From Gaertneriomyces semiglobifer (taxonomy: Eukaryota > Chytridiomycota > Chytridiomycetes > Spizellomycetales > Spizellomycetaceae), in assembly GCA_025558075.1 (NCBI GenBank), contig JAHLKF010000001.1, forward strand, positions 558,001-622,000: DNA of 64,000 nucleotides, read 5' to 3'. Positions within the stretch are counted from its first letter, which is position 1, and every line of letters begins with the position of its first letter. The notes beneath the pieces were generated by a model. That model worked only from the letters and a program-made list of their open reading frames with translations, was not told where the DNA came from and searched no databases. The translations under genes were made by a program, and so were the position numbers. Shown piece by piece: positions 1-64,000 of this stretch.

Positions 1-616
1 TCAGTCCGTCCCAGTTCTCCCAGGCCCAGTATGGCAGGCCCAGCGGCTGTTCATTATTGTCCAGTCGGTTGTCCGTCTTTTCTGGGGCCCAGTCCTGGAG
101 CAAGCACTCAAATTCGTTAGTGAGCGCCCTGTGCCAGATGATGAACTGGAGCTCCTTATGCCAGCAAAAGGTGTATGTGAAGGGATGAGCTTCTTTCTGT
201 AGCTCTGGAAACGGAGCGTTCGGGACAGGTTCCGGCCAGTAGAATGAGTCCGGAAATTTCCCATTGTGGAAAGTTTTCAGATCCTTCGCCATCTTTTTCC
301 TCAGGATTTCCTCAAACGTTTTGTCGGAGGTGCCTCCGCCGCCCCCGTGCATTCCAAGTAGCTGGCGGTAACGCACCCTACCAACTGGATCCGTCTGGAC
401 TCTGTGTAACGCAATCATGAACCGATCGAGCTCAGACCACAACTCTTTGTTGCTCCACATGACCATCAGATTTCGTCGCACGCTCTTCGTTTTGGCCTCC
501 TGCCCATCGTCGTCAAGGTTGCTGCTGTTTGCTTCACGATTCGCCGGAGCTCTCCGCTTGCTACTCTGCTCCTTTGGTGGGGTGACCTCGGGGGCCGGTC
601 GCTTCCTGAGGCGCAT
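1..616 (-). CDS. Tyrosinase / polyphenol oxidase-like protein, N-terminal part (runs off the window)
   Basis: The frame starting at the ATG at 616-614 stays open for 205 codons to the window edge; an in-frame stop at 670-668 makes this the first usable ATG. The N-terminal ~50 residues are basic and low in complexity, with no signal peptide. Near the edge is a CuA copper-binding signature, HKELQFIIWHRALTNEFE, which fits the tyrosinase pattern H-x4-F-x2-W-H-R-x2-L/T-x3-E. It is followed by LPYWAWENWD, typical of the core that leads on to CuB. The two His, nine residues apart (CWH and WHR), fit the second and third CuA ligands, and the first lies further upstream. The family oxidises phenols to quinones with a dinuclear type-3 copper centre (melanin and defence chemistry). 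CuB lies outside the window, so activity cannot be judged. Confidence 0.8.
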   Translation of the reverse strand, partial: MRLRKRPAPEVTPPKEQSSKRRAPANREANSSNLDDDGQEAKTKSVRRNLMVMWSNKELWSELDRFMIALHRVQTDPVGRVRYRQLLGMHGGGGGTSDKTFEEILRKKMAKDLKTFHNGKFPDSFYWPEPVPNAPFPELQKEAHPFTYTFCWHKELQFIIWHRALTNEFECLLQDWAPEKTDNRLDNNEQPLGLPYWAWENWDGL

Positions 617-1394
617 AACGGGAAGGACTGTTACAGTAACGACCAGATGCAAACCTCTACGGATACCCTATCAACTCTTGCACTCTCGCTCACTGCTCAT
701 CGCATCGTGGAGGGAGGACCGGGGGCGTCCCCCTCACCACCGCCTTATATTGCAGCGATGCGATCTCTTGTTGAACGATTTCCTTTTCTCCATGGTTTTC
801 TCCCCTCCGTAACAAGCGCTACGAGTTGAAGGAACGCGATGCGGGCACAAAGAAGTTTTCTCAAAGCATCAAAGCACTCACAGAGTCTTCAAAGGCACTT
901 TGCAGCGCCATGATCGCATCTACCGCAATTCTGCCCCAAGGCAGGTTTGCTCCGGGCGAGTAACAGCAGGCTCCGTGCCCTTCCATGCTTTGTCAAAATC
1001 GGATAGCGGGATGGAAAAATCCACTTTTTCTTGACGTCACAAGCCGGCTTTCAGAAATCTTGTCTGGAGAGGTAATCTCGTTCCTCCAACACGGCCCACA
1101 CGACTTGGGCGTCTATCAGATGGAGTGAGTGCTGAGAAGGGTTACATGTACAGTTGTATTGCACGCCCTCAACTTCATCAGTGTGGCTGCATGTGCGCGT
1201 TGGCCGAGTAACTGTTCTTACTGGCTGGAATTTATGAAAGGTTCCCACTATCAGCGATATAATATGCAACCGCACTTAACCCCGAATGATGTTGAATAAA
1301 TGGGGGGGGGGGGGGGGGGGGGGGGGGGGCAACAGGCGTATTGGGATTCCTTGCATAGCGATAACTACATAATACACAACCCTACAAAAAAACT
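617..1394. other. Intergenic stretch, 5' side of the tyrosinase-like gene and 3' side of NASP
   Basis: No gene could be modelled. A 74-codon minus-strand ORF (1051-1275) ends in protein-like text (HSLHLIDAQVVWAVLEE) but has no recognisable family and no supporting exons. The stretch also holds the G homopolymer listed separately. Confidence 0.5.
1302..1329. repeat. G(28) homopolymer
   Basis: Twenty-eight consecutive G on the + strand, about 65 bp beyond the NASP stop codon. It could form a G-quadruplex or be length-variable. Its exact length in an assembly is unreliable. Confidence 0.9.
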
Positions 1395-2825
1395 TTATTC
1401 CGCTTTCGCTTTCTTCGATTTATCGGCATCATCGGCTAGCGATTCTGCGCTTGAAGGCTGTTTTCGCTTCTTCACCAGACTGTTAATGTCCATCACCGGT
1501 CCCGTCGGCTTTTCTGCACCGAGGTCTGTTGAAGGGCCAAGGGCGGCAGAGCTGGAGCTGTCGGAAGGGAATGCACTCTGAAGTACTTGCGACACCGAAC
1601 TAATCTTGGACTGGATCTCCTCAACCTTTAGACACCACGCACGTTAGAAGACAGAGACACGTAGTGATGGTTTCAGGACACTTTACTAACCTTAGCATCC
1701 AAGTCCTTTAATTGCTCAGTCAGGTCCTTAGACTCTTGATCAGCAGCTATCTGCACTTGCGTCGCCTTTCCTTTGCCTTTGGCATCAGATGAAGCTCCTC
1801 GTTCGTTGGCGCTTTCCAGTCTTTTCTTCACGTCTTCAATACACATTTGAATCTTCTCTAGGGCTTCATTATATCTGGCAATACTCTCTAACGCCAACGC
1901 GCAATAATATCTGGCCTCAATGAGCTGCCGATCCCCTCTTGCGAAATACTTTTCTTTCCCAGCTAATGCCAGTTGGTACTCTTCTAGTGCTTCCTCAATG
2001 CGGTCGGATTCCATGTGATAATGTCCAATGAAGAGATGTACATCGGCAAGCTTCTTCCGCGCGTCGACAGAATCCAACGTCTCATAGGCTTTAGCAGCCA
2101 GACTGAGTGCTTCATATGCAAATTCGAGATCATTATCGTCGTCTTCCGCGGGTACTGCGGCCTCGGTATCCACCTCTTCGTCAACCTCATCATCATCACC
2201 TTCGTCTTCAAACACAAAGTGGGATGCTGGCTTATCCGCAAGCTCAGCTACCATTGCTGATGTAACAGCGTCAGCTACAGCATCCTCGGGCACCTTTTCC
2301 GGAACGTTGGAAGATCCCAATACAGAGCTCTTTTGTACCGCCAATTTGTATAACGCCATGCCGTATAGGTACAGCGCATCAGCGCACTCTGGTGCCCCAT
2401 CACCGTAGTTAGCAGATCTAAGCAATCAATGAGTCACAGCAGGACAATGGGGCGATAGTTTACATGCAGTTCACTCACAAAATGGCAACCGCATTACTTA
2501 GCGCATCGGCTGCATCTTCATAGTTCTCAGCAATGAGAAGCTGGTCCCCATGCTCGTACAGGCGAATAGCATCCTCTATCGGAATATCCTCTTCAATAGT
2601 GCTACCGTCCTCAACGGCTGCGTTTTCCTCCTCCACAGTTGCGTTCTCCTCCACGGCTGCGTTCTCCTCCACGGCTGCGTTCTCTTCCACAGTTGCGTTT
2701 GCCTCCTCGTTGGGTGTAGATGCGTTCATGGTCTCTGCACTCTGCTTTGGCTTCAAGACATCCACAGTCGGCGTCTGCTCTTGCTGCTGTTGAGGTGCGA
2801 CGTCCGTTGCCTGCTCTGAAGTCAT
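1395..2825 (-). CDS. NASP: Histone chaperone of the NASP/Hif1/Sim3 (SHNi-TPR) family
   Basis: Three exons: 2825-2479, 2417-1691 and 1625-1395. Introns are 61 and 65 nt with donors GTGAGT and GTTAGT, and the phases agree (434 aa). The N-terminal half carries a degenerate acidic repeat (ENAAVE/ENATVE units). It is followed by a TPR helix pair (AIRLYEHGDQLLIAENYEDA), an acidic insert, the SHNi-TPR segment with LADVHLFIGHYHMESDRIEE and a further TPR (EARYYCALALESIARYNEAL). A Lys-rich tail (KKRKQ, KKAKAE) looks like a nuclear localisation signal. Family members bind H3-H4 (and H1) and escort them to the nucleus for assembly. The acidic interruption inside TPR2 is a NASP hallmark. Confidence is high for the family; whether it behaves as Hif1 or Sim3 cannot be told. 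Confidence 0.88.
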
Positions 2826-3095
2826 CTCGCGATATACAGCGCTCCACCGTCTTCACAACGTCTTTCATGAGGCGAATTCAAAAAGGGCAAATAGCTCGTC
2901 CGAAAGGCGTACCACGTCGTTCAATTCTGTTATCGATAATGAATTTTAATGACAGCCATGGCAACAGGCAGCGCGACCGTGCCGTGAAAGTTGCTTTTGT
3001 CCAAGTTCTGCGAATTTCGAAGCGGAACGCAGCTGTACACATCTTCGCGCCCCTTGTCAACTACAAAAAACGTATTGATATATATAACTGCAGCC

Positions 3096-3961
3096 ATGTC
3101 AGACGATTGGGGTAGGTTTGGCAAAATCTGTTTCTGTAATTCTTAGAGATCTACATATTCAAAGATCCGTTTTTGCAGATGCCGAAGATATTGAGATTCC
3201 GACCATTCCGCCACTCAACCAAGGTTCTTGGGATGATGAGGATGCTGAGGACGACATGAACGTAAAGGCCTCATGGGACGATGAGGATGAATCAGAAGAA
3301 GAGAAGCCCAAAGAACAAGCCAAAACCACCTCAGCCGCGCCCAAAAAGAAGAAGACGCTAAAAGAAAAGATTGCTGAAAAGCAAGAGGCAGAGGAACGAA
3401 GAAAGGCAGAACTTGCCGCTAAAGCGCAAGCAAAAGCTGAAGAACCAGATGAAACTCCGGAAGAACGGAAAGCACGACTGCAGAAAGCGGTTCTTGAAAG
3501 CGACATGCAGAACACGAGGGATCTGTTCAGCGGCCTGGCTGTCACCTGTAGGTTGAATGTCAGATCTCTTTTTGTTAAATGTTTCCGTCTAACATAGGCG
3601 TATTCTAGCAGCCACAGACGAGACGTCCAAGATTGAGACGATGGTTCCCGAAAGCCGCGTAGAGTTTGACGAGTATGTGAAGCTGCTCGGTGACAAACTT
3701 CACACATTCCAGGATAGCACACATTACACATACTTTGTTGAGAACCTGCTACGGTCGCTGATGGTGCCCCTCTCTGTGGATGACTCACGAAAGATTTCAT
3801 CTGTTGTCACTGCCATGGTCTCCGAGAAGCAAAAGGCACAAAAGGATGCGAGTAAGAAAAAGAAGCCAAAGAAGGCAAGCCTCAAAACCGGTCCCTCTGG
3901 CGCATATGATACCGCAAATTACGATGATGTGGTGTACGACGAGTATGATGACTTCATGTAA
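3096..3961 (+). CDS. HCR1: Translation initiation factor eIF3 subunit J
   Basis: Exons 3096-3111, 3179-3547 and 3609-3961 (245 aa). The first exon is only 16 nt and encodes MSDDW plus one base, which fits the conserved N-terminus. Next come an acidic WDDED-rich segment, a Lys/Glu coiled coil (TLKEKIAEKQEAEERRK), a central helical domain (FDEYVKLLGDKL, YFVENLLRSL) and a C-terminus ending in YDDVVYDEYDDFM, as in eIF3j/Hcr1. eIF3j binds the 40S decoding centre, promotes eIF3 and mRNA loading and takes part in recycling and 20S pre-rRNA processing. The second intron ends in TAGCAG, a tandem acceptor: using the distal AG removes one codon without changing the frame. The gene converges with the bS6m gene. 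Confidence 0.92.
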
Positions 3962-4077
3962 AAGGCGGTGGTTGGGGGAGGACCGTTGCATATGTCAGCT
4001 TTTTAACTTTTTTAGAATTTGGGGAAATCCAATAATATTGAACAGATGCCAAGACGCTAAACTGTGTGACAAATCCA

Positions 4078-4581
4078 TTATGCCAGTGTTTCTGGTGCTT
4101 TATGTGCTGTGATATCTGAAAGCTTGTCTCCGATTTTGATGACAGTGTGTCGAATGACATTCTCGTTGAATGCAAGCGTTCGTGACAGAGACCGCATTGC
4201 TGATGGTGACGAATAGAATTGCATTGTCCAGTAGCTGACGAAAACGAGTTAGATAAACTAAGTGATTCAGTTGTTGTCCTAACCACGCCGGTTGTACTCA
4301 CTCGCCCTTTTCAAATATCGTCTGATGCTTCTTCATTCTGTATGGTAACCACTCATTTGGCTTCTCTAGTTGAAACGATTTTACAACACCTTGGTTGTCG
4401 AGGACGTGTGTTGCAGATGCCTTGATTAGGGATCGGGTCAATGGCTGCAGAAAGGGAAGGACTGCATGTGAGCATTGTCATCCAGTATTAAAAGAAAGGC
4501 AAGGGACCACTGTACCAGCAGACTCTTCTTGGAGTCCATCGCAGTCGATCTGGCTATGCAGACTAATTCGTATAAAGGCAT
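4078..4581 (-). CDS. MRP17: Mitochondrial small-subunit ribosomal protein bS6m
   Basis: Three short exons, none conspicuous as an ORF: 4581-4516, 4444-4302 and 4234-4078. Donors are GTACAG and GTGAGT, acceptors GCAG and TCAG, and the 366-nt CDS encodes 121 aa. The protein begins MPLYELVCIARS, the usual start of fungal bS6m. It continues VLDNQGVVKSFQ, YRMKKHQTIFEKGDYWT and MQFYSSPSAMRSLSRTLAF, then ENVIRHTVIKIGDKLSDI. That order of beta-strands and helices is the bS6 fold (ferredoxin-like) with the characteristic strand NVIRxTVxK. bS6m sits on the platform of the mitochondrial 37S subunit next to bS18m. No presequence is obvious beyond the first residues, as in other MRP17 proteins. The model rests on phase-consistent junctions plus family similarity. 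Confidence 0.87.
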
Positions 4582-5151
4582 TTTAGTGATATCGTCTTGT
4601 ATATGTGGAGGTTGAACATAACAATATTGGAAAGTTGCAGATCAAAAATCGCAGAGGGACCAAGTGAACTATTTATTGATAACGCGGTTGGGATCTCAAA
4701 CATGGACGGATTCTTTTCAATCCTGATGGCGGCCATCAATTAAAGGAAGGCCTGCCTGTTATTTAACCATCGAGGGCTCCTGGACTTTATGGACCTGCAT
4801 CACGTTTGGGAAGACTCTCTGCCACATAATGTCTATTCCTCTCCCTCTACATAATTTGAAGTCCTATGATACATTATGTACATAAAAGCCTTTCAATAAG
4901 ACCTACGGTAAAAAAAGTTCTTGCTAGTCCATTTTCCATTCTTCCCAACTGTTTTGGTAGGCACGCCGTCTGTCACCCGCTCTCGTCCAAACGCCGTCTT
5001 TCATTCGCTGTTGTCTACACGCCGTCTCTCATCTGCTTCTCTCTCTCACGCCGTCTTTCATTCGCTGCTGTCTAAACGCCGTTTTTCATTCGCTGCTGTC
5101 TAACACGCCGTTTTTCATCCGCCTCCCACAATCCCCTTCCCAATACTAGGT
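4582..5151. other. Intergenic stretch between bS6m and MscL genes
   Basis: No gene seen in either strand. It serves as the 5' region of the bS6m gene and the 3' region of MscL, and includes the tandem repeat described separately. Confidence 0.6.
4963..5126. repeat. Imperfect tandem repeat, about 28 bp x 6
   Basis: Six consecutive units begin with ACGCCGT at 4963, 4991, 5019, 5048, 5076 and 5105. Most contain TTTCATTCGCTG(C/T)TGTCT. The array ends about 25 bp before the MscL stop codon, so it probably lies in the 3' UTR or terminator region of that gene. Confidence 0.85.
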
Positions 5152-5935
5152 CTACCAGTCCTTCTTATCCTGGTCACGGATGATGACCACGTCGGGCGCG
5201 CTCTCTACTTGCGGTTCAGGCAAGGTGGAGGTACAATCGGGGCACCGCGCGGCCTTGATGGGGATATCTTTGCAACAGTATACACATTCTTTGGTTTTCT
5301 TCGGCGCCTCTGCCTTCTTGCGACGGAAAGTGGCAGCGTAGACTATAAATAATGAATGTTAGTTACATGTGACACATCAAAGCATAACGCAGCCAGCTCA
5401 AAGAAAACATACCTTTTACAATGAAGAAGATGATGGCGGAAATGATCACAAAGTTGATGACGGTTTCAAGAAAATTACCCCAGTTGAAGGTCACAGCACC
5501 GGCCTTCTGAGCTTCCGCAACCGTGGCCCATACCCCCTTGCACCCCGCGGTCTCGAAAACCGGGGGGAACACACCAGTGTCATTCGCCTTGGGACACCTC
5601 AGGATCACAAAGTTGTTCTTCAAGTTTCCTTGCGACGCCAGACCGATCCACGGGGTAACCAAATCCTGAACGAGCGAAGTAACAATCGCAGTGAAGGCGG
5701 TACCCATCACGATACCAACAGCGAGGTCGACGACATTTCCACGGTCAAGGAAATTCTTGAAATCGTCAAAAACACTGTTGACGGCCTTGAACCCCTTGAG
5801 CGCGCCAGTCGCGGCCGAACGACCAAACTTGTTGACATTGTTCCCAACACTGTCGAAAAAGTCTCCGTCCTTTTGTTGTTTGGGAACGTCCCGGTGGGAT
5901 ACCGGGAGCATCTGGTTGCTATCACTGCCAGCCAT
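5152..5935 (-). CDS. mscL: Large-conductance mechanosensitive channel, MscL type, with C-terminal zinc ribbon
   Basis: Exons 5935-5414 and 5342-5152 (237 aa), intron 71 nt. After an N-terminal extension of about 60 residues comes the MscL core: [18 protein letters not shown], the amphipathic start plus the first pore helix, then a loop and a second helix [15 protein letters not shown]. Exon 2 adds a cytosolic tail with [18 protein letters not shown], two Cys pairs like the zinc ribbon on many bacterial MscL proteins. MscL opens on membrane tension to release osmolytes. The periplasmic-type loop is unusually long and holds two Cys (RCPKAND, AGCKGV). Predicted location is the plasma or an internal membrane. 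The family is bacterial in origin but occurs in some fungi; the intron and matching base composition argue for a resident gene. Confidence 0.9.
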
Positions 5936-5998
5936 TCTTTATGTGCGAACGTGCGGGGTTATTGCTTGCAGACGGGGGGGATTTCTCTGGATATGCCT

Positions 5999-6006
5999 TT
6001 TTTATA
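5999..6006 (-). promoter_or_regulatory. TATA-like box of the MscL gene
   Basis: On the minus strand TATAAAAAAGG lies about 65 bp upstream of the MscL ATG. Confidence 0.45.
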
Positions 6007-6486
6007 CGTTATTCCCTGCCGGCCCGTTTTCTCAAAAGTCTGCCGCTCACGCTGAAAGGAGATAAAACTTGGGGAGAGATTTAAAAGGGCAACCCGCCGC
6101 CCGGCCATTGTCCGCGGCAAGCCGCCACAACGGACGCCGTAGTGTGGCACAGTGACACACGTGTATGGGCAATAATTTCACCACGCTCGTTATTGATAGT
6201 CAGCCACAGGCCACCCCGCGCCGACTACTGTTCTGCCAGGAGCGACTGTGGCAGTTTAATATGATACTCTCGCATCCATGCAACTATTGAGGACATCTCA
6301 TCAATTCAATGGCGCATACAACAAAAGTTTCTACGTTCACTGGCTTCTGAGGCCTATTAGTAATATTATTACTACGTTCAATAACATATTGTACAATGTG
6401 TTCACTTCCAGTAGCAGCTGTAACCCCGACCGCCGACCGCCATGGGTGGCAATGGGCTTTGTCAAAAATCAAAAAACAGCGCGCAA

Positions 6487-7618
6487 CTATTTGACGCTGA
6501 ATCTTCTCAAAGGGTCCTCCTCCATCTTTTCGCTTCCACTTTCCATTTGCCACGTCCGTACCCTGCGCAAGAGATCCTGTTCTTCCTGATCCAGTTCCTC
6601 CCGTCTCTCCACCATTCCCTGGAGCACTCTGGCCTTTTTCACCACGCTTTCTAGCTCTTTGCCCAGCGCAGCAACCGTTCTCAACCACTTTTCGTACTCT
6701 TCTCTAGTAACATGAAGTCTTCCGCCGAGACCTTGCAAGAACTCTCGTTCCATGGTATTGATATCGTCCAACGGCAGTCCTGACAGCTTTGCCCATGTTT
6801 TGTTGGCATACCGATCGTCGGTGTGATACTTTTGCGCAAGAATGATCGCTGACACAAACACGCGGAATTCGGAGCCCACTCCGGAATGTGATGAGGGTAT
6901 TGTTTGACGCAGGCGGGCAACGTATAGAAGCGATATGAGGAGATGCGGTAGTGTGCAGTTGGCGTGATGAATGAGTTTGTGGACCGCCTGGTGAAATGCT
7001 GGATACCATTGCGCAGTTCCTGGTGGTAGGACTAGACCATTCGATGTGACAATCGGCTTTGGCTCCTGGGATTGATCGGTTGTTTCTGGTTTTGGTAATC
7101 TGTGCCATATTCGATGGATCGCAAAGCAGGCAAACTCTGCTGCATCGGTAGATAGTTTGGATGGGGGTTGTGGATGTGATGGGGCGGATGCTGATGCTGC
7201 TGCTACCTGCGCAGCTGTGCTGGTGGTCGTGGTGGTGGTGGTGGTGGTTGCGGATGATGAAGTGTGTTGAGCCGAGTCTGACCGTTGGGGAGCAGTTCTC
7301 TGCATCCGCAATGGGAGGGTTACAGTGAGCCCTGCATCGATGGCATTTCCTAACTGTGCTGGGCCTGCTTTGATTTCTGCGGGCGTGACAAAGGCCCCGG
7401 AATCTGGAGGGTTCTGTCGCGGTGGAGCAGTTATTGCTACACAGGTAGACGAATACAATGAGCATGCTTTTCTTGAATAAGAACTCTCGTAATGATTCGC
7501 AACGCTTACCTGTTGTGTTTTCGTCTTCTGTGATTCTTCGTCTGACGGCATGACGCCGGCCGAGCAGGCTCGGCTCTGAGGAATTCGGCGATGGCATTAA
7601 AAAACCTTCCCTCTGCAC
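6487..7618 (-). CDS. PHO80/PCL-like cyclin
   Basis: Exon 1 is 7618-7510 and exon 2 is 7436-6487, with a 73-nt intron (GTAAGC...GTAG); 352 aa. The intron carries no stop in the frame of exon 2, so a simple ORF reads through it, but the intron is not a multiple of three. The correct exon 1 is therefore in another frame (MQREGFLMPSPNSSEP...). After a Ser/Thr-rich stretch with a (T)9 run comes the cyclin fold: AAEFACFAIHRIWHRL, LLISLLYVARLRQ, RVFVSAIILAQKYHTDDRY, WAKLSGLPLDDINTMEREFL and a Lys/Glu helix at the C-terminus. The motif LAQKY-x-D-x-x-(Y)-x-N-x-x-WAKLSG is typical of cyclins that bind Pho85/Cdk5-type kinases. The role (phosphate, polarity or cell-cycle signalling) is inferred from the family. 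Confidence 0.8.
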
Positions 7619-8070
7619 TTTGATAGCTTAATGTACGCAAAGAATGAGGTGCAAAAGGCATCAGCAGGGTCGACTTTGGTTTATCTTTGGAGGCGGGGCG
7701 AGCGTTGTAAGGTCGGTGCCAAGCAGCTGCTAGGTAGTTCTTCAGCGGCTATCGTTTATCATTTGCAATACAATGATTTCGGTTTGCAGCAGGGCGACGG
7801 TGCTGGTTCGGATGTTGATGATTCGGTGGATGTTTTGCAAGTAGTAGGTGATGAGGTAGTTTCAGCGCTCAGCGAAGCGATATATAACACAGCGGGTCGG
7901 TCAGTTATGAGCCTGGCTGGTTGTCGTAGCCTCCTTATAGTCTAGTGATAGAAAGTGGGGGATCGGAATCGGATGGATGCTTTCGTCTTGGGTCAGCCTC
8001 AAAGCCGTATATCGCAGTCACAAAGCCCAACCAAAAAAAAAGGGCTCTCGACAAGTCGGCCGATGGTTAT

Positions 8071-8109
<39 letters not shown>

Positions 8110-9447
8110 GAGCGTGTGTGTGGTGGATGTGCGTTTTTTGCTGTTTGTTATGGGGCTGCTAGGAATTCAAGGCAACCTATTTCATTAATAAAGAATGCGA
8201 GCTGAGCCCAGCCATTTGCATAAAATGGAGCCACGCAGATGGGATGATAATAATTCGCAGTGCAAAGCAGAGTAACGAGCGAGTATTTTCAAGTAACGAT
8301 TTTTTCTGATGTCTCGGCAGCCTTTGCTCCGTATTATTACGGGCATTACCTATTGGGGCCCACGCTTTGATCTTGAGCAAGTCTTTGGGGGAATTCGATT
8401 CAGCGTCAGCCTGGGTGCATTCATTGCTACGTATGGGCTGGGTGGGTTTCATAAGACTGCTGCGTTCGTTTGAATGCGGCCTGAAATCGGCGAAATTAAA
8501 CAATTCCATTGTGATTAAAAAAGGGTCCTCGTTGAACATTCGTCTCTTTCTTGGCAATGAAAAAGCAACTCGCCTTTGGGGGGCCACCCACCCGCACTGT
8601 GGAATGCAGCCTACTTACGACGTACGTAGGGACAATCGAATCGACCTGCTCGCCTTCAATTCTCGGGGGAGAAGACCCAGGCCCCTCCAATCCAACAAGA
8701 CTTGCTTGCCTCCAGCCCGCGCGCCCCACTCGTACCGTTCATAATATGATAATGATCGCATAATAATAATAATAAAGCGCGCCCCTAATTATATTGCTAC
8801 AACCAAACCATGGGTCCCCCTTTTCGAAACATGGGCTGAAGGGAAAATCCGCGGCGATGAGTCGCTTGAGTCGGTCGCTGGGAACTTTTTGTCGCAGGTT
8901 CTCAGCCCGCCTTATCCTTTATGACTTGTTAAGTTGCCATGTTGCCCTGCATGTATGTGTAAGGATAAAAGGATATGCAGATGCAGATTCAGATGGAAGG
9001 GAAGGATGAATGGAATACCACTACGCAGATGGATGCATACCTGTGCTGAAATGAAAAGCTCATAATGAAACGTTACCCTGTGAACTTGAATGCTTATGTG
9101 TACATGGTGTTGATCGAGTCTTTTGCTTCATGATAATTGGGCGGTGACAAAGGGCAGGTTGCTATATATCAGTGTACATAGGCAGTGTACAAGTTCACAC
9201 AACCTTTGCCGATGTAACTCGAATGGGATGAATTCCCATTCCACCTTCCGATTCTGCGCCTAAATTCTGATCTCCCGCGCGCAAGTGCAGATCAATTTGA
9301 CGCCACGTTGGTGTGTAAAGTAGCTCCAGATCCACACCAATAAACTCATGAAGTGGAAGCTGATAGGCCGTGTTTCGAAGCGAATGGTTGTCCATCTCGT
9401 CGCGCATCTAATAGGTATACAGATCTGGGACGTATTTATACTCGATA
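7619..9447. other. Intergenic stretch, 1.8 kb, between the cyclin and PrpF-like genes
   Basis: Several ORFs of 60-136 codons occur on both strands, but none has a recognisable family, a good start context or phase-consistent partner exons. A 70-codon minus ORF at 9407-9195 (MRDEMDNHSLRN...) starts about 40 bp from the PrpF-like ATG and could be a small divergent gene; evidence is weak. Confidence 0.4.
8073..8106. repeat. (TG)17 microsatellite
   Basis: Seventeen uninterrupted TG units in the intergenic region upstream of the cyclin gene. Confidence 0.9.
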
Positions 9448-10718
9448 ATGCAACAACGCATTCCCGCCGCGTTTTTCAGAGGTGGTACTTCTAAGGGTCT
9501 GTTTCTACGATCTTCAGCGCTCTCACCTTATCCGCTGGCTATCCGAGAATCCATTATCCTATCAGCACTCGGTTCTCCCGACCCAGATGGACGCCAGATC
9601 GACGGCTTGGGCGGCGGAATCAGTAGTCTTTCCAAAGTGGCCATCTGCGGAGTGCCTGGAGAAGATGGGATGGAATGGCTGAACCATCCTCTGAATGACG
9701 ACAAAAATGTAGATGTTGTATACAGATTCGGTCAAGTCTCAGTGAGAAAGCCCGAGATTGACTGGTCCACCACATGCGGGAACCTGGTTGCAGCCGTAGG
9801 CCAATTTGCCGTCGACACACTCTTGTCTCAACCAAAGCTACAGACACTCTATCGCCAACACAATGGCATCATACCCGTCCGGATCCTATCTGCTAATACC
9901 AACGGCACTATTATCGCCAAAGTCCCTGCTGTCACCACTCCCAACCACGCCATCGTTGCCTCTAGCACCGGCAAGACGAGCATCTCGGGTGTCCCGGGCA
10001 CTGCCGCTGGCATTGAAATCGCCTTCCTGGACCCAGCAGGACCGCTGGGCGTCCTCCCGACCGGGCGGCGCAAAGATGTTGTCACCCTGCCATCTGGCGA
10101 ATCCATATCCATCTCCATCATCAACGCTGGCCTACCTACAGTCTTCCTTCCCATCACAGCGCTACCCTTTCCATCCTCCTCCCTGACTCAAGAAGCACCA
10201 TCTACATTGGACCAGAATGCCGACCTCCACAGTCTATTGGAGCACATCCGCTCAGAGGCCGCCCGACTCTTGAACACCCCACTCACACCATCTCTTCCCA
10301 AAATCGCCTTCCTGGCCACTCCTACACGCTACACCACCACCTCAAACACCACAGTCCAACCCAACGACATGGATATCTTGGCCCGCGCCATCTCTGTCGG
10401 AAACGTCCATCGCACCTTTCCTGCAACATGTCTGATGGCGTTGGCCGCCGGAGCCAATATTCCCGGTACAGTCATCAGCGACGCCGTGCGAACTAAAAAG
10501 GAAAAGTGGGTGAGAGTGGGTCATCCTGCTGGAATCGCAGAAGCGGGTGCGGATGTTTTCCAACCAGAGACCAGTCGTGTCAAGTTGGAGAGTGTTGGCA
10601 TGGTTCGCACCGCGAGGAGGATCATGGTGAGTCAAGACTCAATGCGCGCCAAGTATACTTCTGCAATCTTTAACATCCGCATCAGGACGGTGAAGTACTG
10701 GTTCCGAACTTTTCGTAA
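9448..10718 (+). CDS. PrpF-family isomerase (aconitate/methylaconitate isomerase-like)
   Basis: Exon 1 is 9448-10626 and exon 2 is 10686-10718; 403 aa. Ignoring the 59-nt intron gives a spurious 442-codon ORF. The short second exon supplies DGEVLVPNFS, the conserved family C-terminus after the RTARRIM motif. The N-terminus RIPAAFFRGGTSKGLFL and the glycine-rich IDGLGGGISSLSKVAI, together with DWSTTCGNLVAAVGQFA, are signatures of the DUF453/PrpF fold, two diaminopimelate-epimerase-like halves with a catalytic Lys/Cys pair. Members isomerise 2-methylaconitate, aconitate or methylitaconate, so the substrate here is uncertain. No mitochondrial presequence is clear. Neighbours give no pathway clue. 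Confidence 0.85.
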
Positions 10719-10891
10719 AGTGCTGGTTCTTCTTACTGTGGACACGCCAAACGCAGCAAATACTCTCACTGCCTAAAAGTCGAGACGGCGATGGATAGGC
10801 GGATATAGTAACAAAATTTTGGCTATATACAATTCAATTATACAGTATTAAGGTATTCGTATAAGTTTTTCTGCAAATTTCTTCAATCTTT

Positions 10892-12721
10892 CTATGTCAA
10901 CGCATATTTGCCAACAACCTGATCAAATCCAAAGTCCCTCGCCATCAAATCCGAAAACAGTTCTTGTAACTCAGACGACAGTCCGCTTAGTGCAACAGCA
11001 GACGCAATGTCGGGTTGGCCAGCAAGCGACTCAATGAGAGAGGTATGAGTACCGCCCACCATAGGTGTCTTGCCTTTCTCTTCCATCTCGGCAAAGACAA
11101 GCAATTTCCTTCGAATCTCCAGAAACTGATGGGAGCTCTTTGCATACTCGACTGCCACAGCAGAGCTGAGATCGTGCACGTTGACGCTTCCATACCGCTG
11201 TACGGCAGGCACCGTCTCATCACCAGCCTCCACTTCTGCGGGAAGCCACCAAGAAGGTAATCGTTTCGCTTCCACTTTCCGTCGACGCATGGCAGAGACG
11301 CTGGGCATAAACGAATCACGAATGCTCTTGGTGATGACACGGCCCACAGAGTCTCGCGATCGGTTGGTACCGCGGCTGGTCTCGCTTCTCACACTTTCAG
11401 AGTCCCCATAGAGAAACTTCTTGTCATTTGTGGGAGACGCTGAGGGTGACTGACCCTTGTGTACGAGGTGCTGCTGGCCATCTGACCCTTCCTCGCCGTT
11501 TGACATGGCATCGGTACCTCCTCGTCCACGACTCTTTTTACGACACCACGATATTGCTTTACGTAACGTTCTAGGAATCCTCGCTTTCTCAGAAGCATGG
11601 CTTTGCTTTAAGTTCGCAAGACTTTGTTTAGGCGCCAAGGGCGGTAAGCGCGCGGCCAAATTGTTATTGGAATTCGAATTCAGTGATGGCGCACAGTCGG
11701 TATCTGCTGCAACAGTCACCCAGTTCCGAGCGGTTAACAAAACATCTTCAAGAAGCTTCTCCAAAGTCTCATGCCTGGAAGAGATTCTTGGAGGGAGTAT
11801 GGAGGCCCTCAAATCACCTGGCGCAGCAGCAGGCTCCGTGTTCGGCTCGATGATGGTCGTCTCTCCCACCGACGATGCCTTTGAGGGAGCGGGCGCTCCT
11901 TCCTGCGCAGGTGATGGACAGAATATGGCCGTGACAGCCGAGCCAATGGACAAATGTGCGGCCGCAATATGATCTTTCAGGTCATCCTCGTCCAATGTTG
12001 CCGAGGATATGCGTTGCGATGGACTTTCTGCGTTTGGTATAGAGCCATTGACCGATACTTCGGCATGTGTGTCCACCATCTCAGGTACACTCGCTCGGCA
12101 AGAGTCTGTGTCTCCCTGAGGCACTAAATCCTGTGCAGGTGGCGAAGGATCGCCCGCCATCTGGTCACCTTCAATGCCAATACACGCAAAGGCAGCATTA
12201 AAGTTCACATCGATCAATTCCGTCGCCAGCGACATTTCATTATCGGTGGTGCTAGGCTGCAAGAGCGGGGCGTGACGATTCCGTTTATGATCTGATCGTT
12301 TTCGTTGTAGGGATGATTTTGGCCGTGATCCTACAGAAGCAAATCAAAACGGCGTACTTAACAACTGTAAAACTTTTTGCCGAGCACAGCTTGTAAAAGC
12401 GAGTGTGAAAAAGCCATTTGTCCCCATACCTGTAGTATCCGACAAGTATCCACTATCGCTTTTAGTAGGGTATCCAGGTAGAACAGAGTCTTTAGGCGGT
12501 GAAGTGGAGGAGGATTCACAGTACAGAGGCACGACGATTTTTGGCGGGCGCGGCGGAGGTGTGACCTTGTATGTTACCGTCGAACTTCTCATAATGCCGA
12601 CGCTGCTGTTCGATTGTGGACGGTTGGATGCATCGGATGCTGTTCGGAGATGGGACCGCGGTGGGCGATGATGCAGCCTGACGGATGTTGATGGTATATG
12701 GTGGTGAGGTTCTCCAATCAT
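10892..12721 (-). CDS. Hypothetical low-complexity protein
   Basis: Exons 12721-12430 and 12330-10892 (576 aa), joined with consistent phase across a 99-nt intron (GTATGG...TGTAG). The N-terminal half is rich in Pro, Ser, Thr and basic residues (PPPRPPKIVV, RKRSDHKRNRH). The middle is acidic or neutral, and a basic patch (RRRKVEAKRLPSWWLP) precedes a more ordered C-terminal helical region with LSSAVAVEYAKSSHQFLEIR and LSSELQELFSDLMARDFGFD. No known domain is recognised. Composition suggests a largely disordered cytosolic or nuclear scaffold or signalling protein. The model is supported by long open frames, a clean splice junction and a start ATG with an upstream TATA-like ATATATAAGAG about 520 bp away. 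Confidence 0.6.
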
Positions 12722-15615
12722 GGCTGACCTGAGTTTCCAGTAGGGTATGGCTGAACGTAATGGGCTAATGAGCTTCCAGATGTACTAATAGCTTGCGGGT
12801 GTATACACTCTCGCCGGAAGCAGCGGGGTGTGGGTGGGGACACTAAATAGGGAAATGGGTCTGTTCCAAAACGCTTTCACAGCGACCTGGGGGTTGAGAG
12901 GTTGGGAGGCTGTCGGTATCCAAAATCTCTCAGCCAACCCTTTCTGCGCTTTCAGCCAGGTATCATACGAGTAATAGTTGATTGTCCCCTTTAGGGCGGG
13001 CGGGGGGCTAAAAGGTCAAATGCTGTCGCATCAGACAAGTTATCCCGTCCAGTGTGTGTAAAAAGACGCAAAACGGTAATATTTTGAGGAAATGCAACGC
13101 TGGCGTCGTCGCCTTTTTGAAGGTGGAGAAACGCAAAATGCCACAAGTTTTGATAAAAACGAAGGTGGGTGAACGGTGAACGGTGAGCGGTGGGGGAAAG
13201 TGTCCGAAAATAAAAGGAACACTTTGAAAGGGGGACAGTTCTCTTATATATATGATCTACGGTGCTGCGCTTTAGCATCCAGCAACCCCGAGGCCATACG
13301 TTTACATCCAATTCAAACCCAAAGTCTAATAAATTGGTGGAGGAATCCGATATCAACGCAGCGTCATCTCTGAGCATATGTACGTACCATGCTGCAGAAA
13401 GGAGCTCGACGACGGTTGGATGATGATCATATTATCTGGAAGCGCATGGCGTCATTTCAAGCATGTGCGTCCGTCCGCCAACCATGCTGGTTTATATGTA
13501 AATGTAGATCTGGTAGGGGTGTAGGATGATCACCATCCGGTGGTCAATATACAAAGTCCCGACCTCGAAATGGCTTCCATCTAGCGAAGGTCCTCAGTGC
13601 ACACAGTCTTAGTGATCTTGACAAAACCTTGTGTGGAGGTCGTCGAGATCGACAACCGATCAGCAAACAACAAGGTCAACAGACGAGGCGGGCGGGTTCG
13701 GTGTACAACTACAGGCCGACCCAACTTCATCGGTGTCATCCACTCTCATGATGTTCTTGCTGGTGATGGTGAGTGTAGTCGTTGCCATTCACCACCCATC
13801 CCGCCCAAACCTTTATAATTTAGGACAACATGAACAGTACTATGACATCTCCCAGCTTCTGATGAAGCGACTTGCTGCTGACTAACCAAGTCTATCAGTG
13901 AGACATCATGCTTCTCCGTCAAAGTCAATGCACAATGCCTGCGTTAGTATCTCGTATTGTGCACATTGTACATTCCTGTCGAACATGTCAAATACGGCGA
14001 AGAAAGGCAGCAAATAGAAGCAACCGAGAAAATAGAAGCGCAGGTATGGTCCAATGAAGTTTATATTCAGCAAAGGTTGGACAGGACTCGGAGCACATCA
14101 ATTGTGCTGCCTACGTATCCACTGCAGCAAGGCAGGGAATCACACCTCACGTAGTTCTCAACGAAAGACCATGCGGAAACTTTGTCCGTCTCGGCCTGTT
14201 CAATAAAGTCATGCCCGGCTGTTACAAAAGGGGCGTCCATCTCAAACTTCTTTAGCATACACTCGGGACACCAGGTGCCGTGAACGAAGCTCTCAACGTT
14301 GGTAACCCCAAAACCTCCCTATGCCTGAATCACTCAGATACCAAAGACGTCCGTAAAGGACCAAATATCTTGACGCATGAGGGATAAGCCCGGCCACTGC
14401 ACCAACACCGCTTGGAACCATCGGAAGGATCATTGGGTGAGTGTACCAAGCAGCCGAAGCAGGTCTCGCGAATGGCGGGTCATATCATTGACCGTAGAGA
14501 AGAGTGTCAGAGGATTGAAAAGGAGGAGGTCGTCGACATTTCCTCAGCTTTCTCTTCGCCACCGGCGAGACCTGCTTCGGCTGCTTGGTACGCTCCGGAT
14601 ACCAACATGATTCCTTTCTCACGCAAAAGCTCTCACAGGCTTTCTATACCTCAATGAGTTGCCTGATCACACGTGTCCTTTAGCGCATTGAACTCTGGTG
14701 TCACTTCCAGCTCAGTAAGAGCATTAACCCATTGTTGACACCGTCCTCCCACTGGCCCCGATTGCGAACTAGGACACGTCCACCGCCTGAGCAACTTTCT
14801 CAAAACCGGCAGACAAAGAGCCGAGAACGTCCAATTTCCGCAGATGCTCATTCAACGCCTGCTGAACAATAAGGACATGCTGAAGGTTTGGATAGTCAGC
14901 CTAGTACGTAGTTGAATTGAAGATCTGCAACACCTACGTTGAACATATCGATTCCAAGCAAACGGAATTCTAAGAGCGCTCACATTGATTCATCTTGGAC
15001 TATTCCCGATTCCAGATTCATCTAGCAAATGGATAAAGAGAAGAATTTCATCAGGAATTTCGAACCCGGCATTGGATAGCCTCATCGTCCTTTGCCACAT
15101 CTGTACATGCCACATGACATGCAGAAGGCGATACTGTCAAAACATCCACGCACGCCATGGGCTAGACAGCTAACCTCCATGATCAATACACCCTGATCCG
15201 GAATCCAGATGGTGAGCCAACAATCCATGCTCCTACCTTCGAATCGAATGATAAATATCTAGTGCCCTTTCGACGGCTAGACCTTTCGTCGTAGTGTGCT
15301 TCGGGCTGTTGCTCACCTCATACAGCACTGCACATGCAAGTCCCCATCTCGACGTGATCTTCAGATCCGATCCCGTATCCCTCCTCATCCTAACCTAGGT
15401 AACCTATGCAATATTCTTCATCTTCGTTATCGAGAGTGTTTGATCACCGAGGCCGGAGAGCCGAGTGTGTCGGGCGTTATGAATTTTGGTAGAACGCCCC
15501 AACCATCTTCCAGCCAGAGCCGTCTGAATTCAGAAGGTTCAGCGCTGCTTTGTTGTGGTCCGGTCGCCGGTCAAAGATCTGTTACGAGCAAGTGCTGCGG
15601 ACCGAATCAAGAGAG
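12722..15615. other. Gene-poor stretch with degraded coding-like fragments
   Basis: No intact gene could be modelled in 2.9 kb. On the minus strand, several short frames read like protein but are broken by stops and frame changes. One is between about 15100 and 15000 (SNAGFEIPDEILLFIHLL, resembling a copia-type Gag helix pair). Another is at 14860-14660 (NEHLRKLDVLGSLSAGFEK, then NALTELEVTPEFNALKDTC). A third is at 14260-14150 (KKFEMDAPFVTAGHDFIEQA). They may be remnants of a mobile element or a decayed gene; homology could not be established. The inverted repeat is listed separately. Confidence 0.4.
14443..14591. repeat. Perfect 27-bp inverted repeat with 95-bp spacer
   Basis: The arms at 14443-14469 and 14565-14591 are exact reverse complements (GTACCAAGCAGCCGAAGCAG..., 27/27). 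A further 3-bp match lies outside each arm after one mismatch. The sequence could fold into a long hairpin in DNA or RNA. It lies inside the degraded stretch. Confidence 0.9.
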
Positions 15616-17196
15616 ATGGTGGAAATAAAGGTATGTACATGTAATGTGGCGTTCTCAACATTCACCAGTCTAGCGCCTGCTTTCCGTAACCCACGCCCCC
15701 GCACACCGCACCGACTTGAATCATCACACGGAATACACAGTTAGAGGAAGACCATGACCATGACCATGACCCATCCGAAATATCCACCACCGCCACCGCA
15801 ACTCACAGCACCGATGCTGATACGCCTGTCCGCATCAAGTCCGAACCTCCACCACTAGATCTCATCATCACCGTCCCCTCCCTCCCCGCTTCCTCCATCC
15901 CATCTAACGCCGGCACCCGCCTAGGCTTCACACGCGCCTTCATCTCGCACTGTCTCGGCGGCAGCGCGCAAGATACCTTACCCCGTATCCACTTGCACCG
16001 CAAACAAGTCGTCGACACGCGCACCTATTACGGCGCCCTGCGTCCTGAATGGAACCCGCATTGTCCACGGGTGCCGGGTGCGCATGGGGCGGCAAATCTT
16101 GTGAGGATGTCGGAGATGGTGGGGAGTAGAGCGTTGGAGGTTTGTGAGGCAGGACCCGCAGCCGCAGCGACGGCGGGCGAATGGGAATAGGAATGGAAAT
16201 GATGGAAGAACAACGACAACGACATCGGAAGAAGAACACGGACCGACTCGAGCTCCCGGACCCCCGTTATGTATATATATGGGAACCTATGATTGTTCCG
16301 TCACCGTGAAAACCTCGCCGGAACAGTGGTCCCTCCTTCCCGAGTCCACGCGTACCACATGGATTCGCGGGATCCTGTCTAGTGAATGGGGATACGGCTT
16401 TGTGCGTCGGGCGGGGTACGACTGGCGAGCACTCGCCATTCCCAAGGGCCGCCAGGCAGCGTGGCTGGACGGGTTGCTCACTGAAGGGAAAGTGACACTG
16501 CAACAAGTCATCATGCAGTGTATCGGGTACAACGAAGAGCTGTATTCAAAGATGAGGGAGGAAGAACAGGTGGTGAGTGAGAGGCTGGTGCCGGAGGAGG
16601 AGGTGAGGGTGAAGAGGGAGCGGAATGCGCGGAGGCAGGTCAAGGGGAGGGAGAAGAGGAGGGTTGCGAGGGAGCAGAGACTATCGGCTGCTGCCAATGT
16701 CGCTGCGGGCGGTGATCAGAATGCGAGTGCGGGTGCAGAGGTTGAAATTGTTGACTCGGATGATGTAAAAGCGGAAGGGGTCACATCGGATGATGAGACG
16801 AGTGATTATGAGGAGGAGACGACTGATGATGAGAGCACCCCTTACAACGCCCCGAAGCGGGCACGATTGGGCCCAGGGGGTGATGTTGCGAGAGGCGGCT
16901 CTGCCACGCCGCAAGTTGTTAAGATTGAGCGTGAGTCTCATCCAGACATGATGTGTGCTTCCGACTGTTCATGCTCGACATCCACGTCGGACTGGTCATA
17001 CGCCGACGAGGTAGAGCCCGCTACCGCTAACCTTACCGTAAAGGCGGAGCCAGAGAGTGATACCTCTAGTTCTACTTCTTCCGGACCGGTGCTACCGCCC
17101 GAGTCCACGCTGGCATCGATCCTCGCGCAACTGGGCAGCAGCAGCCCGGCACCAGAGACATCAAAACTGAGAAGGTCACTGAGAAGGGTAGCATAA
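15616..17196 (+). CDS. Putative regulatory protein with several SUMO-acceptor motifs
   Basis: Exon 1 is 15616-15630 (MVEIK) and exon 2 is 15741-16100. Exon 3 probably starts at 16153 (alternatives 16162 or 16168) and ends at 17196; about 472 aa. The exon 2 frame reads GFTRAFISHCLGGSAQDTLP...YYGALRPEWNPHCPRVPGAHG. Exon 3 reads YMGTYDCSVTVKTSPEQWSLLPESTRTTWIRGILSSEWGYG. Together these look like a fungal domain of unknown function (DUF6697-like) seen in basidiomycetes and chytrids; this is recognised from memory and unverified. A Lys/Arg-rich helix (RVKRERNARRQVKGREKRR) suggests nuclear location. Four psi-K-x-E sites (IKSE, VKAE, VKIE, VKAE) are spread over the protein. The exact second intron is uncertain because three in-phase acceptors exist. 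Confidence 0.6.
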
Positions 17197-17779
17197 ATCC
17201 TTTATGTAGGATTTATTTAAGCGTAGTACGCTGGTAGGCAGCGTAGGTAGAGGTAAAGGTGGGACACACTTGTTTTGGTTTGGAATACTGCACCGTTCTG
17301 CTTTTCAACTTCACAGCGGTCACCTTTTCTCTCTTCATTGCAAGAGTTTGTTATACGTTAGTGCGGGCCCTCAAGCTCAATCATCGTGCAGTCGGTCATA
17401 ACCGGTCAGTCGCATCTCGGCTGCCCTGGCATTTCCAACGAAAAAACCTCAAGCCTGATCTACATGAACGAGGCCGCGATCTCCAGATCCAGCGCCTAGC
17501 ATGGTATCGGCAAGATTTGAACTCGTACATGCAAAAAACCACCATTATTCAAAAGTGTCCTCTCATCTTGCGGTTCAATATCACGTGTGCTTTGGCTGGT
17601 TTGCAACTTTACACCGGAGCCTTTGACCTGATATGGATGTTGGTTAAGATTTATATACTTGTTCAACGTTAGGCATAATGTTGATCACGGAACGTACCAC
17701 TTCTCTCATAGTCCGTTTCAGGATATCCCAAACCGCCTTACCGAGGGATTAACAGTACCTTGCGTCGTCGTCATTCAAA
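17197..17779. other. Intergenic stretch
   Basis: A 137-codon + strand ORF (17259-17672) has no recognisable family. It overlaps a segment whose minus strand resembles the T-arm and acceptor end of a tRNA (GAGTTCAAATCTTGCCG) without a matching 5' half. No gene is called. Confidence 0.4.
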
Positions 17780-18325
17780 ATGAACCCGGAATCAGCGGAA
17801 TCAGCGCAAGAGGGAGAACGCCGCATCCTGGTTACTCGAACTACTGTGCCCATGGCATTTCATGAGTTTGGCACAAGTCTTACCGGAGCAATATCACTTG
17901 TCCTCCTACTCTTCAGGAAAGGAACCCGACTTCATCGCAATCTAGGTCGTGCATGGGTTGCAACAATGACAACAACCATTTTGGGTACCGCATTTATAAC
18001 CGAACTCCGTCGGCCAAAAATGTTAGACACCGATTATTATGCACTTGGTTCGGGAGAGTCTGATATGAAAGAATGGAAATCGGCATGGTCTCCCAAGTAT
18101 TTTAGCGAGATGCATTTGCTAGGTCTTTGTACATTGGGTGCGATGTACGGTGGGATCCGAGCTATTCGCCGTGGACAGAAGTGGAGACATGGGTTCTACA
18201 TGAGTGCTGCCATTAGCACAGTATTTCTGGGCCATGCTGTGGTGGACTTGTACAGCGGGCACCAGTATAGACGCCACAATGTAATAGGCTATCCTTATGA
18301 GGATATGAAGATAGATAGGTCATAG
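17780..18325 (+). CDS. Small four-TM membrane protein, DUF2306-like
   Basis: Single-exon gene, 181 aa. Four hydrophobic segments are visible: FHEFGTSLTGAISLVLLLF, WVATMTTTILGTAFI, HLLGLCTLGAMYGGIRAI and GFYMSAAISTVFLGHAVVDL. The pattern H-x-x-x-G...RKGTRLHRNLGRAWVATM resembles the DUF2306 family, where His residues at the ends of the first two helices and an HR-x-x-GR loop are conserved. Function in the family is unknown (predicted integral membrane protein). The ~23-residue polar N-terminus shows no targeting signal. Start chosen as the first ATG of the frame. Confidence 0.65.
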   Translation: MNPESAESAQEGERRILVTRTTVPMAFHEFGTSLTGAISLVLLLFRKGTRLHRNLGRAWVATMTTTILGTAFITELRRPKMLDTDYYALGSGESDMKEWKSAWSPKYFSEMHLLGLCTLGAMYGGIRAIRRGQKWRHGFYMSAAISTVFLGHAVVDLYSGHQYRRHNVIGYPYEDMKIDRS

Positions 18326-19088
18326 AAACTCGAATTCAGCGTTCGGACCGGCCCTGACAAGCTCACCAGCAACAAGCTGTTCCTGGGCGTTTGGATCCTG
18401 GACCTCTGTGGAAATGCATTGAATTTCAGAATCCACGCCAAGGTGAATGTCTGGCGGCTGACAATAACCTTAGTTTCCGTTCACGAACGAGAGCGCAACT
18501 AAGGAGTATCATAGCAAGACCATGAGCATGCCAGCCACAGCGACAGCAAATGATGTATGGCAAGCATCTAGAAGCAGAGACCGAGATCGGAGAGGCCGAT
18601 ACCAGAGAAGCAGAGCCAGTATTAAGATATATGTAGGAAGGCTTATATTACCTTCACAGAGGGGGACGACCTCTGTCACAGGAAATCGAGTACACAGACA
18701 CATCTTCAAGACAATACCTCCTCTAGTCGAGTGTGTCATTCTAACATGATATAACTTATGCCGTCTAAGAAGGGTGCTCAATTCAGACACCTATTTTAAA
18801 CTGAATGATTGTGGATACGACCAGGTGTTCAAAACAGCAAGAACTTAACCAGGGCATTGGATTCGTGAACAGGATCTGGAAACCGAAAAAAAGATAAGGG
18901 ATGCTGTCGACATTAATTTATAGAGTAGCAGCCAGTGCGGCCGCCGGCTTTCAGGCTCAATGTGGACGCATTCGAATTCGCTCACGTTGAGTCTGAAAGC
19001 TACAACACGAGATCAGAGAAAGTTACAAGCAAAGGGCCACCCTGAGCAGCAAACGACAAGTGTTAGCTGTCCAGCACCATCATCAAAT
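18326..19088. other. Stretch with a possible unmodelled minus-strand gene
   Basis: Minus-strand 18460-18323 reads PPDIHLGVDSEIQCISTEVQ...AGELVRAGPNAEFEFL and ends in a stop. It is preceded by a plausible acceptor (TTATTGTCAG), so it looks like a terminal exon. Upstream candidates (an exon after CTTCTAG near 18568; a TATAAAT-preceded ATG at about 18912) could not be joined in phase. No family recognised. Confidence 0.3.
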
Positions 19089-21653
19089 CTATTCCAAAAA
19101 ACGTCCAATCCTGTCCACCGCATTTTTCAACGAGGTTTTAAACCAACCACGTTTTGGTGCCTTTGGTTGGTCAGGTGAACTCAGATTCACAGCAGAAAGG
19201 GCATCTTCAGTGTGATCATCTTCCACAACGGTGTCAAAATCCAAATCGTCAAATTCGTACATGCTCTCTACATGCGCTTGATCAAGATCTCTTGCAGGCA
19301 CTGCGCTCTGCGCATGCGACTTCAAATTCAATTTGACCACATCATCACGACCAAGCATCCTCAACTCAGACTTGGTCAATTTTTTTGCAGGGGTAGCAAG
19401 AGCCCTCGCCTCCATCTTCCTCTTTTTGTGTTTGGCATTCTCACTCACCAACGCTCCCTGGGCACTCTTGTGAGTCGGTGGTTCGGTGCAGACGTAAGAC
19501 GCAGTCACGCGCAGCTTTAGCTCCCCGGAGGGTCTTCTCAATGGCCTGCACGGGGCTTCATATCTCCCAGGCTCTCGCCGACAACAAGCTCTCGTCCGCG
19601 CACAGATTCCTTGATATGCGAGGTCTGTCAAGTTTGTGCACTGCATAAGCTGATCAGTCGAATAGACGTAGATCACCTCAACACTTGCCATCAACCAGTC
19701 CGCCAACTGGGTCTTGTTAGATTGGATCTCGCGGCTTTCTACCTTGGTTTCTCCGCTAAACAAATCAACCTGTCTGTGAGGCGTCGTTGTTTTTGCAAAG
19801 CAAAACACACTTCAACTTACTATCGCACCAGGAGAGCCGGATCACCATCATCTATGAGCTTGAAGAGGTGTGACCAAATGAGTAAATCATTGGTACGTTC
19901 ATTGGAGTCGCGTGCGATCCGTATCGCCTTTGTACTGGTCGCCAGGCTGTGCGATAATGGGCTAATGTAAGTTTTTCTCACTGTGAACACATTTAGACCC
20001 TGTCACCCTTACTTCTCCCGAATGACATTCAGAATTGCAAAGGTCTCATCAGTGGCAGGACCAATATCATATCCGGCAGCCATTAGTCGGGTGCGTACCC
20101 CGTTGACGCCATTGGCGTTCAATTCCTCGTTAACCACTCGCCCCAAAATATCAGACGGAACCTGCAGGGATTCAGGAAAGTGGTACACACACTTGGACGG
20201 AAATATTCTCGCACCTTGATAAGTGCGGCAAGCACGCAGTTTTTGTGGCCTGGGAAAAGGTCTGTGGAACTCGGCTGTGTTCTTGAGCACAACCCACTCA
20301 TCCTGCACTACGGCAGGGACGCCAGCAACCAAGATTCGGTGCGAAAGCAAAGTTGCTTTCGACTTCTTTTCGAGCAGTTGGAGAACTTGGGCCCGGTCCG
20401 AGGCCTTAATGATATCGCTGGACCCTGACTCATTGGATCCATCAGTTTCGTCACCGGACTCCTCGCTCTCGGGAAGTGTCGTTTCCGGCCCGAGGACGTT
20501 GCTGCCTGGTTATTTGCAGGCCGCAGGGTGTTCTCCAGCGCAGCTAACGTGCGCGAGGCAATGTCCACATTGAGGTGTGGAACCTGCGAGGTGTTTAAAA
20601 GCACCTGCGCGGCAGCAACCTGCGTAGATGTGTGGGTTTTGGCAATCTTTCTTCGCTGTGCCCTTGTCTATGTCTGATAAGCTTTCCATCCATTTCTCTC
20701 ATAGGCACCGCTAATGCACTTACGAGCGGGCCGTTGCGATCTTCTTTCATCTTCACCCAGGTGTCGTACAACTAATATATGTGCGAAAGTTTGGATATTA
20801 GGTGCGGAACATTGCAACAAGTAAGGGACAACCCGAACGAATGCCATGATGAAATGGGGTAAGGCGGACCGGTATTTACCCAAACACCGGCCGAACAAGT
20901 GCAACTACACCGAATGCAACTGCCTTGCCACGAGGTGGTCACTCAGCTCCCTCCCCAACGGAAGCTGAACTCCAGACCCCCGTCATCGAACATATCAACG
21001 GCATCACTCACACTTTCATCGTGGTTCTGAACATGGGAAGAGTCCAACTTACCGAGCGGTTTTTTGCGCAGATCGCCATCTTGGTGTATGTGGTTTTCTG
21101 GTCATCCGTTGCGGTTGCCGCGTCGTACGCCTCTCGCGCGGCGGCTTCCCAGTCGCCGAGGTATTCTAGGTACTCATCCCAATTTGCAGACGGATGTCGC
21201 TTGGAAAAGGCCGTGACATCCAGAATATCGACAAAGGTATTGGTGGCAGCCATTTCTGGTTCTTCCTTGCTCCAATCAGCAAATCTCGCCAGTGGCCCCG
21301 AGGGTGCTGGGCAGTTCTTGTTGAACACAGTGAACACGTCCAGTTCCGTCCACTCATTTAATGCATCATGTGATCCATCATGTTCCTTGGCCTTGGCAAG
21401 CGTTCTCCTAATGTCCTCAAGATGCGTATGACCTCTGCGAAAGCATTGGGGTCACACTCCACTAACCTCTCACGCACGCTTTCGTTATGTACTCATCTTA
21501 CCTCGTGGACAAGCGAGGACTCTTACCAGATGAGTATAAGTACGAGAGGAACAGCTGTCCCGAATGGACGAGACCTTCTGGCTGGAACGCCAAGTCACTG
21601 CTCAGGGTAGTGGCGGATTGGGAATTGGGATTTCCAATGCTTTCAAGCGTCAT
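19089..21653 (-). CDS. Hypothetical six-exon gene with Cys/His cluster and an in-frame TAA
   Basis: Exons 21653-21527, 21432-21053, 20904-20724, 20667-20013, 19961-19829 and 19769-19089 join in phase to 719 codons. Donors GTAAGA, GTAAGT and GTAAGG support most junctions; the fifth donor (GTGCGA) is weak. Exon 4 begins with a cysteine/histidine-rich module (DCQNPHIYAGCCRAG, QCGHCLAHVSCAGEHPAAC) that looks zinc-binding. It is followed immediately by TAA at 20512-20510 and then 165 further open codons in the same frame. Either the gene is recently inactivated, or a 99-nt intron (20604-20506, weak donor GTGCTT) removes the stop together with half of the cluster. The last exon contains a basic stretch (KHKKRKMEAR, likely nuclear signal) and an acidic stretch. 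No family recognised; possibly lineage-specific or transposon-derived. Confidence 0.5.
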
Positions 21654-23099
21654 GGCCAGATGGAAACGTGATTCCGTTCACTGTTTTGTGGCGCTTTCCA
21701 TCCTTAAGTGGGTGTGAATTCCACTTGAATGGCGGTGTTACAGAACTCAGTCCCTACAACATGAGAGTGCTTTGCATAGGTGCTGCGTTCATGATTTGCG
21801 GCCTTGAGCCGCGAGGCCTAGCATTTTTTGCTTGGTGGGGCAGGACTTACTCATACCATCTGCTACGGCTGCGTTCTACATATACATCCTTGGTTTGTGA
21901 GCCTGAATGTTAAAATGGCACTTCTCATTATCGGTGTGCCCGTTGTGTCCTTAAGTGGATGTGGCACTTCCTGTTATGATTTGTGTTGCCAGTACGGCGT
22001 CCTGGTTCTCAAAGGGGTATGTTACCGTATGTAGTCGGCCTCCATCCTTAAGTGGGTGCGTTGTCTGCCGGATGGCTCTACTCTGTGAGTTCCTTTCGCA
22101 CAGCGCTGCGTTGGCCAAGGTATCAGTGGGCAGAACAGCGAGTGTTTGCCTTTAGCCACTTGCGCTTGCGGGCAGCAGTTGAGCAAAACCACTGTCCTTC
22201 CCATGAGGATCCTGTCATGCTACAAATAATTACCACACGGCGCAATGGGAGCGCGTGGTAAACAGATTACGTAACTCCGACTGTACAGTTGCCGAACCGT
22301 GAACCATTTACTGACCGCTGATTCCTGTCGGCTGGTATAGGTAATCCTCCCACATTTGGATGGTGCCAAGGCAGCCAGAGTGTTTGCTTCATATGCGCCC
22401 ATTAAGCTCATTTTAGGATGACCTATTCTCTCTTGATCTCGGGTTGAAGCGTGCATGCTTTACATCGAGCGTATGCTCCATTTATTAACTCATATAGAAC
22501 TACTGACCATTCCCGAAAGAATAATTTGCCAGCTCATGAACCAACCACTCACCCTGATTAGGAGTTATCTAGTTCCTTTCCAATTTTCAAATCAATTAGC
22601 TAGGTCATGCTGCGACCCGGTGGACCGTATGTTCTCCTTTCATCTATCCGTGGCCATTACCGCTGAATCTGCGACGCGGTGGGATATCTGGGTCCATTGT
22701 GTTAAACGGAATCAGTGGGCACTTGGGATCATTCAGGATGCTCGCCCTTAAGCTTATGCTGAGCGTAGACGGGTGAGTAACAAACAATCATCTGTTGCGG
22801 GATGCGTAGAACATTCAATTCCAGGAATATACCTTCCCGGAGGTAATGAATTTTTCCATTCCGGTTTGTTGATGTTTCTCCGAAAGTTGACAAGGTCCAC
22901 TGGACTCCAACCATCTATAGATAGGACCAAGTCCCATGACAAGCTGAATAAGGGAGTGGGACCCTTGTGAGGTTTCGTGAGTCTTCGAGACGGGTTCGGA
23001 GCTTTTCCCAAAGGGAGGGGTATATAAAGGGACTCTTCCAAGCATCCGCGCGAAGTGCACCCACAGTGGTTGCGCCTCTCTGCGCCGTAATTTCCGACG
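21654..23099. other. ORF-poor stretch with a repeated 14-mer
   Basis: No gene modelled in 1.4 kb. TCCTTAAGTGG(G/A)TG occurs at 21701-21714, 21948-21961 and 22045-22058. On the minus strand each copy reads HPLKD(G/T) in an open frame of 20-40 codons, suggesting decayed repeats of a coding unit. A minus ORF around 22456-22220 (GAYEANTLAALAPSK) is also protein-like but unassigned. Confidence 0.45.
23021..23028 (+). promoter_or_regulatory. TATA box of the BMP-Kelch-7TM gene
   Basis: TATATAAAGG lies about 80 bp upstream of the start codon at 23100. Confidence 0.6.
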
Positions 23100-26000
23100 A
23101 TGCTTCAAAATAAGTTCCTCTACTTTTTTCTGGGTGTGACCCTGGTCTTCGCCCCAGCGCAAGCTGTGAAGATATTGGTACTTAGTGATGTTGCAATTAG
23201 TAAGTTCGAGGATCATCCGAAGCTCATGACGCTTGATTAAATGGCTGCGTCCGTGTGGTTTCTTATCTTCAGCCAACTATTATGGAGCAATGGCTCAAGC
23301 CGGATGCGAGAAAGCTGTTCAAGAATTCGGGAACAGTGTGACGGACTCTTGCGATTTCGTTACAGATGTAGCCGGAACTGAGGCAGCGCTTAGAAGTCAT
23401 CTTAGTGGTAACTATCCAAAATGCGTGTGCTTTCTTACGGTTGCCGACCAGTAATATGGTGATCTAGATGATTCGTATGACCACTGGGTCCTGGCTTCTT
23501 CCTCCTATGGGAAACGTTTTGCCAAGGGTATGCTTGACGAGGCTGGAATGCATTTCCATTTTCAACTGGTTGTAACGATTTCCCACTTATTTATGGGCGT
23601 GTAGTCGCGGCAGACTTCCCTCACAGGACAGTCTCGGTGGCGACCAGGGCAGTCACTGAAGCACCTAACGCTCAGGTCCATAAAGCCACTGCGAAATGCT
23701 TTTGTATTTGTCACGTCCAATCTAATGCGCTGCTTATTGACAGGGCGCGATATTTTCCGAAGATCAAGCGGGTTTCCTGGCAGGGGCCCTTGCGGGTCTC
23801 ACGACGCAAAGCGGTACAGTGGGTGTTCTTGGTAAGGATAGCATGATAGCAGTGCTTGCATTATTTTTAGAGCCCAAAACCTCATATTGTTTATGGTGTG
23901 CTTCAGGCGGCCAACCGAATGATGCTGTTCGAAAGTACGTCAACGGATATGTCATGGGGGTGCTGCACACCTGTCCGTCATGTCGAGTTGTGCGACGTTA
24001 TGCTTTGTCATTCACCGATCCCGCAGAGGGCCAACAATTGGCTGAAGGTGAGGCAGACTTGTTCGTAAAGATTATAGAAAAGCGAGCTGATGCGTGTCGC
24101 CAGAGCTCATTGCCGAAGGCGCTGATGTCGTATTTGGCGCTGGAGGAGCAACAGGTTCAGCGGGCATAGCAAAGGCAGCGGCAGACCAGGTGTTTGTTAT
24201 TGGAGTAGACGTTGATGAATCCAACAATCCTCCATTCGATGACAATCTTAACGTCGAGTACGAGTACATTCTCAGCTCTGCCTTGAAAAGAGTCGATCAG
24301 TCGGTGTATTGGAGTTTAAAAGACCGCTTGACGGGAAAGTGGGTTGGGTTGAATCGTGTAATGGACGCTACAAACAAGGGTATTGGAATGGCAAAAGCGA
24401 AGTCCCCCACGGCGCTAGGTGCGATGGCACAGGTGAAGTCGTTGGCCTTGGCTGGAGCAGGTGACGTTTGCCCTAAGAGTATATCCCGTACCAAGTGAGC
24501 AATATGCTTTTGCTTAAGCATCAACGTCATTTTGCCTCTGATACCTTAATTCCAGCGAGGATCACCTAGCGGTGATCACGCAGCAGCTGGAAACCGGGGC
24601 CCTTTCTACGAAAGTAGACCCTGCAGGGTTTTTCACTACAACTTCAGAGGACACACTGCAGCACGCGGTAGCTGGGTGGCTTCCTGTCGAGGGAATCTTT
24701 GGCCTCAGTCCTCCCGACTTGGAAAGTCATTCTTGGATTCATATTTCTGGAACGAACACCGCTATCCTTTTTGGTGGGAAAAGCGCCGCTGGTGTGGTCA
24801 ACGGCAGGACTTACCTATTTGATTTTGATCGCCGATCCTGGACTGTCATCACTGATTACGCGCTTGCTCCACCCACGACCGTTCCTGCGCCGCGCTCGAG
24901 GCATGCTGCAGGTTTTGTGGCGCCCAACATGCTCGTTGTCCACGGGGGTCTTGACACCAATGGTAATACATTGGATGATTTGTGGACTCTGGATACCACT
25001 ACCCTGGTGTGGACAAAGCAGTCGACCTCTGGAGTCGCGTTGTCAGCACATGCTGGTACCGTCATGGGTGGAAACTTCTATCTATATGGTGGTACTACTG
25101 AAGACTCAACCGTGTCATCGAAACTCTTCAAGTTTGACTTTGCCAGCGGCAGCATGTCAGAAATCACACCGAAGTCCCCGCAAGCCATCTGGCCAGAAGC
25201 TAAACAAAAGGCGGCACTCATTGCAAGCGGCCCATCTCGTATGATCTTATTTGGAGGTAAGCTTTCGTCCACGTACATTTTCCTTTCTTTTTGTCGTCTG
25301 CGAGAATCATCCCGCTTGATGCGAGTAGTCGAGTAATCATGATTGTGTGCAGGATCAACTGCAACTGGGATGACCAACAGTCTGTACCTGTTTTCGGCTG
25401 CGACTAACACATGGGAACTCCTGGACCCCTCGGGAGGTCCACCACCGCGTGTAGAGAGCCTCGCCGTAGTCCGTTTGGATGACAATCGCATCCTCTTCCT
25501 CGGCGGCAAGACTTCTGAAAGTGCCAGCGCTCGCACGTTTATATACAACTTGCCGCAAAACAAATGGGTTTTTACTGAATCTCAGGACTTGCCTGTCGGT
25601 ACCAACAGCCTCGCTGCAATTCGCTTCGTGCAAAGTGATGTGTCCACCGCTTGTGGTAGTGCTGGAAGTGATCTCTCTGGCATGAAGCTCTGCACTCCGA
25701 TTACCAAGCCTGTTATTGTTGCGTACGGAGGATCTCAGCAATGTATGTTGGTACCCCTCCACATCCTTGGTGTTTCTCCACTCATGCTATACTGTACTCA
25801 AACTAACTTACGTTGCTCATAGCGTACGGCGTCACAAGTGAGATGTATATCGCAATGCCACTGGATGAAGCCCCTCCAAGGTAGGCTGGTTTTTTTTACG
25901 AAAGCTCGCCCATTCACGCATCTCACATCGCTACAATTTTTCTTTCAGACCGATCATGTCTCTAAATAAAGCAATTGTTGCAGTACTCAATGTCTTCGCC

Positions 26001-27169
26001 GCCTTTGGCACTGCCTTAACCGTTGCCGCCATGGGCGGTGTTTGGATATTCCGCAAACACCGAGTCGTGGCCTCCGCTTCGCCAGCTTTTGTCCTTTTGA
26101 CGGCTTTTGGCATTTTGCTTGGTCAACTTTCCATTTTTGTCTATGCCAATACTGGGTCTACGAGAGCTGGATTCATGAGCACCGTCTGGTTAATGTCAAC
26201 TGGATTCACGGTCGCATTCGGCGCTATGTGGGTGAAAACGCACCGGTAAGTCGTCATCTTTTGGCAGAGCATAGGTCTTGGATATCCCATGAAAACTGAT
26301 TGTAATGACTTGGGTGAATGCAGGTTATACCGAATTTTCAATGCCAAGGTCCGCATTAGCGTTTCACAGAGCGGCATGTTTGCCAGTGTTGGAGGGTTCT
26401 GTGCGGTAATTTGGGTGAGAAAAACTTCGGTATTGCATCTTAAAACACCGAAGCCAACAGCTCATGCTTCACATTTGTCTAGACGTATATGATCATCTGG
26501 ATGACGGTTTTTCCGATATCCGACGCGCTTGTCCCTGTCGGGGACGTGGACTGGGTCCGGTGCACTGGCCGCTACTTATCTGAATTCGGCTATGGCCTAA
26601 TCGGCCTTGTGTTGATTCTTCTTATTGCCCTGTCCTACCTGTCCTTTTGCACCCGAAATGTCTGGCAAAGGTACAATGAAACGACCTACATTGGATATTC
26701 GGCGTATTCTGTGACCCTTTCCGCCATCATCATCCTACCGATACTGTTGTTCCTCAAAGAGTAAGTGACTTTGGGTTTCATCGGAACGTGCAAAAAACTA
26801 AATCCCGTGACCGTCGTGCTCTGTAGGCCCACCGTGGTTGATGCTCTCTCTTGTCTGATCGTCGAAGTTTGTCTGTACACGATACTCATTGCGGTTATTG
26901 GATCGAAGTTCTGGCTAATTAGACGCTACGAAGAACCGGAAACAGACATGGAAGAGAGCTCAGCCGGAGGCGAGGACTCTACCGTGAAATGCAAGGCGTG
27001 CATGCAACCGTTGCTGAAGACGGCATCGGCAACCCAAAACAAGGCTAATAGTCAACCCAAGGGCAGCAACACGCAGCCAACCGCCGTAGGGTCGCCACCC
27101 AAACCGAGCTATGTAAACTCATCTGTCCTTAGAAGTGGCTCTATGGACAGATCTAGAGGTCCTACTTGA
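23100..27169 (+). CDS. Class C GPCR-like receptor: signal peptide, BMP ligand domain, six Kelch repeats, 7TM
   Basis: Fourteen exons: 23100-23199, 23273-23407, 23468-23527, 23605-23675, 23744-23831, 23907-24047, 24104-24494, 24556-25256, 25353-25742, 25823-25880, 25949-26245, 26324-26414, 26483-26760 and 26827-27169. All phases agree (1047 aa). Residues 1-21 are a signal peptide (LYFFLGVTLVFAPAQA). Residues ~25-330 match the bacterial BMP/PnrA substrate-binding fold: NYYGAMAQAGCEKAV, GAIFSEDQAGFLAGALAG and DVVFGAGGATGSAG. Residues ~390-708 hold six Kelch units (ILFGGK, LVVHGG, FYLYGG, ILFGGS, ILFLGG, IVAYGG). Residues ~715-962 contain seven TM helices with the class C TM3 signature STGFTVAFGAMWVKTHRLYR. 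The tail includes KCKACMQPLL. BMP plus class C 7TM is known from Dictyostelium Grl receptors; ligand binding (nucleoside-like) and G-protein coupling are inferred. Confidence 0.88.
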
Positions 27170-27759
27170 TAAGTGGTCATCACTGCATTTACCAACCTCA
27201 CCACCTCGATTTACAAAATACTGAACAAGCGTAATGATGAGGTTCCGTTCTACAACTCACCCAGTTGATACCAAGTTTGTGCCATGGTTAAAGTGAGACT
27301 GCTCGTCTCATACACTCCTTTATGATACCCGTTGAGCAAGTTGAGCAAGGCAACACTCTCCTCACATTGAAAGCACATTAAATACACATTGCAATAGAAA
27401 TAAAAGATAGGGTCACTCACAAACAATATATTGATCATAGATGACGGAATTGTGGGTTGTGATAAACAGAGATGCCATTCCCTCAGATACTTTGTTTGCG
27501 AACGCATGAGAGCGGAGTTGCTGCGTAAGCACCGTTCGGTGGCAAAGTCACAATTGACGCGGTGGATGGTCAACTGTTTTTGATATTGAATCTTAAAGCT
27601 CTATGAATTGTAACGCTCTGCAAGGTATGCGAGCTTCTATCATTCTAAGTTTCTGTCACTCAAAGGTATGCATGTATCCGTATCCTAGAATCTGTTCGCG
27701 GTTGCTCATTTAAGCTGGCATTTTTAGTCAACGCCACATGGCAGCCGAGACAACCCGCT
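27170..27759. other. Intergenic stretch with a possible small minus-strand gene
   Basis: A 107-codon minus ORF (27573-27250) contains a likely intron (TTGTTT|GTGAGT...GTGAG). It ends in protein-like text (EESVALLNLLNGYHKGVYETS). An internal ATG (MASLFITTHNSVIYDQYIV) gives another plausible exon 1, but the two pieces do not join in phase. Not called as a gene. Confidence 0.3.
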
Positions 27760-28685
27760 CTATTTCAAGCCGAAGGCAGCCTTGGCCTTGGGAAGCACGT
27801 AGGCAGAAATGAGTTCGTGCACTTTGGCCTCAGGGTGGACACCATCGTACACGACGAACTTGGTTGGGTCCGCGCATTGCTTCACAGGGGTGGCGTATTT
27901 GTCAACGCAACCAACAGTAACATCAGTGTTGATGTTTCCTTGCTCGGCAATGTAACGCTGCTGGATGGCGCTGCCGACAACCTCGTCAGCACTCACGACG
28001 AGCAACTTGATGTCCTTGCGGTACTTTTGAATCTCAGAAAGCTTCTCCGCAAAGAGAGTGTTGTGACGAGCAGGAATGACGGGACTGGTTGGAAGATTGA
28101 AAACGATGAGCCTGTTGTAACCCCTGGCAGCAAGGTTGTAGATCGCTTCCATGGTTTTGCTGACGACAGTGTCAGCAGTAATATCAGCGCGTTGACGCAT
28201 GTAGTCGTTGCTGCCAGTCCACAGGGTAACGATGGTCTGAGCAGGATTCACGCCTGACTTCTGGTCCGCAAGGAAGGTGTTCACCTGCTGAAGGAGACCG
28301 GGGAGATTCTTTCTGACAACACCCCATGGGGCTTCAGTCTAAACATCGCAATCTTAGCAAACCGCTCGGAGACCCCAGGAAGCAGCAAGCACAGCACACT
28401 TACAGCAGCTAGGTTACTGTCTACACCAGATCCACCAACGGCTTTGCAGTTAAGGGCCAAGGACAAGTTCCCAGCGAGGTGTTCAACGAAGGTTGGGCCG
28501 TTGGAGTAACGTCCCTTCCAGTACAGAGGCGATGGAGGGTCAATTCCACCAGTACCCTTGTAGGTGTTTCCAGTGTCGGACAAGGAGTCACCGAAGGACA
28601 ACAGGGTGCCGCGAGATGCTGGGGCTGGGGCGGCAGAAACAGCCGATACAGCGATCAAAAACTGGAGGACGAGCTTGAGTTGCAT
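27760..28685 (-). CDS. Secreted GDSL/SGNH-type hydrolase
   Basis: Exons 28685-28404 and 28338-27760 (286 aa), 65-nt intron. Signal peptide LVLQFLIAVSAVSAAPAPA at the N-terminus. Block I contains the catalytic Ser in LLSFGDSLSDTGN, then block II Gly in GRYSNGPTFVEHLAGNL. The oxyanion Asn is in WTGSNDYM, and the catalytic Asp-x-x-His is in VYDGVHPEAKVHELI. This arrangement is that of fungal GDSL lipases/acetylesterases acting on cell-wall or plant esters outside the cell. Length is typical (about 300 aa). All catalytic blocks are present, so it is probably active. Confidence 0.9.
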
Positions 28686-28765
28686 TTTGACAGTTGGAGT
28701 TTCGCTTTGTGTTAACTGAACTGCTCAAGCTGGTGAGAAAAGGAGACAAGCGCCGGATGCCCCGC

Positions 28766-28773
28766 CTTTTATA
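28766..28773 (-). promoter_or_regulatory. TATA box of the GDSL hydrolase gene
   Basis: Minus-strand CTATAAAAGG about 80 bp upstream of the ATG. Confidence 0.6.
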
Positions 28774-29341
28774 GGCGAGAAGCCCAGACTACCATCGTAG
28801 CCTGATCTATCGCAGCTCGTCAAGGTGCGCCAATGCAACTTAGAGATTTCAAAAAGATTGTTTGTGAGCCATCTGTCTAACCATAATTGAGCCATATGAA
28901 TACGATGGGAAATTGTTTATGCTGTAATTAGCACTCACCGTCGCCGCGGTATTCTACTCAAATTAAGTTTAGCAACAACGCGGGTCCCAAATCTACCAAC
29001 AATTTCTATTTTAACTCCATCTCAATATTGACCACCCTTTTCTTCACTGTTATCTCTCTGAGAAAGTATCTTGTTGACAGGTAAAGCTACCGGGTTAACT
29101 TCGTGTCAATGCCCGGCCAGATCGAGGATTTACAGAAACAATAACAACCATGCGGTGAAGCCAACGGGTTAACAATCTGTCAATTCAGAAACAATATCAA
29201 CCATGGGGGACAACGCGGATAAACCACAACCTTGTCTCAAACAGGGCTCAATCACAATTCACATCAGCTACACAAAAATCAGGTAATTGAACATAATAAA
29301 TACAAATAAAATGTGTTGTACGGCAGTACGCTATTCAAAGG
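28774..29341. other. Intergenic stretch with an imperfect direct repeat
   Basis: No gene seen. An imperfect direct repeat occupies about 29087-29215: each copy has CGGGTTAAC, TGTCAAT and CAGAAACAAT followed by CAACCATG. Confidence 0.5.
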
Positions 29342-32300
29342 CTACTTGTGCTTTTTATTGGTCTTTGCCGGTGCCGCCTTTGGGTTGTGGCCACTTTTTG
29401 ACCCCGCGGCCACATCGGTACCTTTCTGGGCCGCCTTCATGATGTTCTTGAATTGGCCTGCGACCTTGGCTGCTTTCCGTCTAACAAACACGCAAATTAT
29501 TAGTCCAATGTTACCGAGATGCAGGAAGAGTATTGCGAGCAACTCACTTTTGACCACCCACGACCTTGCTGGTCAACGGAATATACGCATATGGATCAGG
29601 GCCACCAGTTTTCTTAACATCTCCCTTTGCTCTTTTCGCCTTGAACTGGCGTCCTAGCATCTTTTCTACCTCATTCTTCTTGAGGCCAACCTCTCTTGCA
29701 TCACGCTTCTTCTGACCCCATCCTAATCCCAAACCAGTAGATCCCTTTGTTTCTGCTGTTTCTTCGTCCTCTTCCCGCTTGCGCTTTTGCGCCGGAGTTA
29801 AAAACCTGACACGACCGTCCGCTGTTCGCGTGAAAGCAACGTCGGAGTTCAGGGAAGCCTTGTAATGATCTTCTGGAACCTGATTGGCATCTGTCATTTG
29901 TGCCTCTCCGTTGTCTTCCGCCTCTGAATCGGAGTCAATGACCATTCTCCCATCTTCTGAGTTTTTGAAGTCAGACCCCTTCTTCTTTAGTCTACGCTGC
30001 ACACCGGTAACGGCCCCTACGATCCTTGAGTCCAAGAAATCAGCAACATCGTCACTCTCTCGAATCATTGTATTCGCCGCTGCGTTGGCCTTGTCGGCCT
30101 TCGTCAACCGAGGTCGAAGCGCTTCCCGGAACTGTTCAGGAATACCATCTTCATCGCTGTCGTCGTCCAGCTCGGATTCTGATCCGTACAATGCGTCCTC
30201 GAACTGCTTACGTACTGCTTCTGATGTTTGGGTGCCACGACCAGCAAGAGCTCTTTTCGACGTTTCAAGTTCGTCGTCGGATTCGGCATCTGCGTTCTGC
30301 TTAGCTGCCAACTTTCTCTTCTTCAGCCTCTCGCGTCGCTTACGGATATTGTTCATAAGCTTCTTATCTGTCTCGGGAACAAATCCTTCGACCGCCTCGA
30401 AGGAGAACTTGCGTACCAGCCGCTCAAAAATATGGCGGACCTTTGCCCGGAAATGCGATTTGTGGTCGCGGGAGTGGTTCAAAATCGACACAATGATGTT
30501 CTCAAGCTCATCTTCCAAAACCTCTTGCTTTAACATCACAATGGCCACTTTAATGAATCCCAGTGCCGCTTTGACGACCTCGCGATTGCGGCTCGCCATA
30601 ACGTACATGACCGTGCTCACGAGCTCTTTGCACAACTCAGCATCGAGGACGCCCGCAAACTCAAATAACAGTCTACTGAGTGACGCAATAGCTGCAGACT
30701 GCATTGTCGAGGTCTCACCGGCCAATCCGGCGATGACCATCATAAAGTATTCCCTTAATGACACCTCAGCCTCCTGTGCGTAGTCCATCTCCTCGTCCTC
30801 ATTACTCATCAGCGACTTGGAAAGTGACGCAAGGTTGAACGTCCCGTCAACGTCCTGTTGGACCCCACCGCGGTGCATCTTGTGACCCATGGCCACCAAG
30901 CAGTCGTAGGCCGCGTTACGAGCCTTCTCACTCGCTTCTTTCGTAGCAAGCATGACTTCACTGAGCGCTACAGGCACAAATCCTAACAGCATAGTTTTAT
31001 CCTTGACCGGAATTGCCTCCGCTACCAGCTGAATGAGCTGGATTCTCGCCTTTTTCGATCCACTGGAGCTGTTCGCCAACACAGCGGGATCAACCAATCT
31101 GTCAATGAGCTCTTGCAGGTTAAGGTGCTCCGAAGGAATCAGTGCGACTACGTGGTTCAAACATTTGTAGGTACGCTTCTGAAGCGTCGAATCAGCGTCA
31201 CGCAATTGACCTGTCAGTACTTTGAAAAACAGAAGTAACGGCGACTCAGCATTGATGATAAACGGATCCTTGGCATCAGGTAGGAACGGCAACAGAATGA
31301 GAAGGAGATCCAACATTGCATAATCCCTTAAACGACCGAGTTGTGCAGCAGCCACGTCTCCGTCTGCCTCTTGTTCCTCTGATTGCGACTGCAACAGAGT
31401 CGAAACCAGATTCATGAAGTAGTTGACGACGGCTGTCTCATCAGCAACACTGAGAAGCGACTTGATAGTGCGCTCGTAGTGCTGGTTCTCGCGCTCGTGC
31501 AGACCTTGTAGAGCTTGTCCTTTGGCCTTCTGTCCAAGGATGGACGGGTCCACCGTCGTGTAATTGTTACATAAGACACTGAGGAAAGTCGTCGCATTGG
31601 ATTGAAGCGTTTGTAAGCCGGCTTCAGCTAATCTAGCATCCTCAGGATTTACCACTCCATTGCCCTCGCTATCTTCATCCTTTTCCGATTGCTTTACGAC
31701 AGACCGGTACCCGTCTATGAGACTCTCCAACGCGTCGCACACTGCGGGACGGAAATCCGGGTGTGTAAGTAAATTCGGATAAACTTCCTCGGGAGAGGTC
31801 TGAAGAATCCTTCCGAAATAGGGAACAACCATTTTGAACATGTATCCGACGTCTCGTGGTAATGTCGAGCATATTCCAGGTACCATCGCCCAAATCTGAG
31901 TTCCGAGGGTCTCGAACAATTTCGCTTCAACTTGGCGACCACCCAAGTTTGAACTTCCAGACTTTTCCATCACGCGGTTCGCAAGGGGCAAAAGTACTTT
32001 TGCCAAGTATTCTAACGTATGCGGTCCGAAGACATTCTCAGGCTGTCCGATTGTGGACGGCAGAGGGCGATTGAAAGCTTGCACAAACGTCGACAGCAAG
32101 TAGGGCCGACGAGGTTCTCCTGGACGTTCATTCTCGATGTTAAGTGGTACGTACTCTGTGAAAGTTGTGAGTCCAAGGCTTTGGACTGCGGCATGAAGCG
32201 CAATTTCAAGCTCATCCTTGAAAGGAAAACTCTCTCCGTATGCCTGGTCGTCGCGGAATGCCATAATATGCACTAGCGTCGCACGAATCAACTCGGGCAT

Positions 32301-33671
32301 CGCTGGACCTAACCGGTCAAATAATTGTTCAGCAACGTTGAGAACTGCGCCCCAGGCCGCTCTGTACTTGATGTCAGTTAATCCGGTATTGATAGTGTTT
32401 ATAATCTGAAGGAGGTAGGCATCCTGGTCAACCCTCTGCACCATCGACACGGAGATACAGTCACGCATCATGGCCGCTAAAACGGCCGCCGCTTTCGCTG
32501 TGATAACGGGCTTCGTCGTCGCTTGGCTGAAGATACCAACAAAGCTCGATTCAAAGACCGAGGTCAATAGTTTCGGGTACTCATTAACAGCATACTCCCG
32601 TTCTGAAGCTAATGCCTCCTCTGCATCCACTTCCGCCTTACGAACCAATTCTGCCAATCTGGAGAATCCACGCCCAATGAGGTCCAACCATGCTGGAATA
32701 AGCGTGGCATCGTTCTGGTAAGGCCTGATTTCCAGTAAAGAGCGGATGACAGAGTCTAGCAAGGCCAAGTCGAGATGGGCAAAGATCCCATCCTCTGCCG
32801 CTCCAGCACCGAACAACGCATCAAGAACTTGGAAGATCCATTGTGTAAGCACTGTGTTTCCACTTCCCGACGATCGCACGGGTAACCGCAGGAGCAACTC
32901 GCAGAGCGCCCTTAACTTATTGCGAGTGCGGTCGTGGGCACCTTGTACGGCCAAAACCGGCAGTGCCGCTTTCAAGAACACCAAAACATGTAAAATTTGC
33001 TGCTCCAACTCTTTCCTGTCTTTTGCGCTGGCGTTAGCCACCGTCTCAGAGTATTCATTCAGGGCCTTCAAAGCAAATTCAATGGTCGTTGACGTGGCTG
33101 GGTGATGTGCGCTGGGTGGTGGTGGACGTGACAAAACTCGTCTCACGACTTCATGTGCTCGTCTCCGTACTTTGGGACGGCCATCCACACTCATTATAAG
33201 AAGTGCTTGATACAGCTTTTTGCACGCCATATCCGTCGTCCAGCGCGCGGTATCCTGTGCCACCAGCAGTACTTCCAGACACCCTAAAACATTCCGCACA
33301 AGTGCTTGGTTCTCCTGGAAGTTCTCCAATAGGGGCACTAAAGTGTCGGAAATGTCGGTGAACTTGACACGCAGAACAGCCACCGGTATCCTTGGCGCTA
33401 CTACACCAAGCAGATGCATCGCGGCAGCAACGATGCTTTCTTCTCCACCCTCTTTTTGCTGGTCTAATATGGTCATCAACGCTCCAAAGTAAGCTAACGG
33501 TGTAAGTGCTTCATGTTGCTCTTTTATTGTTTCCTCGACAGCTGTGAGGATAATAGCACACTGTCTCTGATTTTCTAGTCCGGAGTTTGTTTGTGCCCTA
33601 ATCTTTTGGAGCTGCTCACTGGTTGAAAAGTCCTCTGAGGTGTCCGTATTGGACTCTCCTGTGGCAGCCAT
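29342..33671 (-). CDS. RRP12: Ribosome biogenesis protein RRP12
   Basis: Exon 1 is 33671-29548 and exon 2 is 29480-29342 (1420 aa). The joined C-terminus reads GGQKRKAAKVAGQFKNIMKA and ends in a Lys-rich tail KTNKKHK. The protein is almost all alpha-helical HEAT-like repeats, including the NUC173 region (VAEQLFDRLG, DVGYMFKMVVPYFGRIL, AVCDALESLI). It has acidic and Lys-rich segments near the C-terminus (RKRRERLKKRKLAA, ESDDELETSK, SESELDDDSDEDG). RRP12 is a karyopherin-like factor that binds pre-40S and pre-60S particles and Ran and helps nuclear export and 18S maturation. Length and order match fungal homologues (about 1200-1400 aa). A single 67-nt intron lies near the 3' end. Confidence 0.92.
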
Positions 33672-34864
33672 CTCTGCAAATGTAAAAGTGGGTCAATAAA
33701 ACCCGCCCAAGGCTCGCCTGACTGGAAAAGAACGATAAGTAAGTCAACGAGGAACGACAAGTGGAACATGACAGCATCTTACAAGACCGCCTGCGTGATA
33801 TGTACGATCCGATTCCTTTTGACGAGGTTTCCTAACAAAGGAAAATGAAATGCAAGCCGCAGCAAGTGCAAATTGCCAAAAAGAATTAGCTGCTGAGGTA
33901 AGCAACATTTCGCGCGCCAGTCTTCAAAGCGCGTTACTTGAAAGCATCGGGCAAGGCAGCGAGCATCGAACGATAGGATACGAGCCGTATCTTTATCACA
34001 GTACATTTGGCAGTAAGGGTTGATATTCATGTCTTTATGGATGGGCCTTGCGGCTGACTGGAATTACTGGAACTGATGACTGCGGGCCACTGTAATCTTG
34101 CGCCTTTTTGACAACGTCCATTCGGATGGTGATTAAAAGACCACATACTGCACAGCAGGCTGCTGTATAAAGTATTGCTGGGCACGTCGTTCATTCCAAA
34201 TATCCTTTGGTCCATCGTATATCTTGTTGCTTTGTCAGCTGTTTCGAACGTCTTGCTCGGCACAGTCAACATCCCGAAAGCAAGAAAGTGCAACTGGAAC
34301 AGGCATGACAGGCATCCAAGCGTACTAGCATTCAAGTGTCACCCGGCCAGCAAAGTTACTTTGAAGAAAGAACAGAGTTGCTAAAACCAGCCCCAATGCA
34401 TCCAAAAACGATATTATTGGGGTAAAAACGGGCAGGACGACGAAAACCATGTCCACTTCTCCTGTTGTTTTCCTTCGCGTAATTCTTTGTTTTGTTCGGG
34501 GCGTTCCGTCTCACTACAAAGTATCGGTCAGTATCTGCACAGAGGGTGATCAAGCAACACGGAAAGCAACATGTCCGCTCGACCGTACGCATGTACTCAC
34601 CCCAGCAGACAAAGATCTTAACTGAACGCCAAGTGGATAGCCAACTCCGCCATTTCCTTGTTAAGTATTCTAAGATCCAACAGCCGATGGACAACCGCAC
34701 ATGAGAGGAAGAGAGAAAAGAACAACAGCCATTTAATAGGTTGATCTTCGTGAGTTCCCATGCCTACACAGACGTGCCAGCAACGCGGCCACTATCTGGC
34801 GCTCGCTTCCTCCCAAAATGCGGGCCGTAAATCTCTGCCTCGCATGGTATACCCGCCATTAAGT
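33672..34864. other. Intergenic stretch, 1.2 kb
   Basis: Scattered ORFs of 60-114 codons on both strands, none recognisable. Minus 34700-34380 can be split by an intron (GTGAGT...CTGTGCAG) into pieces reading WRSWLSTWRSVKIFVCW and DTDRYFVVRRNAPNKTKNYA; a small gene is possible but unproven. Confidence 0.4.
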
Positions 34865-35128
34865 TCATTTCATAATCTCGCATGCCCACCTAGTGTCGTA
34901 GTATGACATTGACGTCTCCTGAGTTTCGCGACGGTAGCTGACAGGACGAGTTCTTAACTGGTCGCGCGATCTGGGGGCGTCGGTGGCAGAGAAGATTCGT
35001 GTACCGAACGCAGGCAGTGCAGCATCAGATTGGTTATCACGCTGAGATAGTGTGCGTGAAATCAAGTAGGCGGCAGTAACCCCGACAGCAGCAGCTCCAG
35101 CGACAAATGGAGTGAATGGTCCAGCCAT
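34865..35128 (-). CDS. Small single-TM protein, unknown function
   Basis: An 87-aa ORF with a clean start. The N-terminus MAGPFTPFVAGAAAVGVTAA plus YLISRTL forms one hydrophobic helix, followed by a polar Arg-rich C-terminus (RSRDQLRTRPVSYRRETQE). It could be a small mitochondrial inner-membrane protein or a tail-exposed ER protein. No family recognised; called on composition and uninterrupted frame only. Confidence 0.45.
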   Translation of the reverse strand: MAGPFTPFVAGAAAVGVTAAYLISRTLSQRDNQSDAALPAFGTRIFSATDAPRSRDQLRTRPVSYRRETQETSMSYYDTRWACEIMK

Positions 35129-36260
35129 TTCGGGACGTCGCTTTTGCCAATAATGCTTTGGGAGAGCAAAGCAACGAGTGTGAGGTTTATATATTTGCGT
35201 GTGCGCTGTTGATCAGATTGCAGGCACAAACAGGTGTTCTATGGATTGGTATGCGTGGAATGAGTAAACTCGGTGAACCCGAGGTTAGTAAAGGCGTCCA
35301 TTTTAAAGTGCTGCCCCGCACGAACTCGACCGCATGGCTTTAGCGCATGAGATCGATGAAGATGGCGTTGCACGCATGCGAGCACGTCAAAGCAAGGCCA
35401 GCCGCCAACGAACACGCTTGGGAAGAAGGAACCCTTGGAACATGAACAAGCCCACCACTCAACACAGCGCCACTTTTGCGATGTTGACACCACAGTGCAT
35501 AGGCAAACAACCCGACTGACAGCCAGTTGTCCTGGTCAGTTCCTTCTTGAAGCCAAGGATCAACTGTCGCAGACATCGGTATCCTTATCCATCCATCTAT
35601 TCGTAATGTGCCATCTGCGTCTGACGGGTCATTCTCAAGACGGATCGTTTACAGCATTCCATTACCGAACTTCATTGTCCCCACTAATAAACGCTTACGC
35701 TTGTGTGTGTGTGTGTGTGATGTGCACTCCACTGCTACCTGCTTCGGTTCTTCGCTTGTTCAGAACAACTCCATTCTATGAGATATCTCAAAAGCGTACA
35801 TCATGAACGAAAGTGGAACCTCAATGCCCACTGGTCAACAGATATGCTAATTCCATCTGCTTCCGCTTGGCATCCTGCAGCCGTGCTTGCATTCCTCCGT
35901 TTATTCACTGCCCATTATTATTAGTCTAATAGCGATGATTAGTGTAAGTGTGAAAATCGGAGTTTAGCCGAGCGGCAAGGCGCTGATATTTTGTTCCTTT
36001 TTCGCTCGAGTTCGGGCCGGTTCTCAAAAGGCGACATCGCGCATCGCAGGCAGGCAGAATTCAGGCGTGCGAGGGCTGCCAAGATCCGGAGGGGCACTGC
36101 AGTAACGGAGACGAAGGAGGAGGCAAACTAGTCATTGGAAAGTAGAATTGGGACCAACAGCAAGTACATCGGAGGTCCAGCTACGATCTCGGCGAATCTC
36201 CGCTCTACGACTTCAGAACGCCCCACCAGACACCTTCCAAGTAGACTTGTTTTGGCAAGG
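35129..36260. other. Intergenic stretch, 1.1 kb
   Basis: Minus 35576-35340 is a 78-codon ORF (MSATVDPWLQEGTDQDNWL...) with a fair start but no family. A (GT)9 run lies at 35702-35719. GTTTAGCCGAGCGGCAAGGCG at about 35962 looks like a tRNA D-arm, but no complete cloverleaf follows. Confidence 0.4.
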
Positions 36261-37973
36261 ATGCCCATAGGCCACGGCCCAACCCGCTACGCTATTGTTC
36301 GTACACTCGCATTTGCCCTCGATTGCATCACCCCTCTGTCCATCCTCCACACCCTTTACCTCACCGCGACCCACTTTTACCAAACACATCGGTTTGCCGA
36401 TACGAAGCCAACGTATACGTACTGGTCATCATGGCTCCTCCCCCTCTGGTTTACCCTCGAAACCAGCTTCTTTGTATGGATGCTCCACATGCGGCGCAAA
36501 GCTCAGCAGGTTCCCACCATCGAGCCAATGGATAAGGAAACTCGCCAAATGATCTTTACGCGCATACTTCAAAACATCACACCTGACCGTGGACGAATCT
36601 TTGTTGCTTCTCAGTTTTTATGGAAAAAGACTGGTCAGCAACTTCGTCCCGATGACATTAAAGACATCAAACTAGGCAACCTGCGTGATTGGGTATCGTG
36701 GGCTGCGTTTGCCAAACCCACCGCAGGCGACGTTCTCAACTCTCCTAATGGTGAAGAGAACATTGCCGAGGTGAATAACATGCTCAAACAGATGCAGAAA
36801 AAGTTTCATGTACAGCTAGAAGAAGGCTACAACCCAGATGTACTCGGCGTCACCATCTACTTTAATAAGGTCGAGGCATTCTCCAAGCCGCTGTTATTTT
36901 ACGCTGGAGTGGGACTGTTGGAGCGAAGTGCACATATGGTTTTGCGTCTCGCCGGTTTCGAACGCTTTAGAGCCAAGAGGAAAGATATCTGCCTGGATAT
37001 GCCAGACAGAACGATTACTTATTGGTTGCGTAGCCCAAAACGTATACCGAAAAGTGCATCCAAAACAAAACATAGCGATGCAGCATCGCCCACGATGTCA
37101 CGTCGCAAAAGGCCGCAAGACGACCTTCCCGTGGTCTTCATACATGGCCTCGGTGGTGGTCTGTGGTGCTACCTGAAATTCATACTGAAACTTTGGTGGC
37201 AGTCGTCACACCGCCCAATTTTCTTGATCGAACTGCCCCACGTCAGTATGCGTCTCACATCGGCTGCTCCCTCGCTTGATCAGTTTACGCATGAAGTCAG
37301 TGCGATGCTGCGTCGCCATTACTACGATGCTGCGACATTTGTGGCGCATTCCCTTGGGACAGCATACGTTTCATACCTTATCCAGAAGACCAAAAAGGTC
37401 GCTGGTTGTGTCATGATGGACCCAATATGTTTCAAAACCTATGATGCTGGGTTGCTCTACAATTTTGTGTGGAGACGGCCGACGAGGGCGAATGAATTCT
37501 TGGTATGGTGGTTGGTAGCGAGGGAATTGTTCATTAGCCAATGGATTTCGAGACGTAAGTGAACTAGCAGAGTGATACTTTCAAGGTGACACGACCTGAC
37601 ACCATTCCCTTCTCGTTTTGTAGAATTTATTTGGTACAAAGCCCACCTGGTTCCTTCACTTCTTCCCTGTCCGCAAACACCATCTGATACTTTAGAAATG
37701 CCTCCGCAGCCTACTCCTGCTCCCAATCCCTTATGTCACATCTACGTTTCATCCGACGACAATATCATCGATGCACCTACCGTTTCCACATACCTCACCT
37801 CCAACAAAGTGGAGCATACCGTTCTGGAAGGGTATGACCATGCTCAGTTCTTGTTGAGCGAGTCCGTAGAATGGGGTATCATCGAGCGGATTGAAAGTGT
37901 GTGTGAAGAGGCACGTCGAGAATGTGGGAGGAGAGTCGAGAAAGGCAGGCGTAGAAGGAGATACAAGCGGTGA
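36261..37973 (+). CDS. Membrane-anchored alpha/beta hydrolase (lipase-like)
   Basis: Exons 36261-37554 and 37624-37973 (547 aa); the intron begins GTAAGT. The frame is open further upstream, but the first ATG is at 36261 (MPIGHGPTRY). Two N-terminal hydrophobic segments (LAFALDCITPLSILHTLYL, WLLPLWFTLETSFFVWML) suggest membrane anchoring. The catalytic half holds the oxyanion loop VVFIHGLGGGLWCY and the nucleophile elbow FVAHSLGTAY. The probable Asp is in the IYVSSDDNIIDAP loop and the His in LEGYDHAQFLLSE. The elbow is A-H-S-L-G rather than G-x-S-x-G, a substitution seen in some lipases. A Lys/Arg-rich C-terminal tail (RRRRRYKR) could bind acidic lipids. Substrate unknown; membrane lipid or ester hydrolysis is likely. 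Confidence 0.8.
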
Positions 37974-38217
37974 GACTGACAGAACGACGGATTATTTATT
38001 TTCCTGGTGCTGTCGAACATATAGACAATTATTAGATAGATGCATTATCAATGTATGTGGAGCATACCCCCAAAACCATGTTTAGATGAAAATCCATTTA
38101 TTTTTCACCCGCAATCACTTTGTGGGCCAGCTGCATACACACATTTCACGTTTTGGATATTGTTAACAATTTCGAACCGGCTAATGTACACGAACAGACG
38201 GGTAATCCAGAGATGGA

Positions 38218-39255
38218 TTACTGCTCTCTCTTCAATTTCGCCTTATCCGCGACAAAATTTCTCCCCTTCATTTCACGGCCCTCAATATTTGCAGCCCACA
38301 TCGCCGCACCAACAGCATTGGTGACGGTGAAAAGAATTCCAGCGATGGGTACTAACTGCAACGCCAGCGCGATGGCGCCAAATGCCATAAAACTACCACG
38401 ACGAGACTCCTCAAACGATTTGATACTCGGCTTACTCCACTGTTTGAGGGCGTAGTAATTTGTAAGATAAGATTTCGTCGTTGTGCGCGCGTTGATGAGG
38501 AAGAAAAGGACGGTGCCGATGACAGGAACAAAGTTGAGGGGAAGCGTCAGAAGGTACCGAGCAATGGTCGCGGGTGCGAGTTTGTTTGCGTATTTGGTGT
38601 AGGCTTTTGATACGCGCCCTGTCACACCGCTTGCTTTCTGTTCTTGTTCTTCGGCGGCTTTGGCGAGTGTGGAGAGACCTAGGGAGGTGAGAGTCCGTGC
38701 AAATAGTTGGGATTGCAGTGGGTCAATGTACAGCTCCTTGATGGCTAGTGTGACTATAATGTACGTCTCGACGAGTACTAGAATGAAAGTGATGGGTACT
38801 CCGAGGAAAGGTGATAAGAACATGGAAAGTCCCGCTGCTTGTGGGATGAACTAGAAAAGATTTAAAACGCGTTAATGACATAGGCGAGGTGAGCATATGT
38901 AAAGTGGTGATGGACTCACAGTAAAGACAAACATTCCAATCGTAATGGCAACGGACGTTCCTACAGCCTTCATCAAGGTCGGACCCAGTGGTCGGTATAA
39001 TTCAGGATGCGAGAAGAAGTAGAAAATGCCTGCACCAATACGCGTTAGCCATAGCTGAACAACCGCCCTGGTTGAAGAGGGACAATCCTTACCATTGATG
39101 GGCCAAACCCACGTGCTCTTGTCCCCCGATACGGCGCCCGACACTACATCTTTCATTTCAGCCCCAACCTCTCCGACAAATCCTTTCGGATCATTTTTTA
39201 TATTTGTCGCTTGCTGTCTGACTTGCGCAACGGTTTGACGAGCTGTGTCCAACAT
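38218..39255 (-). CDS. EI24/Rrt8-like multi-pass membrane protein
   Basis: Exons 39255-39093, 39029-38920 and 38850-38218 (301 aa), phases consistent; introns 63 and 69 nt. The N-terminal 55 residues are polar and amphipathic (QTVAQVRQQATNIKNDPKG). Hydrophobic helices follow: TSVAITIGMFVFTFIPQAAG, FLGVPITFILVLVETYIIV, LPLNFVPVIGTVLFFLIN and FMAFGAIALALQLVPIAGIL. The motif LPLNFVPVIGTVLFFLINA and a second hairpin VPIAGILFTVTNAVGAA fit the EI24/CysZ-like family, which in fungi includes Rrt8/Lds1/Lds2 (lipid-droplet or ER proteins). The biochemical role is not established in the family. Confidence 0.78.
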
Positions 39256-39345
39256 AATTTGATGGTTTCTGTGTGATTAAATGCTTGTGCGTGTTCACAA
39301 TTACTGATACGCAGGAAACATGGGGCCAACCACGCTGGCTCTCCC

Positions 39346-39353
39346 CTTTTATA
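39346..39353 (-). promoter_or_regulatory. TATA box of the EI24-like gene
   Basis: Minus-strand CATATAAAAGG about 95 bp upstream of the ATG. Confidence 0.55.
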
Positions 39354-40580
39354 TGGACGACGAGCGGGAACCCCCCTGCACTTTTTACATGTGGCTTTGT
39401 CAATGACTGCATGGTGCATAAACGTACGTAAGTTGAAAACCCGCAACGGACGTGAGGAAGGTGTAAATGCCCAGTGACATCAGGACGCGCTGCGGAGACT
39501 GCGCCTCATGATTACGTAAGTAGTACCGCCCGCTGCAAAGTCATTCCGTGTTCTTTCGCAGTATCTCTACATGCTCTTAATCGACTCTATCTAACGACCA
39601 TGTCTATCTCTCTACATCTGACATCTATGGATCTCTACCAATAAATTAACGTACAGCTACAGTTTCGCTTTGGTGGGTATTTGGACCGCTATCACAGGAG
39701 GCCCGCGTGATGCCGTTGCGAATCCCACTTCATGTCGGTCAACGGATGTATGGCTTTCAAAATGGGATGTGGTGGAGATGGAAGACTCCATCATGCGAGA
39801 ACCAGCTCGGTATCCTGCCCATTAAATTCGCATAAGTGACAAGAAGCGGTCCATGCAGTTAGATTGCAGACAATGCAGACAACGAACCGTTGACTTTCTC
39901 ACTGGCTCTAAAAGCCCAGTCACCTTCTGTGTTCATGGTCCATATGCCGACTCTGCCAGATAACGCCCCGGGATAGGCGACTTGCAGGTGTTGATGCCTT
40001 CTTTGCATGGCAATTGAGCTGTAAGCACTTTTGATTGAACGCGCACTGGCAAGGCTTGCGCGACTCTGTTGATTCTTATACGTCCAGACACACCGGACTT
40101 GGTGGGCTCACTGTTCCCCTTAAAAATAGTATGCCGGTCCGATATAGCTCCTACACCCCATTACTCGAGGCTTAATTTAGTTATTCCTGCTGAGGGTTTC
40201 CAACGTTCCGTTAAGCTTTTAATGAATATGCCGAGAACGGGCATCAATCGAGCAGTCTTCAAGTAGTCGATAACAAAAATGTGCCGCGTCTGCTGTTGTC
40301 CCGCTGCGAGTTGTGCTATCTCATTCTGAACTGCGGTGGTAGCGTAATATCGCCGGCTGGCATCTCTGCAAAGCAATACGACTTCACAGACCTACGAACT
40401 CTGTGTTAGAGGCTGTTGAGTTGTCTCGGAGGTCTGTCCGAGTCCTCACATTGACACGCTTTACTGAGGAACGTCGTAGTCAAGTCCGTTCGACCCGCTC
40501 GTTGAAGAATCTGTCGAGTAGAAACCACGAGGAGAGTGTCCACATAAGCAGAGCGACATATAAGGCTCCCCTCCTCCGCA
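39354..40580. other. Intergenic stretch, 1.2 kb
   Basis: No recognisable gene. Two minus ORFs (40633-40406 and 40376-40161) have protein-like text (HIFVIDYLKTARLMPVLGIF) but no family and no supported junction. Confidence 0.45.
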
Positions 40581-43500
40581 ATGGAAGCCGACAGCTCGCG
40601 GATGGACAATCTCAGGATCACCAAAGTACGCACTTCCAGCTGCCCCTTCCGCGTCTTTGATCGTTGGAAAGCTGACCTATCACTCTTTCTCCTCTGTTTC
40701 GTGAAATGAAAGGTCCAGGGTGTGAGACTTGATATCCGTCGACGTCGGTACGCAGGAACGCTCCACCTCTTGGCACATCACCTCTTGTTTTGTGCAAACG
40801 ATACCGAGAATGAAGTTTGGGTAGGTAGAGGTTTACAGTTCTGCTTCTTTTTCCATCTTTTTGCGATTGCCTGTAGTTTTCGCGTATTTGCAGGCGGGGG
40901 CAGCCACTCCTTTATGCCCAGATTTATGTACCTGAACGATCGGATATCGCTCATTTCATCATTCCTGTGTATGCTCACTCTGCTTTCTCCATTGTGGCAG
41001 ATTCCGTATTCAACTATATCCCGGCTCGACTTGTACCCTCCCAACCCGATGACAAAAGATGTGATACGCAGTGCGATACATATCACGTGTCGTCACTTTA
41101 TGTTCGTGCGGGTCCACATACCCACGACACATTGCGGGGACGTATGGACTTCGCTAAAAGGCATGCTGAATGTTTACGGAGTGGAGGGATTGGAGGCTTT
41201 TAGTTATCAACCTGTTTGGAAGAACGGCTCTGAGGACGCACGACGGAGGAGTGTGGCGCGTACTGCGACTGGCGTGAAAGGGAAAGGATGGTTGTTGTAT
41301 GATGCTGAACGGGAGTTTGCGCGTATGGGTGTGGATGGTGAAATATGGAGGTTGAGTGGGTGTAATCATGAGTACGAGGTAAACCATCTCCTGAAACAGA
41401 AGTACCATTGCCGAACGGGGAATCAACATCGTCTCGGGCTAAACCATGTTTTTCGTTATTTGTTTAAAACAGGTATGCCCCACCTACCCACGCCACCTCG
41501 TCATCCCCTCCAAAATCAGCGACAACGTGCTTCGCTACACGTCCCGATTCCGATCCAAAGGCCGTATCCCCGTGCTTTCCTACCTCCACAAAAACGGCAT
41601 ATCCATCACCCGCTCCTCACAACCACTCGTGGGACTGACACTCAACCGGTCCATTCAGGACGAAAAACTCGTTGAAGCCATTTTCACCTCGACAGGAACT
41701 TATCCCGTTGAACCCTGTTTGATCATTGACGCCCGACCCACGGCGAATGCGATGGCGCAGACGGCCATGGGTGCAGGAACTGAGAGTATGGAGCATTACC
41801 GAAGTGCGAAATTGGAGTACCTCGGAATTGATAATATCCATGTTGTGCGAGAGAGTTGGGGACGATTGATGGAAGGTAATGAGAAAACCTTTTTTTTTGC
41901 ATAGTTATTGTGGGATGGAACTTTGTGTTCCGCCTCCTGCCTGATTAGAAAAAAAAACGCTGACTGTTGGTCTTTTTTTCCTTTGACAGCTTATAATGGT
42001 GGAGAAGGAGGTCCCATTCCTCGTGCCGCGCTGGAAAAGTCGCGTTGGTTACGCCATATCAAACATATCCTCGACGGCACCCTCCTCATCGTCAACCACG
42101 TGCATATTAAAAAGTCCCATGTTCTGGTGCATTGCAGGTACAATTTCTGCAAGCTTCTCTGCATTGTGGACAAGTTTCTTCAATATTAAAACCATTTTTT
42201 CGGGGTTTCTTTCTTTTGCAGTGATGGTTGGGACCGCACAACCCAACTCTGTTCCCTCTCCGCCCTCTGTCTGGACCCCTACTACCGCACCCTCGCCGGT
42301 TTCTGCACACTCATCAGCAAAGACTGGCTGTCCTTTGGCCACAAGTTCAGTGACCGCTGCGGCCACGTGTCGCGACCAGAAGATACGGAACGGAGCTACG
42401 CGAGTCAATGGCGAGATGTCCGCAAGAGTCTCGTGGGTGGTGTGAAAGGGTTCATCAAGAGCGTTCGGGACGGTGGTGCGGAGGGTATGTTTGGTATTGA
42501 TAGTGGGATGACGAGTGAACCTGCCTTCCCACCTGTTTCGTCTGCGAGTGGGAATCCATCGATACCCCCACGGGCAGGTGGTGGTAGTAACAATGGTAGC
42601 AGTGGTGGAGGAGGAGGAGAGGTGCTTGAAAGTGTGACGCCGAGTTACAAATCCCCACGCGAACTTTCTCCGGTGTTCTCACAGTTTCTGGACTGCGTAT
42701 ACCAGTTATGGGTGCAGTACCCGACGCGGTTCGCGTTCAGTGTGGAACTGTTAGCGTTTTTGAATCAGAGCGTGTATGAGTGTCGGTATGGCGATTTCTT
42801 ATTCAACTGTGAGAGAGAACGGGAAGCGGCGGATGTGACGCGTCGGTGCTGGTCAGTGTGGGATGCGGTCTTGGGAGACGACGAGGCAGCAGAGGGTGGT
42901 AATAGCAGTCAGAAGAAGTTTGTCAACCCGAATCACGTCAACGATGATGAGGAGGTGCTTTTTCCTAGTACCAAAGATCTTAGGTACTGGATTGCGATCT
43001 GTATGCAAGAGGATGCGGCATCCTCCTCTGGCTCCGTGTCGTGCAGCAGTGCGGATTCAGAAGAAGACGGCAGTGGGGTGGCGGCACCCATCCATTTAAC
43101 TCACGACGAAGACGACACAGACGACAAAGCAGTGTTTCTTGACGATGATGGGATTTCTGACGATGATGATGAAAAACCGGTGGTGATTGGTAGCCCGAAC
43201 ACTGCCCACGCAGTGATGTACCCTCCTCCTCCCACGTTTTCCAACGCAGCGAGGCCAGTGTCACCGCTCGATCGTCCGAGTCGCGCAGGAGGCATACATA
43301 CGAACCACACGAGCAGAAGCAGGAGTGCGAGTAAGGACCGATCACCCGGAATACCCATCCCTTCTCCACCCACGCCTACCAAACACAAGCACTTGCAGCC
43401 ATTCAGACACCAACAAGATCACACCTTGAAACCGAACGTCCAACCGACCCTGACCGCCCAACATGACACAACAGCATCCACTGTTCAAGATTCGGACCGT

Positions 43501-43692
43501 GCGTTTGAAAGATTCACCATTGGCGACGACGACGATGATGACAATAATGACAAGACAACGATGAAACCGCTCTCACACAACACCAACGGCTCTGCCGCGA
43601 CGACGAATGGTGGGAACGGGACGACTCCCGCTGGTGCCAGTGAGGCGGTGGTCGTCAAATGTGATTGGGAGGGTGGACATCCATTGTCGTGA
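40581..43692 (+). CDS. Myotubularin-family phosphoinositide 3-phosphatase
   Basis: Six exons: 40581-40625, 40713-40820, 41001-41378, 41473-41875, 41990-42137 and 42222-43692 (850 aa). Residues ~8-110 form a PH-GRAM domain ([44 protein letters not shown]). The phosphatase domain begins [17 protein letters not shown] and has [17 protein letters not shown] and [13 protein letters not shown]. The active site is [15 protein letters not shown] (C-x5-R with Asp in the loop), split by an intron between HC and S. All catalytic residues are present, so an active PI3P/PI(3,5)P2 3-phosphatase acting at endosomal membranes is expected. The last ~200 residues are low-complexity and acidic, with Asp runs ([17 protein letters not shown]). 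No C-terminal FYVE or PH domain is visible. Confidence 0.92.
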
Positions 43693-44135
43693 TACCTGTG
43701 CATATACGGAAGGGAACGAAATGCGGCGGGTAGATCTATTAGGGGTTAGATCTATTGGGGACTTGCGAAAACGTGAGAGAGTGCGTGGTAGTGTACTTTT
43801 GTGTCTTTAATCTTTTGGCAACACCCGGACGCGGGATTTGACGGGCAACATGTCGTGAGAATGCAATTGCATGTTATTCCACAGGCTTTCCCACAGAATC
43901 TCTTACAAGGTTCTTTGCATACCACGGATGTTGGCTAACCACATACATGTTCCTCGGCTAAGAGAGCCATTTGCAAAAGGGATTCTACAGCAAATACACT
44001 GCGAGATGATTCAATGGCAGGCCAGTCGACAGTTATGTTGGGCAGGTAAATGCAAACAGTACCGGTGCTCCACAGGAATATGTATTCACATACAAAATAC
44101 GATACACATGAATCTCCCGATTTTCACAAAGCGCT
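43693..44135. other. Short gene-free stretch between convergent genes
   Basis: 3' regions of the myotubularin and polyubiquitin genes; nothing else seen. Confidence 0.6.
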
Positions 44136-45290
<1,155 letters not shown>

Positions 45291-45373
45291 TTAAAAGAAT
45301 ACGGTGTACTGTCTGTGCAGATGTGTGTGAGAGAGAGCGATACTGAGTGGTTGAACGTTGAAGCAGGAGGAGC

Positions 45374-45385
45374 GGGGGGGGGGGG
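45374..45385. repeat. G(12) run in the polyubiquitin 5' region
   Basis: Twelve G within a purine-rich tract just downstream of the TATA-like box and upstream of the ATG (C-rich on the transcribed sense strand). Confidence 0.8.
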
Positions 45386-45411
45386 AGGAGGGTGGGAGAG
45401 GGGTGTGTCCT

Positions 45412-45419
45412 TTTTATAT
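45412..45419 (-). promoter_or_regulatory. TATA-like box of the polyubiquitin gene
   Basis: Minus-strand GATATAAAAAGG about 130 bp upstream of the ATG. Confidence 0.55.
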
Positions 45420-45968
45420 CCGTGCGCCCGCGAGTGTCTGTGTCTGTGTGTCTGTGGATAAGCCATTCATAATTGCCCATTTGCCCATTCGCCAAGACTG
45501 ACGCGTTCGGGTCGCCCCCCTTTTTGCCACATTACTAATTGTTGTAGCGTGTCTTGCATACGCTGGCTGGATACGCTGGGGGCAACTCTGGTGGGAATCC
45601 ATCTCATCTTGCCTACTCATACTGGTTGGTACTGGTCTGATATGATCATAATGCATAGCAAAGGGAGACGAACCAAGGCCAAACAAACCCAAACCGAACA
45701 CGCGTGCACCGAATTATGCAACGGATGTCAGCTTTAGCATGACTGTGCCATGGCATCCAGAGGGTCATGACACACGTAATTGTAATAAACACAAGCAACC
45801 CACGCGACAGACACATTCCATAACACCGGGTTGGGATGCCTTGCCATTTTGGGTAAATGAAAGTGTGCAAGTCACGTGAGGTGCATGTGACCTGACGCCG
45901 GTGACTCAGTGAGAAAGTTAAACAGTCTTGGTATGATATTGATTTTTATGATAATGATGAAGAAAAAG
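45420..45968. other. Intergenic stretch between polyubiquitin and kinesin-8 genes
   Basis: No gene seen; it holds the upstream promoter region of polyubiquitin and the 3' flank of the kinesin gene. Confidence 0.55.
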
Positions 45969-48827
45969 CTATTTCCATTTGGGTTTCCCTCCCATTCGTC
46001 TCGCAGCACTTCTTGTGAGAACGCCACCACCACTACTTGGACTCGTGCTACTCGGACTCATGCTACCACCGCTGCTCCCACTGTGGGTCCTCTCCATCTT
46101 CACACTCTTTAACCTCGCAGCAGGGCTCGCATTCTCCTTATCACTCGTCATATCCTTTGCCTTTTCACCTCCACGTCGTCTCACTCTCCTAGCTACAGGC
46201 GACGGCACTCTGCCGTCGTGTGCATTGTCCAACTCCCGAACTCGCATCATCGGCGCGACTGACCCCGGCAACGGGAGTGGTTTCGGAATCGGTAACATAC
46301 TCTCTCTTCTCTCCTTTCTCATCACGGGAATCAACGATTGACGCGGTTTACGTCGTTTACGCGGCGTCGCCGCTGGAGCAGGTGTCGCTGCTTTCTTCAC
46401 ACTGTGAATCTCATCCGCATCCGGACTCGTATTTCCCACATTCATAAGGTCGAACACCGGCGGTGGGCCTAGCATGGCTAACAAGCTTGAGTGATTAGAG
46501 TTATCCCGACGGGATCGGTGGCTTCGTGGGACAGGCGTCGGTTGATCATCCACGGCATCCTCTTCATCCTGGACAGTAGAACCTCGGCGCAGGGTACGCC
46601 TGCACGTTCTCACACTGCGGCTCCCATCCGGACCCCCGCGGAACCCATTCTTGACTTTCTTCACAGTGGACACCGTAATAGGTGAGGCTTCAGCAGAGCG
46701 CTTGCTCTTACTCGGTGGTGTGCTTGGAGGAAGAGGGGCAGTGAACCTCGGGAGGCGTAGTTCTTCCAATTCATCTACTTCCTCTTCATCGCGGTTGGGT
46801 TGCGTCTCGGTTTCAGATTCACTCTCACTCTCTACCTCTGGTTCACTCTCGCTTGCCTCCGTACTGGTATCCCACTGCACGTCCACCTCTTCGCTTGCTT
46901 CCTGCTTCTTCCCCATCCTTTTCACTATGACGCTCACCAGCTTCTCCAGGCCACCCTCTCCACTCATCCCACAGATTCCGCGCACGCACTCTCCCAGGAC
47001 TTCCTCCATACATCCCATCTGTTCTTTCACTGCCCCGTCTAACCTTTCGCATCGCACCCTTAACGCCAGTTCACGCATCTCCACTTTACGCATCTGTACC
47101 TCCATCTGCAACCGCTCAATCTGGTACGGAGACAGCGGTCGTCGCATGATCGTGCGTGTGCGCGCGAGTTTATCCAGTTCAAGCGTATAGCGATGCAGCG
47201 ACACACTCATCTGGTCGGCATTATGCCGCAGTGTCGTCGTCATATCATGCAAGGACTCTATCGTTTGATGCAATTGACCTAGTACGGTGTTAATGTGCCC
47301 GGTAATGTTGCTCATTGCATTTGTTGCGGTTGGCCCGCCATCGCCAGTCTCGTCCGCATTCCCATCCGCCAGTCCACTCAGCACTCTCATCACTCGTTTC
47401 ATGCACTCCACTCTTCGTTCACATCCTTCCACCTCCTCCGTAAAATGGATCCGTTCCTGCTCCTTTCCCACCATTTTCTCATAGACCTTTCCCACTCGGC
47501 GGATGAGGACTCCAAAAACATCATCTGCAACTCCTTGTGAGGCTTCATTTACTGTGGTCGTCGTCGTCGCTTCTTTCAACTGTTCCCTCAATACCTCCAG
47601 CTCTTTTCTCAGCTCTTCCATTCCATCCTTCTCAACATTCTGTACTACCGTCGTTCGAATATTCTTGGCCCGATTGGCATACTTGAGCGTATTGTGCGTT
47701 TCTTCGTAGTACACACTGCTCGCGCTCACGTTCGTAATCATCACCACACGGCAATTCCCACTCAGCGAGTACTTGAGTAACCTCGTCAGTTTAGAGTCGC
47801 GATACGGCACATGTACATTTGTCTGCTGCTGTTGGTTGGATGCGAGTTGTCCTCCTCCTCCAGACTTGCTAGCCCCTTCGCAAAGTGCATTAATACAATT
47901 CCCCAGCGCCAACAACGAGCGATTGATATTCGCGCCCTCCAATAACCGCTCTCCTTTATTCTTGGTCACCGACGCCCGCTCACTCCCCGCCAAATCAATG
48001 ACACTCAAAACAGCACTCTTCCGTGCCTCCCCCGTTGTCTGACGCATAAACACCTGCAACACCGCATGTGACCGCGACGACACCGCATTCGCCTCTGTCG
48101 GCGCCCTCGTCCGGTTCTCATTCCCGCGTATCAACATCTGCATCACATCCTCCACCGTCCGAGGCGCGTGCTCGCTCAATCCACTCACAACCACACGTTG
48201 GTGCGCATCATCTTCACGTAACTCCAGTCCCGCACTCTTCCCCATCATCATCATCGACCCATTCGTTGTCAGCAAATCACGTATCGTCTCATTATACACT
48301 TCGAAATAGGAACACCGAACTTCCCACCCGCGATGTCGTTCTTCCGCGCTTCGTACCCGCTCAAACAGCTCTTGCATCGTCAGAAAGATCACACCCGGAT
48401 CATCAGGTGTGCCTGTGATCGTGTAGGTTTTCCCGCACCCCGTGGCGCCATATGCAAACACCGTGGCGTTGAAGCCGTCTAGGACGCCAGAGAGGAGGGG
48501 TTGTACCGTGTTTTCGTAGACGGTGGTTTGGGTGCTGTGTTCCGGAAAGATGCGATCAAATGTGTACGTGATGGGTTTCCGGCGCGACAGGGTGTGGTAA
48601 GATCGTGAGGGTGGAGGGTGGAAGAGAAGCGTTGTGGGTGAGACTGCGGTGAGGATGCGGAGAGGACCTGATGAGGAAGATGCAGAGGATGCGAGTGTCG
48701 ATGAGGAGGAGGGATCGGTAAATGGTCGGATGCGGACTGTGACGGTGATGGACGATCCGGGCTGCTGTTGCTGATGTTGTGGAGAGTGCTGGGCACCTGG
48801 GTCCTGGCGTGTTGTTGGGGAGCCCAT
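45969..48827 (-). CDS. KIP3: Kinesin-8 family motor protein
   Basis: Single-exon gene, 952 aa. An N-terminal motor domain covers residues ~26-400: SITVTVRIRPF, P-loop AYGATGCGKTYTITG, switch I NAVSSRSHAV, switch II DLAGSERA and the microtubule-binding VPYRDSKLTRLLKYSLSGN. The segment GVIFLTMQELFERV after the P-loop and the long insert before it are typical of kinesin-8 (Kip3/Klp5/6/KIF18). A neck and coiled coil follow (ELRKELEVLREQLKEA). A disordered basic and acidic tail has SKSKRSAE and RRVRRRGGEKAKD, likely for nuclear entry and microtubule tail binding. Kinesin-8 motors walk to plus ends and limit microtubule length during mitosis and nuclear positioning. Confidence 0.92.
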   Translation of the reverse strand: MGSPTTRQDPGAQHSPQHQQQQPGSSITVTVRIRPFTDPSSSSTLASSASSSSGPLRILTAVSPTTLLFHPPPSRSYHTLSRRKPITYTFDRIFPEHSTQTTVYENTVQPLLSGVLDGFNATVFAYGATGCGKTYTITGTPDDPGVIFLTMQELFERVRSAEERHRGWEVRCSYFEVYNETIRDLLTTNGSMMMMGKSAGLELREDDAHQRVVVSGLSEHAPRTVEDVMQMLIRGNENRTRAPTEANAVSSRSHAVLQVFMRQTTGEARKSAVLSVIDLAGSERASVTKNKGERLLEGANINRSLLALGNCINALCEGASKSGGGGQLASNQQQQTNVHVPYRDSKLTRLLKYSLSGNCRVVMITNVSASSVYYEETHNTLKYANRAKNIRTTVVQNVEKDGMEELRKELEVLREQLKEATTTTTVNEASQGVADDVFGVLIRRVGKVYEKMVGKEQERIHFTEEVEGCERRVECMKRVMRVLSGLADGNADETGDGGPTATNAMSNITGHINTVLGQLHQTIESLHDMTTTLRHNADQMSVSLHRYTLELDKLARTRTIMRRPLSPYQIERLQMEVQMRKVEMRELALRVRCERLDGAVKEQMGCMEEVLGECVRGICGMSGEGGLEKLVSVIVKRMGKKQEASEEVDVQWDTSTEASESEPEVESESESETETQPNRDEEEVDELEELRLPRFTAPLPPSTPPSKSKRSAEASPITVSTVKKVKNGFRGGPDGSRSVRTCRRTLRRGSTVQDEEDAVDDQPTPVPRSHRSRRDNSNHSSLLAMLGPPPVFDLMNVGNTSPDADEIHSVKKAATPAPAATPRKRRKPRQSLIPVMRKERRESMLPIPKPLPLPGSVAPMMRVRELDNAHDGRVPSPVARRVRRRGGEKAKDMTSDKENASPAARLKSVKMERTHSGSSGGSMSPSSTSPSSGGGVLTRSAARRMGGKPKWK

Positions 48828-49283
48828 GGCGAAGGGGGATTATACAAATGATGGGTGGATATTTCTATATCTCCCCCAGTTTATTATGCTGTAAACAAGA
48901 CGGTTAGTTTGCACAATGTTCAACTGTTCATTTTCCGCGATCGTTCGGACTCTTTTTGACACGGTTCGCGTTTTTTGTCCCGTTTTACTCGCACACGGCT
49001 CATAGGAGTTTGAGGAATGGGACTATGCTTGCACAGTAGTGCTAGTAACACTGGTACGAACTGAACGCACTGATAGCAAAGGTGCCGGTGCTGTGGCTTT
49101 CTTCCAAAATGTTAACAACTCTATACGTTTGGGTGTGCTCCAACGGTTTTATGTACACAAAGGTTTTACATGGCTTGGCGACCATCAAAATAGGCCTTCA
49201 CCGCTCATCATCACATTCCGCTGTCTGAAGCATCATAATCACGGTCGGTGGGTGGGCGGCTCAATTGGTTACTTAAATAATTT
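48828..49283. other. Short intergenic stretch
   Basis: 5' region of the kinesin-8 gene and 3' flank of the next minus-strand gene. No gene seen. Confidence 0.55.
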
Positions 49284-50597
49284 TCACTCGCTTCCATCCG
49301 CGGATGCACACCCATTGACAACCTTCAATCCCATTCTTCCACCCTCGGGACCCTTTTCTTTCAGATCTTTCACATCACCCACAACCCGCCCCGACACATC
49401 CCAGCTCAGTACTCCTATCCCTACCACTCCCACCACGAAACACACCGCACAGAGCCATACCAACCCCACCCACACCAGCATCCCACCTATCGGCACCGTC
49501 GTCAGCAACCTTAAGTACCCACATATGATCTTCACCATTCCAAACACGAGGTACGGCGAGAACAGGACGACGATCACGGGAGATTTCAACGGCGTGTACC
49601 AGTCTGCTCGGAACTTCTCGAGGAGGAGTATGAACAGCGTGGACGTTAGAAACGTGACGATATGTGTGGGTGCACGTCCAATGAGCGCGTTGAGATGGGA
49701 TGGCCATGACCGGAGGAGCGGAAGCGTGTGGAGGAACGTATACGCCACGAGAATCGGGGGAAGCAGCGAAAGAGGGGTTTTGGTGGTAGATGTTTGCGGT
49801 CGTGGCGATCGTTGTGATGATGACCGCCCTGAAAGATGTTGTTCGTACATGGACGTATTGGGTGGTCTCATTCTGTATGCTCCCGGCGGTCTCGGTGATG
49901 TGATGGGTCCTTCCTCTTGTGCCGCGCGTCCATATCCACGTCGCGATCCCCCCGCTTTCTTTTCTGTAGAGAAATCTCTATGTCGATTCCATCGCGTAGG
50001 TGTCATCATCACGTCGCTCTCCATCTCCTCCGTTCTGCGTTTGTTCAACTTGTCTTTTCCTCGCTGCACGTTTCCATACTCCCACACGACGCTGGGAACC
50101 ATCTGCGGGCCCGGATCAGGACCTCGTTCGTCCTCGTATAACGTTGCAGAGGAATCTCCCAGCACAAACGAATCTCCATACCCATGTTGCACAACGCCTG
50201 CACGTTTCTCAAACTCGAGCGGGTCAGTGTCTTGTGGCTGCTGTCCACCATAGTGCGGCTGCTCGGTATCATATAGAGACATATCCACCGACCTGCTTCC
50301 TCGCGATCCCCATCCTCGCTGCCGTATGTCCTCCTCGCTATTGTATCGGCCGCTCAACCCTCCGAACTCCCCCATCCTTCCAGTTGATAACTCCACAGGA
50401 CACGATATGCTTCGCCCTTGATCATAGACCCTCAACCGGTCCTCTTCCACTGAATAGCTCTCACACCGCTGCGAATGTGTTGATGTACTTGAATATGACC
50501 GCACCGGTGTCGCTCTTTCGCTTAATACATGGTGTTGCGAGATCGTTACCGAGGGCGGGGATAATGGCGTGTAGGTGTACCTCTCAAACGTCGACAT
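49284..50597 (-). CDS. Four-TM membrane protein with long disordered N-terminus
   Basis: Single-exon, 437 aa. The first ~275 residues are polar and low in complexity (Ser/Arg/Glu/Tyr-rich, with repeated RSYSS and QRSPRPQT stretches). The C-terminal part has four hydrophobic helices: LPPILVAYTFLHTLPLL, HIVTFLTSTLFILLLE, VIVVLFSPYLVFGMVKIICG and MLVWVGLVWLCAVCFVVGVV. A short helical tail follows (VVGDVKDLKEKGPEGG). No family recognised. The layout suggests a cytosolic regulatory tail attached to a small membrane bundle. A long ORF on the opposite strand (49039-50253) is a shadow without domain content. Confidence 0.65.
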   Translation of the reverse strand: MSTFERYTYTPLSPPSVTISQHHVLSERATPVRSYSSTSTHSQRCESYSVEEDRLRVYDQGRSISCPVELSTGRMGEFGGLSGRYNSEEDIRQRGWGSRGSRSVDMSLYDTEQPHYGGQQPQDTDPLEFEKRAGVVQHGYGDSFVLGDSSATLYEDERGPDPGPQMVPSVVWEYGNVQRGKDKLNKRRTEEMESDVMMTPTRWNRHRDFSTEKKAGGSRRGYGRAAQEEGPITSPRPPGAYRMRPPNTSMYEQHLSGRSSSQRSPRPQTSTTKTPLSLLPPILVAYTFLHTLPLLRSWPSHLNALIGRAPTHIVTFLTSTLFILLLEKFRADWYTPLKSPVIVVLFSPYLVFGMVKIICGYLRLLTTVPIGGMLVWVGLVWLCAVCFVVGVVGIGVLSWDVSGRVVGDVKDLKEKGPEGGRMGLKVVNGCASADGSE

Positions 50598-51344
50598 CCT
50601 GTTCCTACTGCTGTTACGCTATATCTTCTTCGTCTTGTTGTTGTTCTTCTTGTGTAGCTCACTCTTTTCACATTCTTCTTTCCGAGTGCCCCCCTCTTTT
50701 TCAACTTGGAAATGCCCCCAGGGTCTAAACCAAAATGCCTGAACCCAATTAAATAAATCACACTTCGCCTCGGACAACTTCGCGCACGCACGCGTTGAAT
50801 GACATCCCTCGTTACATTTTGTAATCGATTACTGTATTTAATTGTTTTGGTTGGCAGCGACTAAGAATTCAACAGCTGCAAGCTGGATCGATTTGGATAT
50901 GGATTTGGATTTAGATCTGCACAGCGTCTGCATTTCAGTCCCAATGCATGGCCGTTCAACTGCCAATACATTGTATTCTCAGGATTCGTATCGCAGGCAA
51001 ACGATAAGGGCACAAACAGAAGCACCGAGGCGTCTACCTCTGAGTTCGTGCCAGGGGGTAATATAATTCCTAGACGCTCGTCCCCTCCTCTCCTCTTCTC
51101 TCATCTTCTTTCCTATCCAAAGCTACTCCCCTCAATATAATACCCTCCTCACATACACAACTTCACCAATGTTTTCATGATTAACTGTTCTGCGAAAAGC
51201 GCGTCGAGTCTCAACCCCAAACCCTAACCCCACCCGTCGGCGTCAAACCTCCAAATCGCAGCTCAACAAAAGGTTCAAGATCATCCCCGCACCCAACAAA
51301 CCAACAACACACTCCTTTCGCCATCCCAGAAACACTAGAAGAAA
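50598..51344. other. Intergenic stretch, divergent promoters
   Basis: Between the 4-TM gene (-) and the acyl-carrier-like gene (+). Contains alternating pyrimidine tracts (51081-51115) and no ORF of note. Confidence 0.55.
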
Positions 51345-52011
51345 ATGGGTATTCTGATGATCCCCCTTCGCGCGTCATCCGCCTCCATCTGCCGGGCGGC
51401 TGCCCGTCCCGCGATGATGCCCATGTCCCGTGTCCTTCCTGCCATCGCAACCACAACTGTCCCGTCCCGATCCTTGTACAAAAAGGCACAACCACCAAGA
51501 CTCAACTACACGCGGAAGGAAGTTGATGAAAAAGTACTGGATATGTTGTACGACTATGCCAAGATCAACAGCGAAAAGGTAACCAACCGTTGGACTTTTT
51601 TATGCTACAATAAACAACGGTGGTGTCGCTCGATTTTGGGTTATGGTTTTGTGATATGGAGGTTATGAGAAAAGTGAAGGATATCTGACTTTGGCTCTCT
51701 TCTTTTTGTCTTTTTGTGGGAATTTGGACTTATTTAGGTCACCCTCGAATCCAACCTCATCAAAGATTTGAAGCTCGACCGTCTAGCACGATTCGGCCTT
51801 TCCTGGGACCTGATAACAGTATTCGATTTCCCACACGTCCCACCCAAGTAAAGTGTAGTTGTTTTGCAAGTGGAGAAAATGTTTCATCCACTCATCCCGT
51901 TTCTGTTCTTCCTATCATTTTAGGAACGACTCTAAGAATTTCCAATCGGGACGGGAAGCTGCAGACTATGTTGCTAGTGTACTTGAGGAATCAAAGCGTT
52001 TGGTGTTTTAG
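51345..52011 (+). CDS. Acyl-carrier-protein-like mitochondrial protein lacking the phosphopantetheine Ser
   Basis: Exons 51345-51578, 51738-51847 and 51924-52011 (143 aa). The N-terminal ~45 residues are Arg/Ala/Ser-rich and free of acidic residues (RASSASICRAAARPAM), as in a mitochondrial presequence. The rest follows the ACP fold: helix I EVDEKVLDMLYDYAKI, loop VTLESNLIKDLKLDRLARFG, helix II-III LSWDLITVFDF, and helix IV GREAADYVASVLEES. At the site where ACPs have D-S-L with the pantetheinylated Ser, this protein has D-R-L. It is therefore a divergent ACP-like protein that cannot carry an acyl chain, perhaps a structural partner of LYR proteins. A true ACP would have to be encoded elsewhere. 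Fold assignment is moderate, made by eye. Confidence 0.65.
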
Positions 52012-52522
52012 ATCTATATATCGCTTTACCAAAGCCACCAAACCGACATAACTACACGCAGACAAACATAACTCAATGAATACCATTATGCTCTCTTTTT
52101 CCGGGAGGGGATACCGGATTACAGACAACTCTCTCAGGGTGATTGCGCAGTTCGATGTGTTGGAATGTGTGTAGATTCTTCGACGGACAAACTATTCGTT
52201 TTGCGTCTTGGTTCTGCACACTTCAAACAGTGCATTACTTCCATCTTTTGGTCCTGCCACACACACACACACACACACACCCAAAACATTAAGAGCCAAA
52301 CAAAACGCAAGCCCTCTTTTAACGATTTCTTTATCATAGAAGGTTTCTCTCCATCCGGCGATACAGTGTCTATTAAAAAACATGGAGCGAGGAAAAGAGT
52401 GTGGAGTCGTGAAAAAGGGGAGGGAGAGCGCGGTGGGGGTATAGTCAATGATGAAGTCCAATTGCAGTAAGGTGGGGTGGGAAGGAGAATAAGGAGAGAA
52501 CCCCCTCCCTTCCTCGTTTTTT
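52012..52522. other. Short gene-free stretch
   Basis: 3' flanks of two convergent genes; an (AC)11 microsatellite lies at 52259-52280. Confidence 0.6.
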
Positions 52523-54646
52523 TCAATTTAAGAAATGTTCTCTGCAGTATCCTACAGCAAGTAACGGTGGGCCCTAAAAAACCATCATCAAAAAAAGGAT
52601 GAGCATAACAAAAACGAAAAACCACAAAAGAGGCACATCCAAGTTTAGGCCGGGCAACCGACAAAATGACCACTATCAACGTTTTCTGGTCGACCAACAA
52701 AAAGAAAAGCACAAGGAAGAATAACTCACCAAACAGAGTCCAAGCCAAAACAGGGCGTTTCCGACTCTGGGCCTTTTGCGCACACGACTCCACCTCGCCA
52801 ACAAAATCAGCGGCAACTGGGTCATCTGCATAAAAAAGAGATACATCCTCACACGTCGTGCCAAGACACTCATAACCAACTCATGGAGACACGAACTCAA
52901 AAAGAAGGTGACAAAGGAGGCCGAGCGTTTGGTGAGTTTATAGGTGGTGATGGATTCGAGGTAGACGTGTCGGAGGAGGAACTCGTGGACGGGTTTGTTC
53001 CATTTACGGGCGTATTCGTCAAAGGTGAGGGCGTTCCACCAGTCTTCGTAGAATTCGCGGTCGGCGAACCGTGTGAGTTCCGCGAAAAAGTTGCAGATAA
53101 ACTCAAAGATGACAAAGAAGATCAACATGTAACACAGAGTAAATGGTAACATCAACTTGACGGTGCTCTCCAAAAAACTGAGCCGCCCCAATTCGTTCAG
53201 CACGGGGTACACGTAATGTTCAATGGTCACATACAAGATCATCATCACACCAATGGTTCCAAGGGCCTTTTCGGCCACAAACGCCCACCGAATCTCGCTT
53301 GTTCGGGGATACTCCAGTTCGTAAACAAGCGTGGGGACGAGCAAGTAATCCACGAAATTCGCAAACGTGACGTTGGAGGGAAAACTGGTGGCCCCTTTTG
53401 TGAGCGAGGATCGGAGAGTCAGGGCGGTTTCTTTCAGGGTTTGCCATTCAATTTCCAGTTGGTGTTCGCGGCGGGTAGTAGTACTAGTAGTGGGTGTTGT
53501 TGTTGTTGTAGGGGTAGTTTGTTCATTGGTGTCAAGAGGAGTCCGAGGTTGATCTTCCAATCGTTTAAGCTCAGCGGCAACTTCATCCATACGTTGCATG
53601 CATTTCCCCAACCTCTTGCGTTTCTGAACACACTCGACCACAGACGCCATATACGAGTGTTGTTTCATCAGCATCGCAATAACATGGATGGTGAAAAACC
53701 CGCTTTGCGTCCAACTCCAAGTTTGGCTGAGGACCCATCCGATACAGAACGCGAACCACACGGTTTGGTAAGTATGTTGGAACGGCACGAGGAGCCTTGC
53801 GGGGACGTATCCATTGACCAACAGTTTGGCCAATGGGACGTTCACAAACAAGGAAAGAATCAAAGCGAGTTCAGAGAGGATCAAGGGCAAGGACCGATGG
53901 AACATGACCCAAAACAGACCGTGGCCGACCAAAATCCCGCGTGTGACATAGTTTTGGTAGAGGACGGATACCATATAGATGGACATGGTGATCCAGAAGA
54001 GGGTGAAGAATCCCATCATGGGGTTATGTGTTGCAGAGAGGTTATCCCAATCCAGCGGGGACGGGCGGGGGTGGAACGCATTCTTCCTGAGCAACAACCG
54101 TTGGTGTTGTTGTTGGTAGGGTTGTCCGTTTTGGGGGGACCGCCGGCTGCTGCTGCGACGACGGTGGGTTCCGCTTTTCACCGATCCCTTGTCCATCACC
54201 CCGTTCTTCTTCTTCTTTCTGTATCGGGTTGTGGGTCGGTTTCCATTCTCACCCGCTTCCTCTTCTTCTTCTTCGTCTCCGTCTTCTTCGTCTTCGTCAT
54301 CAGTGTCTACATCACCTACCGCGGTTCCGGATGCAGGATCCACCACACCCCCACACTCTCTACACCGCGCACTCCCACCTCTCGGCTGCTGTTCCTCCCG
54401 ACTCATCGTCCGGCGCCACCGGTGCTGTTCCTGTTGATGCTGCATTTGCTGTTGTTGATCAGGATGCACGGCCGCCGTCACCAACTTGCCCTCACTCGTC
54501 ACCATCGTTTCAAGAACCGGTCCGCTTGACAGAATCGACGCTGCCGGGTCTTTGGTACTACCACTGCCTCGTCGAGATCCATGAGTGGTAGAATTCGTAT
54601 TCGCGTTCGTGTGGTGGTTAGGACTGGTGGTCGGTGTAAGACTCAT
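52523..54646 (-). CDS. Sterol O-acyltransferase (ACAT/ARE-type MBOAT)
   Basis: Exons 54646-52730 and 52573-52523 (655 aa). The 156-nt intron hides the conserved end GLCLGPPLLAVGYCREHFLN. An acidic and basic low-complexity N-terminus (~190 residues) precedes about eight TM helices. Diagnostic motifs are MKQHSYMA, the FYEDWWN active-site motif and the catalytic His in SSCLHELVMSVLARR. The spacing fits the SOAT/ARE branch of the MBOAT family rather than DGAT2. These enzymes esterify sterols (or diacylglycerol in the related DGAT1) with acyl-CoA at the ER to form lipid-droplet esters. A Thr-rich insert, (T)n with TTPTTSTT, separates the HSY region and the next helix. The DGAT1-like alternative is less likely because of the FYxDWWN and H-S-Y context. 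Confidence 0.88.
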
Positions 54647-54661
54647 TTAATCTCTCCCCTC

Positions 54662-54671
54662 CTTTTATATA
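54662..54671 (-). promoter_or_regulatory. TATA-like box of the sterol acyltransferase gene
   Basis: Minus-strand TATATAAAAG lies only ~16 bp upstream of the assigned ATG. Either the 5' UTR is very short or the true start is a downstream ATG. Confidence 0.4.
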
Positions 54672-55555
54672 TAACTCCTAAAGCTCTTTTCCTATCAGGC
54701 CCCAATTTCTATCACTTTCTTCCCCACGCTCCGTTGTCGTTGCAGTCAGTGTTGATGTGGGTGTTCGTCCGTTGGTGTTATCATACAACAAACTGAATCC
54801 TCACACACATGCACATAAGCAAACATACGCACACAAACTCTCTCTCTCTCTCTCGTCTTTCTGTACGTTGCCAACGTCGCTTCAAATTCTTTAAATAATT
54901 GTGACCCTTCCGCCTCACACCTCTCCTCAAAAACATGAAATCTCTGTTAAAAACTGAGGGTCATTTGCGCGGGGGTGTGTGAGCGCGAAATGGGATGACG
55001 TTGGGTCGGTTCTGATCGCGTTTTGGGATTTGGGATGACTTGGAACATGAGTTGCGAAAGATCAACATTTATCTACATGTACAACCAACTGCATTGAATT
55101 GAACTGAACAGTTGAGAAAGGATAAACCTTCTTCTGTACTGCAGTGCCATATCCAGTGTGGGCATCATGTGTTGTTGATGTTGAATGACGACCTCTCATT
55201 CTGCTTTGTGCCTGGCCAACACTCAAAAGTAAAAACATCGAAAAACAGGCGAGTATAAATTAAGCGTCGTTCATTCCTCAAAATGCAACAACCAGGGCGG
55301 TTGTTTCCTGTGTTTATAAATTACTACATTGCGACTCCTTGCTTCACAAGCTTCACAACTACCGCCCTCCAAATTGTCGTCCAAAGGAAGACAAACCCCA
55401 CATTTTTCTCTAAACCTTTGCTTGTCATCCACCCATTCTACTGGACCGCAACGTTTATAGGCCTCTCCTACTCGGTATATTATCCACCGTTCACGTGTCT
55501 CTTTGCCGTTTCTCACACTTCACTGAATGCACTGAAAGTCATGCACGCTTCACTA
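54672..55555. other. Intergenic stretch, ~0.9 kb
   Basis: 5' region of the sterol acyltransferase gene and 3' region of the MADS gene. It contains a short (CT)n tract at ~54839-54856. ORFs in it are low-complexity and unassigned. Confidence 0.5.
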
Positions 55556-57686
55556 TCACACATTCTCGTCTTTCCCTTCTTCACTATTCCTATCACTCAC
55601 TTCCTCATCTTGCGCTGCAGACCCAGATCGCGTCTCTTTGTCCTTTTCAACCCGAGAAAGCCCATTCTCTTCATTCTTGTTTCTAGAATCTCCACTCTCT
55701 TTCTCCCCAAGACTTTGATTCTGATTCACAGGTTGGGGGGCACTCTGATTTGACGGATACGTCTGACCTTGACTTCCGCCATTCGCACCGCCGCCCGGTG
55801 CCGTATTGGTACTCGGGTTCGTATGCGGATTCGATGGCGCTCCCACTCCCATATACGGACTCCAGTACCCAGGTCCACCTTGTCCGTGACTTCCACCATG
55901 CCCACCCGATAGCGGTGGCGGTGGAGGCATCCCATACGCCATGCCCAAATACCCCATACTCTGTCCTTGTCCCTGTCCATGCTGCGCAGGTGCATGCGCA
56001 GGTCCCATTCCGTAACCACCAGCACCTCCACCGTTCCGTGGCGTCCCCAGACCAGGTGAAGGCTGTGAAAACTCGCCCTCCTGCCCCGTACCGGCACTGC
56101 TTGTTCCCGTTGAACCTGTTGCATTCTGATTCTGCTGACCATGTGGCGGAGGCGGCATGTGCATGTGATGTACCACCGGTCCTCCCATCGGCGACATTCC
56201 CGCCATACTCATTCCGGATCCCATGCCCGGACTCATCCCCACTCCCATGCCCACGCTATCAAATCCCGTATGCCCGCCATATCCAAAATACGTCACATGA
56301 TGGTCCGGCGCATTCAAACACTCTTGAATCAAATTTTTTCCTTGCGGCTTGGTGATCAGGGGTTGCAGTTTCGGTGTGGCAAAAGTGTAGACGTGGCCGG
56401 TTTCTGAAGCAACCAGGAGGAGGACTTGAGTGCCTGTGAGGGTTGAGAGTTCATAAGCCTGCAAAACCAAAGAAAAATATAAAAACGAGGTCAGTAAAAA
56501 TAATATGTAGGCAACGCGTGCGCAGAGGACGAAACACGACGAAAAGCAGAAAATGTACCTTTTTCATAATGCCCGCCTTGCGCTTGGAAAACGTGATATG
56601 CCTCCGACTTTTATCATCAATGTACTCGATTTTGATTTTTCGTCGGCCTTGTCGTCCTTTGCCCTCCTTGGTAATCTCGTCATTGTCATCGTCATCGTCA
56701 TCGGCACCGTCAATGTCAGCTGTTTCAGAGAGGGACGCGGCGGAGGCATCACGCTTCAGAGGATTTGAATTTGTCAAGTTTGGCTGGAGCGGGGGCGTTG
56801 CTTGTTGCTGTGATGACGGATGCCGTATTGGTTGCGGCTGTTGCTGTTGATGGTGCGAGGATAGTTGCTGTGGTGGTAGTTGAGGCGAATGTACTTGAAC
56901 GTACATAGGATGATGATTTGGTGTCATGTAACCTGGATGCATCGGCGGCTGAATGGGCGAGGGATGCATGGGCATAGGATACCCGCCATGCATATGTGGT
57001 ATGGGAGGTTGTTGAGGATATCCACGCATGTAGGGATGGGGATAGGGTGCGGGAGAATGCTCGGGCGGTGGACCACCTGGCCACGCGTAACCCTGCTGCC
57101 CTTGCGGTGGTAGAGCTGGCGGTGGTAGCACTTGCTGTGAGTGAGGATGCTGTGGGTGACGCGCCTGTTGCTGGTGTGGTTGCGCGAGGAGTTGCGGTTG
57201 CCTGATGTCGTGGTGATTCGGGTGTCGAACGAGACCTGCTTCTTGTTTCAGCGGTCTTGTCGTGTCGTGGTCCTCGTTGCTGGCAGGCGTACTGCTATGA
57301 CTCGGACCTTTGAGATGATCCAAAGGTTTTTGTGCAAGTTGAGCCGATGATGATAATGCTGATGATGCTGTTGGTGGTGGTGGTCCTGCATTAGATGGAG
57401 ATGGATGTGGTGTGGGTGATGATGATGAGTCCTTTCCGGACGGCGGAGTGTTAGTATGCGTCGTTGTTGGCATTGTCGGTTGATGATCTGTAGGAGGGGG
57501 GCCCTCCATAATTATGTATGATTCACCACTCGTTGCATTCACTGTGTGTGTGAGCGTGTTTAGTCGCCTGAGTGTGTCCTCGTCCACTCCACTTCCTCTC
57601 TCCTTCTCCCTCTCTCGCTCTCTGTGTGTGTGTAGGCGTGTGTCGTCGTCGTCGTCGTCGTCGTTCGTTCGCTGGTCGCCTTCCAA
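55556..57686 (-). CDS. SRF-type MADS-box transcription factor
   Basis: Exon 1 is 57686-56559 and exon 2 is 56458-55556 (676 aa from the first ATG, 617 aa from an internal ATG at 57509-57507). The start is ambiguous because the first 59 residues are Asp- and Arg/Glu-rich and untypical. The N-terminal half is Pro/Gln/His-rich. The MADS box begins GRRKIKIEYIDDKSRRHITF, continues SKRKAGIMKKAYELSTLTGT, then VLLLVASETGHVYTFATPKL, and is interrupted by the intron exactly after KK. This is the SRF/Mcm1 type (KRKAGIMKKAYELSTLT). The C-terminal part is Gly/Met/Pro-rich and finishes acidic. Mcm1/SRF factors bind CArG-type sites and recruit partners to control cell-cycle, mating or stress genes. Confidence 0.92.
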
Positions 57687-58822
57687 ACCTTTTCCCCGTT
57701 AAACTAAACCAAACCCGTGTGTGTCCTTGGCCCCTTTTGTCGTCGGCAAAAAGAGGATGTCCGGATTTCGGGGGGCAAAAAGGGGGCAAAGGGGTTGGGA
57801 ACGGGGGGGCAAGGTCAGTGGGAAAGGGTCACGTGGGAGCCACGCGGCTTATGTGATGGATTATATAACTGTGTATGTAAGCAAAGTGAGAGGATGACTT
57901 GACAAGTGAGATTTGAAACGATCCGGCTGCCCCCTTTGTTTGCCGCCGGACGACCAGCAAGGGACGGATATTAACACGACGGCACAGTCATTGTGTGCGG
58001 AGCTGTGGCATCCGTGGAAAAGCGGCGCAGGAGGCGGGGTCCGCTTCCCGCCACCGGTTTCTGTGGCGTCGGCATAATGATCTGCACGCGCTTTCACCTT
58101 TGATCTTGAATTGGCGGAAGGGGGAATTCAACTTTCAATCCAGAATTCGGAGAATTGCGGTAAAGTAAAAAGTGAGTATGAGTTGTCGATAGAGCAAGGG
58201 TCACACTCATCACTCCCTTTCTTGCCACACAGGGACGCAGACACTGCACCGTGCTACACACGGCAAACGCACGCACGAAAAAGACACCACCACAACGGAT
58301 CGTGCATTATGTGTGTGCCATAGGATGTGATGAGAAAGGAAGAAAGGAAGGAAGAGACAATGGACATGTGCGCAAAAGGGCGAATATAAAACCAAAGCGA
58401 GACACACTTTTGCCGGCCTCCTTTCTTTCCCTTCGCCCCCTTCCTTCATCACTAATATTATTAATTGACAGTTAATTAGCACTCCCTATTAGCACCATTT
58501 GCATAATAGTAGTATTAGTTAGTATCACGGCCAACGGCAAACACAAATCTTACAACACACCGACCCCAATAACCCCTTTTTTGTGTCGCCGTTTCATTGT
58601 ATTGGAAAGAACAAGTGAAGCGAATTGAATTGAATTTGAACGACACAGGAAAGAAGAAGAGCCAACCACGAGGGCAAGGGCGAAGAGACGAAGAGACAAA
58701 CAAAGAGGACGAGAGAACAACTTCAGCCCACACACACACACACACAGACGCAGCTTCATCGTTGGCAAGGAACCCACCTACGCAACTACTTACGCAAAAC
58801 ACACACACACAATACACACACG
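57687..58822. other. Divergent promoter region of the MADS and cupredoxin genes
   Basis: No gene seen in 1.1 kb. Low-complexity tracts include (CGT)n near 57641-57665. CA-rich DNA at 58729-58745 and 58799-58819 ends just before the cupredoxin ATG. ATATAAAACC at about 58384 is a distant TATA-like element. Confidence 0.5.
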
Positions 58823-59731
58823 ATGAAGTACATTTCAACGGTAGCCGCATATCTGGCGCTGATCGCCCTCTCGTCACCCGCCATTCTCACGGCCGACGCT
58901 GCAACACACAACGTCCGCGTGGCAGCTGGGAAAAAGCAAGTCTACGAACCCGCCGTCCTTGACATTGCCGTCGGTGACATTGTCGCGTTCACATGGGAGG
59001 GCGGGCCTCACACCGTCACCCAGACCGGCGAAGGCGGCGATGAATGCAAATCCGTAAACGGCATGGACTCGGGCACCAAGGCTGCCGGTGAGTCCTACGC
59101 CCTCAAATTCAACACCCCCGGAACAAGGGCCTTTGCTTGTACCGTTGGTCAGCACTGCGCCAACGGCATGAAAATGAAGATCAACGTCGGTGGTGCTGCT
59201 GGTGGTGGTGCTGGTCAGACGCCGCCTCCCGCGTCAACACCCCCTCCCGCTGCCCCTGGTGGTGGTAACACCGATGGAACCACTCCCGCCGCCCCGTCAA
59301 CACCCAACGCTGCCGCCAAAACGCATACCGTCGCCGTTGGGCCCGGTACCCTCGTCTTCCAGCCCGCAGCTCTCACCATCGCCCCGGGCGACACTGTCCG
59401 TTGGGAATTCAAGGGCACTCACAACGTTAAGCAGGTCAGCGCCGCCGAATCTTGTGACCCATTGGCCCAAGGGTTCCAGAGTGCCAACCTTCTCGAGGGA
59501 GGCGTCTACGAACGCACCTTTAACCAGGCAAACGATACCGGCACCTTGTTCTATGTTTGCACGTTCAACCAGCACTGTGCAAAGGGCATGAAGGGAAGCA
59601 TCACTGTCGATGCCAACGCCGCGGCCGCTGGAAACAACAACCAGAATGATGCCGTCCAGCCGGGCTCCCTTGCTGCGAAAATGTTTGCCGGTGCCGCCGC
59701 TGGTGTCGGTGGATTACTGATGGCCCTGTAA
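58823..59731 (+). CDS. Secreted two-domain cupredoxin (blue-copper) protein, probably GPI-anchored
   Basis: Single-exon, 302 aa. Signal peptide AAYLALIALSSPAILTADA. Two cupredoxin domains are joined by a Pro/Ala/Gly linker: residues ~27-118 and ~170-260. Each has the type-1 copper ligand set. In domain 1 the His is in GGPHTVTQ and the Cys-x4-His-x4-Met is CTVGQHCANGM. In domain 2 they are GTHNVKQ and CTFNQHCAKGM. Both sites look complete. A C-terminal stretch (LAAKMFAGAAAGVGGLLMAL) resembles a GPI-attachment or membrane tail. Such proteins bind Cu(II) at the cell surface and can carry electrons; related fungal proteins are linked to copper handling and cell-wall biology. Exact partner unknown. 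Confidence 0.87.
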   Translation: MKYISTVAAYLALIALSSPAILTADAATHNVRVAAGKKQVYEPAVLDIAVGDIVAFTWEGGPHTVTQTGEGGDECKSVNGMDSGTKAAGESYALKFNTPGTRAFACTVGQHCANGMKMKINVGGAAGGGAGQTPPPASTPPPAAPGGGNTDGTTPAAPSTPNAAAKTHTVAVGPGTLVFQPAALTIAPGDTVRWEFKGTHNVKQVSAAESCDPLAQGFQSANLLEGGVYERTFNQANDTGTLFYVCTFNQHCAKGMKGSITVDANAAAAGNNNQNDAVQPGSLAAKMFAGAAAGVGGLLMAL

Positions 59732-60773
59732 AATCGTGACACGGTCGTAACGGCGTGTGGATCGAAACGGGGAAAATGGGAAACGGCCCGACTTTAGAGA
59801 GAAATCAAAGATTAGAGAAAGGACTGTGTGTGCTTTCAATTTTGTTTCATTTTATGTGTTTTTTTTTCTTTTGTTGCTGTTTCTTTTGGGAGGGTATCCA
59901 ACTGTGTGTGTTTTTAGTTATCAGCATCAAATGTAGAGTATGTTAGGGAAACGTCAAGGTGCATGTATACAATTGTACAGTTTTATTTGCCAAAAAAAAT
60001 AAACAAGACATGTAAAGTATGCCTTTGTACTGGTTGCTGTTGATATCTTCCTTCTAGATTCAATTCAGGTGCACATGCAAACTTTGCAAAGGCAGGAACA
60101 CGCCGAGGGAGTGTCACATGACCGTATGGCGGAGTGTTATTACGTAATGGAGGCAGGAGCGCGTCATTGCTCTGCCTTTTGAATTTGGCGCGCGGTGATG
60201 TTGACATCACTCTCACATATTGCTGCTGCTGTTTTTATTTGTGTTGTCGTGTGTGTTTGTCGTAGATGAGGCGGATTGGATCTGGGAATAGGCAGCACGG
60301 CCCACGCGTAGGTAGGATCAGAATGCGCGCATCATATTAATAGAAGCACAGCCCAAGCATGAGCGTGTGGGAGTGTTGGGATCGAATTGAATGAAAATGA
60401 TGACGGAACTACCAAAGCCGAGAAATTCATCATTAGCAAAAGATGTCGCTTGCACCAACTCATCATCACTATGCGTATGTGGATAAATGTTTTTGGTCAT
60501 GGTTCAATGCAAATGATGTCAATGTGTGTGTGTGTATATACAAATATGGCGGTGTTCAAAAGGGCTTGTGAATAGCGGGGGGGGTTATATAAAAGCAACC
60601 ACCCTTCCAGTTCCCCCTTACTAAGTTCAACAACCAACTTGCGATACAAACGATATATACTGAGATTACACACACACACACAGCGAGAGAGAGAGAGAGG
60701 TCAACGTTATAGTCTGACCATACGATACATATATATACCAATCACACACACACACACACATATATATACAAGA
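59732..60773. other. Intergenic stretch, 1 kb, rich in simple repeats
   Basis: No gene identified. Simple repeats include CA-rich and GA-rich tracts at about 60668-60699 and an alternating CA/TA tract at 60744-60768, immediately before the next ATG. Confidence 0.55.
60586..60594 (+). promoter_or_regulatory. TATA box of the LEA-like gene
   Basis: TATATAAAAG about 185 bp upstream of the ATG at 60774. Confidence 0.55.
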
Positions 60774-62884
60774 ATGGTAAACAAGAAACTGACACTAGCG
60801 ACTGCGGTGCTTGCCAACGCCGCCGTGCTTGCGAGTTGTCAGAACCAGTTTCTGAGGGATCTAGGGTAAGTAAAACGTTCAAAACATACCCGTTGGGTTT
60901 TAAGCACTAAGCCAGTTTGATACTCACTGTTATGTGTTTTTTTTGTTTTGATAGTGAACTGTTACCACCACACATGCCTGTTGCGTATGCCCGAGAACAC
61001 GTTGCGAGATCCGAAGTCCGGGCAGCCGGTCATTCCGCGGTAGACGCCGCACAACATGCTGCACGGGCGGTTGCAGAGGTAGCGGATACCGCACAAGACG
61101 GGGTTTCTGACACACTTGCATCGGTCGTGCAAGTCGGAGAAGGGGTTGCGGCGCGAGCGGCACATGCTGTGGGTGGAGTCAAGGATGCTACGGCGCATGT
61201 TGCGGGTGGAGTTGTGGGTGCCGCGCAGGATGTTGCGGGTGGAGTCGTAGGTGCTGCGCAGGATGTGGCCAAAGGTGCCGTACATGGTGTGGAGAGTGCA
61301 GCGGGGAGTGCGAGAGATGGGGTGGTCCATGCTGCAGAGTATGTAGTTGAGAAAGGAGAGACTGCGCGTGTTGCGGCAGTTGGAGCTGCAAAGAAGGTGG
61401 TGGCCGTCGGGAAAGAGACGACGGATCAGACATATGATGGTGTAAAGGGGACCGCGAATCAGGCTGTGGATGTCGCGAGTGGAGTAGTGGGTACTGCTCA
61501 GGATGTGGCGGCTGATACCGCCGGGTCAGTCAAGCGCGGCATTCAGAATGCGGCAAGAGGGGTATCAGAGACTGTGGAGGACGCGTATGATGCGACCAAG
61601 GACGCGGCTGGAAAGCTGGCGGGATCGGCTGCGGGTGCCGTACCCGTCGCTGTCAAAACCACAAAGCATGGAGGTGCCAAGGGCGTCTACAAGGCCGCCA
61701 AGGACGCTGCAGAGGGATATGCGGGATACAAGGTTGCCCGCGGAGCCGCAGATACCGTCAAGGACGCCGCAGAACATGTCGTAGATGAAGCTGGAGAGGG
61801 GTATAGCGCTACAGCTGCTGCTGCCAGGAAAGCCGCGGCAGACAAGTATCGTGCTGCCAGGGACTCTGCCAAGACCACTGCCGAACGCGTTGCCGCTGCC
61901 AATATCCTCAACGGTGCTCGCACTGGTTACGATGCCGCCAAGGACGCTGCAAAGAAGCACGCTGGCTACAAGGGTGCCAGAGGAGGAGACAAGGCTGTCA
62001 CTGAGGAAGATGAAGCTAGCCACTTTCACGCTCGGGGAGGCGTTCAGGCCGTAAAAGACGCCGCTGAGCAAGCCTACCATGCCGCCACCAACCGTGCTTC
62101 CCGTACCTCTGATTCCGTCAAGGACACCGCCAAGGACGCCGCTGCTGCCGCCGCCGCATACAAGGTCGTCAAGAGCGGAGGAGATGTAGTGGACACTGCC
62201 AAGGCCGCCGTCAAAGCCGGTGCGGCTGCCGTGGGATACAAAGCTGCCAAGGAAGGTGTCGCGTCTGCATACGATACCGCCAAAGACGCCGTCACCAACG
62301 TGAATGTGTCTTCTGCTCCGAATGTTGCATCTGTCGGAATCGCCAACCGAACAGTAGCGGCCCGCGATGCAGCCGGTGCAGTCTACGAACAAACCAAAGA
62401 CACCGCCGGGTCTTATGTCGATACTGCATCGGGAGCCGCCGATGGAGCTATCCACAAAGTTAAGGTCGCCGCTGAACAAGTCAAAGATACCGCTCAATCC
62501 TATGTTGATTCCGCCAAAGACACTGCACAGTCCGTAGTGGGGTCTGCTCAAGCCGTTGCTGCTGATACATACATTGCTGCCAGAGACACTGCAGGCCAGG
62601 TTGTGGATTCTGCCAAGGACACTGCACGTCAAGTCGCAAACTCGGCCGCCGAATCGTTGGAAAGCACCAAGGAACAGATTGCGGTAAATGCCGAACAGGC
62701 ATCGGATACGGCTCAGAAGGCGGCGGGATACTTGCCATCCTTTTTGAACAAGATCGTTCCAAGGATGTTCAAGTCGTCTGAAGAACAGGTTCCGGAACCG
62801 CCGGTCAAGGAGTTCGAGGCGGAGGATGGTGTTAAGGAGGTGATTGCTGAGGATGAGGGTGTTGTGCTTGCGAGACCTCACTAA
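60774..62884 (+). CDS. Secreted LEA-like amphipathic repeat protein
   Basis: Exons 60774-60865 and 60955-62884 (673 aa); intron GTAAGT...GATAG. The short first exon encodes a signal-like start MVNKKLTLATAVLANAAVLA ending near SCQNQ. The rest is a long array of 11-residue-like units with Ala, Lys, Asp, Thr and Val in a helical rhythm (TAKDAAG, VKDAAEQ, ARDTAGQVVDSAKDTARQ). This composition is typical of LEA group 3/4 proteins or apolipoprotein-like amphipathic helices, which protect membranes and proteins during desiccation or bind lipids. The C-terminus holds acidic residues (EFEAEDGVKEV). Cys is essentially absent after the signal. Secretion is inferred from the N-terminus. No enzymatic domain is present. 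Confidence 0.75.
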
Positions 62885-63336
62885 AGAGGGAGAGAAGAAA
62901 TGAATGGGACCAGAGAGGGTTATTTCATGTATAGGGTAGAACTGTTCTTAAGTGTTGTTTTTTTTGGGACTCTTTTGATCCTGTTAGGTTTTTGGGAATA
63001 ACAATTTGTGTCAAAACCCTTACTCTTTTGACCTTGCGCTACATTTCATCTATTGTCGAATGGTTAGAACGAAAGCTTCGACCTTGTCATCGCGACGGCG
63101 GTGCGAGAAAAACAGCAGGCAAACGTATGCCGCAGTAGGAAACGCTAGTAGCTTGGAAAAGCGGTCAACGTGTGGATATATTATTTATTTACATTAACTT
63201 AAACGGTTTAGCGACGATGAACCACCGTCTGGTTGTTGGTGGAGTGTGGTCGATCGAGGTTGAATTACTCGCCGCTGGTAGAAAGTGCTTAGAAACAAAA
63301 AGCCGCATCCTCGCCCATCCCACGAAAAAATGCAAC
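62885..63336. other. Short gene-free stretch
   Basis: Converging 3' ends. No gene seen. Confidence 0.6.
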
Positions 63337-64000
63337 TCATCCAAACATCACTTCCTTAATCTCTCCCCACCGCCCTTCCCCTTCTTCCTCATTCGTCCCT
63401 TCCACCAACCCTTGATACACACCCCATTTACGCTTAGCAACCTCCACCATCCGTTCCTCCACACTATCCCTCACCACCATTCTCAAAATACGCACATCCC
63501 GGGTCTGCCCGATCCGATGCACACGGTCAATCACTTGCTGTTCCACTGCGGGGTTCCACCACGGTTCAAGGAGGATCACACAGGACGCCCGTGTGAGATT
63601 GAGTCCTACCCCAGCAGCACGGGTGGACGCCAGGAGAACACGCACGCCGTCGCCGTCCCCCGTTCGACCGTATACGGGATCATCGTCAGCGGCAAAGCGG
63701 GCTAAAGACGCTTGACGTTCGGTCACGCTGTTGCGGCCGTCCAAAGAGACAAACCCGACACCTAACATGGATAGATACCGAGCGCAGAGATCGAGCATCC
63801 CTGTGAATTGTGAGAATACGACGGTTTTGGTGTCGGGTGAGGTTTTGCGGATGGCGTCAATGTGGTCGTGGAGGGCTCGGAGTTTGGTGGATAGAGGTAA
63901 AGGGCGGTGGAGTTCGATGCGTGTTTTTGGGGGAGGAGTGGTGCTCTTTTCGGTCGATGTTAGTTGGGCTTGTGCTTGAGGGACTCGCACGACTTGTAAT
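63337..64000 (-). CDS. SNF2-family (Rad5/Rad16/HLTF-like) ATPase, C-terminal part
   Basis: The frame enters from the window edge and ends at 63337 (221 codons seen). Helicase C-terminal motifs: STKLRALHDHI and TKTVVFSQFTGMLDLC (motif IV), then VGFVSLDGRNS and RVLLASTRAAGVGLNLTRAS (motif V). Next come ILLEPWWNPAVEQQVIDR and VHRIGQTRDVRI (motif VI), followed by VRDSVEERMVEVAKRKW. The NPAVEQQ-x-x-DR-x-HRIGQ signature and the short C-terminus ending KEVMFG fit the Rad5/Rad16 group, which also has a RING domain further upstream, outside this window. Such proteins remodel chromatin or act in post-replication repair. The start and ATPase core are missing. Confidence 0.87.
   Translation of the reverse strand, partial: LQVVRVPQAQAQLTSTEKSTTPPPKTRIELHRPLPLSTKLRALHDHIDAIRKTSPDTKTVVFSQFTGMLDLCARYLSMLGVGFVSLDGRNSVTERQASLARFAADDDPVYGRTGDGDGVRVLLASTRAAGVGLNLTRASCVILLEPWWNPAVEQQVIDRVHRIGQTRDVRILRMVVRDSVEERMVEVAKRKWGVYQGLVEGTNEEEGEGRWGEIKEVMFG

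What the first reader, a model, noticed from the sequence alone, without database searches (positions are those of the whole stretch)
23100..27169. BMP ligand domain + six Kelch repeats + class C 7TM in one receptor
Fourteen exons join in phase to encode signal peptide, a complete BMP/PnrA-type periplasmic-binding domain, six Kelch units and seven TM helices with class C motifs. BMP-7TM receptors are known (Dictyostelium Grl), but an extracellular Kelch propeller between the ligand domain and the 7TM is, to my knowledge, unusual. It could act as an adhesive or signal-relay module between a nutrient-binding domain and a G-protein-coupled core, perhaps for zoospore chemotaxis.
Basis: partly seen in the sequence, partly recalled or inferred. 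Interest (0 to 1): 0.85.

Follow-up and report, generated by a model that had tools for sequence, protein, structure and literature searches.

The report
BMP–Kelch–class C receptor in a chytrid
A zoosporic fungus carries a cell-surface receptor that joins a bacterial-type nucleoside-binding domain, a six-bladed propeller and a seven-helix signalling core; the same combination occurs in other flagellated fungi, so it looks like an old sensor whose full design had not been described.

Summary
Fourteen exons (23100-27169, +) join in phase to 1047 aa: signal peptide, BMP/PnrA domain (PF02608), six Kelch repeats, class C 7TM (PF00003). It is one gene, not a mis-join: a Geranomyces variabilis protein aligns over 99% of it at 46% identity, and eight database proteins from five genera of Chytridiomycota and Blastocladiomycota carry all three domains (six of the eight rescanned). 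Two of these (Allomyces AMAG_08984, AMAG_12053) are in print as class C receptors with BMP, with no mention of Kelch. In the ichthyosporean Chromosphaera the same BMP-Kelch ectodomain sits on a receptor guanylyl cyclase. A model of an orthologous ectodomain (pLDDT 80) matches guanosine-bound Lbp and Kelch propellers. The nucleobase-sandwich aromatics and two ribose-side residues are kept; a third, an Asp, is lost in all five chytrid rows and kept in the eight others. Best reading: a nucleoside- or nucleobase-sensing class C receptor with the propeller as membrane-proximal relay. Ligand, coupling and zoospore role are untested. New domain architecture within a known receptor class.

The parts
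23021..23029 (+). TATATAAAG, a TATA-like box about 70 nt before the ATG
   Evidence: read by eye; TATA consensus recalled, untested
23100..23165 (+). signal peptide (aa 1-22)
   Evidence: basic start, hydrophobic core, small residues before the cut, by eye; hydropathy peak at aa 10-28; no signal-peptide program was run
23169..24414 (+). BMP/PnrA-type domain, exons 1-7 (about aa 24-302; Pfam match 38-302)
   Evidence: PF02608 E 2.4e-27; solved relatives Lbp, PnrA, TmpC
24677..25848 (+). six-bladed Kelch propeller, exons 8-10 (about aa 370-701)
25959..26908 (+). class C seven-helix domain, exons 11-14 (aa 716-961)
   Evidence: PF00003 E 1.8e-31; best solved match GABA-B receptor subtype 1, E 1.9e-11
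26984..27007 (+). VKCKACMQ, conserved motif in the cytoplasmic tail (aa 987-994)
   Evidence: [VL][KR]CKxC[KRM]Q in 7 of 7 family members whose model has a tail
23100..27169 (+). whole coding region, 14 exons
   Evidence: junctions against relatives
27399..27404 (+). AATAAA, possible poly(A) signal
   Evidence: read by eye; untested

Best explanation
A class C G-protein-coupled receptor for a nucleoside or nucleobase. The extracellular BMP domain is a Venus flytrap that closes on the ligand, with the base stacked between Y37 and F187. The six-bladed Kelch propeller, joined to TM1 by a short proline-rich linker, is a rigid spacer that carries the movement to the seven-helix core, a part that the cysteine-rich domain plays in mGlu receptors (recalled). 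The core then activates a heterotrimeric G protein. Shown here: gene, domain order, folds by homology and by a model of an orthologue, kept pocket residues, recurrence of the design in two fungal phyla. Inferred: ligand binding, dimerisation, relay through the propeller, G-protein coupling, any role in zoospores.
Against: No ligand, expression or coupling data. The ribose-side Asp (BmpA Asp98) is Ala or Ser in all five chytrid rows, this gene included, so the ligand may differ from a plain nucleoside; AMAG_12053 has Leu at 187. The BmpA sequence itself was not in my alignment. Close BMP kin can prefer different nucleosides. The TM3 cysteine seen in GABA-B is missing from the family rows. The relay role of the propeller has no direct evidence.
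Confidence: 0.5

Rival explanations
1. The BMP domain binds some other small molecule (for example a sugar, cofactor or organic acid); only the fold is inherited.
For: Ribose-side Asp lost in 5 of 5 chytrid rows, and D30 (near PnrA Asp27) kept in only 8 of the 10 family rows in the column listing. BMP-fold proteins with other named ligands exist: an atrazine-binding protein matched at E 7.9e-13.
Against: Base-stacking aromatics and Asp/Lys pair kept across two phyla and in Chromosphaera.
Confidence: 0.3
2. The propeller is the sensor: Kelch binds a surface, polymer or protein partner, and the BMP domain modulates it or is vestigial.
For: Kelch propellers commonly bind proteins or peptides (KLHDC2, LZTR1, KEAP1 among the matches). 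Three other class C receptors of this genome have LamG-like ectodomains (two over cut-off, one below), which suggests contact sensing.
Against: BMP is about as conserved as or more conserved than Kelch between window and relatives, e.g. 50% and 43% to Geranomyces, 42% and 26% to Chromosphaera, which does not suit a vestige; the exception is Opistho-2 (30% and 35%).
Confidence: 0.15
3. Two adjacent genes, BMP and Kelch-7TM, are wrongly joined in the reader's model.
For: No transcript data; the model was built by hand.
Against: Database proteins of other species, predicted without this model, span the join; the exon 7/8 junction aligns without a gap to two of them.
Confidence: 0.02

Closest known systems
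Allomyces macrogynus AMAG_08984 and AMAG_12053, class C receptors of Krishnan et al. 2012 (PMC3251606; section 20 and passages seen)
   Same: BMP and 7tm_3; and, by our Pfam scan, Kelch between them. Probably the same kind of receptor.
   Different: The paper lists BMP only; 'kelch' does not occur in its main text. In the BMP part 34-39% identity to the window, and the ribose-side Asp is kept.
Dictyostelium Grl receptors with BMP domain (13 listed in PMC3251606)
   Same: BMP-type flytrap on a class C 7TM
   Different: The section read names no Kelch; no Grl sequence was compared here, as none came up in the searches
Metazoan GABA-B and mGlu receptors
   Same: 7TM part: GABA-B subtype 1, E 1.9e-11; mGlu2 about 1e-6
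   Different: Flytrap of ANF type, with a cysteine-rich domain in mGlu and none in GABA-B (PMC12716839 section 9); no Kelch; TM3 cysteine present in GABA-B, missing here
Bacterial BMP/PnrA substrate-binding proteins (PnrA, BmpA, BmpD, Lbp)
   Same: Fold and six of seven compared pocket positions
   Different: Free lipoproteins for ABC transport; lack the cysteines at 45 and 60 (0 of 40 rows)
Chromosphaera perkinsii Nk52_evm24s367 (P0054)
   Same: BMP-Kelch ectodomain; BMP 42%, Kelch 26% identical to the window's
   Different: No 7TM; kinase-like and guanylate-cyclase domains inside, the layout of receptor guanylyl cyclases (recalled)

Membership tests
Class C (glutamate-family) GPCR | 7tm_3 seven-helix domain | tested here: met
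   PF00003 110.2 bits, cut-off 33.5, 250 of 251 profile positions spanned
Class C (glutamate-family) GPCR | large extracellular periplasmic-binding-type ligand domain | tested here: met
Class C (glutamate-family) GPCR | couples to heterotrimeric G proteins, works as a dimer | not testable with these tools
   five G-alpha loci over cut-off exist in the genome; coupling itself unknown
BMP/PnrA nucleoside-binding domain | PF02608 profile | tested here: met
   solved relatives
BMP/PnrA nucleoside-binding domain | aromatic sandwich for the base (Phe27, Phe176 of BmpA) | tested here: met
   Y37 and F187, conservative Phe to Tyr at the first
BMP/PnrA nucleoside-binding domain | ribose-side Asp225, Lys242 and Asp98 of BmpA | tested here: inconclusive
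   D234 and K260 kept, third position Ala111: two of three
BMP/PnrA nucleoside-binding domain | binds nucleosides | not testable with these tools
   needs a binding assay
Kelch six-bladed propeller | six kelch motifs with double glycine, propeller fold | tested here: met

The most novel reading that the evidence does not exclude
BMP-Kelch is one ancient opisthokont sensory module for purine-type molecules, older than the split between fungi and the relatives of animals, which has been coupled to two different outputs: a class C G-protein core in zoosporic fungi and a receptor guanylyl cyclase in an ichthyosporean.
Probability: 0.35. Interest if true: 0.8.

Novelty: new variant of a known kind. 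Interest (0 to 1): 0.6.

Why it matters
[quoted passage not shown] Here the pocket points to one chemical class, so a simple binding test could give a first one. A flytrap coupled through a propeller, and the same ectodomain on a guanylyl cyclase in another lineage, offer a natural domain swap for asking how flytrap closure is passed through a membrane. Two receptors already in print appear to have had their Kelch domain left out.

Tried and rejected
First structure prediction (Geranomyces with one relative in the alignment) had mean pLDDT 30.6 and was not used. The second (12 rows, G. michiganensis ectodomain first) was used.

Is the 7TM of chytrid and Blastocladiomycota members one clade? 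Not settled. Eight family rows were set against 6 of the 14 other class C loci of this genome (those with a 7TM in one open frame, two of them cut short): one clade in 12% of 200 bootstrap trees; the AU test does not reject it, p 0.375. By BLAST, the window's 7TM scores higher against two of the five Blastocladiomycota rows (109 and 85.5 bits) than against its best own paralogue (80.5), but lower against the other three (75.5, 75.1, and a partial one 55.5). The 7TM could have been exchanged.

BMP tree: the 13 eukaryotic receptor rows form one side of a branch (100/99) against 14 of the 40 aligned bacterial rows. The bacterial rows come from proteins within the length limit of the search (0.55 to 1.75 times the query), so this does not show where the domain came from, and the program warns that long branches (Opistho-2, Chromosphaera, window) meet.

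The promoter scan is for sigma-70 and says nothing here. Viral fold library: among the 50 rows shown many are named Kelch or galactose oxidase; no informative relative. A search with the Chromosphaera BMP part found only this gene in the genome. Guanylate-cyclase matches lie at six places in the genome; no BMP or PF24681 match lies within 20 kb of them.

A known purine signal in zoospores was looked for: seven papers hold the four terms; one was searched and its only 'adenine' is in a reference title. From memory, adenine can trigger Blastocladiella zoospore germination; not confirmed here.

Absence of Dictyostelium, Spizellomyces or Batrachochytrium from the hits is no evidence of absence: the search needs shared 5-residue words, searches scored only the best 7996 and 7997 candidates, on the 7TM part, missed P0002, which has about half of it. 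Ten of the 130 hits were not listed.

Full report
Observation. The gene was rebuilt from the sequence: 14 exons, 13 GT-AG introns of 56-96 nt, CDS 3144 nt, 1047 aa. Pfam finds Bmp (38-302), Kelch profiles, and 7tm_3 (716-961), each above its cut-off; six kelch double glycines are present.

One gene. The first protein search found two relatives: P0001, Geranomyces variabilis, 1059 aa, 46% identity over 99% of the query; P0002, Fimicolochytrium jonesii, 870 aa, a model that lacks the later helices. A search with the BMP part of P0001 gave 130 hits, 120 listed. Of the 120, 12 carry Kelch in the Pfam column, and 8 of these also 7tm_3: Geranomyces, Fimicolochytrium, Blastocladiella (2), Catenaria, Allomyces (3). 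The other four are G. michiganensis and Thoreauomyces (models without 7TM), Opistho-2 (Pigoraptor, from memory; no 7TM match) and Chromosphaera. hmmscan of the ten other than P0001 and P0002 gives BMP before Kelch in all ten, and 7tm_3 last in the six that have it. Geranomyces, Fimicolochytrium and Thoreauomyces are Powellomycetaceae, Chytridiomycota; Catenaria is Blastocladiomycota; Blastocladiella and Allomyces as such from memory and, for Allomyces, PMC3251606.

Chromosphaera. P0054 (Nk52_evm24s367, 1367 aa) is BMP-Kelch, then a kinase-like and a guanylate-cyclase domain. The prefix Nk52_evm belongs to Chromosphaera perkinsii (PMC6981761, passages). Its BMP part is 42% identical to the window's. 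So the BMP-Kelch pair occurs with two different outputs.

Genome context. 7tm_3 has 26 matches, which I group into 15 loci. Nearest upstream ectodomain matches on the same strand at the 14 others: ANF in 7 (L010, L013, L015, L016, L019, L020, L021), beta-helix in 2 (L009, L017), LamG_3 in 2 (L011, L018), LamG/Big_9 below cut-off in 1 (L014), TctC in 1 (L012), SBP_bac_8/1 in 1 (L022) (for 11 loci only chosen long frames were scanned, and where the match lies in another frame than the 7TM I assign it by position). PF02608 matches only this gene. None of the 27 PF24681 matches lies within 20 kb of the other 14 class C loci. Five G-alpha loci are over the cut-off.

Outside or inside. The Kelch part lies between signal peptide and TM1, so by topology it is extracellular. 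A cysteine pair in the last blade (C663, C676) is invariant in the 12 aligned relatives, Chromosphaera and Opistho-2 included. C45 and C60 are in 10 of 10 family rows that cover them and in none of the 40 bacterial rows. That these form disulfides is inference; the ectodomain has seven cysteines, so one is left over, and it has no N-glycosylation sequon.

Pocket. Residues for BmpA come from PMC13325309 and for BmpD and PnrA from PMC7093131 (passages). An alignment of 13 family rows with the 40 best of 56 bacterial BMP segments gives Y37, Y162, F187, V233, D234, K260 for Phe27, Phe151, Phe176, Val224, Asp225, Lys242. The mapping rests on motifs and spacing; BmpA itself was not in the alignment, and Y37 and Y38 are neighbours (pairs the bacterial Phe with the second). 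AMAG_12053 has Leu at 187. Position 111 (Asp98) is Asp in 40 of 40 bacterial and 8 of 8 other family rows, Ala or Ser in the five chytrid rows. Kept: 82 of 88 pocket cells against 787 of 1235 background cells (the background holds six of the seven positions and the rows are related, so this is no significance test).

Structure. Ectodomain of G. michiganensis, 12 rows: pLDDT 80, pTM 0.60. Foldseek and VIA-align place residues 18-387 on Lbp with guanosine, and 374-718 and similar ranges on Kelch domains.

7TM. Nearest solved relatives are GABA-B receptors. The loop before TM6 reads YNETTYIGYSAYSV, like INDSRYVGMSIYNV in GABA-B. The cysteine at the start of TM3 in GABA-B has no counterpart in the family rows. 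Whether the 7TM of the two fungal phyla share one origin is not settled.

Tail. [VL][KR]CKxC[KRM]Q follows the last helix in 7 of 7 members whose model has a tail. A looser pattern was not found on the coding strand of the class C loci held; its two hits are one place on the other strand (the stretches may not reach every tail). It hints at common descent of the whole receptor; function unknown.

Mechanism. Best reading: nucleoside- or base-triggered flytrap, propeller as spacer and relay, G-protein output. Every step after 'pocket kept' is inference. The loss of Asp at 111 suggests that the chytrid ligand differs from that of the Blastocladiomycota receptors, for instance a free base or a modified nucleoside.

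Literature. Krishnan et al. 2012 (PMC3251606, section 20 and passages) lists BMP for AMAG_08984 and AMAG_12053 and for 13 Dictyostelium receptors; 'kelch' is not in its main text. The 2025 fungal GPCR survey (PMC12842992, passages) and the eLife survey (PMC12716839, section 9 and passages) do not contain 'kelch' in the main text; figures and supplements were not seen. Searches with Kelch and receptor or chytrid terms showed no description of this architecture in the titles and abstract starts listed; one search listed 20 of 585 papers and 20 of 25. Subscription papers, such as de Mendoza et al. 2014 (recalled), could not be checked.

Verdict. Real, recurrent in two phyla, and not described in what I could search: a new domain architecture of class C receptors.

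Noticed in passing
27760-28724, - strand: A GDSL lipase/acylhydrolase gene in at least two exons lies convergently downstream (PF00657, E 7.6e-9, in the frame 27760-28338).
   Followed up: partly
21702-22058, + strand: CCTTAAGTGGRTG occurs three times upstream of the gene; 0 of 100 shuffles of the window have three. Meaning unknown.
   Followed up: partly
L009, L011, L012, L017, L018, L022 (own genome): Other class C receptor loci have beta-helix, LamG-like, TctC or SBP_bac_8 domains upstream, so ectodomains are varied in this genome.
   Followed up: partly
26984-27007, and P0001, P0072, P0088, P0099, P0101, P0102: Conserved CKxC motif in the cytoplasmic tail; possible metal, lipid or partner site, untested.
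   Followed up: partly
29544-33692 -, 45969-48839 -, 52676-54646 -, 42190-43692 +, 9415-10776 +: Ordinary neighbours: RRP12, kinesin, MBOAT acyltransferase, myotubularin-related phosphatase, PrpF-like protein.
   Followed up: no
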